This document shows positions 1 to 64,000 of a DNA stretch of 64,000 nucleotides, piece after piece. Position 1 is the stretch's first letter, and every line of letters starts with the position of its first letter. The position numbers were made by a program, and so were the translations under genes. The stretch lies in the NCBI GenBank assembly GCA_026874595.1, contig CM049309.1, positions 24,493,033 to 24,557,032 on the forward strand, read 5' to 3'. The notes beneath the pieces are model-generated. The model did no database searches. It was not told the DNA's origin and worked only from the letters and a program-made list of their open reading frames with translations. Origin of the DNA: Sipunculus nudus (Eukaryota > Annelida > Sipuncula > Golfingiida > Sipunculidae).

Positions 1-63
1 TACAAAACTAGTCATGGTCATGCTATCAATATTTAAGGCAAGATTCAAGGCAATCCATGTATT
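1..63 (+). repeat. left part of dispersed repeat interrupted by copy A
   Basis: Phrases such as GTCATGGTCA, AAGGCAAGA and CAATCCATG match an uninterrupted copy at 60957-61320. The repeat resumes at 1236 on the far side of the inserted element. Confidence 0.7.
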
Positions 64-1235
64 AACTAGAATACTGGTAGTCGACAAGCGACTTCCTGTA
101 CCTGCCAAAATCAGAGTGAACAGGTGAAGTGGGGCATGGATTGAGTGGCAAGGGGAAATAGAGTGAGGTGTGTTGCATATTAGCATGGATGTCTGCAGCC
201 AAAATGTGTATGTAGGTTGTGCCACCTATCACAAAATCCAGAAAGCTGTCCAAGTTGTATACATATGCAAAGTTAAAGGCAGATAAGTCGAACTACTACT
301 TGTATATGAGTTATTTCATCCCATAGCAGACAATCAGAAGGATGCTGTGCAAAAATGGTGGCAGGTGGTGCCACCAATCTTGTGTATGATTTAGAGCTAG
401 GTGAGATCTATACGCATGGTAAATTTCAGGGGGATATGTCCAACCAGTCCTGCGATATAAGCCTGAATGTCTGCAGCCTTAACATAAATGTAGCTGGTGC
501 CACCTGCCAAAAAAAAGAGAAAGCTATCCAAGATGCAAAATTTTAGGAAGATAAGTAAAACCACTACTGAGATATGAGTGATTTTAGCCCACGGAAGACA
601 AACAGACTGATGCTGTGCAAAAATGGTTGCAGGTGACCCCTACAGTTTTGTGTTTGATAAAGAGCTATGTGAGATCTATACACATGCAAAATTTTGGCCC
701 AATCGGTCAAACAGTTCCCAAGATATGAGCTTGGATGTCTGCAGCGTAAACTAGAATGTAGGTGGCGCTACCTGTCATAAAATCAAGAAAGCTGTCCAGG
801 ATGTATGAACCTGCAAAATTTTAGGCAAATATGTCTATCCACTGCTGAGATATGAGTGATTTATCCCAAAGCAGACGAACAGATGGACACTGTGCAAAAA
901 TGGTTGCAGGTGGCGCCACCATTTTTGTGTATGTTATAAAGCTATTTTTTGTACATTTGTACAAAAAATTTTTCCTGATCAGTCAAAAGGCTCCCGAGAT
1001 ATGTGGGTTTATGTGTGGAAACAGATACACAAATGGACGCTGGGCAGGGAAGGAAAGGTCAGAGGTCAACACCAATTGGTTAGGCACCAGTTCACATGTG
1101 ACCTGATAATTGGCGTAAGTTTTGGAAAAATCAGTCCAGTAGTCTCAGAGGAGTTCTCCGGAAACAAACGCCGCGGCGGCGGCAGAACCCGGTCAAAAAC
1201 ATAGTATCCGTAAAACTTTGTTTTGGTGGATACAA
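64..1235 (+). mobile_element. hairpin-ended non-autonomous element, copy A (Helitron/Helentron-like)
   Basis: Begins AACTAGAATA, with a short hairpin GTAGTCG...CGACTTC just inside, and ends in GGTGGATACAA. A terminal hairpin (GTATCC...GGATAC, about 1204-1233) sits at the 3' end. The core is a tandem series of diverged units of about 130-150 bp, each centred on a GGTGGCGCCACC-type palindrome. No coding capacity. An empty-site comparison with 60957-61320 fixes both ends to within a few bases and shows no clear target duplication. Oyster 'pearl'/Helentron-associated elements have this architecture; the class is my inference. Confidence 0.6.
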
Positions 1236-1510
1236 TTATCAAGATACTGGAGGTTTTGTATCAAATTTTTAATTATTCTGCAGGGGTACTTACGAGCCCT
1301 ATAGCTCAGAGGATATAGGTAGCAGTGACCCCATTTCAGGTTTCCAAGGAGATTTGTTTCATTATCCTTAATGTTCTTTCAGTAAAAGGTTTCTTGGGAT
1401 AATGGTTACTATTTGTGCCCTGCTAACAGACGGACAGACCCTTTGATGGCCACACAGCTGGACGATGGACAAAGTGCCATTTCTATACCTCAGTCAGCTA
1501 AGCTAAAAAA
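1236..1510 (+). repeat. right part of dispersed repeat interrupted by copy A
   Basis: TACTGGAGGTTTTGTATCAA and the following text through CCCTGCTAACAGACGG match 61035-61320 with moderate divergence. The repeat ends in the CAGTCAGCTAAGCTAAAAAA tail typical of several elements in this window. Confidence 0.7.
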
Positions 1511-1863
1511 TGACATTTTATATCATTTAACTGGAAAAGTAAAATTCTGTCCACCAATATTAATGATATTATTGCAGAACTATTTGGCCTTACCAGTTGT
1601 CAGGTAATTAATTATTTTTGTATGTGAATTTACAGCTGGTGTAAATAGACAAAATAAAAATCTTGTCAGCACATTTGCTCAACTGAAACTTACCTGGTGT
1701 CTAACAGGTGGGGATTGCCATCAGAATATGTAAAGGCACTGCTGATTAATTTTATCTTTGGAGTTTTATATGCAAGACAAGTGATCTATGGGTAATGACT
1801 TCCAAATGACATGGTTAATAAAAGTTTTTATACATATCAATAAAATATGCATGATCCACATAC
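1511..1863. other. ENOSF1 intron 13, no feature seen
   Basis: AT-rich single-copy-looking DNA after the exon 13 donor. I see no exon, RNA or repeat in it. Confidence 0.5.
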
Positions 1864-2035
1864 CACCAAGTTTAGCAGCCAGCATGACAACGGGGAGAAT
1901 TTCATTAAGTCCAGCCTGGCGAGCAGCATCTATCTGACAATAGTCCACGGCCTTTCCTTGAAGAAACTGTTTGAACATGATACGGTTCTGACAGGCTTCC
2001 CCAGTGGCTACTCCTATTCCTAGAGGTTGTAAAGC
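1864..2035 (-). CDS. ENOSF1: ENOSF1 coding exon 13
   Basis: 172 nt: [20 protein letters not shown], then [20 protein letters not shown] and [21 protein letters not shown] supplies the third metal ligand and QID the next barrel carboxylate. Acceptor ATTCCAG, donor GTATGT, exits phase 1. No CPHAGG-type exon is visible in 1-1863, so the next exon lies outside the window. Confidence 0.94.
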
Positions 2036-5000
2036 CTGGAATAAACAAATATATATTAGCAAGAGCAGACATCTGATATTGCTCAAGTAAAAAAATCATC
2101 CTGGTGTATTACTTAATGATTCCTTGTTTTTTTTCCAGAACAAATCAGTGACGTTGTCAAGCTTGTTATGTTGACTCAAAGAGCAAGTCCAAGTCCTCAC
2201 CACTCAAGTCCAAGTCCTCACCACTCAAGTCCAAGTCCTCACCACTCAAGTCCAAGTCCTCACCACTCAAGTCCAAGTCCTCACCACTCAAGCCCAAGTC
2301 CTCACCACTCAAGTCCAAGTCCTCACCACTCAAGTCCAAGTCATCACCACTCAAGTCCAAGTCCTCACCACTCAAGCCCAAGTCCTCACCACTCAAGTCC
2401 AAGTCATCACCACTCAAGTCCAAGTCATCACCACTCAAGTCCAAGTCCTCACCACTCAAGTCCAAGTCCTTGAAGTTCGAGTCAAGGTATACCTCCTTTG
2501 AGTCTGAGTCATTCAAACCCAAGCATATGTCCGAGTCCAATGCAATAATCCATATTCCAATAAATTTAAATGGAAATTTGAGATTATCATTGTGTTTTAA
2601 TGTTACATTTAGCTCCCAATGCAGACCTAAAGCTTGGTATATACATCTTATTCTTATTCTTAAATATTCTGTTACTGTAGTAGTTTGCACACATATATTG
2701 GCCTTTAAAGTATGTGTAACATGAAAAGCCAATGTCTCCAGGTGCAGTGTACATTTTAAGGCATTATAAAGATGGTTTTATGTTGCAAAATATACCTTAC
2801 AGTTTACAATACAATATGTGAGATGGACATTGCCTGATTTCTCAAGTCCTTGGCTCAGAGTTACAAGTCTTACAAGTATAAGTTTGAGTCCAGAACCCTC
2901 AAGTCCAAGTCTTGAAGTCAAAGTCCCTAGAAAGGGGACCAAGTCAGTTCTACATCACTGGACAGAATCATTATATTTTAAATACTGATCCAAATCATCA
3001 CTTAACCAGAGCTGTTTGGTGTTTAAAATGATAATCTCATACAGCTAATTATTAAAATGCATGTAGACTTTCAGAAGAAATGCCAAAAAGAAATAGATTA
3101 AGAATCAGTGTTATGATAAATGGCAAATTATAAAGTACAAGTGCTTCTGTGGCATGTTTTAATTAGAATATTAAAGAACTTAAAAGGAATGAGCTTGTCT
3201 GTAAGATTCAGGACTGGCAAGAGAAATCCTTCACATGTAACTAAAGGTTAACAACAAGTCACTCATCAAAAATGATATCAGATAGCCAAGTGATGGAAGG
3301 TGTTACTGTTAATGCTGCTGCTGCTTGACTTAATAGTAGGTAAGATTATTTCAAAACATATATATTGAACACTGTGACCACCATATCATCATAATGTTCC
3401 TCAGAACCAAAAATTGGAAAACTGGTCCTGAATTTAATCACACAACCTATTTCTTTCATACCTGTCTAATTTTTGCGTGGCCCAGAATATCATCAGGACT
3501 GGTTGGTTCTTCTATCCATGTCACACTGTATTTGGCTAAGGGCTGCATCCAGTCTATGGCAGTCTGAACATCCCAGCGCTGGTTAGCGTCAGTCATCTGA
3601 AAATACAGTACACCATCACAGCATTTATTGTTCTGAGTGTAGACTATGAGAAAATATTCCGTTAAGCTGGACCAGGCAGAAAACAAGGGGGATTTAATGA
3701 TATTTGTATAGAATTCTAACATCTAAGAAACTAATTTTTTTCTATGTTAACAATTGAAAATGTAAGTGCAAGTATTACATCTATTAGACAGTGCAGTCAG
3801 TATTGCATTTTTAAGTACTAGTATTTCCTTTTCTAAAGTTCTTAATGCACCCTTTTATGGTCTTTACAAACAGAAACAAGTTCACTATCCTGTTGAAAAT
3901 ACTGTTTGATGTAGCTGCCTAATAAAGCTAAACAGTAACACTGGACCATTCAGTGTGATATAAAAGTTAGAATGAATTTACTTGGTCAATATTTAGGTAT
4001 AATTCTATACAGTAAGATTTTATGGAATTATAGATGGTACAAAATAACTGATTAAAAACTGATCATTGATCTATTTTTATCTTTCAATCATCAAATATGA
4101 TTTTACAACCGATTCCTACCACTTATGTTTACAACTGTAAATAGGCACATGAGGAATAACCTCATTATAGATATAAAATACAGTTAATAATGTAATGTGG
4201 GAAAACTGGAGACAGACCTCCAAATGATTACGCTCTTTACACAGCGCTTTACCTATAGGGCTACTACCTATATCGTAAGGCGCTGTTTGTTATGACCTCG
4301 TATCCTGAATTGCAACACCAGAGGGGAGCACTGTATTTTTGTCTAATCAGATGAGACCTTGTGCTGGAAGACAAAGCCAAGCAAGGAATACACGGAGCCA
4401 ATCATATTCATTAATTTTTGAGTGACAGCTCATTCCCCGGCGTAACCGTCTGAACAGGCCACAGGCTCAGATAAATTTGCCCTGAGGGGGTTTGCTTAGG
4501 GCCTTGGGCACATAGGATGCTCGGCCGGTGAGCTGTAATTCAAACGAAACTTTACAACAAAGGCTGCGTGCACACCTCGCTGGCTGGTTTCAGTTCTGCA
4601 GACAACAGTTACATGGCTACGCTAACACAGTCCTACTGTCATAATTGAAGCGGTCGGTGATGCGAGAATGCAGAGGGAGCAATTTAAATTCGACCGGAAA
4701 CTCACCAAGCGGCGTTTGAAGCGCTGCAATGGGCGGAGCCAGGATGCCTGTCGAGTGTTTGTTTATTGGCATCTGATTGGCTGCTTGTCACATCATACGC
4801 ACGTTTATTTTAGTGGACAACGAACCGCCGTCTGGTGACTAAATATATCATAAACGGTCAAAGCTGGCAGCGTGAAAATCAGTTGCTTCTTTAGAAGCGC
4901 AAGATTTCCGCTGCCTCGGGAGCGTACCAAATGATCTGGTGGACTTATATTCAGCACAGCTAACATTTAATTTTGATCCACAAAAAATTTCCTAAATTTT

Positions 5001-8000
5001 AAGCAACTTTTTAATTATATATGAAAGCTAAAATTTTACCTGTCCTTGACCTTGAAATATAAAGGATTTTGATTATATGCTTGATAACTTGGCTTCCTTT
5101 TGTTGTAAAATTATGTCAGCAATGATTCTTTCTTTTGTGCTCCATTTTGCACCACATTACGATTTATACTGCTTGATTTCTAATAACTTGGTGTTATACT
5201 TGGGGTGGCCTTTTTTGATTCTCCCAAGCATTATGTCATGTGTTTATAATTAAAACTGTATCACTTGATGTTTAAGTTCACCTGGCAGTGCCCCTTGAGA
5301 AGCTTTAATGCATTATATAACTAACTAGTACATATTAATATCCTCACCCAGGCAACATGTTATGCCTCGAATGATTGACATTTAATTTGGCACTGTCAGC
5401 TTGTTATTGTGTCATTGTTAGAAATTACATAAGTGATGAGAAATGTTATACATAAATGTTAATGTATAAACAGTACAGCATACTGTAAAACTTTTGTCTG
5501 CTCCCTGCTGGAATAAACTCTTAATGACATTTTTTACATCAGTTTGGGCAAATTTCTTTAAATTTGCATTGTCATCACACACCTATGATTTTGATACACC
5601 ACAGTTGTACAAAAAGCAATAAACCTTGGTATTACTGACCATTCTCTGAACAAATACAATAAAGTTTACCAGCATCTTGTCAGGACCAATCTCCTGTCTG
5701 ACCAGTCCCACACGGCGAATGTCATCCTCTTGATTTAATCCGACCTTAACCTTGAACCTGTGGGTCACATGAGATACATTCTTAACATTCTTATATGTAA
5801 TTAAATTTAATTTATAAGATGAGGCTGTAAAGTAACCAGAATGAGTCATGAAAAATTTATTTAACTTTTATTTGAAGGATAATTGTCCAAGTTAAAAAAA
5901 TACTGACTGGATTAAAAAGGTTTTTCTCTCACAAGTAATTAATCAGCAAAAATATTATACTTATTCTTTTACACAATCCATTCACATTTGCTTTATACAA
6001 AAGTTTCAAGACAAAACTATCCCAGCTCATGATCTCAGAACCTCCCTTTGAGCTGTTTAACACCTTGTTATGGTTTTGCCTGTTTGTAAACACAGTTCAC
6101 GTGTGTCTGTTTACAATAACAAGGCCACATAGCCAGAGGTCTGATTTTGCACATGCAAGACAAATAACAGATGTATCAGGCAGTGGGAACATGTATTACA
6201 GTTTTGGGGCCAAGTCAGTTAGGGCATCTCCTAATTGACATATGTTTTTGCCCAGGTAGTGCACGCAGTCCCATGTGCTGTGTTGATGTTGACACCTGGG
6301 ATCGCGCCAGGTCCACTGTTTTTAACATTTGTGTACATGGGTAAGCCAATGGTTTCAGTGGAAAATTTTGGCAGGTACAAATTTCCTTCAAAGAGAAGAC
6401 GCTATTCCTTGTGTTAATTCAACATGCTTATAGGTGATTTGGCCCCTTCTAATAAAATATCCATCCTCATTGTTTAGCATTAGACTTGTCCCTGCCTGCT
6501 TTGCCTTGATCAGTACATTGCTTCTAACTGGTTTTCCTGAAACATTTGTCAATGATTTATAAACAACTACAACTGAAGAAAAATAAAATGCTTATATATT
6601 GAATGCAGTTCAAAAGATGCCATGTTCAATAATAATTGTTTTTTATTATTACTGAACATGGCAAAAATTTTTTTATGAAACAAACTTGACATATGACTTA
6701 GTTTCAGGGTGAGATCAGGTATTTGCTATAACTACCTGAGTCAGAAATATTTATAAATAATGGTTAGAATACCGGCTGAGTATTTATTTTACTACTTGTA
6801 TTAAGAAGACCACTGAACTGATCATTTAATTTCTTTATATAACATGTGACCTAATTAAATGTACTACTTTTGGATTGAAATGAAATCCTAAGCAGTGGTT
6901 AAGACATGGTGCAAGTCAGAATTGAGTATTACCTTATGAATCCTTGGTCAAGAGCTTCTTTACAAAGCTGAAACATAGATCATTGACTGACTGCACCAGT
7001 CATAATTCTAGTATGAGCAAGTGACTTAAAGGTAAGTCATCACTGCAACATGACAAACATAAAACACATCAAAGTAAAGGGAATGAAAGTGGAGCCATCA
7101 ATGACTCCCATGTGATAGGGAGGACAATCACAGATGTAACAGCATTTCAGATTTAATAGTAATCCATTTAGCCATGAATTTTAAGAAATCACACCTTTGT
7201 GTAAATATCAATGCAAAATTACCTTGCATATGTTAGTGATATTTCACAAACATCAGCTGCATTTCCAATAACATTGGCCAGATTTTGGTCCAATTTTGCA
7301 CGTTTACAGGGATATATGTATAACTGAAGCAGATTATTTCACACTATAGGATCTTCATTACATTATATGAATTAGATGTCAGCTGATCTATGGAAACAAT
7401 TTTTATAGCAATCAAACTTCATTACCCTCTGTTTATACATACTGTATTACTGGTTATTGTTGTTAAACTCACTTACTAATAACACTGAAACACAGACCAT
7501 AACCAACACCTGAGTATCAGCATGGAGAAATTTCAGGCTTTATATATTCTGATTAATACTACATTATCATCTTTAGAAAAAGTATACAATTTACTCAATA
7601 AATAATCAAGAGAAAAAAAAGGTCTAAGGTCATGGAAAAAATAAATTCTCTCAAACAGTTTCAATTTCTGCTCAGGCAATCAGACCAAAATCAAGTCTTA
7701 TTAATCCTGTATGAAGTGTAAGAAGACTCAAAATTGTTAGATATGTTAAATAATGTTACTGATGCTTCACAAAGTTAACATTGGACAGTAGTGCAGGGTC
7801 AACACACATAAAGTGGACAGTAGTGCAGGGTCAACACACACAAAAGGGGGGGTGCATGGATTACGCAACAACAGATTAATTTATATGACACAGCGAATAT
7901 GATATAACATTGTTAATCAAACAACAGGAGGATATGTATTACATTTTGTTCATTTGAACTGGTTGTCAAAGGTTTACAAGATTAGTCAGATTAAGTCTTG

Positions 8001-11000
8001 GCACTGAGTGAACAGTCATCAATTCTCATTAATAGTCTATTAGCATTTTCATTTCAACATGCCTTCAAGTTTCAAGAGACATTAATCCAACTGAACAAAG
8101 TGACAAGTTGGATAAAATAATCTTAGGAAATAATCAAAGTTACTTGAGATCTCAGGACATGAAATCTCTTTCAAACTGCAAAGAACTACATTACAATTCT
8201 TATTTAAACATACCATAAAAATGACCTCTACAGGGTAAAAAGAATTACTTGCATCTATTGAACCAACACCTTTTTTTTGCGAATTAATGACTGCTTGTAG
8301 CATCAAAATTATTTAAAGGATCTTTATTTTCTTTTGGGATCATGGGCACATATAGCCAGACAGATTTTTTTGTACCTCACCATTCACTGCTTAATTCTGT
8401 TACATACGTATACATGTATAATACACAGACATTATACATACCCTTTTAATCTTGCTATCACTGTAGCCAAGCCAACCAGCAGAGGTAGTATAAGCTGGAT
8501 AACCATTCTGCATCAGGAGGGCCTCTGTAAAACAGGAATAACACAATGCAGTCATGTTATACAGCATGGACCCCAATGGACAGGGACAAGAGAACATGGT
8601 CATTTTATACAACATGGACCTCAATTAACAGGGACAACAGAACATGGTCATGTTATACAGCATGGACCTCAATAGAACAGGGACAACAGAACATGGTCAT
8701 GTTATACAGCATGGACCTCAATAGAACAGGGACAACAGAACATGGTCATGTAATACAACATGGACCTCAATAGAACAGGGACAACAGAACATGGTCATGT
8801 AATACAACATGGACATCAAATAAACAGGGATACCAGAACATGGTCATATTATACAGCATGGACCTCAATAGAACAGGGACAACAGAACATGGTCATGTAA
8901 TACAACATGGACCTCAATAGAACAGGGACAACAGAACATGGTCATGTAATACAGCATGGACCTCAATAGAACAGAGACAACAGAACATGGTCATGTAATA
9001 CAACATGGACATCAAATAAACAGGGATACCAGAACATGGTCATATTATACAGCATGGACCTCAATACAACAGGGACAACAGAACATTGTCATATTATACA
9101 GCATGGACCTCAATAAAACAGGGACAACAGAACAAGGTCATGTAATACAGCATGGACCTAAATAGAACAGGGACAACAGAACATGGTCATGTAATACAGC
9201 ATGGACCTCAATAAAACAGGGACAACATGACATGGTCATGTCATACAACATGGACATTAAATAAACAGGGATAACAGAACAAGGTCATGTAATACAGCAT
9301 GGACCTCAATAGAACAGGGACAACAGAACATGGTCATGTAATACAACATGGACCTCAATAGAACAGGGACAACAGAACATGGTCATGTAATACAGCATGG
9401 ACCTCAATAAAACAGGGACAACAGAACAAGGTCATGTAATACAGTGTGGACCTCAATAGAACAGGGACAACAGAACATGGTCATGTAATACAACATGGAC
9501 CTCAATAGAACAGGGAAAACAGAACATGGTCATATTATACAGCATGAACCTCAATAAAACAGGGAAAACAGAACAAGGTCATGTAATACAGCATGGACCT
9601 CAATAGAACAGGGACAACAGAACATGGTCATGTAATACAGCATGGACCTCAATAGAACAGGGACAACAGAACACGGTCATGTAACACAGCATGGACCTCA
9701 ATAAAACAGGGACAACAGAACAAGGTCATGTAATACAGCATGGACCTCAATAGAACAGGGACAATAGAACATGGTCATGTAATACAACTTGGACCTATAT
9801 AAAACAGGGACAACAGAACAAGGTCATGTAATACAGTATGGACCTCAATAGAACAGGGACAACAGAACATGGTCATGTAATACAGCATGGACCTCAATAG
9901 AACAGGGACAACAGAACATGGTCATGTAATACAACATAGACCTATATAAAACAGGGACAACAGAACAAGGTCATGTAATACAGTATGGAGCTCAATAGAA
10001 CAGGGACAACAGAACATGGTCATGTAATACAGCATGGACCTCAATAGAACAGGGACAACAGAACATGGTCATGTAATACAGCATGGACCTCAATAGAACA
10101 GGGACAACAGAACATGGTCATGTAATACAACATGAACCTCAATAAAAGAGGGACAACAGAACAAGGTCATGTAATACAGCATGGACCTCAATAGAACAGG
10201 GACAACAGAACATGGTCATGTAATACAGCATGGACCTCAATAGAACAGGGACAACAGAACATGGTCATGTAATACAACATGAACCTCAATAAAAGAGGGA
10301 CAACAGAACAAGGTCATGTAATACAGCATGGACCTCAATAGAACAGGGACAACAGAACATGTTCATGTTATACAGCATGGACCTCAATAAAACAGGGACA
10401 ACACAACATGGTCATGTTATACAACATGGACATCAAATAAACAGGGATAACAGAACAAGGTCATATTATACAGCATGGAGCTAAATAAAACAGGGATAAC
10501 AGAACATGGTCATGATATACAGCACGGACCTCAATAAAACAGGGATAACAGAACATGTTCATGTTATACAGCACGGACCTCAATAAAACAGGGACAACAG
10601 GACATGGTCATGTTATACAACATGGACCTCAATTAAACAGGGACAACAGAACATGGTCATGTTATACAACATGGACCTCAATAAAACAGGGATAACAGAA
10701 CATGGTCATATTATACAGCATGGACCTCAATAAAACAGGGATAACAGAACATGGTCATGATACACAGCACGGATCTCAATAAAACAGTGATAACAGAACA
10801 TGGTCATATTATACAGCATGGACCTCAATAGAACAGGGACAACAGAACATGGTCATGTAATACAGCATGGACCTCAATAAAACAGGGACAACAGAACAAG
10901 GTCATGTAATACAGTGTGGACCTCAATAGAACAGGGACAACAGAACATGTTCATGTTATACAGCATGGATCTCAATAAAACAGGGATAACAGAACATGTT

Positions 11001-14000
11001 CATGTTATACAGCATGGACCTCAATAAAACAGGGACAACAGGACATGGTCACAGGATACAGTGTGGGATTCTGTGAAATAGGTACAAGTTCTTGAACATT
11101 TATTTATCTTCAGTTAACTGTTAAGGCTGTCTTCAAATAACTCTTACTTTTTCTCTACTTATTCAACTTAATCAGTTGTTACATTACCTCTCTCTTCTCT
11201 TCCTTTCTTTCCTCTCTTGAGCATTTCTAAATAAAAGAAGGAATTTTTAGCAAGAAAATATATTAAGAATAGATTTCTGATACATACACAGTTCTTTTTA
11301 TTTTTTGTTGACTAATAAATAATTCCAAAGCAGGTTTTCTGTGTTCCTAAGAGAACATACACAGTGACCGTAAAAGTTGCAGGTTTTAGGTCCCCTCCCA
11401 TATAAATGGCTCAGAAGACTTCAGAATTTACTTCCCAATGGAAGCTCCCTGGGTACACTACAGAACCCACACATAGCTTAATTTTAGGTCGCTAGGGCCT
11501 GCCATACACAGACAGCACTTTATTCAGTACCCATTTGGAATTCTGGGTAGACATAAGCACACCTGTGGCTGACACCCTGCTTAAGAGTCTCAGCAAAGAA
11601 GTGAGAGGCTACAGGATTCAAACCCATGACCGCTGGATCATAAATCGGTCACCTTTGCTATTACACCACCAAGCTGGACAATGTAGTCTGTAGATGAGGC
11701 ACAGTACCAAGGCTGCTGACACATTGAGTAGCTGTGGATCTTAAAAACATTATGTGAAACTAGTGTGGGCCTATTATTTATTATTAATAAAACAAAATAC
11801 ATACACAAACCATCAGCATAAAAATTAAATATGTAAATACACTTACCAATAACTTCATCTTTGGTAATGGCATCTGTCCTGGAAGAAATCATACAATTAG
11901 CTAAACAACATCAAGTTCAGTACTTGATAAAGGAAACAACATACACTAGCTTTAAGACTACACAGTTATCCATGGCATATTAGGTAATGTATCACTTATT
12001 ACACCGAACTTATCTATTTCTATGCAGAATATTGCTGTTAGTGTAAATTTAAATAGTGTCAGAATTTGTCAGAAATCTAAAATAAATGTAAACAGGAAAG
12101 GGTTAAAAGATGACATGTTGCACAGAATCTGTTGATAAATGTTTAAGAGTTCTGCAAGACTCAGTTGGAGGGAGACACAACTGAACTAAGAGCAATTTCA
12201 TTTAAAGAGCATTGCTATTGAAGTTGAGGTCTACTGTCTGAACCCGTTTAAAAGTGTTCATTTTCTACTTAAGCATAATTATGTAAATAATTCCTGTACA
12301 ATAGTGGTGAAATTCTAATGAAAATTGCAGGTGTTACAGATCTCCCTGAATGCTACCCCATGGCACACTCAGGTGTTACAGGTCTCACTGAATGCTGCCA
12401 AATGTCACACCCAGGGGTTACAGGTCTCACTGACTGATGCCCAATGTCACACTCACGTGTTACAGGTCTCACTGACTGATGCCCAATGTCACACTCAGGT
12501 GTTACAGGTCTCACTGACTGAAGCCCAATGTCACACTCAGGTGTTACAGGTCTCACTGAATGCTGCCAAATGTCACACCCAGGGGTTACAGGTCTCACTG
12601 TATGCTACCCCATGTCTCACCCAGGGGTTACAGGTCTCACTGAATGCTGCCCAATGTCACACTAACGTGTTACAGGTCTCACTGACTGATGCCCAATGTC
12701 ACACTCAGGTGTTACAGGTCTCACTGAATGCTGCCCAATGTCACACTCAGGTGTTACAGGTCTCACTGAATGCTACCCCATGTCTCAATCAGGGGTTACA
12801 GGTCTCACTGAATGCTGCCCAATGTCACACTCACATGTTACAGGTCTCACTGACTGATGCCCAATGTCACACTCAGGTGTTACAGGTCTAACTGAATGCT
12901 ACCCCATGTCTCAATCAGGGGTTACAGGTCTCACTGACTGATGCCCAATGTCACACTCACGTGTTACAGGTCTCACTGACTGATGCCCAATGTCACACTC
13001 AGGTGTTACAGGTCTAACTGAATGCTACCCCATGTCTCAATCAGGTGTTACAGGTCTCACTGACTGATGCCCAATGTCACACTCACGTGTTACAGGTCTC
13101 ACTGACTGATGCCCAATGTCACACTCACGTGTTACAGGTCTCACTGACTGATGCCCAATGTCACACTCAGGGGTTACAGGTCTCACTGAATGCTACCCCA
13201 TGTCTCACCCAGGGGTTACAGGTCTCACTGAATGCTGCCCCATGGCACACTCAGGTGTTACAGGTCTCACTGAATGCTGCCAAATGTCACACCCAGGGGT
13301 TACAGGTCTCACTGTATGCTACCCCATGTCTCACCCAGGGGTTACAGGTCTCACTGAATGCTGCCCAATGTCACACTCAGGGGTTACAGGTCTCACTGAC
13401 TGATGCCCAATGTCACACTCAGGTGTTACAGGTCTCACTGACTGATGCCCAATGTCACACTCAGGTGTTACAGATCTCCCTGAATGCTACCCCATGGCAC
13501 ACTCAGGTGTTACAGGTCTCACTGAATGCTACCCCATGTCTCATCAAGGGGTTACAGGTCTCACTGACTGATGCCCAATGTCACACTCAGGTGTTACAGG
13601 TCTCATTGAATGCTGCCCAATGTCACACTCACGTGTTACAGGTCTCACTGACTGATGCCCAATGTCACACTCACGTGTTACAGGTCTCACTGATGGCTGC
13701 CCAATGTCACACCCAGGGGTAACAGGTCTCACTGACTGATGCCCCATGTCACACTCACATGTTACAGGTCTCACTGACTGATGCCCAATGTCACACTCAG
13801 GTGTTACAGGTCTTACTGAATGCTACCCCATGTCTCAATCAGGGGTTACAGGTCTCACTGAATGCTGCCAAATGTCACACCCAGGGGTTACAGGTCTCAC
13901 TGACTGATGCCCAATGTCACACTCACGTGTTACAGGTCTCACTGACTGATGCCCAATGTCTCACTCAGGTGTTACAGGTCTCACTGAATGCAACCCCATG

Positions 14001-17000
14001 TCTCAATCAGGGGTTACAGGTCTCACTGAATGCTGCCAAATGTCACACTCAGGGGTTACAGGTCTCACTGACTGATGCCCAATGTCACACTCAGGGGTTA
14101 CAGGTCTCACTGAATGCTGCCAAATGTCACACCCAGGGGTTACAGGTCTAACTGACTGATGCCCAATGTCACACTCAGGTGTTACAGGTCTCACTGACTG
14201 ATGCCCAATGTCACACTCAGGTGTTACAGGTCTCACTGAATGCTACCCCATGTCTCAATCAGGGGTAACAGGTCTCACTGAATGCTGCCAAATGTCACAC
14301 CCAGGGGTTACAGGTCTTACTGACTGATGCCCAATGTCACACTCAGGTGTTACAGGTCTCACTGACTGATGCCCAATGTCACACTCAGGTGTTACAGGTC
14401 TCACTGAATGCTACCCCATGTCTCAATCAGGGGTTACAGGTCTCACTGAATGCTGCCAAATGTCACACCCAGGGGTTACAGGTCTAACTGACTGATGCCT
14501 AATGTCACACTCAGGTGTTACAGGTCTCACTGAATGCAACCCCATGTCTCAATCAGGGGTTACAGGTCTCACTGAATGCTGCCAAATGTCACACCCAAGG
14601 GTTACAGGTCTAACTGACTGATGCCCAATGTCACACTCAGGTGTTACAGGTCTCACTGACTGATGCCCAATGTCACACTCAGGTGTTACAGGTCTCACTG
14701 AATGCTACCCCATGTCTCAATCAGGGGTAACAGGTCTCACTGAATGCTGCCAAATGTCAAACCCAGGGGTTACAGGTCTAACTGACTGATGCCCAATGTC
14801 ACACTCAGGTGTTACAGGTCTCACTGACTGATGCCCAATGTCACACTCAGGTGTTACAGGTCTCACTGAATGCTACCCAATGTCTCAATCAGGGGTTACA
14901 GGTCTCACTGAATGCTGCCAAATGTCATACCCAGGGGTTACAGGTCTAACTGACTGATGCCCAATGTCACACTCAGGTGTTACAGGTCTCACTGAATGCT
15001 ACCCCATGTCTCAATCAGGGGTTACAGGTCTCACTGAATGCTACCCCATGTCTCACCAAGGGGTTACAGGTCTCACTGAATGCTACCCCATGTCTCACCC
15101 AGGGGTTACAGGTCTCACTGAATGCTGCCCAATGTCACACTCAGGTGTTACAGGTCTCACTGACTGATGCCCAATGTCACACTCAGGTGTTACAGGTCTC
15201 ACTGACTGATGCCCAATGTCACACTCAGGTGTTACAGGTCTCACTGAATGCTACCCCATGCCACACCCAGGGGTTACAGGTCTCACTGAATGCTACCCCA
15301 TGTCACACCCAGGGGTTACAGGTCTCACTGAATGCTGCCTAATGTCACACCCAGGGGTTACAGGTCTCACTGAATGCTGCCTAATGTCACACCCAGGGGT
15401 TACAGGTCTCACTGAATGCTGCCCAATGTCAAACTCAGGTGTTACAGGTCTCACTGAATGCTACCCCATGCCACACCCAGGGGTTACAGGTCTCACTGAA
15501 TGCTACCCCATGTCTCACCCAGGGGTTTCAGGTCTCACTGAATGCTACCCCATGTCTCACCCAGGGGTTACAGGTCTCACTGAATGCTGCCTAATGTCAC
15601 ACCCAGGGGTTACAGGTCTCACTGAATGCTGCCCAATGTCACACTCAGGGGTTACAGGTTTCACTGAATGCTACCCCATGTCTCACCAAGGGGTTACAGG
15701 TCTCACTGAATACTACCCCATGTCTCACCCAGGGGTTACAGGTCTCACTGAATGCTGCCCAATGTCACACTCAGGTGTTACAGGTCTCACTGAATGCTGC
15801 CCAATGTCACACTCAGGGGATACAGGTCTCACTGAATGCTGCCCAATGTCACACTCAGGTGTTACAGGTCTCACTGACTGATGCCCAATGTCACACTCAG
15901 GTGTTACAGGTCTCACTGAATGCTACCCCATGTCTCACCAAGGGGTTTACAGGTCTCACTGAATGCTACCCCATGTCTCACCCAGGGGTTACAGGTCTCA
16001 CTGAATGCTGCCCAATGTCACACTCAGGTGTTACAGGTCTCACTGACTGATGCCCAATGTCACACTCAGGTGTTACAGGTCTCACTGAATGCTACCCCAT
16101 GTCTCACCAAGGGGTTACAGGTCTCACTGAATGCTACCCCCATGTCTCACCCAGGGGTTACAGGTCTCACTGAATGCTGCCCAATGTCACACTCAGGTGT
16201 TACAGGTCTCACTGAATGCTACCCCATGTCTCACCAAGGGGTTGCAGGTCTCACTGAATGCTGCCCAATGTCACACTCAGGTGTTACAGGTCTCACTGAA
16301 TGCTACCCCATGTCTCACCCAGGGGTTACAGGTCTCACTGAATGCTGCCCAATGTCACACTCAGGTGTTACAGGTCTCACTGACTGATGCCTTATGTCAC
16401 ACTCAGGTGTTACAGGTCTCACTGAATGCTGCCCCATGTCTCACCCAGGGGTTACAGGTCTCACTGAATGCTGCCCAATGTCACACTCAGGTGTTACAGG
16501 TCTCACTGACTGATGCCCAGTGTCACACTCAGGTGTTACAGGTCTCACTGAATGCTACCCCATGTCTCACCAAGGGGTTACAGGTCTCACTGAATGCTGC
16601 CCAATGTCACACTCAGGTGTTACAGGTCTCACTGAATGCTGCCCAATGTCACACTCAGGTGTTACAGGTCTCACTGAATGCTACCCCATGTCTCACCCAG
16701 GGGTTACAGGTCTCACTGAATGCTGCCCAATGTCACACTCAGGTGTTACAGGTCTCACTGACTGATGCCCAATGTCACACTCAGGTGTTACAGGTCTCAC
16801 TGAATGCTGCCCAATGCTACACTCAGGTGTTACAGGTCTCACTGAATGCTACCCCATGTCTCAATCAGGTGTTACAGGTCTCACTGACTGATGCCCAATG
16901 TCACACTCACGTGTTACAGGTCTCACTGACTGATGCCCAATGTCACACTCACGTGTTACAGGTCTCACTGACTGATGCCCAATGTCACACTCAGGGGTTA

Positions 17001-20000
17001 CAGGTCTCACTGAATGCTACCCCATGTCTCACCAAGGGGTTACAGGTCTCACTGAATGCTACCCCATGTCTCACCCAGGGGTTACAGGTATCACTGAATG
17101 CTGCCCAATGTCACACTCAGGTGTTACAGGTCTCACTGAATGCTACCCCATGTCTCAATCAGGTGTTACAGGTCTCACTGACTGATGCCCAATGTCACAC
17201 TCACGTGTTACAGGTCTCACTGACTGATGCCCAATGTCACACTCACGTGTTACAGGTCTCACTGACTGATGCCCAATGTCACACTCAGGGGTTACAGGTC
17301 TCACTGAATGCTACCCCATGTCTCACCAAGGGTTACAGGTCTCACTGAATGCTACCCCATGTCTCACCCAGGGGTTACAGGTCTCACTGAATGCTGCCCA
17401 ATGTCACACTCAGGTGTTACAGGTCTCACTGAATGCTACCCCATGTCACACCCAGGGGTTACAGGTCTCACTGAATGCTGCCCAATGTCACACTCAGGTG
17501 TTACAGGTCTCACTGACTGATGCCCAATGTCACACTCAGGTGTTACAGGTCTCACTGAATGCTACCCCATGTCTCACCCAGGGGTTACAGGTCTCACTGA
17601 ATGCTACCCCATGTCTCACCCAGGGGTTACAGGTCTCACTGAATGCTGCCCAATGTCACACTCAGGTGTTACAGGTCTCACTGAATGCTACCCCATGTCT
17701 CACCAAGGGGTTACAGGTCTCACTGAATGCTGCCCAATGTCACACTCAGGTGTTACAGGTCTCACTGAATGCTACCCCATGTCTCACCCAGGTGTTACAG
17801 GTCTCACTGAATGCTACCCCATGTCTCACCCAGGGGTTACAGGTCTCACTGAATGCTGCCCAATGTCACACTCAGGTGTTACAGGTCTCACTGAATGCTA
17901 CCCCATGTCTCACCAAGGGGTTACTGGTCTCACTGAATGCTAACCCATGTCACACCCAGGGGTAACAGGTCTCACGGAATGCTGCCCAATGTCACACCTA
18001 TGGTTACAGGTCTCATTGAATAATTTTTATTAAGTTTTAGCAGAAAAGTTATGTTGACCATGCTCATACAAAGACTATTACCAATGTCATTAGCAATGGT
18101 TCTGCCTTCACTTGAATCCAGCAACATTATTCTTTGCAAATCAATTTTGTATATCCTAAGAAATACCATCTTCAGACATATTAATTAAGACACACTGCCT
18201 GTTTTTACAATTTACTGCTGCAGTCAAACTTTTAACCATTAGGGCCATTTTTCAAAAAGAATTAATAAGCCAATTGTCAATTATGTGTCCATGATGGCAG
18301 TGATACATCGTTCAATGAATTATGGATTGTTTGTTAGGCTGTAGTGTCCAATCAACTATTAGTTAGGCTGTAGTGTCCAATGGACTCACAGAAAGAGTGT
18401 AGTTTCGAATGAACACACAGCAACCCATTTTAGTCACTTTACATTATGGCAACTTGCCCTAAACTTTTTTTTATTTTATCAATGCATAATATAATAACAT
18501 TTAGAAATTAAAAAAGAAATTAGGCATATTTCACTGTGTTCTATAAAAAAGATCTATCATTTGGTTTGATACAATAACAGACCCCACTCTCAGACATGGT
18601 AAATTTATCTGATGTGGCATGCAGGTCCTGTATTTATTGGGGACATATTCACCAGGTGACAGTGTAGACCTGCTCTACTGAGTGAATGTATATGACACCT
18701 GTACTCACATGTAGTTGAACACCATGCAGGAAGCAAGCTTCTCTGGCTCCTGATAAAAAACACAATCATTTGACATTCACAAACTAAACCGACATCTTTG
18801 CAAGTTTAATTTCAAAGTTTACAACAACAGCACATCATCATACAATCCTTCAATGCTATAAATAGAAATCTGCATTCAAAGGAATGCAAGCCTCTGCCAT
18901 GTATGTGGGGGTTTCATAAAACTCCATATGGTATGATGCTCCAATAAATGTGTTTCCATTCACTTATTTAGCATACATTCCCAGGTTCATTTATGTGTAA
19001 CTGACTGTTAATTTGTGAATATTCATTTATGATGTTCATGAATCCAAATCAATTGCTTGATCAAGACCAAAATCTTATTGATTCTTAATTGGGCTATTCC
19101 TGAAACGTGAATTTTATGAGTTTCTATTCATGATAGTGTAAGTTATGTGTTGGAGAAACATTCACACTAACACACACACAAGCACACACAAACACACACA
19201 ATCACACAAACACACACATTAACACACACACACACAGACACACACACAAATGGGCATTAATGCCTACCCTGCTGGTGGAGGTTATAAGATGCCTCCATGA
19301 CCACTTACAAAGTACTTCATAATCAGTACAAATAATGAATTGTTTCATGCACAGACATGTAGACAAGAGGCCAGTAGTACACACTGCATAAGACATTGTA
19401 CCTACCAACTAATTATTACATAAATTTTCTGTTCTTGCATTGTGGTTTGATAATGACAGTCCTTTCGTATTGGTGTCCACTAATTATATCTATTTATGGA
19501 GAAGCTTTGCCATATGTGAATATATATTCTATAATTTATAATAAAACTCTCTTGTTTTCTTACAGACACTGTTTTACCTTTTTTATAATTTAAGGAAATA
19601 TGATATAGTACACTATTTTATTATCCCATTGGGTTCAAGACAACAAATTAAAGTTTTGCTCGGCCATCTACCTCTGCCAGAACAAACATGTTATATAAGT
19701 ATACCATTGTCACATTACTATACCGACAGCCTGACCCCACATAACACTGTCACATTACTACACCTACAGCCTGACCCCCACATAACACTGTCACATTACT
19801 GTACCTACAGCCTGACCCCCACATAACACTGTCACATTACTGTACCTACAGCCTGACCCCCACATAACACTGTCACATTACTGTGCCTACAGCCTGACCC
19901 CCACATAACACTGTCACATTACTATACCTACAGCCTGACTCCACATAACACTGTCACATTACTATACCTACAGCCTGACCTCCACATAACATTGTCACAT

Positions 20001-23000
20001 TACTATACCTACAGTCTGACCCCCACATAACACTGTCACATTACTACACCTACAGCCTGACCCCCACATAACACTGTCACATTACTATACCTACAGCCTG
20101 ACCCCCACATAAACACTGTCACTATACTTTTTTAAATTATATAATACGTCTGCTGCTAATGCCTTATTTTGGATTCCCCAGGTCTTACGCTTTTAAAACG
20201 TGCCACATCTACAGACGGACAGACGGACGGAGAGACAGATGGGTGACGGACAATTGACCAGGACTATGGCTCAGATGACTTTTATTCAGCTGAGCAAAAA
20301 ATTAAAATTTCAAATTTATGTGTTTAAAACATTATAGATTCTTTTTTTTAGAGTATTATGCTATTTCCCAAAATGTCTTGTTTTTATAAATTAAGTTGTA
20401 TAGCAATACAATCAAACTCATGACACATCTTAATTGTTCATAGAGTAAGTACTGCCCGTCTTCCAAATTCTAAGATTTTTACTACATGCATGCATCCTTA
20501 AATAACTCATTATATGGAGTGCATCCCCTTTGCTAGTGCATGGTGTTTTATGCAGTGCATTCTACCACAAGGTCCACTGGGACAAATATGTAACAGAGTG
20601 CCACTGTAGGATTTTTCCCACACATAATAGAAAACAAGACAAGAATTTAAGTTTAAAATCACCAAATTGCCCTATTCAAGCCCTAGCGAAAGAGTGGCTT
20701 TTTGCAGCCTGCTCTAGGCCAGCCTACTTTACAATAGGGGTGGCCTATTAAGGGTCAGTCCAAATGTAGATAAGACAGGTGGTAGGTAGGCCTGATATCT
20801 TGCACTGCCTCTTGCAGGGAGCAGTAATTGGACAAACTCATGTTTTCTTATGTAATCTGTAATGGTTCTGTTATTTAAGGAACAAGCTGAAGTTCTGTTA
20901 ATTTTGAGGCATTCTTATTCAGTTTTCAATGCCAGAACAGGATTTGAATACAATTTACATTTGATTCTTTTATTGTCATTTATTTACAATAATTGATATA
21001 TTCACTTACCCTCAATTACTGTTATCAATTTTCTGTTATCATATGCATGATTCAGCTACATATTAATCATTAATAAAATCTTAAGCTTACTTGCACATGA
21101 TGAACACCTGAGTTGATAAATCAGCCCACAGGTGATATTACATCTACATACTTTACACTCGTCTTTCTGATGCTCAACTGTGAACATTTTATCTGTGGCA
21201 CTATTGGAAGATTAGACAGGACAGGAATGAAATGATACCGTACAAGTACCAATAAAGCTGCTGAGATAATGAGGATTTACTGTGAGCCATGGTAATATCA
21301 AAACGATCACACACAGAACTGGCAGAAACAGGAACTTACCATATCAGCAAGAAGCTTCCACAGTGGCTGAAAGTTGGATGGAGAAAAGCCTGGTATAATG
21401 CATATTACCTATCATATTCTATTTATCTCTGAAATATAATATCCTCAAAGAAATAATTTATTTGTATAATATTACTCTGCTGTAATTTACATATAAATAA
21501 TTAAAAAAAACAGCTCTTACTCCTAACCAACAGAAGTTATTCTGGAAAATTATTTTAATTTTTGACATTTCATACATTTCAAAACCATAAACTGTGGGAC
21601 ATGACACAAAGCTAGGAACCATAAATCTGAAAAAAAACACAAACATAAAACAAGGACACTACAAGAGTGTATAACTGGCCATGAGTTCCATGTCTTGTGG
21701 ACATTGACCTAATTTTTACTCATCAAGTAAAGTTTGCATAGAATTGAATTCAGGTGGGTAACTCTATTGATAAATATTTTTAGTGCATTTCATAACAAGG
21801 GACCCATGGGTCACATTGCTCAGCTGAATTTTGGAAAATATTAGTAACTGCAAAATGCTTTTATTTCTTTTGTTTTTTCATGTATATTATCATTTGTAAA
21901 GCTATGAGAAAATGGCCCTGCTAAGATGTGAAAATGAAACTCTGTAAATTATAGAATAATGGACATGAGCTAAACCATTTAGTGATGCACCAAGGGAAAA
22001 AATTGGCCTACGGTAAGTGTTATATAAAAGTAACATTTTATAAACAAATAATGTGTGAGGTAATTAAGTTTTCAAAAGTTAAATATATGGCCATGTGAGT
22101 TAAAAATTAATCCCACAAAGTTTGACCAATATTCCTAATTTTAATACTAAGTTAACAGTGTTATTACACCTAGGCCCTGCCAACTTTAAGAGATATGAAT
22201 GAAATGCTACAAAGTATTTATCTTCTTAAATCTTGTCAGTTAGCACTTACATTAGATCCTAATATTTTATCAAATTTTAATATAAGGATTAAATTCCTGA
22301 ACATTTTTTTTCTTTAAAAAATCAAAATTGTCCAAGTCTAATCAAGAAGAATTTATTTAACATTAAAATTATAAAATTCATCATGTTTATTAGTCCTGTA
22401 TATTGAAGGGGTAGGTGGGGTGAGGGGTCTCTGTTGTTACTGCTCGTTGCTGAAAAAATGTTAATTATACGATTCATCTAGTTCATAGTACAGGTCTGTC
22501 AACAGAATGGGGAGAGAAAAAGGCTCCCTGTGGTATTAACTGCAGACAGCCTGATCAAGCTCAACTCAGTTGAGAGAGGGCTTGCCCTGGTGATGGGATT
22601 ACATAACATTATGCCACTGAATGACCTACAGTGACCAAAGTGGACTGCTCAACAATGTAAGAGAATACAACAAGAGCCTAAAAACATTCAATAACTACCC
22701 TAATTTTGCAGCTTTTATTTTATAATTTTCAGATTTAACAGATTAAATCCTTATGTGTACATGCTGTGAAAATTTAGTCCATAGTACTTACAGGAAAAAA
22801 ACGTGCCGTGGCCATAGATGGGCAAAATTTAAGGTACCAATTTTTTATTTTTGCTAATATTTTAAAAAATTTAAAACATTTTGATCTAATTTTGGGTATA
22901 CAATTTAGTTTTGATTAATTAAAGTTATATTACTGGAAAAAAGTCTTTAGCTTTAAAGTCCTTTAAGGGAATACAACAAGAGCCTAAAAAAAATTCAATG

Positions 23001-26000
23001 ACCAGCCTAATTTTGCAGCTTTTATTTTCATATTTCAGATTTTAACAGATTAAATCCTTATATGTACAAGCAGTGAAAATTAAATCCACAGTACTTACAG
23101 GAGAAAAAACCTGCTGTGGCCAAAGTTGGGCAAAATTTAAGGTACCAATTTTTTATTTTTGCTAATATTTTAAAAAATTTAAAAGATTTTGATCTAATTT
23201 TTGGTATACAATTTAGTTTTGATTAATTAAAGTTATATTACTGGAAAAAAGTCTTTAGCTTTAAAGTCCTTTAAGGGAATACAACAAGAGCCTAAAAAAA
23301 TTTCAATAACTAGCCTAATTTTGCAGCTTTTATTTTCATATTTCAGATTTTAACAGATTAAATCCTTATATGTACATGCAGTGAAAATTAAATCCACAGT
23401 ACTTACAGGAAAAAAAACGTGCTGTGGCCAAAGTTGGGCAAAATTTAAGGTACCAATTTTTTATTTTTGCTAATATTTTAAAAAATTTAAAAGATTTTGA
23501 TCTAATTTTGGGTATACAATTTAGTTTTGATTAATTAAAGTTATATTACTGGAAAAAAAGTCCTTATCTTTAAAGTCCTTTAAGATAATACAACAAGGGC
23601 CTAAAAAAATTTCAATAACTAGCCTAATTTTGCAGCTTTTATTTTCATATTTCAGATTTTAACAGATTAAATCCTTATATGTACATGCAGTGAAAATTAA
23701 ATCCACAGTACTTACAGGAAAAAAAACGTGCTGTGGCCAAAGTTGGGCAAAATTTAAGGTACAAATTTTTTATTTTTGCTAATATTTTAAAAAATTTAAA
23801 AGATTTTGATCTAATTTTGGGTATACAATTTAGTTTTGATTAATTAAAGTTATATTACTGGAAAAAAAGTCCTTATCTTTAAAGTCCTTTAAGATAATAC
23901 AACAAGGGCCTAAAAAAATTTCAATAACTAGCCTAATTTTGCAGCTTTTATTTTCATATTTCAGATTTTAACAGATTAAATCCTTATATGTACATGCAGT
24001 GAAAATTAAATCCACAGTACTTACAGGAAAAAAAACGTGCTGTGGCCAAAGTTGGGCAAAATTTAAGGTACAAATTTTTTATTTTTGCTAATATTTTAAA
24101 AAATTTAAAAGATTTTGATCTAATTTTGGGTATACAATTTAGTTTTGATTAATTAAAGTTATATTACTGGAAAAAAGTCTTTAGCTTTAAAGTCCTTTAA
24201 GGGAATACAACAAGAGCCTAAAAAAAATTCAATAACTAGCCTAATTTTGCAGCTTATATTTTCATATTTCAGATTTTAACAGATTAAATCCTTATATGTA
24301 CATGCAGTGAAAATTAAATCCACAGTACTTACAGGAAAAAAAACGTGCTGTGGCCAAAGTTGGGCAAAATTTAAGGTACCAATTTTTTATTTTTGCTAAT
24401 ATTTTAAAAAATTTAAAAGATTTTGATCTAATTTTGGGTATACAATTTAAATTTGATTAATTAAAGTTATATTACTGGAAAAAAAGTCCTCAGCTTTAAC
24501 ATGTTTTGTGTTAAGTGATCAAATATCTTTCCTGATTTTTCACAAAATGCATTATGTTTGAGCCCGTAACTTTTTAAAATTAAATAATACAGACCTAATT
24601 TCTGGCATGTACATAGGAACTATATAGAGGAATATTTATGGTAAATATGAGGAAAAACAGATGAGTGGTTTTGATATTAGGCAGTCCTGAAGTGTGAAAA
24701 TAGGTTTGTAAAAAAAATTGAGGTTTTTCCTTAATTTCTCAAAGGAAGGAAGTCGCAAAGACCCAGTTTTAGGCTTGGTAGGAGATCTTGGAGACATCTA
24801 ACATTATGCCGAATTTTGGAATCCTAGATCTTACGGTTTCAAAACGTGCCACATCTACGGACGGACGGCAGGACAGACGGACGGACAACAGACAATGGAC
24901 CACGACTATAGCTCAGATGACTTATAGTCAGGTGAGCTAAAAATCCATCAAATTATTGTTATAAAGTCATCATGGTGCCATCACAGTCTGGTGTCTCTTA
25001 CATGCCCACCTTAACTATAAATTTCAGTTTTTGCATCAAGAACACATTTTAACTATGATTTAATAAATATAAAGAGAAGTTAATCTAAATATAACACATA
25101 TATTTCCTCCAGTTTGTCAGATGTCTGATTAACTGGATTGACCAGGCCTTGTTTAACTTAATCTTATATGGTATTACCTTTCCTTCAATCCTTGCCCAAA
25201 GGTCCCACAAGGCATTCATTATGGCAGCTATGGCTAAATGAACCACTCCTTTCTCAGGCCCAAGCTAAAAAGTAAAAGAGGCAAATTATGTTGATGGACT
25301 ACATCAACGTAAGAGAACTCTTTACATTCTAAAAACAACTGTGTCAACAAATTACATGAAGGATTTTCAAAATATTATTATGAGAAATCCCTTGACAAGT
25401 ATTAGAGTAGTGGCTTTATGGCCCTTAATACTCAGCTTAAGTTGACTCATTACTGAGGCTTCCCAATTCAGGAGATTATGCAAACTAATCCTTAGATATT
25501 AACATGGATGTCTGGCACATGAACATGAATGTTAGTGGTGCCACCTGTCATAAAATCAAGAAAGCTATCAAGGATAGATACACATGCAAAATTTCAAGTG
25601 GGCAAGTAAAACTACTGCAGAGATATTAGTGATTTTAACCCAAGGCAGATAAACAAATGTATGGACATTGCAGGTGGCACCACCAAATTTATTGTATGAT
25701 ATAAAGCTATCCAAGAGCTACATTCATGGAATATTTCAGCCCAATTAATCAAAAAAGTCAGAAGATATGTGAGTAAAGGTGTGAAAACAAATACACAGAT
25801 GCAAGCATTGCAGAGAGGAAAGGTCAGAGGTCAATGCAAAATGGTGAGGCACCAGTTCACACGGGAGCTGATAATGAGGTACAGTTTCAGAAAATTTGGT
25901 CCTGTGGTCTCAGCAGAACCTTGTCAAAAAAATGGTATCTTTGGCAGATACACTGAAGCTGAACTATTTCCTGGCTTATCACTCTTACATTATTATCCTG

Positions 26001-29000
26001 ACTAACACTTACCCATCTCATTTGTGGTTCTTGTACAAGCTCATTCCAAAACCCAGAAAAATCACTGAAAATGTCTTCAAGCTTCCTGCCAACAATCATT
26101 GGGACATAAGACTGAACAGCTAAGCAAACTGCAACATAATCAGTGGGGAAAATGAATGCACAGCTAAGCACACTGCAATACAATCTATTGGAAATATGAC
26201 TTCACAGGTAAGCACACTACAATACAATCAATGGGGATAGGACTGCACAGCTAAACAAACTGCAACAAAATCAATGGGCTATTTGACTGCACAGCTAAGC
26301 ACACTGCAACACAATCAATGAGGAAAATGAATGCACAGCTAAGCACACTGCAACATAATCAATGGATTATTTGACTTCACAGCTAGGCACACTGCAGCAT
26401 AATCAATGGGGAATACGACTGCACAGCTTAGCAAACTGCAACACAATCAATGGGGAATATAACTGCTCCGCTAAGCACATTGCAACATAATCAAAGGGGA
26501 ATACGACTGCACAGCTAAGCACACTGCAATACAATCAATGGGGAATATGACTGCACAGCTAAGCAAACTGCAACACAATCAATGGGGAATATGACTGCAC
26601 AGCTAAGCACACTGCAACAAAATGAACAGGGAATATGAATACACAGCTAAACAAACTGCAACACAATCCATAGGGAATTTGTCTACACAGCTAAGCACAC
26701 TGCTTTTTTCAATGGGGAAAATGACTGCACAGCTAAGCAAACTGCAACATAATCAATGGATATGTGGACTGTACAGCTACGCACACTGCAATACAATTTA
26801 TTGGGAATGTGACTGCACAGCTAAGCAAACTGATTAAATAAATGGGGAATATGACTGCACAGCTATGCAAACTGCAATTAAATCAATGGGGAATATGACT
26901 GCACAGCTCAGCACATTGCAACACAATCAATTGGGAATATGACTGCAGAGCAAAGCACATTGCAACATAATCAATGGGGAATATGACTGCACAGCTAAGG
27001 AAACTGCTACACAATCAATGGGGAATATGAATGCACACTTATCACACTGCAACACAGTCAATAGGGAATACATATCCACAGCTAAGCAAACTGCAACACA
27101 ATCCATAGGGAACATGACTGCACAGCTAAGCACACAGCAACATAATCAATGGAGAATATGACGGCACAGGTAAGCCCATTGCAACATAATCAATGGGGAA
27201 TACAAATGCACAGCTAAGCACACTGCAATACAATCAATGGGGAATATGACTGCACAGCTAAGCACACTGCAACACAATCCATGGGGAATATGACTGCACA
27301 GCTAAGCACACTGCAACAAAATCAATAGGGAAAATGACTGCACAGCTAAGCAAACTGCAACATAATCAATGGATAATTGGACTGTACAGCTAAGCACACT
27401 GCAATACAATTAATGGGGAATATGACTGCACAGCTAAGCACACTGCAATTTATTCAATGGGGAATATGACTGCACAGCTCAGCACATTGCAACACAATCA
27501 ATTGGGAATATGACTGCAGAGCAAAGCACATTGCAACATAATCAATGGGGAATATGACTGCACAGCTAAGGAAACTGCTTCACAATCAATGGGGAATATG
27601 AATGCACACTTATCACACTGCAACACAGTCAATAGGGAATACATATCCACAGCTAAGCAAACTGCAACACAATCCATAGGGAACATGACTGCACAGCTAA
27701 GCACACAGCAACATAATCAATGGAGAATATGACGGCACAGGTAAGCCCATTGCAACATAATCAATGGGGAATACAAATGCACAGCTAAGCACACTGCAAT
27801 ACAATCAATGGGGAATATGACTGCACAGCTAAGCACACTGCAACACAATCCATGGGGAATATGACTGCACAGCTAGGCACACTGCAACAAAATCAATAGG
27901 GAAAATGACTGCACAGCTAAGCAAACTGCAACATAATCAATGGATAATTGGACTGTACAGCTAAGCACACTGCAATACAATTAATGGGGAATATGACTGC
28001 ACAGCTAAGCACACTGCAATTTATTCAATGGGGAATATGACTGCACTGCTCAGCACATTGCAACAGAATCAATTGGGAATATTACTGCACAGCTAAGCAC
28101 ATTGCAACAAAATCAATGGGGAATATGACTACACAGCTAAGCAAACTGCAACACAATTAATGGGGAATATGACTGCACAGCTAAGCACACTGAAATGATC
28201 AATGGGGAATATGACTGCACAGCTAAGCAAACTGCAATTTAATCAATTGGGAATATGGCTGCACAGCTCAGCACACTGCAACACAGTCAATAGGGAATAC
28301 GAATGCACAGCTAAGCAAACTGCAACATAATCAATTGGGAATATGAATGCACAGCTAATCACACTGCAATACAATCTATTGGGAATATGACTTCACAGCT
28401 AACCACACTGCAATACCACCAATGTGGAATATGTCTACACAGCTAAGCACACTGCAACACAATCAATGGGGAATTTGTCTACACAGCTAAGCAAACTGCA
28501 ACACAATTAATGGGGAATATGTCTACACAGCTAAGCAAACTGCATCATAATCAATGGAGAATATGACTGCACAGATAAGCACACTGTAACACAATCAATG
28601 CGGAAATTGTCTACACAGCTAAGCACACTGCAACACAATCAATGGGGAATATGACTGCACAGCTAAGCAAACTGTACATAATCAATGGGGAATATAACCG
28701 CACAGCTACACAAACTCGTTACAATCAATTGGGTATAAGAGCCAGTGGTGTGTAAAACTACAGAGGCACTATGCACAGCAATAGTTTCACATAACAGATA
28801 AAGCTTCAATGCACATATTATTGAGAACTGGTGTTTTTTTCTAAATTCCAATTTAATATATGTATTTGATAATTCAAGTTTTACTTATTAATCATATTTA
28901 AAAAAAATATAGAATATCACATAAACTGAACACATTTTAAAGAACTTGTTGGCCTGAGTTTGTTCAAATCTACAGTGACAGGAATATGTGTCTGGTTAAG

Positions 29001-32000
29001 TACAAGATGATGATCAAATGAAAAACAGTAGTTTCTTTGCTAATATTGTGACAAAATTCATTCTCAAAAAATACACTGAAATAATTGAAGGCTATAAGAT
29101 GGATATAACTATCCAGGAATAAACAGTGTAAATTTCCAGACAAATTCTTGCATAAAAGAGTAATAATGTTTTTGTTTAAAGTTTAACTTAAAATTGAACA
29201 AATATATATAGTGGAATACCACAACTCATGGTGAAAAATGAATCGTCAGTGATGCTAAAATTTCAGAAGAGTCTGACTTTCAAGGTGCACAAAAAAATAC
29301 AGTATACTGTAACTAAAGTGAAATTAGGATTAGAGTAAAACACTAAGGGATGAAAATGAAAATGTGGCATTTTTTTGTAATCACTGACAAATATACAGCA
29401 ATTATTTCAATATTCTAACAAGCAATAATATATTATGTTTATAACATGCCCTAAGTATCATACCTATCTCATTTCCACGCCCAATGGTAAAAGTCAATCC
29501 ATACCCCTCCTGTCCTGTGTCAGTTGTCAGTATGACATAAGCACAAGAGTAGTCTGGGTCATTCTGTAAAATATAACAAAAGATCAAGCAATTATTTATT
29601 AGTGATATTGTCAATTAAGCACAGTATTACAGATCATTAAAAAGGATGTGAACATATGGAGAGAAAATAAAGGTGAAGGGCCCTCAGTTGAGAAACATGA
29701 ACAGACAAACCAGGATAATACATCTACCTGGCAGCAGCTTTGTTGTCTTGGTCCTTATGGCATTCTGTGGATGAACTTTTTTGTGGATGAAAATTTTTTT
29801 GTCACTGTAAATGTTACATGTATGTTGTATCTTTGTAATTTTACTGGGTATACTGTATTGTTGTTTTTCTTTATCTTTTAATGAGTAAAAATATTGAAAA
29901 TAATGCAGATATACAAATTATGCAAAACTGTAAATGGTCCATTCAATGCTAAATATAAAGAAATACATATGCAACTAGAATACGGGTAGTCGACAGGCGA
30001 CTACTTGTATCCACCTATATCAGAGTGGAACGGGTGAAGTGTTGCATATTAGCATGGATGTCTGCAGCCAAATTGTGTATGTAGGTTGCGCTACCTATGA
30101 AAAAATCCAGAAAGCTCTATACACATGCAAAACTTTGGCCCAATCGGTCAAACTGTTCCAAAGATATGAGCTTGGATATCTGCTGCATAAACTAGAATGC
30201 AGGTGGCGCCACCTGTCATAAAATCAAGAGAGCTGTCGGGGATGTATAAACTTGCAAAATTTTAGGCAGATATGTCAAACCACTGCCGAGATATGAGTGA
30301 TTTTATCCCATGGCAGACAAACAGATGGGAGCTGTGCAAACATGGCTGCAGATGGCGCCACCAGTTTTGCATATGATAAAGAGCTATGTGAGATTTATAC
30401 ACATGCAAAATTTTGGCCCAATCGGTCAAACGGTTCCCTAGATATGAGCTTGGATGTCTGCAGCGTAAACTTGATTGTAGGTGGCGCCACCTGTCATAAA
30501 ATCAGAAAAGCTATCCAGGATGTATAAGCATGCCGAATTTCAGGTGAATTAGTCAAACCACTGCAGAGATATGAGTGATTTTAACCCAAGGCAGACGAAC
30601 AGATGGACACTGTGCAAACATGGTTGCAGGTGGTGCCACCATTTTTGCATATGATAAAGAGCTATGTGAGATTTATACACATGCAAAATTTTGGCCCAAT
30701 CGGTCAAACGGTTCCTGAGATATGAGCTTGGATGTCTGCAGCGTAAACGTGAATGTAGGTGGCGCCACCTGTCATAAAAATTTTAGGCAGATATGTCAAA
30801 CCACTGCCGAGATATGAGTGATTTTATCCCATGGCAGACAAACAGATGGGAGCTGTGCAAACATGGCTGCAGATGGCGCCACCAGTTTTGCATATGATAA
30901 AGAGCTATGTGAGATTTATACACATGCAAAATTTTGGCCCAATCGGTCAAACGGTTCCCTAGATATGAGCTTGGATGTCTGCAGCGTAAACTTGATTGTA
31001 GGTGGCGCCACCTGTCATAAAATCAGAAAAGCTATCCAGGATGTATAAGCATGCCGAATTTCAGGTGAATTAGTCAAACCACTGCAGAGATATGAGTGAT
31101 TTTAACCCAAGGCAGACGAACAGATGGACACTGTGCAAACATGGTTGCAGGTGGTGCCACCATTTTTGCATATGATAAAGAGCTATGTGAGATTTATACA
31201 CATGCAAAATTTTGGCCCAATCGGTCAAACGGTTCCTGAGATATGAGCTTGGATGTCTGCAGCGTAAATGTGAATGTAGGTGGCGCCACCTGTCATAAAT
31301 TCATAAAGCTATCCAGGATGTATACGCATGCCAAATTTCAGTTGAATTAGTCAAGTCACTGCAGAGATATGAGTGATTTTAACCCAAGGCAGACAAACAG
31401 ATGGACACTGTGCAAACATGGTTGCAGGTAGCGCCACCATTTTTGGTGTATGTTATAAAGCTCTCCAAGGGCTACATTTGTGCAAAAGAATTTTCCTGAT
31501 CGGTCAAACGGTTCTCGAGATATGACCTTGGATGTCTGCAGCGTAAACGTGAATGTAGGTGGCGCCACCTGTCATAAAATCAGAAAAGCTATCCAGGATG
31601 TATACGCATGCCGAATTTCAGGTGAATTAGTCAAGTCACTGCAGAGATATGAGTGATTTTAACCCAAGGCAGACGAACAGATGGACACTGTGCAAACATG
31701 GTTGCAGGTGGCGCCACCATTTTTGGTGTATGTTATAAAGCTCTCCAAGGGCTACATTTGTGCAAAAAAATTTTCCTGATCGGTCAAAGGGTTCCCGAGA
31801 TATGAGCTTGGATGTCTGCAGCGTAAACGTGAATGTAGATGGCGCCACCTGTCATAAAATCAGAAAAGCTATCCAGGATGTTTACGCATGCCGAATTTCA
31901 GGTGAATTAGTCAAGTCACTGCAGAGATATGAGTGATTTTAACCCAAGGCAGACGAACAGATGGACACTGTGCAAACATGGTTGCAGGTGGTGCCACCAT

Positions 32001-35000
32001 TTTTGGTGTATGTTATAAAGCTCTCCGAGGGCTACATTTGTGCAAAAAAAATTTCCTGATCGGTCAAACGGTTCCCGAGATATGTGGGTTTATGTGTGGA
32101 AACATACGCACAAACAGACGCAGAGCGCAAAGGAAAGGTCAGAGGTAAAAACAAAATCGGGGCGCAGCAGTTCACATGTGACCCAAACATAATCCCGGGT
32201 TTGGAAAATTCCGCCCAGCGGTTACGGAGGAGTTCTCCGGACACCTACGCGGCGGCGGCGGCGGCGGCGTGCAGCAGAAAACATAGTATCCGCAAAACTC
32301 TGTTTTGGCGGATACAATAACAGAATATGATATTATATATATATATATATGTAAATGTTTGATTCCATGATTACATTTGCCAGGTTATCACGGTTTGTTA
32401 ACATATTGCCAACATTAGTGAGGGTGTGGATATCTATTCATCAACAGTAACATACAAATCAATAACAATAATTTGGTGATAAGAAAGCAGGCCATGTCGT
32501 TTTGAGTGCAAATAAACTAGTGCAACAGATGTAGTGTGTGCTTCAGTCAGACTGTATAAGTAGTTCATGTGTGTGGATGTGGGGAGAGGGGGTATCCCCT
32601 GCTTTATTGACACCTCAGTAAACTTTTCAAATCTTGGTCTCTCATTTGAAGTATGAACATATTAGAATATCCTAGAAATCACCCTAAACATCACAAAGAT
32701 TCATCATGTGGCCAAATCAAATATAAATATCTACCTAGCCACAGCAGCACAGCACATACATATACATGTTGTTTGTGGCATGTTATATAGGACTCTGATT
32801 TATAACTCATGCACTTTTATATCAAAATGTAAGTTATTAATATGAACTTGACCAACATAGAATTGTTTCATTTACTATACAGCCAGTGCACATGACAAAT
32901 CTGACACATCAGTAATTAAGCTTATGTGCAATGCTCACAGTGGAATGTGATACATGTATATTATCCAGCCAGAGGTGCTCTTTGGATTATTTTAAGTACG
33001 GGAACCTCCAATATGCAGGGCAGCAGGATTAATCCTGGCTGGGCTCCTTAAAACAAATCGAGCATTAACTGTGTCTACCGTAGGTGCATTATGCCGGCAC
33101 TTTCTGCTTCAACTCAACAATTCAGCCTCTATTCAGGAATGGAGTCTGAATACCTGTGGGGAGAGTTCCCCTTTGGTTCAACACATCCCCAAATTGGACT
33201 CTCGTGCAAATTAACAATAACAGTAGTATTTATGAAAATTACCTAAAAACATGCGATGGATGGTGGTTTCTTCACAGATCTCCTTTGCTTAAGAACAGAA
33301 CCTCCCAAGCCTTCCCAGTCCCACCAAACCTTGCCAGGAATAAAACAATAGCTAATGGAGGTACCTGGTTTTCTTAAGAGGTAAGTGCCAGTATTTTCAT
33401 ACATACTGAACATGAACTTAAAAACAAGGGACCCATGGGTCACGGCGCTCAGCTGATCGTGATTGGACTATAAATGTTTCTCCACTGTGATACTATATTG
33501 AGTCGATAAAGCTTATGAAAATCATGGACATGTTGGGCTATTATAAAGGAATGTAATGTAATATGTGAGTAAATGATAAATGAAATTACCTGACTGATGG
33601 ATTAATAGAGTCAAATAAAGTGGTTTATTTTTTATTAATTTAGGAGGGGTTGAAAACTGTGATATATTTGAGCAAATATGAATGCAGTGACAGCAGTACT
33701 AAGCAGTAGTAGAATGATGATAAGGCTATTTGTTGAAGGATCTAAAGTGTATGGTAGTCTGCAAGCGTTCAATTTGACAGATATGATGTTATGATTAACT
33801 ATGCTGATGAAGTGATTTATGAATATGTGACTGTATGACACAATATCTCTTTAGTCTTGACAAGGAACATTATTGTGATGCCCACTATGTCTACATATTA
33901 CACAATATTGACATAATTTCTGGCATGTACATAGGTACCTATGGACGAATAGTTATACAAAATATTAAAGTATGAATATATCTGATTCATCTTGTTCTTG
34001 CTTACTGAGGCTGACTTTGGGATGGGGTTCAGAGAAGGGAAAAGTGAGGGCAGCACGAAGGTGGATGTAGAAATATTCTATTGTAATGTTTTTTATTTAT
34101 ATAAGAATATGAAAAGCTAAGAGGAAAGGGGCCCTCCTACTTGGTTATAGTAAAGTTCTAAATATATGATTGCAAACTAATACTCTGACAAGACTGTCAT
34201 GAAGAAAAACAGTAAAAGTTTTGAGATACTGTGTTGCATACGAAAATTTACAGATGGACAGGCAAGTGGACAGAATGGACTAATACCTTTATTTCACTTT
34301 CAAGAGAATAATGCATTTAAGTTTATATATAATCCTATTTTTTTAAGCAGATCCACTTTTTCCATTAAGAAGTTTTTATCTGAATCATTTTTTTATTTAC
34401 AGGTTTATAAATTTTTAATTAAAAAACCTGAAACTAAAGGGTTAAAATATTGGAATTGTTGCAAAAGTTGCAATCATTATATATACAGAGTAAAAAACAT
34501 TGGGTCATATTATGCATACACATATATTTTATTATTTTTAAATCATAAATGTTTAAACTGATTTTAAAAGAAAATAATGCCACAACATGGCATCTACAAG
34601 AATATTCCTTGAATCACTATTAAAAAGTTTTGCACATTGGAGTTTTCAGGACATGCTTAATTTTATTCACCAAAATAAAATAAAAGTAAATTTGATAAAA
34701 TAAAACATCTTTTCAAATAAAGTATACACACTGTTGGTTGAATGAGGGACAAACAATATCATTGTGCTAATTACTATCCCAGTTTTAATTTATTACTGGA
34801 ATTAATAGTCAATTTCACACCTGGTGAAGTTTTTACTCTTCTGAAGTAAGGAATTACTTATCTCATGAACATCTACACATTCACAGCAATACACCACTTT
34901 GTGGACACAATTAAATGTACATTTTAATCATTGTAACCCTGGTGGTTCAATACAAAATCTAAAATGTAGCATGTCCAAGAATAAAATAAAATACAGAAAA

Positions 35001-36491
35001 ATTATAACATTCATCTAGTTTATGCACCAGCTGGGGGGGATGAGTGCAGGGCAGAGGGGAAGCCTGCTAGTAGTGGCCAAGCTAGGCCAAGGTAAGCTGC
35101 CTGGGGTGGGTTACATAATGCAAGTGAAGGCTGTACTACTAGGTGGGCTAGATGTAAACAACACTTGACATGGTGTATGAAAACATGAATAAAAGCTATT
35201 CATTCCAATCAATTTCTTTTGAAAGTTCAGATTTTAAAGATCAAATCCTTATGCATATATGCTGGGAAAATTAAATCAACAGTGCCAAAGTTGGACAAAA
35301 TTTAAGGTATTGATTTTTTATTTATGCTAATAACTTGAAAAATTTGCAAAATTCAGATCTAATTTTGGGTAATATTGAATCTTGATTAAATAAAGTTATA
35401 TTCCTGAAAAAAAGTCTCTAGGTTCAGCAATTCTCATGTTAGGTGAGTAAATATATTTCCTGATTTTTTAAAAAATTGCATTATGTTTTGGCCCATAACT
35501 TCAAAATAATACCCAATACTGACCTAATTTTTGGTATGTTCATAGAAAACGTATAAAAGAATGTGAATACTAAATACAATCAAAAACAGATCAGTGGTTT
35601 TGATATTAGGCAGCCTTGAAGTGTAACAATGGCTTTTTTTATGGAAAACATAGTTTTTTTTCCTTAATATCTCGAAGGAACAAAGTCCTAATGACCCAAT
35701 TTTTGGTATGGTAGGAGATTTTGGGGACATCTAAAATTATGTCAACAGCCTGGGGAGCATAGAGATATGCACTGAATGACCTACAGTCATCAAAGTGGAC
35801 TGCTTGACAATGTAAGGGAATACAACAAGAGCCTCCAAAAAAATTCAATAACTAGCCTAATTTTGCAGCTTTTATTTTCAAATTTCAGATTTTAACAGAT
35901 TAAATCCTTATGTATGCATGGTGTGAAAATTAAATCCACAGTACTTACAGGAAAAAAACGTGCCATGGCCAAAGTCGGGCAAAATTTAAGGTACCAATTT
36001 TATATTTTTGCCAATATTTAAAAAAATTTAACAAATTTTGATCTAATTTTTGGTATACAATTAAATTTTGATTAATTAAAGTTGTATTACTGGAAAAAAG
36101 TCCCTACCTTTAACACTTTTGGTCTTAAGTGACCAAATATCTTCCTGATTTTTTTACAAAGTCCATTATGTTTGGGCCCATAACTTTTTTAAATTATATA
36201 ATACTGACTTAATATCTGGCATGTACATAGGAACTATATAGAGGAATATTTATGGTAAATATGAAGAAAACCAGATGAGTGGTTTTGATATTAGGCAGTC
36301 CTGAAGTGTGAAAATAGATTTCTAATAAAAAATTGAGGTTTTTCCTTTATATCTCGAAAGAACAAAGTCCTATTGACCCAATTTTTGGCATGGTAGGAGA
36401 TTATGGGGACATCTAACTGTATGCCGAAATTCAGATTCGTAGGTCCAACGGTGTGGAAACGTGCCAGTCTTACGGACGGACATCCAGACGG

Positions 36492-36546
<55 letters not shown>

Positions 36547-38114
36547 GACGGACGACAATGGACCATGACTATAGCTCAGATGACTTATAGTCAGCTGAGC
36601 TAATTATGTCCTGAGTCAATACAGCTGTATTATGTGTAATATGTAGGAGTTGTTTCATGTCCTCACACCAAACACCGAATATTGTGGTCTTAACCACTTT
36701 GGTCAGATCTGACCAAGCTTTAGAGGGTAAAGTCTCTGCCTTAAGGCCTGTAACACTAAACAAGAAAAGACAATTTAAGATTTGTTTGTGTTACAGGCCT
36801 GTAGCTATGTTTGCTTCAGTCTGAAAAAAATATGTACAACAAGGGCCAATGAATGGAGAAAAAAATGTGGCCCAGGCTATCCCTCCCCACTTCTGTTAAT
36901 AAAATGGTCCTAGACCCAGCTGTGGCTCTGTATTAAACAAGTACAGATCCACAGGTCACTGCCTTTGTTTATCTATAGTCCATTTCATCCCCTCATGTCC
37001 ACCTGTTTTTTGCTATGAAAATTTTTATTAGGTACATTTCAAGGGAAACAATTATAGTGTACAGGAGAGGATTACAGAACCTAATTTTCAACAATGTAAC
37101 TAAATTCCTACTTTATGCCATATTTGAGTTACAGAATTTTCTGAAAATATGAGAAATCAGTCTACATTTTACAACATATCAGACCCACTTATGGCGGTCA
37201 AGGTCATTGTTCACATGCAAAAACAGCCTGAACTGACAGCTGCTGATTGGATAATCTCATGTAAACACTCTAAAAAATATAACCAACAAAAACAAAGATG
37301 GCTACTTATGGAGGGACACACCATATCTGCCAGATCATGATAAAGAGACTAAAATGTTGTGAAACATAAACGGGGGATTTATTGTAAAATTCTAAACTGC
37401 CATATTAGGTTGTCACTTCCTTGTGTTGTCTACTTGGAAAATATTGAAAAATATAAACTTTTAAGTAAATCATCCACAAAAAACAGGTGGACAGCAGATG
37501 GTGAAATGGACTATAGCAGACGGGATTAATGCATGCATCCTCTGAGGATGGTGAGCCAGGGTGATTGTTTCAACCAGCGTTGTGCAATTTGACACATGCA
37601 CCTGGCTGAAACAATCCAGTTGTAAACCTGGTAACAATCGGTGTAGCCAGTGGTCCATTACATGGACACTCACAGCAGTGATGATGTAACACGTTCACTG
37701 CACTTCGTTGGCTGAAGCAATCGCCCGGTTCACCGATAAGATGTACTTAACGTGGGTGCATCGTCAGTATATGCATCCGTTCCGGTCCGCTAGATAAATG
37801 AAGGCAGCGACCTGTGGCTGTGTGTTTACAACAGAGCCACAACCGAGTCTAAAAATGGTCCCGCCTTAGCGACTGCCTGCCACTCCAAAGGTCGATTTTT
37901 TAATGAACTGAAGACGATGGCCCGTTTGTTTATTTCAGAAGCCTGCGTTTCATGTTGCCATGGCTAGTACCGCCCCTGAGGTGTGTATTTTTTTAATAGC
38001 TGTTTACACTTACAGGCATCCGTCACTTACAATTGCATCGGATCCATCTCCCTCTAAAGAAGTCGGGAACCGGACATCCTTGACACTGAGGGAAGAAACC
38101 CTGGACGGCTGCAT
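1864..38114 (-). CDS. ENOSF1: ENOSF1 gene, enolase superfamily member 1 (13 coding exons, C-terminus outside window)
   Basis: Mitochondrial enolase-superfamily enzyme of the mandelate-racemase group. The family's known reaction is Mg2+-dependent dehydration of L-fuconate to 2-keto-3-deoxy-L-fuconate. I joined 13 exons by homology and splice phase: 38031-38114, 29464-29563, 26013-26128, 25178-25264, 21340-21366, 18709-18749, 11847-11878, 11188-11226, 8442-8524, 6933-6967, 5670-5757, 3462-3596, 1864-2035. These give 1039 nt, about 346 codons, with no stop and every phase matching. Visible active-site elements are the KxK motif (K217/K219 in FKVKVG), metal ligand D247 (DANQRWD), E273/E274 (WIEEP), E302 (ATGE) and D325 (QID). 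The His of the CPHAGG motif lies further left. The animal protein is about 440 residues, so roughly 100 are missing here. Introns total about 35 kb and hold most of the window's tandem arrays. Family assignment is very secure; only a few exon edges could shift by a base or two. Confidence 0.95.
2184..2473. repeat. 21-bp minisatellite in ENOSF1 intron 12
   Basis: About 14 head-to-tail copies of AAGTCCAAGTCCTCACCACTC-type units with very few variants (CCTCACC/CATCACC, AGTCC/AGCCC). Because 21 is a multiple of 3, open frames run through it on both strands (SPSPHHS; DLDLSGE). Eroded fragments of the same motif recur at about 2843-2945. Confidence 0.93.
2474..3461. other. ENOSF1 intron 12 remainder
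   Basis: AT-rich. It holds only decayed TCAAGTCC-like motifs (to about 2945). Otherwise I see nothing. Confidence 0.4.
3462..3596 (-). CDS. ENOSF1: ENOSF1 coding exon 12 (metal-binding exon)
   Basis: 45 codons containing [20 protein letters not shown] and [14 protein letters not shown]. The D of DANQ and the E of WIEEP are two of the three carboxylate Mg2+ ligands of the superfamily. Acceptor TTTCAG, donor GTATGA, both phases 0. Confidence 0.95.
4230..4880. promoter_or_regulatory. promoter-like CpG-rich island inside ENOSF1 intron 11
   Basis: About 650 bp markedly richer in G, C and CpG than the AT-rich intron around it. It holds a GC box (GGGCGGAGCC, about 4730-4740) followed within 60 bp by two reversed CCAAT boxes (ATTGG at about 4765 and 4777). 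The remaining intron sequence, 3597-4229 and 4881-5669, shows nothing else. It could be an internal promoter, an enhancer or a transposed promoter-like fragment. Confidence 0.35.
5670..5757 (-). CDS. ENOSF1: ENOSF1 coding exon 11 (KxK motif)
   Basis: 88 nt: (R)[15 protein letters not shown], then [14 protein letters not shown]. It carries the second-strand KVK motif, whose lysine acts as general acid/base in this subgroup. Acceptor CCACAG, donor GTAAAC. Confidence 0.94.
6619..6662. repeat. short perfect-stem hairpin in ENOSF1 intron 10
   Basis: GCCATGTTCA ... TGAACATGGC arms continue with AATAATAAT/ATTATTA pairing, giving a stem of about 18 bp around a short T-rich loop. It sits in otherwise featureless AT-rich intron (5758-6932). 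Confidence 0.6.
6933..6967 (-). CDS. ENOSF1: ENOSF1 coding exon 10
   Basis: 35 nt reading [11 protein letters not shown] and the first two bases of Arg, matching LC.QALKDGWTR. Acceptor TTTCAG, donor GTAATA, phase 0 in and 2 out. It joins exactly to exon 11 to give IRFKVKVG. Confidence 0.88.
6968..8441. other. ENOSF1 intron 9
   Basis: AT-rich. The only structure I see is a 33-bp direct duplication (TGGACAGTAGTGCAGGGTCA, twice, about 7782-7848). No exon or RNA gene recognised. Confidence 0.45.
8442..8524 (-). CDS. ENOSF1: ENOSF1 coding exon 9
   Basis: 83 nt: (E)[19 protein letters not shown], then YSDSKIKR, matching the [15 protein letters not shown] segment that opens the catalytic barrel domain. 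Acceptor TTTTACAG at 8525-8526, donor GTATGT. The 49-bp minisatellite begins immediately upstream, within the acceptor's pyrimidine tract. Confidence 0.93.
8527..11065. repeat. 49-bp minisatellite abutting ENOSF1 exon 9 acceptor
   Basis: About 51 head-to-tail copies. Plus-strand unit phrases: AACAGGGACAACAGAACATG, then GTCATGTAATACAGCATGG and ACCTCAATAG. Variants (TAATAC/TTATAC, AGCATGG/AACATGG, ATGGTC/AAGGTC) are interspersed. The unit nearest the exon, 8531-8580, is the most diverged and runs into the exon 9 acceptor tract. Confidence 0.95.
11188..11226 (-). CDS. ENOSF1: ENOSF1 coding exon 8
   Basis: 39 nt reading (E)[12 protein letters not shown], the basic linker equivalent to ILQKGQIGKKERE. 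Acceptor TTTAG, donor GTAATG, enters and exits phase 1. A short exon of purine-rich codons, supported by phase and position between two certain exons. Confidence 0.85.
11227..11846. other. ENOSF1 intron 7, no feature seen
   Basis: About 620 bp of low-repeat DNA. I see no exon, RNA gene or tandem structure. Confidence 0.45.
11847..11878 (-). CDS. ENOSF1: ENOSF1 coding exon 7
   Basis: 32 nt reading (M)[10 protein letters not shown], matching ITDVLTEEDALE. Acceptor TTCCAG, donor GTAAGT, enters phase 2 and exits phase 1. The 42-bp minisatellite lies in the intron just upstream. Confidence 0.87.
12322..18018. repeat. 5.7-kb minisatellite, 42-bp unit, in ENOSF1 intron 6
   Basis: About 135 copies of a 42-bp unit opening GTTACAGGTCTCACTGA. 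Three unit classes alternate: GAATGCTGCCCAATGTCACA, GAATGCTACCCCATGTCTCA and GACTGATGCCCAATGTCACA, with further tails CTCAGGT, CCCAGGG and CTCACGT. Local higher-order blocks of 4 units (168 bp) are visible around 14.2-14.9 kb. A 42-bp unit preserves reading frame, so open frames of up to about 400 codons occur in several frames and on both strands; they are not genes. It is the largest single structure in the window. Confidence 0.97.
18019..18708. other. ENOSF1 intron 6, right flank
   Basis: AT-rich. It shows a small local duplication, TTAGGCTGTAGTGTCCAATC, at about 18334 and 18362. Nothing else recognised. Confidence 0.4.
18709..18749 (-). CDS. ENOSF1: ENOSF1 coding exon 6
   Basis: 41 nt reading [14 protein letters not shown], matching DPRMLVSCIDFRYI. 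Acceptor ATCAG, donor GTGAGT. It exits in phase 2; the ATG codon of the last Met is split AT|G across the 6.8-kb intron 6. Confidence 0.87.
19162..19251. repeat. (CA)n-rich microsatellite
   Basis: Interrupted ACACACAC tract within ENOSF1 intron 5. Confidence 0.85.
19702..20125. repeat. 41-bp minisatellite in ENOSF1 intron 5
   Basis: About 10 copies of CACATTACTATACCTACAGC followed by CTGACCCCCACATAACACTGT, with single-base variants. Ends abruptly before a T-rich stretch. Confidence 0.93.
20160..20305 (+). mobile_element. 3' end fragment of dispersed hairpin-tailed repeat
   Basis: AAACGTGCCACATCTACAGA, a GGACAGACGGACGGA tract, then CTCAGATGACTTTTATTCAG and CTGAGCAAAAAA. The same ending occurs at 24840-24945 and 36440-36603. 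Confidence 0.6.
20306..21339. other. ENOSF1 intron 5, left part of transcript order
   Basis: AT-rich, apparently unique DNA. No exon, RNA or repeat recognised. Confidence 0.4.
21340..21366 (-). CDS. ENOSF1: ENOSF1 coding exon 5 (27-nt microexon)
   Basis: Nine codons, PLWKLLADM, filling the family position PVWKLLVDM exactly. Acceptor TTTCAG, donor GTAAGT, both phases 0. It is supported only by homology, splice sites and phase, because it is too short to be seen as an open frame. Confidence 0.85.
21367..22660. other. ENOSF1 intron 4, non-array part
   Basis: AT-rich. Contains one fragment starting GGGACCCATGGGTC at about 21800, the 5' terminus of a dispersed element seen again at 33429, 48608 and 63611. 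Otherwise nothing recognised. Confidence 0.4.
22662..24490 (+). repeat. 306-bp tandem array inside a dispersed element
   Basis: Six copies of a 305-310-bp unit, each opening AATACAACAAGAGCCTAAAA (about 22665, 22973, 23278, 23587, 23896, 24205). Inner copies are nearly identical; outer copies are more diverged. The same segment occurs once at about 35818-36130. Confidence 0.93.
24491..24945 (+). mobile_element. 3' part of the dispersed element carrying the 306-bp array
   Basis: Continues from the array exactly as the related copy at 36105-36603 does and ends in a GGACGGAC tract. A terminal hairpin follows: TAGCTCAG...GTGAGCTA with inner TGACT/AGTCA arms (24909-24939), then an A-run. Confidence 0.65.
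25178..25264 (-). CDS. ENOSF1: ENOSF1 coding exon 4
   Basis: 29 codons: [20 protein letters not shown], then DLWARIEGK, matching [23 protein letters not shown], one of the best conserved stretches of the family. Acceptor TTTTTAG, donor GTAATA, both phases 0. Confidence 0.93.
25497..25960 (+). mobile_element. 5'-truncated, old copy of the AACTAGAATA element
   Basis: Matches the element core (GGATGTCTG, GTGGTGCCACCTGTCAT, GGAAAGGTCAGAGGTCAA) and ends in a decayed version of the 3' hairpin (GGTATC...GCAGATAC). It lies in ENOSF1 intron 3, ending about 50 bp from the exon 3 donor. Confidence 0.55.
26013..26128 (-). CDS. ENOSF1: ENOSF1 coding exon 3
   Basis: Encodes [20 protein letters not shown], then [19 protein letters not shown], equivalent to the family's V.AV.ALAHHVL...D..GDFRGFYR.L...QLRW segment. 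Acceptor GTTGCAG at 26129-26130, donor GTAAGT. The first 30 or so bases of this exon and its acceptor are the end unit of the 44-bp minisatellite upstream (see findings). Confidence 0.92.
26100..28740 (-). repeat. 44-bp minisatellite derived from the ENOSF1 exon 3 acceptor
   Basis: About 60 copies. In transcript sense each unit reads roughly TTGATTATGTTGCAG, then TGTGCTTAGCTGTGCAGTC and ATATTCCCCA. The last unit is the genuine exon 3 boundary: GTTGCAG|TTTGCTTAGCTG, continuing TTCAGTCTTATGTCCCA. Variants include GCAAACTG/GCACACTG and AATACAATC/AACACAATC. A 571-bp higher-order duplication lies within it (about 26.88-28.04 kb). Confidence 0.95.
28741..29463. other. ENOSF1 intron 2, upstream part
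   Basis: AT-rich DNA between the exon 2 donor and the 44-bp array. Nothing recognised. Confidence 0.4.
29464..29563 (-). CDS. ENOSF1: ENOSF1 coding exon 2
   Basis: Encodes [20 protein letters not shown], then [13 protein letters not shown], matching the DPDYS...TFT.GRG.E segment of the enolase N-terminal capping domain. Acceptor TTTTACAG, donor GTATGA, entry phase 0 and exit phase 1. Intron 1 on the upstream side is 8.5 kb and holds element copy B. Confidence 0.92.
29973..32317 (+). mobile_element. hairpin-ended non-autonomous element, copy B
   Basis: Full-length and the longest copy. It starts AACTAGAATACGGGTAGTCG and ends GGCGGATACAA, with a 3' hairpin GTATCCGCAAAAC...GTTTTGGCGGATAC (32286-32315). 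Alternating half-units, one holding AGGTGGCGCCACCTGTCAT and one holding GCAGGTGGCGCCACCATT, repeat through the core. A 521-bp block is exactly or nearly exactly duplicated (30287 and 30808). Near the end lies a (GGC)n stretch. It sits in ENOSF1 intron 1. Confidence 0.65.
32318..34560. other. ENOSF1 intron 1, middle
   Basis: AT-rich. Holds a short (TA)n tract (about 32331-32350) and a GGGACCCATGGGTC-type element end at about 33429. I see no exon; open frames here are AT-rich chance frames. Confidence 0.4.
34566..34945 (+). repeat. dispersed repeat, paralogue of 54437-54990
   Basis: Shared phrases in the same order: AATGCCACAACATGGC/AATGCTACAAGATGGC, TTGGAGTTTTC, AATAATATCATTATG-like text, CTTTGTGGACACA and TTTTAATCATTGTAACCC. 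The other copy carries an extra small TIR element. Confidence 0.6.
35200..36603 (+). mobile_element. dispersed hairpin-tailed element with single 306-bp segment
   Basis: Related end to end to 22.66-24.95 kb, but with the 306-bp segment once (35818-36130) plus a more decayed copy at 35220-35420. Ends with a (GGACAGAC)n-like tract (36470-36556) and the terminal hairpin TAGCTCAG...CTGAGCTA (36572-36602). Confidence 0.65.
36604..37640. other. ENOSF1 intron 1, exon 1-proximal part
   Basis: AT-rich, mostly unique-looking DNA that passes into the more CpG-rich region around exon 1. No feature recognised. Confidence 0.4.
38031..38114 (-). CDS. ENOSF1: ENOSF1 coding exon 1 (start codon)
   Basis: 28 codons beginning [16 protein letters not shown] and ending GSDAI before GTAAGT. 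DVRFPTS followed by GSDA is the conserved N-terminus of ENOSF1. The ATG at 38112-38114 has A at -3 and G at -1. An in-frame TAG lies seven codons upstream, so this is the first possible Met. The exon sits in a CpG-richer stretch than its surroundings, as expected for a first exon. No obvious mitochondrial presequence precedes the conserved part. Confidence 0.88.
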
Positions 38115-38270
38115 CTTCTGCTTTTGCGAATGCTACTCGCGGGGAGGAGGAGGGCTGGCTTCTGTGCACTGCTTATACCATTCATGTGGCAGACTTTGGA
38201 TCCTTTTGTCATACGCATGCGTCACGTCAACGCACTCGATAATGTGATAACTGTGGCGCAGTTTCCAACA
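38115..38270 (-). promoter_or_regulatory. candidate ENOSF1 promoter / 5' UTR
   Basis: The 150 bases before the ENOSF1 start codon are richer in CpG than flanking DNA. About 100 bp upstream lies CGCATGCG (38214-38221, a perfect palindrome resembling an NRF1 site), immediately followed by TCACGTCA (38222-38229, CRE-like). No TATA box is seen. Position and motif pair fit a CpG-type promoter; function is inferred. Confidence 0.4.
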
Positions 38271-38598
38271 TTTGTTCATGTAACGTTACTACAAAGCAAA
38301 GGCATACTCGGACACATAATCGTTGATGGAATCCCAACTCAGTACAATAACTGGAAGGCATTATATTTGGTCCTAGTACTTTGTAAAACTTGTAAGGTGC
38401 TTGTTTTTCAAATAGCAAGTTAAAACTTCTATAAATTTTATAACATTCCTTGGTCTTTGTCAAATGTATGTTTTTTTGGCTGCTCATCACGGCTGTTTGA
38501 GTGTTGGTGTGACCAAGAGTGCCTTGGGCCTTTTACAAGCAGGCGTCACACAAAGTTTGCCTACTGGTTCATTTTTAATGTCCTGTTCTTGTTAACTG

Positions 38599-38603
<5 letters not shown>

Positions 38604-38672
<69 letters not shown>
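38604..38672. repeat. (TA)n microsatellite
   Basis: Nearly pure TATATA over about 65 bp, in intergenic DNA upstream of ENOSF1. Confidence 0.95.
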
Positions 38673-38676
<4 letters not shown>

Positions 38677-39124
38677 ATTATTATTAAATGTTTCATTTAT
38701 GTAGTGCTGATTAAACAAAACTTATCCAAAGTGCTTTATAAACTAGGGACATATTTTGCCTGAATCATTTCTAGACCATTTTACTAAAACATGATAAAGA
38801 AAAAAAAAGCTTTAAGATTGTTTTTAAAAGAAGCTGATGATGGTGAAAATTACTGAATGTAGAGTTTGTTCCGACGTCTCGACACAGCATAGAAGGCTTG
38901 TCAAAATCACATCTAAGTTTTCCTGAGAACCCACTGACAGTATTTTCATTCCTTTTGTACAGTATATGAGCTTTAAGGCAAGGGTTTGGATGTACAGACC
39001 TACTGTTGCAGAAATGTAATCCCTTTGACTTATTAAAATCAGCTCTTGATCTATAATATAGTTATTTAACAAACAGGAAGGAATGGAATAAGATTAAACC
39101 AACACATAAGTAGCATATTCCAGG

Positions 39125-40030
39125 CATCTTCAAAGGGGTACCTCAAGGATCCATACTCGGGCCAATAATATTTAATATTCCTATAAATGATTTGTTGTTC
39201 TTTTTTTTTCTAAAAAAAAAAAATGCTCTTTGTATAATTATGTCCATGATAACAATTTATGTGATGTCTTTACAAAATGTTATTTTATCTTTAGGGGATG
39301 ATAGTAATTCTTGGATTCAAAGTTTTTTTGGCAAATATTTTGCAGGCAAAGCCTAAGAAAGTCAAGGTATTTTCTGTTTGAATGAAAACTCATGACAAGG
39401 ATTTAATATTCAGTTTAAATGGTTTAACTATATGTGAGATGAAGTTGAGTTGATAGGAGTAATCATTGATTCTAAAATAAATGATATCAAACATATTTCA
39501 AACGTTTAAGAAGGCTGCAAGACAATTAAATGTTTTGAAAAGAATTGGCAGACATTTAAGCATACTCGGAAAACTTATTATTTATAATTCTTTTATTATG
39601 TTAACCTTCAGTCATTGTCCTTTGATATGGAATTTTTGTGGAGAACAAAACAAATAAAATTGAGAAAAATTAAAAAATGTGCACTTCTTTTATTTATGAT
39701 GATTATCAAAGTTCTAATGAATAATCCCTCGAACAATCCAAACTGCCATCTTTCAGAACGCGAAGATTGCGCACAATTGCCTTGGAGACCTTCAAGATTA
39801 TTAATAAAAAGTCTTTATACAAGATCGGGATGAAATTAAACACAAAACATAATTTCACGTTTGCAAATACTGCTAACATACCTAGACCAAGAAATACATT
39901 CTGTACTACAATGATGCAGATATATGACAGCTCAGGTATGGAACTCACTTCCTAATGAGGCAAGAACTATAACATCTTTTAACCAGTTTAAAAACTGGGG
40001 GCTAAAGTGTAAATGTGGCGCATGCCGAAT
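39125..40030 (+). pseudogene. degraded non-LTR retrotransposon, reverse transcriptase C-terminal half
   Basis: At 39135 the frame reads GVPQGSILGPIIFN, the classic reverse-transcriptase motif, followed by I.INDLL. Further down, other frames give LPSFRTRRLRTIALETFKII (about 39742-39805) and VWNSLPNEARTITSFNQFKN then CKCGACR (about 39930-40025). These are the thumb/C-terminal blocks of Jockey/CR1-like elements common in marine invertebrates. Stops and at least three frame changes break it, the catalytic YADD-type block is not recognisable and the 5' half is absent. A dead, 5'-truncated copy. Confidence 0.85.
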
Positions 40031-40440
40031 TCCGACTGATCCGCCACAGAGACGAAATTTGTTTCCTTTTAGCTTAGCTCTGTTGCAGCATATTCATATG
40101 TATACATATTATCTTTATGGGGAATTATTTTCCTTTGTAAGACCCTTTGCTCTGTGTGTAAGTCCTATTCCTCTGGCCCTTTGTATTGCTACATATGGGC
40201 CCTTGTTTAGCTTATATATAGCCAAACTGTACACTATTTATCATTTTTTACTATTTTTAATAGTAATAATTTTATTATCTTGAATTTCGAAAGACTAATG
40301 TATACGCTTTTATTGATGCTTAAAACTCATATTAAAATTGTGCTTTTTTATAATGTGCTTCATTATATTTTACTGTTTTTAGTGTGTATGATACATAACT
40401 TTTCTTTGTAATCTTTGATTTCGGCAAGCTTGTTGGTCAG
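40031..40440. other. AT-rich tail after the retrotransposon relic
   Basis: Very T-rich; may be its 3' UTR. No end repeat or target duplication could be identified. Confidence 0.3.
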
Positions 40441-40444
40441 TTCT

Positions 40445-42080
40445 ATATCTTTGTTTGTCCGTCTGTCTGTCTATCTGTTTGTTTGTCCCTACACTTCAGG
40501 ACACAATTTTACAACAATCGCTTTCAAACATACACAGTTGATTGAGAATAAAAAATCCTAGAAGCCTATTTTTTTGTTAATATATGTCAGAGCTCAAGGT
40601 CATCAAAAAACACAAAATCGTTTATAATTCATAACTTCATCTAGTATCATCATAGCCGCAAATCAAACTATAGCGCTTTTTGTTCATCATTCCGTGACTT
40701 TTCTGAGGTGTAGCTGCCTCAAATCTGCTGTAACCATGGTTACGAAATTTGAGGGAAATGTCATGATATTCGAAAATGAAAGGTCTGATTTTTCTAACTT
40801 TGTCAGTTTTAAGGCTAAAGAGGTCTAGTTACTTGCATCAGGTAGTATATACTTAGTAATATATGTCGAACAATATCACGTAAAACGAGATTTTGCTATA
40901 TCACTCAGTGATACCCTAGACGCCACAAGTTTGCAGGAATCCCTTTGAAACTAATTTATCTAATGTTCTACACAAATATCTCGAGATTCTGTTTTTCATT
41001 TTTGGATTTTGACCGCTAGGGGACGCTGCAATAAAAACACTACAACATATCATTTTTTGGTCAAATCTAAAAAAATATAAATCTTAGCTACATAAACTAT
41101 AGCTCATTTTGTTTCTCTATACCTTCTCCATAATATGGTCTAGTCAATTGTCATCTCAGGTGTGTCAGTATGTCCGTCAGTTGATGCTAAATTCGCCTCT
41201 CTGCTTGTTCCTTCATATCATTCCACAGGCCAGATTTTTTAGCAATAACTCTAAATGTTATACTGTTGATAGAATGTCTAAAGTTTTAGATGTCGATGCA
41301 TTTTAGTGTAAATAATTCAAGGTCATCAAAAACAAAAAAATTGGGTTTTTTTCTTCATATGTAGCTGCCTCAATCTGCTGTTATCATGGTTACGCATTTT
41401 TTGGGAGAAATTCATGATATTTTGTTACTTTAAAAGCGGTCTAGAGTGGTCTAGCTTTTTACATCAGGCAGATTTGGATCAGTTTTACTAGACCTTATAC
41501 CAAATTTACGAAATCGGGTACCGTTTCTCGTCAGATTACGATATTTCATTGTTTTTGCTCTATAGGCCCCAATTCTCGAGCAATTGCTCCGAAAGTTATA
41601 CAGTTGATAGAAAACAAAACTCCTACAAGCCTTTTGTTTTTATTTGAGGTAGGTCGAAGGTCAAGGTAAAGATCACCGAAAAACAAATATTATTTTGCTC
41701 ATAACTTTGATAAATTTTGTCAACTTTGGTCCTATCTTCACAAACTATGGATCATTTTCTTCCTCTTTGTCTTCTTTGTGAAATGACAGGTCTCACACTG
41801 TCAGTTTGTCAGTATGTCTGTATGTTCATCAGGTGTCCTCCAGTTCGCCTGCTTGATAGTTCTTTGATCTCACAGATACGATTCTACAAGTCACAATTTT
41901 ACAGGAACAACTTTGTAATTTACACATTTGGTGCATGTCAATGATTTTTTAAGAGAAAGATTATTTTTTGTTATAATAAGCCAAAGGTCACGGACATTTA
42001 AACTTCAAACAGTTTTTATTCACATCTTTGTCAGAAACCACAAATTACAGCCACAGATAAACTGGACCTCATTTTTTCGA
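40445..42080. repeat. diverged direct copies of an approx. 650-bp repeat
   Basis: Recurring phrases include a GTCCGTCTGTCTGTC/GTCAGTATGTCTGT tract (about 40458, 41166, 41806), AACTATAGCTCATTTT versus AACTATGGATCATTTT (41096, 41745), ACAGTTGAT...GA (40538, 41598) and GTAGCTGCCTCAAATCTGCTG (40707, 41361). Spacing of about 650 bp suggests old tandem copies. No coding. Confidence 0.45.
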
Positions 42081-42940
42081 TTAACTGCCCTAAGTGACCT
42101 TTGAATTACGGTTTCTCTGAATTCCGGCAAGCGCTCGATCTCTGGTCGTCTTTTTTTTTTTAGCCCGGCTAAAGGAAGTTGTCCGAGCGATATATAACTC
42201 TGGGCCTTTGTCCGTCACCTCAGCTTCTGTCCATACTGTAGCCCAGGCGTTAAAAGGGCAACGGTCATAACGTTTGGTCATATAAACTTTTGACATAAAA
42301 GAAGGTCCTGATGAAATCTCCACCACGATGACCCATTTTTAATAAAACAATAAATAAAACATGATGTTGAGCACTCTGAAAGTTAAATTATTGTTTGTGT
42401 TCAAGACTGTTGAAGAAACACTTTGTATTGGATCGTGACACTTAAATAACCTGCCTCACCTAGCATCATTTAAAGTTTGAACAAAACAAACAATATTCTT
42501 CAGATTTTGGGGAGTTGATTGCAATATTTAGCATGATCGGAGAACAAAACAAACATAGTGTGGGTCTAATGTCTGTTTCCAAATGTCTCCGGTACGACTG
42601 CAACTATCAGCGCCATATTTACAGTGATAATGACTATGCGCCACATTTGTTGCTCTGCATGTTTTCTGCAAGCCAATGTCATATTCCACATTTCTCGCAG
42701 GAAAAAAACCCAGAAAATAAATAAGATTTCAGCTTTCATATCACGGTTGACAGTCCAAAAGTAAACAAGACCTACAGGCCTAATGCGAACCTGTGCAATG
42801 GTTAATACACCAGGTATACTGCTTCAACTTGACAATTACTTTTCAAGAACATTTGTAACATGTTTATGAAGAATAGTACTACATATTTTGTACGAGAACC
42901 AATTACAAAAACTTCACTCCTGAAATACTGGCATGGGTGC
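42081..42940. other. intergenic, nothing recognised
   Basis: Mixed-composition DNA with short chance frames only. Confidence 0.35.
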
Positions 42941-42954
42941 ACACTACACAAAAA

Positions 42955-45140
42955 TTATTGTAGGTGGCGTCATCAGTCTTGTATACGACGAAGCTATCCA
43001 AGATGTATACAGAGGCCCTATTTTGGCTGACATATCAAACCCCTCCTGAGAAATAATCAGGCACATACACTGTGCAAAAGTCATTGGCGCCACCAGTCAT
43101 GTGAAGGAGAAAGACATCAAAGATGCATAGACTGGTCAAAATATTTTTTTGCCAAACGACTAAGTTCAGCTCCAGATGACTCGACAAAACTTCACCGAAC
43201 TTTAACCATTCAAACAAACTTGAGAGAGATAGTTTCAGAGATTTTTCCTATGAATATTGAACAATTTGGCTGGACAGTTTCAGAGAAGAAGAAGATTTTT
43301 AAAGTTATTTTCGTTTTTTTTTCTCTATAAAATCTAAGTTAATGCAGATGGCAAAAAAGTAAAATCCGATACAGTTTTTTTAAAGCAAAATCCGAGTTTT
43401 TTACATGACGGTTTTGTTGCATAAAATTTGGTGATGATAGCTCCTGCCGATTTTGAGATAGGATGGGTTAACGTATAGACAACGGACGACACCACATCAT
43501 CGCATAAGCTAAAAATAAATATCTGAATTTATTTGAGTTACTCGAAACTTTTGGCTTCATATTCGCTAATCATAATTTCAAGTGTTCATAGTAAGCTGCA
43601 GGGGGCGCCACCTGTTTTGACTTCGTTCCGGTGAGTAAAAATGATCCTAAGCATTTCTTCCAATTCACGTCAGAAAATGCTATTATCAAATTACACAATG
43701 ATGATACGCCCGGACTTATGTTCAATATATGACCACATATACATATCTATATGGCTATTCAGTCCGGAGACCAGGGAAGTCAACCGTAATCTTTCTGTGC
43801 TGGTACCAATATGTGAGTTGTATTTAATATTTTTAAATATATTATTACTTTTAGATTGGAAGTAATTTACGATAAAATATAAAGAGCGTTTCCATTTGTA
43901 CGCACACGCAGTATGCGGCGCCGTATACAGCATTTACAGAACCCTGTATCAACGGTTCCCAATCCGGCGCCCTATACAGCTCCTTTGCCCATTCAAGATA
44001 ATAAAGCCCAGTGCTGCAGCTGACCCATTACATATGTAAACCTAGCACTGTGTGACCACCGAGAACTCGGAAAATGTAAACAAAAATATAATAATGATAA
44101 TTACCCCCGCCCCCCACCGTCCCCCCCCCCCACCCCCCCCCCCCCCCCCCCACCCCCTTTAAGAATTGGCCCCCATTGAATGATCCTGACATGACATGAC
44201 TCAAAATTTGTGGCACCAGTGATACCCTTTAATTTCTCATAATTGTGCAATTTTCATCAAAAACAGATCTACAGATAGTTACACCATGCAAGATTACAAG
44301 CCGAGACACATATCCACTACTGAGAAAAAGTGCCTCAATGCATTCTTTAAAAACAGAGCAGCAGGTGGCGCCACCTGACAGTCTACATCAAAACTATCAA
44401 AGACGGATAAACTGCCAACATATCAGGCTGATACGTCCATCCACTCCATAGATATGAGCAATTTTTACCCAAAGCAAACACATGTAGATGGATGAACGCC
44501 ACCCAAAGACAACTGAAGATGGCGCCACCAGTCTTGAACACAAGATAGAGGTATCCAAGATCTACGGACATGCACCATTTCAAGCCAATACGGTAAATCA
44601 CTTCTGAGAAAAGGGCATTTATTTATTCTATGAAAACGGGAAGGTAGCTGACGCCACCTGTCTCGTCTACGAGAACACTCTCAAAGATGGATAAACACAC
44701 CTAATTTCAGACCAACACATTAAACGACTCTTGAGATATGAGCAATTTTCACCTGAAGCAAATGTACGGATGGACGCCACACGAAAATGATTGCAGAAGG
44801 TGCCACCAGTCTTGAATATGATATGTAGGTATCGAAGATCTTTTGACACGCACTATTTCAGGTAAATACGGTAAATCATTCCTGAGAAAAGGGCATTAAT
44901 TCATACTATGAAAACGGTAGGGTAGTTGGCGCCACCTGTCTGCTTTACGAGAAAAATCTCGAAGATGGATGTACATGCCAAGTTTTAGGCCAATAAATTG
45001 AAGTATTAGCACAATTTTCACTTAAAGCAAACGTACGGATGGACGCCACACAAAAACGATAGCAGATGGCACCACCAGTCTTAATAACAAGATGGAGGTA
45101 TCCAAGATCAATGGACGTGCACAATATCAGCCCAATCTGT
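42955..45140. repeat. old series of palindrome-centred units (GGCGCCACC family)
   Basis: GGCGCCACCtgtc and GGCGCCACCagtc cores, or mutated forms, occur at about 42962, 43085, 43600, 44364, 44520, 44647, 44799, 44927 and 45066. Between them lie diverged ATATGAGCAATTTT and GATGGACGCCAC phrases of the AACTAGAATA element core. CAGGTGGCGCCACCTG at 44362-44377 is a perfect 16-bp palindrome. Units from 44.34 kb on are spaced about 130-160 bp apart. Confidence 0.6.
44103..44158. repeat. poly-C/poly-G tract
   Basis: Runs of C broken by a few A and T, up to about 16 C in a row. The minus strand is therefore G-rich with quadruplex potential. Confidence 0.9.
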
Positions 45141-45316
45141 CCATTAGTATTTTTTTCTTTTAATGCTCACAGTACTGTCAAGTGGAAATGACATGTCAAG
45201 TTTGGTAAAGATCCGTGAACTATTTTTCGAGTTATCTCGCCTGAAAGAAATCTAAACGGCGCCGGCGGAGTCGACGCGACCTTACCTAAACCTTAGTTTA
45301 ACTACTTTGTCTGGGG

Positions 45317-45393
<77 letters not shown>
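45317..45393. repeat. (AAT)n microsatellite
   Basis: About 25 perfect TAA/AAT triplets. Confidence 0.97.
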
Positions 45394-46129
45394 TGATGCA
45401 AAAATGTACTTACTGAGAGGAGTCAATAAATCTGCCTTGTCTGGATACACAGGAAACACTTATAACCACGTAAAACCTGTTCTGTATGAATACTTGCAAG
45501 TAGCAAGCTTGTGTTAATGGATCATACATCAATTTTATTGCTTATATTTTATCATCTGATGCTCGCCAGTCTTTTGTGTTAGCCATTTATGTAGAACAGT
45601 CTGTTCCGGGAGCAAGCGTGATGAGATCTCGTAAAACTATAGTAAGGTATAGGGGCAGGGTAGTTTTACAGGTTTTATTGATTCGTGCATACTTAAACTG
45701 AAGTGTACATTGAATGTACGTAGAAACAAAGTACCTCAAATAAGGCTGTAAACAACCTTCCTGAGGAAAGCTGGGTTCTGCAAGTTATGTATAAAACCTA
45801 TATCAAATATGTGCACATATATACGTAGTCATGTGAAATCGATCCGGTTCTACAGGTCAACTGCGGGTCGGTTTCTTTTTCGGGTCACAAAAAAGCAAAC
45901 AAAAGTTTGGAAATTATGAAATTTCTTTCATGAAAATAAAAATTCTTTAAAACTTAGTATGTTAGGAAGTTTTTCACTTGCTTAGCAAAACAATAGTTAT
46001 AATCATGGTGTCCCCAGGTCATAAGAAATTGTTGTCGAAAAAAGGAAAGAGGAATAAAAGGGTATAAATTATGTCAATCAAGCACCAATTTATTAAAAAA
46101 ATAGACCTGAGAAATCGGCCTTCACTTAT

Positions 46130-46167
<38 letters not shown>

Positions 46168-47124
46168 ACTAAATGCCGGAGGTCAGATGTCATGAAAACA
46201 GTACATGTTGTGTACATGTAAGACAGTTGTCGAGTCGACACCTCGTTGCCATCACAAGAGGAGCCAGCAGCCTCTGTTTCGTATCTTCTCACTGATGGTT
46301 ATGTTCATAACCATTTTCAACATGTTCTTCGTGTTACGTGTGACTTAGATTTCGTCTGGGTTTGGCACGAAACATGAACACAAGAATGACTCACAAAGTA
46401 CGCAATAATATTTATTCTAATCATTATTTACAATATGTAAAAGATGTAAACGGTTTGTTCTGCTTACATTATATACTGTCCATGTGGGACAACCATCGTC
46501 TAAATTTAATATGACGGTATACTTAGCTTAAAGGTGTCTTCAGTAAAAAAAAAACATTAAGTCCAAATACGACTCCTGGGGCTTCAGAGGAGCCGTTCGA
46601 GTGCCACAGTTCACATTACGATTTCATCAGTCCAAAGATGTAACATCAAGGATAATACGTGCTGACCACGCCTGGTGACACTTCTTCATAATCCATTATA
46701 AAAATACGAGCAGCCCGCGCGGGTTTTCTAGTGCGGCGATTTTATAACTTAAAGGGACCCAATCAACTATATAAAGCATGTTGAATTAACACGGAAACTA
46801 GCTTCTTCCCTTTTAAATTAATTTTAACAGCTAAATATTGCCTTGACACCGTACGCTTACTCCTGTAACTAGTGTTAAAAACAGTGGATCGGGAGCGATC
46901 AAAGTTGTCAACATAAACACAGCGCGTGTATCCCACGGCCAAAACACGTGTTAATCAGAAATGCCCTGATTGACTTGGCCCAAAAATGTAATACATGTTC
47001 CCGCTGGCTGGAACATCGCGTGTTGCGTCTCAAAATCGAACCTCTGGCCACACGTTTACGGTAAACGGAAACCCCATGGACAGTACGGTGGGCAAAGGCA
47101 GAAAAATTGTTTATTTAAGCTGCT
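45394..47124. other. intergenic with (CT)n tract
   Basis: Contains a pure CT microsatellite at 46132-46164. The rest is mostly unique-looking, with CpG-richer patches at about 46.85-47.1 kb. No exon recognised. Confidence 0.4.
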
Positions 47125-47948
47125 CGTTGCAACCAATTTGTGACCGGTAGCGACCACTTTAGCTGAAAAGCTTATGATCTGCAGTATTAGGAATGGGGCA
47201 AGCCAAACCTGTATCTGGTCGAAAAAGTGTTATCTGATACAGTTTCCATGGCAACCATTGCATATTTTGAGACCACATGAAAGGCAATAAAATCGGTCAT
47301 AACTTTAGAAGCTGAAAAGGTAGAGAATCGTTTTATATGTCAAATTGTAGGTAATTAACACGCGGTCTCGATACGTATATATGAAATGACGTCATCGGAC
47401 AAGTTCGCAACCCCCCCCCCCGTAATTGCTCTCATTTTATCCATATATTTCCCTAGTTGTTTGTCATTAGTTTTCATTTTTATATATTTATATATATTTT
47501 TATATTTTTTATATATATATGCATCATTCGATTTGTACAAAAGCCTGCTGTCTTTTCGGGTTGACACTATTGTGACAATATGTTCATTGTGGCCATCATA
47601 TTAATTGATTATGTTGATATTTGAATTTTGAAGCGCATTTTACGGTTATGACGTCCTATTATGATGACGTCATCACTTGTCCGATGACGTCATTACATAT
47701 ATCAAAACGCGTATTAATTACCTACAATTTTACATATAAAAGGATTCTCTACCTTTTCAGCTTTTAAAGTTATGACCGATTGTATTGCCTTTCATGTGGT
47801 CTCAAAATATGCATCGGTTCCTGTGGAAACTGTATAAGAAAGCACATTTCCTACCAGATACAGGTTTTGCTATAACCCATTCCTAATACTACAGATCATA
47901 AGCTTGTCCGTTGAAGTGGTCGCTACCGGTCACAAATTGGTTGCAACG
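47125..47948. repeat. 824-bp imperfect inverted repeat (foldback / long-TIR MITE)
   Basis: Left arm 47125-47404 and right arm 47675-47948 are reverse complements with modest divergence. Examples: CGTTGCAACCAATTTGTGAC and its reverse complement; CTTATGATCTG...TATTAGGAATGGG; GTAGGTAATTAA; TGACGTCATCGGACAAGT. The 270-bp loop is AT-rich. CRE palindrome TGACGTCA lies at 47387-47394, 47665-47672 and 47685-47692, with TGACGTCC at 47649-47656. No coding capacity. No clear target duplication was found. Confidence 0.85.
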
Positions 47949-48606
47949 GGAAGAAAATTTTACCATAGTGGCCACCGTTTAACAACACGCAGAATAATAA
48001 CAAGATGTTAACAGCCGTATACGAGGTACAGAGACTTTGCGCTGGGATGGTGTTGCTGGAAAACTTTTGTATAAAGCAAAACTGAACTGATAGTTTGAAA
48101 GAATAGGCATAATATTGCCCCTGATTTTGTCCCTTTAAAGACGGAGTGATCGTCACAGTAACATTTTTCACTTAACAAATTATCAGGTTCCTCTTCTTCT
48201 GTGATACGATGTACCTGTTGTCCTTCGTGGTCGTTCCGCTCCACTGCTCTATGGCCGCACACCTTATCACGTCACCTCCATCTCGACCGTACAATCAGTT
48301 GGCAAATACCTGACATGTACTCACAGTCTGTCAGTAGGATATGTCTCTTTCACTACGTTTCATATCATTTAATGTTGATTTAATATTAGGGAAGAATGCG
48401 TTTGATTTAGATAGAAGGAAACAGTTATCATTAAGGAGGGTAGATGGGTTAATTTCATAATTATAGTTTCATTGAAGAAAAAAAGTTTAATACATTTTCC
48501 CCATCAGTTTCATTTTAAAAGGTATAGCCTTCAGCATGCTTTAAATGTACATGTTGACTGATGCAACTATTCAGGCGTTGACCGCGTTCTTTCGCAAAGA
48601 ATAACC
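47949..48606. other. intergenic, nothing recognised
   Basis: No repeat or exon seen; short frames look like chance. Confidence 0.35.
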
Positions 48607-49091
48607 AGGGACCCATGGGTCTAGACGCTCAGCTGAATTTGTCTTTATGGATTTGTTTCAGAACTTTTTCAAAATATGGGTCCTCATGATCAGTTTGAAG
48701 CCAACCTGTCTACCCGAAATGGAGTTATCATCCATATACTTAGTTGTCGGGGGCTTCAATATGGGGGGATGGGGGTATACCCCCCCCCCCCCCCCATTTT
48801 TGGCAAGGAGGTGAGGGGGTGGGTGTGGGGGAGGTCAATGTAATCATCCACACCCCAGAGAATAATATTTATATATTGCAAATAGAATATATTAATAAAC
48901 AGAATTAAACTTTATAGACTTTGGTTCCATTTATGAGTTTATTATGAAATATTATATCTAAACCTGGTTTAGAATTAACTTATACTGGAAACATAATACC
49001 GTTTTTTTTCTAAAAAGTTTTAACTAATGAAATATATTTGAAATTTGAATAAGTATATTTATTTGAAATGTGTCATAAAGGCACTAAAAAG

Positions 49092-49161
<70 letters not shown>

Positions 49162-49674
49162 GTGTGTGTGTGTGCGTGCGTATGTCTGCAAGTCATCCCC
49201 CCCCCCCACACACACACAAGAAAAATTGACGCCACTGTAATTTGTGAATGGTTGGGCCCTGTTACTTTGACCTTATTGCAATGAAAAGTTTTCTCTTAAA
49301 ATGCATCCAAAATCTTTCTAGCGTAGAGGTTCCTGTGACCTTGACCTTTGACCCCAAAATCAAAATGGTTCTTACATTATTGAAGGGTCATATATAAGTC
49401 AATCCAAACAGGAGTTATCATCAGGAAACAAATATGTGGACAGATGGCCCCTGTGACCTTGACACCACAAAATCCATCAGGTTCTCCCCCTATTGGCAGG
49501 TCAGCTATATTGTGCAAAAATTGAAGGTTTGGCATAAAAGGTTTGGCTTAAAATGCATCCATAATCTTTCTTAATATGTGGGTTCTGTGACCTTGACCTT
49601 AGACCAATGACCCCCAATAGGACAAAGCGCCATTTCTATACCTCAGTTAAAGAGAGTCAGCTGAGCTTAAAAAA
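48606..49674 (+). mobile_element. dispersed element GGGACCCATGGGTC...CAGCTGAGC
   Basis: The 5' end carries a 12-bp palindrome, GACCCATGGGTC, followed by CTCAGCTGA. The 3' end is GTCAGCTGAGCTTAAAAAAA, so CTCAGCTGA and TCAGCTGAG form inverted terminal sequences. Internal text is rich in GTGACCTTGACCTTTGACC. A poly-C tract (48780-48795) and a (TA)n tract (49094-49153) interrupt it. Related sequence occurs at 59955-60850 and, as a 5' end, at 63611-63740. No ORF. Confidence 0.6.
49094..49155. repeat. (TA)n microsatellite followed by (TG)n
   Basis: About 30 TA dinucleotides followed by ACACACATATGTGTGTGTG. Confidence 0.95.
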
Positions 49675-50840
49675 AGTTGCGTCATTCCTGTCCTTTGGGC
49701 TTTTGAAATAATGTCAGTTAAAAGAGGGAAATATGTTTGAGATATACACTTCTGGATTTTTTTTTCATATATATTCTACGTTTAGGCAAACTTGGGTTTG
49801 GTATTTCGTTCTTTTCTATAACATTAATAAGAGACGATGTTATGGTCACGTATAGGGAAACGAAAATAACATTTTGCCATTTGTGCCATTAATTCCATGC
49901 ACGCTATACGCTTGTTGACATCCCTTAATAGGCGATATTATTTGTTAAATAGCAAGATTTTTTTATCATATTTTTTCATAAGCGAGTAAGCGAACGTTAC
50001 CGCGAACGTAACTGTATTTGCATAAAATCTTTTATGTACAACTACATTAAAAAATAATTTATACAATTCGGTAAATGTTGCATTTATTGACCTAAGTATT
50101 CAGTCTACAATTAATATTTGCTTACATAAAATACGTCCCGCATTACAATTAGTGCCTTTCATTTATAAATTCTACAAATCTCACTGAACAGCGTCTCGTG
50201 CATTCGGCATGCTTTACAAACCATGTGCTGTAAACAGGTATGCCCTTATTTCTTGACGTCATTTCAGGAATTCAATCGCGAATGCCGCGACAGGCTCTGA
50301 CAGGCCTCGCTACCTGTACTATTCAAAAAATCCTATTCGCGTAATGCATATGGAAACACTCAGGTTTTACTACCATGGAACCGAATTTTATCGCGTTCAC
50401 TTTCGTTCAAATGGTGTAATAGCGTTATGCGCATTAGTCGTACATTCACGACTCAATAGGCGTTTATATATGGTAAGCCTAACTTGAGTTGTGTTACAAG
50501 CCATATGGGGGAATGTACTGCAACGGTCATCAATGCTGTATCGTGATAAACAGTCGATAATCTAAACATTAGGCTACGAGTGATGAATTATCACAAAAGA
50601 ATACATGTAGACTCACAAACCAACGTATAAATGCGTCTCTGTGGTAACGAGATATTTCCTGTATCGCATACAATTTTGCTATCATCCAGTGTGAGCCATG
50701 ATTGTGTTCATGCGGCCCGCAGTTCAACAAACATGCATGTGGATTTTCCAGTTAACACTCGTTTCGTTCTCGATGGAATTGGTACCCAATTTTGAAAAAA
50801 TAAACAATTTGATTAGTAACTTGAGGTATTACCTCAGAGC
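49675..50840. other. intergenic, nothing recognised
   Basis: Mixed-composition, CpG-containing DNA without repeats I can place. No exon recognised. Confidence 0.35.
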
Positions 50841-51460
50841 GGGGACATGACAATAAGTGGCCCGTTGGGAAAGGCCGGGATATGCAATGAAAGAGCCGGG
50901 TCGTCAAAGTCCTTTTTTCTGGTAGAAATCGGCAGGAAATGGATCGCGGTGGACGGCTCGATCTGGGTATGTTTGAAGTCAGCTAATAAAGCATATAGTT
51001 CAGCCCTTATCCCCGCTGACGCTAGGGGTAGAGAAAGGCAGTCTTGCGGAGAGGTGCAGAAGATGTACAGTCCGCACAAGCTCGTACGGCTGCCCAGGAT
51101 GTTCGAAGACAATGTCTAGTCGCCAAGGAGACAGATCTCGAGGACTGTCGAAACAAAGATGAACTCCCTTCAGCAAATCGGTAATAACAGGTACATAGAG
51201 AACGCGGTCGTTCCCGATCGGCCGTTATTTGGACGACAAAGCCGTGCGATAACCATGGAAAGACGCATGGGTTGAAATAAATGCTTCTGATGAAGCAAAT
51301 AAACAAGTCTAAAAATTGTTAGACAGTGGTATCGAATGAATTTACCTGATGAGCGAGAGCCTACTGTTTGAAGATTTACCAATGGGAGTCGTAAATTTTG
51401 TCAGAAGATTTGCGACGGGAGCTGCCACTGAAAAACTTTTGACAGAAGGCATGCGAGTAG
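50841..51460. other. GC/CpG-rich unidentified locus, left part
   Basis: Composition differs sharply from the AT-rich flanks. Open frames occur on both strands at 50834-51119 (about 90 codons each). A short plus-strand frame starts at 51349 (MSESLLFEDLPMG...), stays open to the transposon at 51461 and would continue beyond it. I recognise no domain. Possibilities are an exon of an unknown gene, a retroelement fragment or a regulatory CpG island. Confidence 0.35.
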
Positions 51461-51502
51461 CAGGGGCGTAGCCAGGATTGAGGGAGGGGAGGGGGCCATG
51501 AT

Positions 51503-52673
51503 CAGTGGCGGATCCAGATATTCGAAAACGGAGGGGGGGGGGGGGGCTAATATGTATATGTATATATTATTTTTATTATTATTATTATTATTATTATGAC
51601 TATACTTAATATATTTGAGTGAATGAAAACAAGTTTTTTTTTTTTTTAATTTTCAATTATGAACCATGTTTCCATTAAGGTTAGTTACAGGTACATAGGG
51701 AGGGTATGGGAGGGGGTATCCCCCTCCTATATTAGGAATTTTTTGGAATATGTAATGTAAAGAGGATGTTTTGAGGCAATTTTCACCCAAAAAATGAGGA
51801 TTTCCTGTTCCTGAAAAAAATATTCCCTTATGCTTTTGTGTTATGTAGTGAATCTGTAGAGAGGTCCAATTTTTACTATTTATATTTCTTCAAAATAAAT
51901 ATATATAATTTCAATCGTTTTCAACATGTTAAAGTCAAAGGCACGTTTAAGTTTATAACTTGCAAAATGTCTTTTGAATGTAATGCTCGTAGTGAAATAA
52001 CTGATACGTGAAAGTCTTATGTTAGGCCAAAAAAATAAGGTTTGGTTCTCAGGCACTTTTTTCATTAATCAGTGCGGCCGGGCGATATTTTATTTATTAT
52101 TTTTTTACTTTTTTTGTATGTTTAAAATGTCATATGACCAGGGAAAAGCATGGAAATAACAGAATTATTCGCTAAACAGGTAAAAGCACTACATAACAAA
52201 GGAAATCTTATTAAAAGTTGTGTTATTTTATCTTCTTAACAGATGAAATCAAAATAAAAAAAATTGATGCGGAGGGAATTGACGCTGGCGGTGCCTAAGA
52301 ACCATAACTTTTATTTATTTATTTATTTTTTTGCCTTAAACTTTGCATTTTATCGGGGTCCGTGGTCTCGAGAGCACACAAGACTCCTAAGAGCACAGAT
52401 CGTGAGATCACCAAAGGAGCCGTGAGATTGTTCAGGATCGACCTAAACCAGGGTCTGGTGCCAGCAGTTGCTCTGCAGCTGTTCATAAATATCCTCATCC
52501 TCAACTAATGAATTTGAAAGTATTAAACCGCAGATAACTTAAAGAATATAATTTCTAATTAATAAAGAGAAATATGAAAAACGAAAATTAATCACGAAAT
52601 TTAAAGGAGAGATATTGAAGTTAATCTTGGGCCGCGCTAAAGGCGCACCCTCCGGATGCGCCACTTATAGCAA
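51503..52673. mobile_element. candidate nested element inside the CAGGGGCG transposon
   Basis: CAGTGGCGGATCCAG at 51503 faces CTCCGGATGCGCCACTT ending near 52673. These are diverged inverted termini of the type AGTGGCG.ATCC.G. The interior is AT-rich with no recognisable transposase. A minus-strand frame at 52319-52504 is unassigned. Confidence 0.4.
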
Positions 52674-52690
52674 AGTCAATTTAATGCACA

Positions 52691-52744
52691 CACATATATA
52701 TGTGTATATATATATATATTTATATATATATATTTATATATATA

Positions 52745-52792
<48 letters not shown>
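52691..52792. repeat. (TA)n microsatellite
   Basis: About 100 bp of TATATA with TTTATA interruptions, near the right end of the TIR transposon. Confidence 0.95.
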
Positions 52793-52793
<1 letters not shown>

Positions 52794-52898
52794 GTATCAG
52801 CTTAAGTGAAATTCCGAAAGGACGGCATGTACGGGATGCGACCGGGGGGGGGGGGGGGGCATGGCCCCCTGCGGCCCCCTCCCCCCGCTACGCCCCTG

Positions 52899-53215
52899 AG
52901 TAGTAGAAACGGTCGTAAGGGTACCCGGGATGAGGGAGAAGGGTTTGATCGATTGGAAGTAGCAGCGGTGGTCGTGTCAAAAGCTTCGGGAACCAGGGAA
53001 TAACTGGTTGAAATGGTATAATGAAAATCATGTCCGTGTGTATGGACAGAGATACTGCAATAGAAGTTTCCGTAAAGTCCGATGTAACAGGGACGGAGGG
53101 AGAAAGGCGTAGTTTGTTTAGCAAAGTTCGCCGGAGAAGGACGCGATATTTTGAAGATTTAATCAGCGAGAGTGACCTTAATAAAAAGGAAACCTGTGGT
53201 ACCGTTTAGGGTGCC
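52899..53215. other. GC/CpG-rich unidentified locus, right part
   Basis: Continues the composition of 50841-51460. If the transposon and one AGTAG are removed, the plus-strand frame from 51349 runs on as ...VVETVVRVPGMREKGLIDWK to a stop near 52962. A second plus-strand frame at 53021-53209 contains a basic stretch (KVRRRRTRYFEDL). No homology recognised. Confidence 0.35.
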
Positions 53216-54290
53216 GATGGATCGAGACCAATCATGGACTGCCCAGATACTATGTTAAAGGTTCCCACATCAAACTGTTTCAACTTGTGTCCATTTGACT
53301 TATAGGGCACTAAAATCATGTTCTTTCACACAGCTCACAGAATATAGGTCACAGTGACCTTATTTTGGACGTTAAAGAAAACATTACATTTACATTAGGA
53401 AAGACCCACCTCCCCGGCTGTTACATTAGAAGATTCTAGGCAAAATGGATACAATCTGTCTGGGTGCTAATAATCATGTTTTCGACTATAGTAGCTTGCA
53501 AATTATAGTTCACTAAGACCTAATTACACGTTTCCGAAGAGATTTGCCAAGGACCTCCCTGTATGTACAGTTAAAAGTTTCTTGGTCTAACGGATACAAT
53601 TTGTACCCCGCCCGGCTCTCTGTGTGCTCAAAATCATGTTATTGGCCAGTTTCTCGCAGAATATAGGTCATCATGACCAAGTTCTAGGTTTCCAAGAAAA
53701 ATTGCCCAGAAACTGCCTGGATGTCGCGTTAGAGGAATCTTGATCAAACGGGTACACTTTGAGCCCATCTGACTCTCTTGGTGATCAAAATCATGTTTTC
53801 GGCCCATAGCTCAGTGACCTTATTTCAGGTTTACGAAGAGATTTGGCTAGGATTTTCCTGGATGTGAAGTTGGAAGTTCTAGGTCTTACGGTTACAGTTT
53901 GTACACTGTAAACGTCCAGACTGCTTCATTTGTAGTTCTCAAAAATAGAGAGAAAAAATGCGTAAAAATTATTTTGAAATAAAGGTGGCGCCACCAGTAT
54001 TCAGGAACTGATGAAACTGACCATGATCAATATGCATGGGTAAAATCATGGAAATCAAGGTAATAGTAATTGAGATACTGTCGTTTTTGTAGCATTGTTA
54101 ATTTATCTTGGATGCACAAACAGGTCACATGACTCGGAGAATTTATGTCAATTGACAGGGTCCATGATTTGTTATTGACTTCCCTGGACTATTAAGTTAG
54201 AAGATTCCAGAACCAATGGTTACGATTTGTGCAATGTTAATGGACAACTGGCTTTCAGGCAGCTGAGCTAAATATCCAAAAATATAAGTT
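53216..54290 (+). repeat. dispersed repeats related to 60957-61320
   Basis: Repeated phrases such as ATAGGTCACAGTGACC, GTTTCCAAG/GTTTCCGAAG and AAATCATGTT occur at about 100-190-bp spacing. Near 53985, GGTGGCGCCACC is followed by GGAACTGATGAAACTGACCA, like the start of the 60957 copy. The end is CAGCTGAGCTAAAT. Old and diverged. Confidence 0.5.
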
Positions 54291-54436
54291 TATTTACATT
54301 AAGTTGGATCATACCAAGGCAACAAGGCATACACATATATATCAGTATTGTTTTATTATATTTTATTTATTTTTTAATCAAATGTTTAAAATGAATTTGA
54401 AAGAAAACTTAATTTTAATAAATTCACAAATAAATA

Positions 54437-54990
54437 CATAATGCTACAAGATGGCCTCTTCTACATTATTCCTTGGATCATCATTCAAAAAATGTTTTGT
54501 AGATTGGAGTTTTCGGTTTAATGTACACGCTAAATTTTATTAACTAAAACTAAGGCCTAGAGGCACATATAGTCCCCCACTGTATGTTTAACTAGGAAAG
54601 TGTGGCATCGGTGATGGGTTGGGATGGATGGATAAAAGGAGGCACAGACATTGATCATTTTAATAGTCCTTCCTCCTTATGGCGGGGGACTAATAAAACA
54701 TCAAGTAATCTTGGTTACAAATGCCATTTGTATACCATTTGTATGCCATTCAAATCAGGTATACACATTGTATGAGGTAGAAATAATATCATTATGTTAA
54801 ACTTTCTCAACTATAATCTTATACTGATATTAATATTCAATTTCAAACATGTTAAAAATGAATGAAAGTAGTTTTTACCCTTTTGAAGTTAGGAATTCTT
54901 CACAAGATGAACATCCATACTTAAAATAGAAAATGAAATGCATAACTTTGTGGACACATAATTGAATGTGCACTTTAATCATTATAACCC
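54437..54990 (+). repeat. dispersed repeat, paralogue of 34566-34945
   Basis: Same ordered phrases as the 34.6-kb copy, including CTTTGTGGACACA and CTTTAATCATTATAACCCC. It is interrupted by a 121-bp TIR element at about 54571-54691. Confidence 0.6.
54570..54692. mobile_element. approx. 121-bp MITE with TA flanks
   Basis: Ends TAGTCCCCCAC and GCGGGGGACTA are near-perfect inverted repeats flanked by TA, fitting a Tc1/mariner-type MITE. Inserted inside the dispersed repeat at 54437-54990. Non-coding. Confidence 0.6.
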
Positions 54991-55020
54991 CTTTTTATTA
55001 CAAAGCTCAATGCAAAAGAG

Positions 55021-56766
55021 AACTAGAATACGGGTAGTCGACAAGCGACTACGTGTATCCGCCTAAATCAGAGTGGAACGGGTGAAGTGAGGCATGGATT
55101 AAGTGGCAAGGGGAAATAGAGTGAAGTGTTGCATATTAGCATGGATGTCTGCAGCCAAATTGTGTATGAAGGTTGCCCCCCCTACCACAAAATCCAGAAA
55201 GCCGTCCCAGTTGTATACATATGCAAAATTTAAGGCAGATAAGTCAAACCACTACATGTATATGAGTGATTTTAGCCGGTGGCAGACAATCAGATGGACG
55301 CTGAGCAAAAATGGTTGCAGGTGACTGCACCAGTTTTGCGTATGATAAAGAGCTATGTGAGAACTATACACATGCAAAACTTTGGCCCAATCGGTCAAAC
55401 GGTTCCCAAGATATGAGCTTGGATGTCTGCTGCATAAACTAGAATGCAGGTGGCTCCACCTGTCATAAAATCATGAGAGCTGTCGGGGATGTATAAACCT
55501 GCAAAATTTTAGGCAGATATGTCAAACCACTGCCGAGATATGAGTGATTTTATCCCATGGCATACAAACAGACAGGAGCTGTGCAAAAATGGCTGCAGGT
55601 GGCGCCACCAGTTTTGTGTATGTTATCAAGATCCCCAACGGCTACATTTGTGCAAAAAAATTTTCCTGATCGGTCAAACTTTTCCCGAGATATGAGCTTG
55701 GATGTCTGCAGCGTAAACGTGAATGTAGGTGGCGCCACCTGTCACAAAATCAGAAAAGCTATCCAGGATGTATAAGCATGCCAAATTTCAGGTGAATTAG
55801 TCAAGTCACTGCAGAGATATGAGTGATTTTAACCCAAGACAGACAAACAGATGGACACTGTGCAAACATGGTTGCAGGTTGCGCCACCATTTTTTGTGTA
55901 TGTTATAAAGCTCTCCAAGGGCTACATTTGTGCAAAAAAATTTTCCTGATCGGTCAAACGGTTCCCGAGATATGAGCTTGGATGTCTGCAGCGTAAACAT
56001 GAATGTAGGTGGGGCCACCTGTCACAAAATCAGAAAAGCTATCCAGGATGTATACGCATGCCAAATTTCAGGTGAATTTGTCAAGTCACTGCAGAGATAT
56101 GAGTGATTTTAACCCAAGACAGACAAACAGATGGACACTGTGCAAACATGGTTGCAGGTGGCGCCACCATTTTTTGTGTATGTTATAAAGCTCTCCAAGG
56201 GCTACATTTGTGCAAAAAAATTTTCCTGATCCGTCAAACGGTTCCCGAGATATGAGCTTGGATGTCTGCAGCGTAAACGTGAATGTAGGTGGCGCCACCT
56301 GTCACAAAATCAGAAAAGCTATCCAGGATGTATACGCATGCCAAATTTCAGGTGAATTAGTCAAGTCACTGCAGAGATATGAGTGATTTTAACACAAGGC
56401 AGACGAACAGATGGACACTGTGCAAACATGGTTGCAGGTGGCGCCACCATTTTTTTTTTATGTTATAAAGCTCTCCAAGGGCTACATTTGTGCGAAAAAA
56501 TTTTCCTGATCCGTCAAACGGTTCCCGAGATATGTGGGTTTATGTGTGGAAACAGACGCACAAACGGACGCAGAGCGCAGAGGAAAGGTCAGAGGTCAAA
56601 ACAAAATCGGGGCGCAGCAGTTCACATGTGACCCGAACATAATCCCGGGTTTCGTAAAATTCCGCCCAGCGGTTACGGAGGAGTTCTCCGGAAACCTACG
56701 CGGCGGCGGCGGCGGCGTGCAGCTGAAAACATAGTATCCGCAAAACTCTGTTTTGGCGGATACAAT
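55021..56766 (+). mobile_element. hairpin-ended non-autonomous element, copy C
   Basis: Full-length: begins AACTAGAATACGGGTAGTCG with hairpin GTAGTCG-ACAAG-CGACTAC, and ends (GGC)n, GTATCCGCAAAAC...GTTTTGGCGGATACAA (hairpin 56734-56763). The internal GTATCCGCC near the 5' end is the inverted counterpart of the terminal GGCGGATAC. The core has alternating palindrome-bearing half-units, with the last three repeats very similar. It lies between CDO1 and ENOSF1. Confidence 0.65.
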
Positions 56767-57564
56767 TATAACCTTCATCTTCAATTATTTTGTTACCTTT
56801 AATGCTTGCACAGCTTTCAATGGCAATGATGGGGGTATTAAATGGTGCAATAACAATGAAAGGGTTATAGATGGCGTCTATCTAGCTAAATAAAGATACC
56901 CAACCAAATATTTGGACAATCCATGCAACCATTCTACAGAGATTTGTGTGATTTTTTCACCAAAAATGGACCAATTTAAGGTCAAGATCACTCCTAGTGA
57001 AGGTCATGACCCAATTTTAATAGGGTAAGCTACGTCCTCTCCACCATATCTATGCAAATGTACAGCTTGATAAAGATCCATGAACTATTTGTTAGTTAGC
57101 TCGCTTGCAAGAAAACTCATGGACCATGTTAAACCATAGTAACCCCCGAATTCTCTGGGGATACAATAATATTGTTTCTTGAGATTATAAGATATAGATC
57201 AAATCAAATTACACCCATGTTCAGAAGAATTCAAGTGCACAAACTTGGCCAGTGGGTCTGATGTTAGCTATGCAAAGTATATTATAATGTTAGCAATATA
57301 AAGTATATTAAAGTATAATATGGGCCAGATGTTTGCTATATAAAGCATTTTATAACACTTGATTTAGACAGTAATATATATATACATGTACTATAAAAAA
57401 TCACATGTACTTTTAAAAATTAGCCAAATGTATTTAGATCACCAGGTCAAAACATTCACTGAGAAATGGGTCAAACACTGACATTGGCTGTGTTTGTTTA
57501 CTTCACTTCACATTTAGGATGGTATAAACAAAAAATACATAATATTTTCATTGGTTTCCAAATA
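56767..57564. other. intergenic DNA downstream of CDO1
   Basis: AT-rich, with old repeat text (GGTCAAGATCACTCCTAGTG) at about 56.8-57.2 kb. No exon seen. Confidence 0.35.
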
Positions 57565-57988
57565 TTTATTGTTATAATGTGTTTTTAACATAAAAACTAA
57601 ATTCTAACAGATTTTAGAGCCTGCAACCAGTTCAAGTATAACAGAGCTTAATGGGCCTGCAACTGTTCCAAGTAACAAAAGTTAAGCTTATTTACACAAT
57701 GTATTAAGCGAAAGACAATTTCAATATATTTGAGTTTAATGAGCCAGCTTAATGAGTTTAATGAGGCAGCTTAATAAGTTTAAGAGCCTGCAACCAGTGC
57801 AAGTATAAGTAACAAAACTTGCTGAGTCTTATTTACACAGTCTTTGAAAGGCAGTGAAAAGGCAACTCAAGTATATTTGAAAGTAGGCCGTTCTTCATGA
57901 TGTAACCAATGACACCCACACAATAATAATTATATGCATATGATCTCTTACTACAGAACAAGTATGTGTACATTTCACAAATCACTGA
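57565..57988 (-). other. candidate CDO1 3' UTR with AATAAA signal
   Basis: On the minus strand the first canonical AATAAA after the CDO1 stop is at 57565-57570, which would give a 3' UTR of about 0.4 kb. The stretch is AT-rich. It contains two related phrases, GAGCCTGCAACCAGT, at about 57618 and 57784. No transcript evidence, so the end point is a guess. Confidence 0.35.
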
Positions 57989-58057
57989 TCAGTTGTTTTC
58001 AGGTACGTCCTCCACAGGATTACCAGGACATCTTGAGGTTGCACGCCCACATTCATT
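57989..58057 (-). CDS. CDO1: CDO1 last coding exon and stop
   Basis: 69 nt reading NECGRATSRCPGNPVEDVPE, NN, stop (TGA at 57989-57991). It follows acceptor TTTACAG and joins in phase 0 to ...KRTPFKV of the previous exon. Vertebrate CDO1 ends ...GSLENN, so the final ENN is shared while the rest of the tail is not. Two extra Cys and an acidic end are visible. Separated from the previous exon by a 5.0-kb intron. Confidence 0.85.
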   Translation of the reverse strand, partial: NECGRATSRCPGNPVEDVPENN

Positions 58058-58257
58058 CTGTAAATAGAAACAAGATTATCATGATAAACATATTATAGAT
58101 CTTATTATAAAATACTGTGTTTTGCTTCATATTGGCCATTTTAAATTTTTGTGATTGTCTATGGATTATCCTGAACAAAGCATATCCATTATTTACTTAT
58201 TTGGCATGCAAAGAACAAATTCTTAACCATTATTTAATTGTTTGGCATGCAAAAAAC

Positions 58258-58493
58258 AAAATCTTCACCATTATTTAATTATCTGAAATGCAAATAACAA
58301 AATCTTAACCATTATTTAATAATTTGACATGCAAATAAAATACTTTAAAATACTTGTTCAGTTTAGCAGATAAACAAAATCTTCACCATTATTTAATTAT
58401 CTTAAATGCAAATAACAAAATCTTAACCATTATTTAATAATTTGACATGCAAATAAAATACTTTAAAATACTTGTTCAGTTTAGCAGATAAAC
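58258..58493. repeat. 117-bp tandem duplication in the CDO1 last intron
   Basis: Two near-identical copies, each containing AAAATCTTCACCATTATTTA and TGACATGCAAATAAAATACT. Confidence 0.85.
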
Positions 58494-59040
58494 ATTTGAT
58501 TTTATTTATAATATCACACTTCAATTTACAGATAAAATGAGAAACATGTCATTATTCATTATATCAATCTTTTGGATTTCTGCTCTCCATGCTAAAGCCA
58601 TGGATAATTAATATGATATGCCAATTAGACTGCAGGGTGAACTGATCGCCAGTGAAGAACAAGGGTCTTGTTGGCAAAGGTCTTGATCTTGTTTTTATTT
58701 TACAAATATCGTAAAATTTAAACCCTTGCAAACATATGCTATACTTATCATTTACCACAGTACCAAAGAACGCAATAAAATCAAGAAGTCTGAGAAATTC
58801 AAATACTATGGTGATTTAGCTGAAATGTTGGACATTAAACCAAATGGGATGAATTTAAAGTTCTATATACAAATTAAAAAATACAGAATCAACCTGGCAG
58901 TTGGACAGAATGATACTTAACTGTTTTAAATGGTACATATATCTTTTGTTGAATTTCTTGGTTACTCTTTTTGAGGTTATTAGGTAGTTCTTTAAAATGC
59001 TGAGTGAAACAATAAAGGCACATCCTTACAATTCCTATCT
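58494..59040. other. CDO1 intron, no assigned feature
   Basis: A plus-strand frame at 58726-58920 (...KFKYYGDLAEMLDIK...) looks mildly protein-like, but I cannot assign it. It is antisense to CDO1 and may be a relic of a mobile element. Confidence 0.3.
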
Positions 59041-59938
59041 AACTAGAATATGGGTAGTTGACAAGCACCAAAATCAGGGTGGGGCGGGTGAAGTAAGGCA
59101 TGGATTGAGTGGCAAGGGGAAATAGAGTGAGGTGTGTTGTATATTAGGATGGATGTCTGCAGCCTGAACATAAATGTAGGTGGCGCCACCGGCCACAAAA
59201 TCCAGAAAGCTATCCAAGATATATATACATGCAAATTTAAGGCAGATGAGTCAAACTACTGCTGAGATATGAGTGACTTTATCCCTAGGCAGAAAAACAG
59301 ATTGATGCTGTGCAAAAATGGCTGCAAATGGCGTCACCAGTTTCACGTATGATAAAGAGGTATGTGAGATCTATACACATGCAAAATTTCAGGAGGATAC
59401 ATTCAACCAGTACTGAGATATAAGCCTGGATGTCTGCAGCCTGAATGTGAATGAAGGTGGTGCCACCTAGCTGCTACAAAATCAAGAAATCTATCCAGGA
59501 TGTATACACATGCAAAATTTCAGGTGGATAAGTCAAACCATTGCAGAGATATGAGTGATTTTATCCCAAGGTTGGTGAACAGATGGAGTCTAAGCAAAAA
59601 TGGTTGCAGGAGGCGCCACCATTTGTTGTGTATGTTATAAAGCTATCAAAGGGCTACATTTGTGTAAAATTTTTAGCCTGATTGGTCAAACAAGTCCAAA
59701 GATATGTGTCAAAACAGACGCACAGATGGATGCACTGGAGAGAGGAAAGGTCAGAGGTCAACGCATAATATTTTGGCACCAGTTTACATGTGACCTGATA
59801 AAGGTGTAAAGTTTTTGAAAAAATCTGTCCAGTGGTCTCAGAGTTCTATCCCGGAAACAAACGCAGCCGCAGCCACGGCCACGGCGGAACCTGGTCAAAA
59901 AAATAGTATCAGCAAAACTTTGTTTTGGCAGATACAAT
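59041..59938 (+). mobile_element. hairpin-ended non-autonomous element, copy D
   Basis: Shortest and most diverged full-length copy: AACTAGAATATGGGTAGTTG to GGCAGATACAATT, with 3' hairpin 59906-59935. Many GGTGGCGCCACC palindromes are mutated to GGTGGTGCCACC or GGAGGCGCCACC. In the CDO1 last intron. Confidence 0.65.
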
Positions 59939-59954
59939 TAAGTTATTAATTAAG

Positions 59955-60850
59955 TACACTCAGCTGAATTGGTCTATATTTTTATTAGTTTTTCCAAAAT
60001 TAAGCCATGTGTGAAAGATGGAAAGTTCAGGATGGAAAGTTTGATTTACAGTGCATCCACAATCTTTTTAAAGATGTAGCTCCTGTGACCTTCAACGTTA
60101 ACCTTGATATCTGGACCCTGAAAATCAAAATGAATTTAATTAAGTGGTGGGTAATTATTGAATCAAGTTTAGAGCCAATTTGTCTATCCAAAGCAGAATT
60201 ACCAAAAACTAATTTGTAAATGGATGGCCCCTGTGACCTTGACCTTTGACCCTATGACCCCAAAATCGAACAGTCTTCCTCTATTGGCAGGGTAGCAATA
60301 TCTTGAAGATGGAAGGTTTGTAATGAAAAGTTTGGCTTCAATGCATACACATTCTTTTTAAAGAAATTGGTCCTGTGACCTTTGGACACCCAAAATTGAC
60401 ACGGTTCTTACTATAGTGGTTAGCAATATTTAATTCAAGTTTGAAACCAATATTTCAAACTGAACTAAAGTTATCATATGGAAACTAATGTGTGAACAGA
60501 TGGCCCCTATGACTTCGACCTTGGACCTTGTGACCCCAAATTCATTTATGTTCTCCCAAAACTGGCAATTAGGCTAAATGCACAAGATGGAAAGTTTTGG
60601 ATGAAAAGTTTGGCTTAAAATGCAGCCATAATCTTTTTAAATAAGTGAGTGCTGTGACCTTGACCTTTGACCTCGCAACCTTGCTTTAGTGGTGAGCCAT
60701 ATGACAGTCATGTTTGATATCTATGTGTCAATCCAACCTGGAGTTATCATCTGGAAACAAATTTGTGTGGATGGACGGATGGACAGACAGACAGACAGAC
60801 AGACAGACAGGGCGATTACTATAGGGCTTCCACTTGTGATTAATAAACAA
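59955..60850 (+). mobile_element. dispersed element rich in TGACCTTGACCTTTGACC, with (GACA)n
   Basis: Related to 48606-49674: CTCAGCTGAATTGGTCTAT start and repeated 'CCCCTGTGACCTTGACC' blocks, ending in a GACAGACAGACA tract (60781-60812). Confidence 0.55.
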
Positions 60851-60956
60851 ACTAGGTTTCGGGACACTAGATGTAATCACAGCTGAGAAACTAAAGATGA
60901 TTGTTATCATTTTACAGTAAAAAAATAGAAAAATATTCTTTAAAATAGCAAAAATA

Positions 60957-61320
60957 CAGGTGGCTCCACAACTTTTTTGGAACTGACAAAATCAGTCATG
61001 GTCAATATTCAAGGCAAGAATTATGACAATCCATGCATTAATTAACAAGATATTGGAGGTTTTGTATCAAATTTTTTATTATTCTGGGGGGTACTTTCAA
61101 GCCAAATAGCTCAGAGGATATAGGTTGCAGTGACCTAATTTCGTGTTTCCAAGGAGATTTTTTATTGACCTCCCTGGATGTTCACTTAAAAGTTTCTAGA
61201 ACCAGCAGTTATGATTTGTGCCCTGCTAACAGACGGCCGGATGCCCAGAAGCCCAGACGGACGACAGACAAGGTGTCATTTAGATACCTCAGTTGACTTA
61301 CAGTCAGCTGAGCTAAAAAA
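60957..61320 (+). repeat. uninterrupted copy of the dispersed repeat (empty site for copy A)
   Basis: Runs from CAGGTGGCTCCACAACTTTT to CAGTCAGCTGAGCTAAAAAA. It matches 1-63 plus 1236-1510 without the insertion. The equivalent junction here is GCATTAATTAACAAGATATT. Confidence 0.7.
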
Positions 61321-61439
61321 GCTTACAGACAATTGTCCAGTGAGCTGGTTTTAAATTTAGGATTTTAAAGTCCAAGTATTTTAGAGATAAAAATGTATCT
61401 CAGAACATTGGCTGTGTTGCATATGACTTTCTATCCAAA

Positions 61440-62545
61440 GAGCTGACAAGCAATGCATGACACAAAGCCTTTGCTGACCAGAGCCTGATTACATGACCTC
61501 ACCTGATATGGCATGTCACACTATGACACAAGGCCCTGGCTGACTGGGGCCTGATCACATGACCTCACCTGATATGGCATGTCACACTATGACACAAGGA
61601 TCTGGTTGACTAGGGCCTGATAACATGACCTCACCTGACATGGCATGTCACACTATGACACAAAGCCCTGGCTGACTTGGCCCTGATCACATGACCTCAC
61701 CTGACATGGCATGTCACACTATGACACAAGGCCCTGGCTGACCAGAGCCTGATCACATGACCTCACTTGACATGGCATGTCACACTATGACACAAATCCC
61801 TGGCTGACTAGGCCCTGATCACATGACCTCACCTGATATGACATGTCACACTATGACACAAGGCCCTGGCTGACTAGTGCCTGATCACATGACTTCATCT
61901 GACATGGCATGTCAGACTATGGGGCAAGGCCCTGGCTGACTAGGGCCTGATCACATGACCTCACCTGCTATGGCATGTCACACTATGACACAAAGCCCTG
62001 ACTGACTAGGCCTTGATCACATGACCTCACCTGATATGACATGTCACACTATGACACAAGGCCCTGGCTGACTAGGGCCTGATCACATGACTTCATCTGA
62101 CATGGCATATCACACTATGACACAAGGCCCTGGCTGACTAGGGCCTGATCACATGACCTCACCTGATATGGCATGTCACACTATGACACAAGGCCCTGGC
62201 TGACATGGCCCTGATCACATGACGTCACCTGACATGGCATGTCAGACTATGGGGCAAGGCCCTAGCTGACCAGCCTGACCACATGACGTCACCTGACATG
62301 GCCCTGGCTGACCAGGGCCTGATATCATGACCTCACCTGACATGGCATCACAGACTATGAAACAAGGCCCTGGCTGACCAGAGTCTGATATCATGACCTC
62401 ATCTGAAATGGCATGTCAGACTAGATGACACAAGGACTTGGCTGACCAGTGCCTGATCACATGACCTCACCTGACATGGCATGTCACACTATGACACGAG
62501 GCCCTGGCTGACTAGGCCCTGGTCTCATGACCTCACTTGACATGG
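61440..62545. repeat. 64-bp minisatellite in the CDO1 last intron
   Basis: About 17 copies. Unit phrases are CACTATGACACAAGGCCCTG, GCTGACTAGGGCCTGATCAC and ATGACCTCACCTGATATGGC. Some right-hand units are shortened. Confidence 0.95.
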
Positions 62546-63097
62546 GAGTTGTGCAAGGAAAGGGGAACATTCAAAACATTAATTTCTAAGAAAAATTAGT
62601 TGAATTTGACCTTTAGCATTTGGAACTATTTGAACAGTGCATCATATACAGATTTTTGTTAACCATACCTGGAAGGATTTAAGCAGTAAGTTTTGTTACA
62701 GTGCAATCTTGAAGAATTTTGACATATTTGTACTGCTGCTTGAAGTTCTAAATGAGTTCCAAGTGACCTAGTTTCAGTTATGGAAACAAGGTTTGCCCCT
62801 GCCTTTCAGGTTTTTTTTAAGCAAATAGTGTGGTCCGAAGCTGTTAGGACTTGGATTTGTGCCCTGTTTTTAATGTGCAAAAGGAAAACCAAAAACTGGA
62901 CAATGGATCATTAATACAGCATATGTGAGTTACTGTCATCTCAGCTAATGCCGTCACATTGTTCAAGCACAGTGAGGGAACTGTTAATTGTATGCGAACT
63001 TGCAGACCTAGCCTAAGCCACTGTGAATAAACTTGCTTATGGCAACATCTTGTAATAGCTTAGTGCCTTATAGTCATCATTCTTCCTCTTTACTCAC
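62546..63097. other. CDO1 intron, exon-proximal part
   Basis: No repeat or exon seen beyond the donor at 63096-63097. Confidence 0.4.
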
Positions 63098-63273
63098 TAC
63101 TTTGAAAGGTGTCCTCTTTCCGAACTTGCTCCAGAATGTTACTTTGACTGTTTGACGATGACCTGTGCGTTGATCAAATGTGTGGCACATGTCAAAAGGT
63201 GGAGAATACAAGTGCAGGCTGACAGCACGGTCTGTGTGACTTTGGTTCTCCACACGATGAAGTCCAAGGTCAT
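63098..63273 (-). CDS. CDO1: CDO1 cysteine dioxygenase, penultimate coding exon
   Basis: Cysteine dioxygenase is a cytosolic non-heme Fe(II) cupin that oxidises L-cysteine with O2 to cysteine sulfinate, the entry to taurine and hypotaurine synthesis. This exon reads (D)DLGLHRVENQSHTDRAVS, then LHLYSPPFDMCHTFDQRTGH and continues to SKFGKRTPFKV. It carries the third iron-ligand His (H in GLHRVEN, human H140) and the active-site Tyr (LHLYSPP, human Y157, which forms the Cys-Tyr crosslink in the family). Acceptor TTTCAG, donor GTGAGT, exit phase 0. Earlier exons, with the first two iron ligands, lie to the right of the window. Confidence 0.95.
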
Positions 63274-64000
63274 CTGAAAAAAAATAATTATAAAAATTAC
63301 AAATTAGTTAAAACCTGTTAAAGACAGAAGAATTAATGAGCACATATTATGCAGGCTGAGAATTTACATTATGATTATATATTTTCTAACATTTTAACAA
63401 AAGCTTACAGGCACAACTGATAATTTAATATAGTTAATGGCACAGTCACCTAATTACTACTGTGAACATCATTCCTGGGCAGTATTGAGTAAAAGCCAAT
63501 ATTACAATAATATAATGATAATGGTAATCATACTGGGCATTTTTGAAGAGTTACTTAAAAAATTATAGGTTTAAGGAATGATTCTCTAACATGATGAAAT
63601 GAAATAACTAGGGACCCATGGGTCTCGACGCTCAGCTGCATTTGTCTATAAGAATATATGTTTATGAGGTTTTCCAAAATATTGGTCCTGTGATCAGTTT
63701 GAAGCCAACCTGTCTACCCAAACTGGAGTTATCATCCATTAAACCCTTCTTACTAGAAATAACGAGAGACGTGTTGGTCCGTAATGACAGAACCTTTATT
63801 ACATAGCAAATGGGCCACGTAAAAGGCCCCATCTACATATGTGACACAATATATGTGAAAGGAATGTAAACATGCATCTCCTGAAGATACACAGACAAGC
63901 ACAAAATATAATCTAAGCAAAAAACAGTGCATCCACCTGATATAAACAGATGTCCAAAGGTGTAGGAGGGAGGGTTATTTCGGGAGTGCATCGTGCAAAT
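63274..64000. other. CDO1 upstream intron (partial)
   Basis: AT-rich, with a 5' end of the GGGACCCATGGGTC element family at 63611-63740. No further CDO1 exon recognised before the window edge. Confidence 0.4.

Follow-up and report, generated by a model that had tools for sequence, protein, structure and literature searches.

Minisatellite-like tandem copies of exon-intron boundaries, called mirages, have been found in amphioxus, in Adh3 and in the globin genes BflGb6 and BflGb9, as set out in the available passages of PMC3087553. In these passages, RT-PCR of the globin and Adh3 mirages suggests that regular splicing is undisturbed, and the mirages change length between haplotypes, with 6 and 3 copies in the BflGb6 haplotypes (PMC3087553). 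For Drosophila, the accessible part of PMC2891723 describes how introns are gained or shifted when exonic sequence that holds a proto-splice site is duplicated in tandem, and a similar tandem duplication of exonic sequence is described for potato RdRp in that of PMC4974935. Among the titles and abstract openings listed from an open-access collection, boundary minisatellites are described only for amphioxus; MSY2 of DDX3Y, which carries a start site, and the arrays inside intron 1 of earthworm metallothionein appear in the passages at hand without description as boundary copies. The amphioxus Adh mirages are said to be the subject of an Adh paper of 2002 as well, and Turri et al. reportedly described in 1995 a minisatellite with multiple splice donors in the human interferon-induced 6-16 gene.

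The locus analysed here is an ENOSF1-like gene on the minus strand of a 64,000-nucleotide stretch of Sipunculus nudus contig CM049309.1 (the window), in which 15 exons were located (our own numbering; Table 1). Exon 1 is known from a tblastn match alone, near 38114. The protein, joined by hand from the exon translations, contains the MR_MLE_N and MR_MLE_C domains, and its closest solved structure is human ENOSF1 (4a35, E 1.2e-33), followed by related bacterial enzymes such as L-fuconate dehydratase. The gene occupies a single locus, as three of three exon matches fell at one place in the searched genome (1,426,538,692 bases in 153 contigs, of which 15 large ones measure 61 to 111 Mb). In a search for the mollusc-type haemocyanin domain PF14830 no match came up, though its own control gave none either. 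Splice-site use is predicted from protein length and frame. Four consecutive exons are tiny (27, 41, 32 and 39 nt at window 21340-21366, 18709-18749, 11847-11878 and 11188-11226), with introns of about 0.6 to 6.8 kb between them.

Table 1. Positions of the gene, its boundary arrays and their parts. Positions are those of the window unless a locus is named; a slash marks a splice junction.
Feature	Position	Strand	Remarks
ENOSF1-like exons 1-12 in the window	1864..38114	-	exon 1 by tblastn match only
Exons 13-15	neighbouring 20 kb, beyond window position 1		loci L012/L013
ENOSF1 exon 2	29464..29563	-	ends GAGATAG/GTATGA, phase 1
ENOSF1 exon 3	26013..26128	-	116 nt; starts in phase 1; ends AGATGG/GTAAGT; predicted from protein frame and homology
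ENOSF1 exon 9	8442..8524	-	our numbering
44-bp minisatellite	26086..28740	-	59 intronic units, one unit within exon 3 and a diverged partial distal copy
Exonic copy of the repeat unit	26086..26128	-	first 43 nt of exon 3; codons complete with the last base of exon 2
Putative functional acceptor AG	26129..26130	-	TTATGTTGCAG/TTTGC; from frame and homology
58 upstream units with decoy ends	26173..28714	-	AG in 47; the real acceptor forms the end of the following unit (26172-26129)
Duplicated 13-unit block	26883..28053	-	571-bp shift, 99.5% identical over 600 bp
Possible oldest copy or former acceptor	28715..28759	-	CTGTAG, then 43 nt up to the next unit; weak
49-bp x 51 array	8551..11051	-	upstream of the exon 9 acceptor; last unit heads for TTTTACAG/AGGCCC
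Exon 14 donor-side array	L012:1-5333 and L013:6190-10000 (C4, beyond window position 1)		45-bp unit, about 204 copies

Exon 3 lies between TTGCAG and GTAAGT and presently contains GATTGTTGGCAG. Joined exons 2 and 3 align without gaps from NEI onward with human ENOSF1 (4a35) and two bacterial enzymes (alignments of three of the seven matches). Frame from exon 2 and this alignment predict the exon 3 start at 26128, in agreement with the junction that an earlier note on this DNA had drawn.

The 44-bp array runs uninterrupted from exon 3 into intron 2, its edge lying inside exon 3. TRF reported it at 26092-28708 with a period of 44, 59.7 copies and 82% matches, and unit-by-unit wrap-around alignment yielded 60 units, the last one inside exon 3 (26128-26086), in a count that leaves out the diverged partial copy at the distal end (28740-28715). 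The units measure 44 nt in 52 of the 60 cases, 43 nt in five and 42 nt in three. Neighbouring units share a mean identity of about 0.77 (gaps not counted); for units 13 apart the value is 0.83, with 14 pairs at 0.95 or above. The duplicated 13-unit block is probably a recent change of array length, unless it is an assembly error. Length instability between alleles is suggested, from the one genome at hand, by this internal 571-bp duplicate at 99.5%. A genome search with the unit listed 27 matches, the query included, and as all those listed fall in this array a dispersed satellite is ruled out, within a search that skipped very common words and gives a lower bound.

That exon 3 begins elsewhere, or that the array is an assembly artefact, has hardly any probability in our estimate. 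Tandem arrays are prone to misassembly, and the 13-unit duplicate is the part most open to doubt, but collapse or stutter would not make units as diverse as those above, and the junction is fixed by the protein alignment together with the reading frame carried over from exon 2.

Comparison of the first 43 nt of exon 3 with the array consensus revealed 36 identities in 44 columns; eight columns differ, one of them a gap, and most array units carry one base more than the exon copy. The alignment score of 27 was reached by none of 2000 dinucleotide shuffles (z 10.8), which rules out chance similarity, whereas two control stretches of exon 3 scored 9 and 8 and were matched by 141 and 225 of 2000 such shuffles. 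Unit-exon identity over the 43 nt is far above that of shuffled sequence, and the sharing between the unit and the intron 2/exon 3 junction that the earlier note had pointed out is borne out. For its further suggestion, that conversion between array and exon could alter the coding sequence, there is no evidence, and conversion from array to exon was rejected, as the exon shows no length change against distant homologues; its copy also differs from the consensus in the eight columns mentioned.

The reverse course, in which an unrelated minisatellite spread into exon 3 and overwrote its first 43 nt, is very improbable. The overlapped protein stretch is, by eye, among the less conserved parts of the alignment, but the human and bacterial enzymes also differ there, the length is unchanged relative to both, some conserved residues are kept, and among the matches listed (a lower bound) the unit is found nowhere else. 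Length and frame of exon 3 match the human and bacterial enzymes gaplessly, and therefore the exon would be the older sequence.

Twenty-seven internal boundaries of the gene were compared by the best second copy of the boundary-spanning 36-mer within 700 bp. A background of 19-24 of 36 was found at 24 of the 27 boundaries, and three stood above it: the exon 14 donor (36), the exon 3 acceptor (34), where the unit contains the intron-exon boundary sequence, and the exon 9 acceptor (27). Shuffles in this test, in the exon 9 tests and in those of other arrays keep base composition only; those for the 43 nt of exon 3 keep dinucleotides. Beyond the region covered by the earlier note lie, at the donor of exon 14, a further clear boundary array and, at the exon 9 acceptor, a borderline third.

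The exon 14 array comprises 203 full 45-bp units over about 9.1 kb, with GTAAGT in 192 of them. The last 45 nt of exon 14 form one unit (41/45 match) that starts with GTAAGT, and before this unit the homology ends (10/45). From the real donor onward, and counting it, GTAAGT occurs 191 times, 164 times in frame, and 146 of these would give a stop-free extension; the array is open in the frame of the exon for about 2241 codons.

At exon 9, the similarity of the junction to the 49-bp array was reached by 2 of 2000 plain shuffles, the intron side by 30 and the exon side by 1693. The best score of this array against exons is 15, no higher than the 95th percentile for shuffled units (15), and most of its units read (C/T)TATTG where AG would stand. 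On sequence grounds it is a borderline candidate for a boundary array. In the same exon-match test the 44- and 45-bp arrays scored 49 and 67. Arrays of 42, 41, 23 and 21 bp near the gene scored 11, 11, 12 and 11 against its exons, at 95th percentiles of 14, 14, 12 and 12, and a 66-bp array was marginal (15, with the 95th percentile of shuffled units at 14); clear exon sequence is absent from all five.

Further repeats of the region are recorded here in their own right. The 42-bp array, with about 136 copies at window 12328-18021, lies in an intron of the ENOSF1-like gene, and its unit matches no exon above shuffled units; 42 is divisible by 3, and open frames of at most 405 codons run through it on the plus strand, antisense to the gene. 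A 308-bp repeat with 6 copies at 96% is situated between exons 4 and 5 (window 22658-24499). A tandem repeat family of about 280 bp with GGTGGCGCCACC or a close form occurs at window 265-945, 30118-32084, 44490-45116 and 55133-56534, also in locus L015 and probably in L014 and L024 (those two judged by period and wording), and resembles a dispersed tandem element.

The same kind of test was applied to kinase exons at other loci of the genome. The sample of 58 loci was hand-picked for partial-domain exons out of 138 matches listed and is not random, so that any rate drawn from it is a guide only; 95 p450 matches were left out of boundary testing. The 36-mer test covered all 58 loci and their 116 match edges, 700 bp each way or less in short loci and with low-complexity words dropped, and TRF covered 40 of them. 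HMM match edges lie only near the true exon edges, and 111 of the 116 scored 25/36 or less. Exon-bearing tandem copies were found in two cases. In L023 (368-4943), the kinase exon ends SEPYSTK/GTAGAT and is followed by a donor-boundary array of 71 full 65-bp units, 66 of them with GTAGAT; by eye, the unit consists of about 22 nt of exon and 43 nt of intron and spans the boundary. In L050 (665-770), an exon which we take to be GSK3-like from its motif begins with LYMYQLFRSLA, and one degenerate copy of this acceptor, its AG lost, lies 68 bp upstream in the intron (28/36; score 20, where 1000 plain shuffles reached 18 at most). L016, which also reached 28/36, was rejected as CTA-like simple sequence. 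Repeats adjoining exons in L015 (a 40-bp array) and L036 (a 120-bp repeat) show no exon sequence. In L037, an AT-rich stretch adjoins the exon.

The earlier note had read the exon 3 unit as the acceptor sequence plus about 30 coding bases. The shared junction stands, but the exon share amounts to 43 nt, and the unit is best read as derived from the exon end. The point turns on nucleotides 30-43 of the exon (ATGATTGTTGGCAG), whose counterpart is TGATTATGTTGCAG just before the acceptor. Taken alone and out of register, this stretch is not significant, its score being equalled by 110 of 2000 dinucleotide shuffles. In register, 12 of 14 positions match with one gap; 34 of 200000 random 14-mers do as well, and none of the 947 other coding 14-mers of the gene. 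Therefore we take the entire 43-nt exon start as one unit, and the likely acceptor would thus sit at the junction of two repeat copies. We are less sure of the all-exonic origin of the unit than of its boundary origin, since the match of nucleotides 30-43 holds only in register.

An ordinary boundary-spanning mirage, whose founding unit covered roughly intron position -13 to exon position +31, is an unlikely but serious alternative, under which the match of nucleotides 30-43 would stem from an older seeding short repeat or from chance. It has the architecture of the amphioxus cases and of L023, where about 22 of the 65 unit bases are exon by eye, and is consistent with the out-of-register failure of nucleotides 30-43; the in-register match at 34 in 200000 argues against it, as does the clearly all-exonic array (41/45) at the exon 14 donor of this gene.

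Frame and homology predict as the likely acceptor the last of the unit ends with AG that precede the exon body, as had been proposed. The proposed choice among roughly 60 near-identical AGs holds in so far as 47 of the 58 upstream unit ends keep AG, but the whole array contains 154 AG dinucleotides. Frameshift through 44-nt steps, which the earlier note expected for most upstream copies, gives way to a simpler outcome: from all 154 in-array AGs the frame would hit a premature stop before the end of exon 3, and therefore use of an upstream acceptor would ruin the message. By a simple, generic acceptor matrix, the real acceptor is the weakest among 11 scored acceptors of the gene and is equalled or exceeded by 53 of the 154 AGs in the array, so that selection by strength is rejected on this matrix. 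The AG-free stretch before the real site measures 35 nt, longer than in 41 of the 47 decoys and equalled by six, which rules out an AG-exclusion zone as the selector. No local feature measured, neither matrix score nor AG-free stretch, distinguishes the real acceptor, and closeness to the exon body and donor is likely to be the reason for its choice.

These decoys might make the array a regulator, its copy number setting decoy use and hence the amount of ENOSF1 via stop-containing transcripts. We regard this as improbable. It is in line with the AG kept at 47 of 58 decoy unit ends and with the 53 AGs that match the real site in score, among 154 that all lead to stops; but the amphioxus mirages, in the passages available, seem to splice normally (PMC3087553), and the exon 9 array, if related, mostly lacks AG at that place.

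By its sequence, the exon 3 array classes as a mirage, with the boundary in its unit, continuity with the authentic boundary and AG kept by 47 of 58 upstream unit ends. Probably, in our view, it is a minisatellite of the mirage type that grew in tandem from an exon boundary; a role as tolerated passenger is most likely, rather than one as regulator. In the mechanism that we propose, an early tandem duplication would have copied the end of exon 3, and would have been tolerated because the copied segment ends in its own acceptor-like motif, TTGGCAG/G (codons V-G-R). The junction between the copies would then serve as splice site, the extra copy would turn into intron, and unequal exchange would enlarge the array. 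Today, exon definition would most likely lead the spliceosome to match the last unit end to the donor that follows 116 nt downstream, which we propose because sequence strength alone fails to pick out this unit end. Nonsense-mediated decay, an established pathway, would remove transcripts spliced at upstream copies, which contain a stop codon.

The exon 14 donor, with the same architecture as the exon 3 acceptor, speaks for this mechanism. Three points count against it. The distal array end holds no clean former acceptor: 28715..28759 is repeat-like from TCTTAT on, and the 17 nt before TCTTAT do not align to the unit. For the first step, the original AG, which comes first, would have to be passed over by the spliceosome. 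In addition, L023, the clearest kinase case, has a boundary-spanning and not an all-exonic unit.

The same mechanism suggests which exon ends could give rise to such arrays. Tandem duplication of an exon end would do no harm only where the intact exon continues to be spliced in. A boundary-spanning unit, as in L023 and amphioxus, would always allow this, and an exon-only unit would do so only with a splice motif of its own at the inner end. Both clear ENOSF1 arrays carry one: TTGGCAG (GGCAG) ending at +43 in exon 3 and GTAAGT at -45 in exon 14. Judging from these two boundaries, the own motif of the exon segment would let extra copies be spliced out. More tentatively, and with less than even confidence, we suggest that motif-bearing exon ends act in this lineage as self-licensing minisatellite seeds, whose duplicates would be spliced out at once, so that decoy arrays of tens to hundreds of copies would accumulate and splice choice would depend on where a site lies with respect to the exon body and not on its sequence; translation of the exon 14 array, as a protein repeat of 15 residues, would even be conceivable.

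New here are the second clear array in the same gene, at the exon 14 donor, the borderline exon 9 case and the two kinase cases. They suggest that mirages also occur outside amphioxus. A natural experiment on splice-site choice is offered by a single gene whose decoys, 47 acceptor unit ends and about 190 donors, resemble the real sites; the birth of a minisatellite may be tied to a tolerated exon-end duplication, and introns may have a route to lengthen with copied coding sequence.

Like the array described here, the human 6-16 minisatellite reportedly repeats a functional splice site, although its unit is said to be short and on the donor side. The genome here comprises 1.43 Gb, against about 0.5 Gb for amphioxus. 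As in proto-splice-site duplication, in the part available of PMC2891723, a piece of exon that bears a splice motif of its own appears to have been duplicated and one copy to have become intron, whereas the copies here seem to join an existing intron and go on to a long array. The likeness to the amphioxus mirages, in the passages available of PMC3087553, extends to tandem copies of the boundary on the acceptor or donor side, many of which keep a decoy AG or GT, and to edge copies that are less homogenised than those in the middle. Compared with the cases in those passages, the arrays here are larger, at 60 and about 204 copies where the two BflGb6 haplotypes have 6 and 3; one gene contains two clear cases, and their units are apparently wholly exonic.
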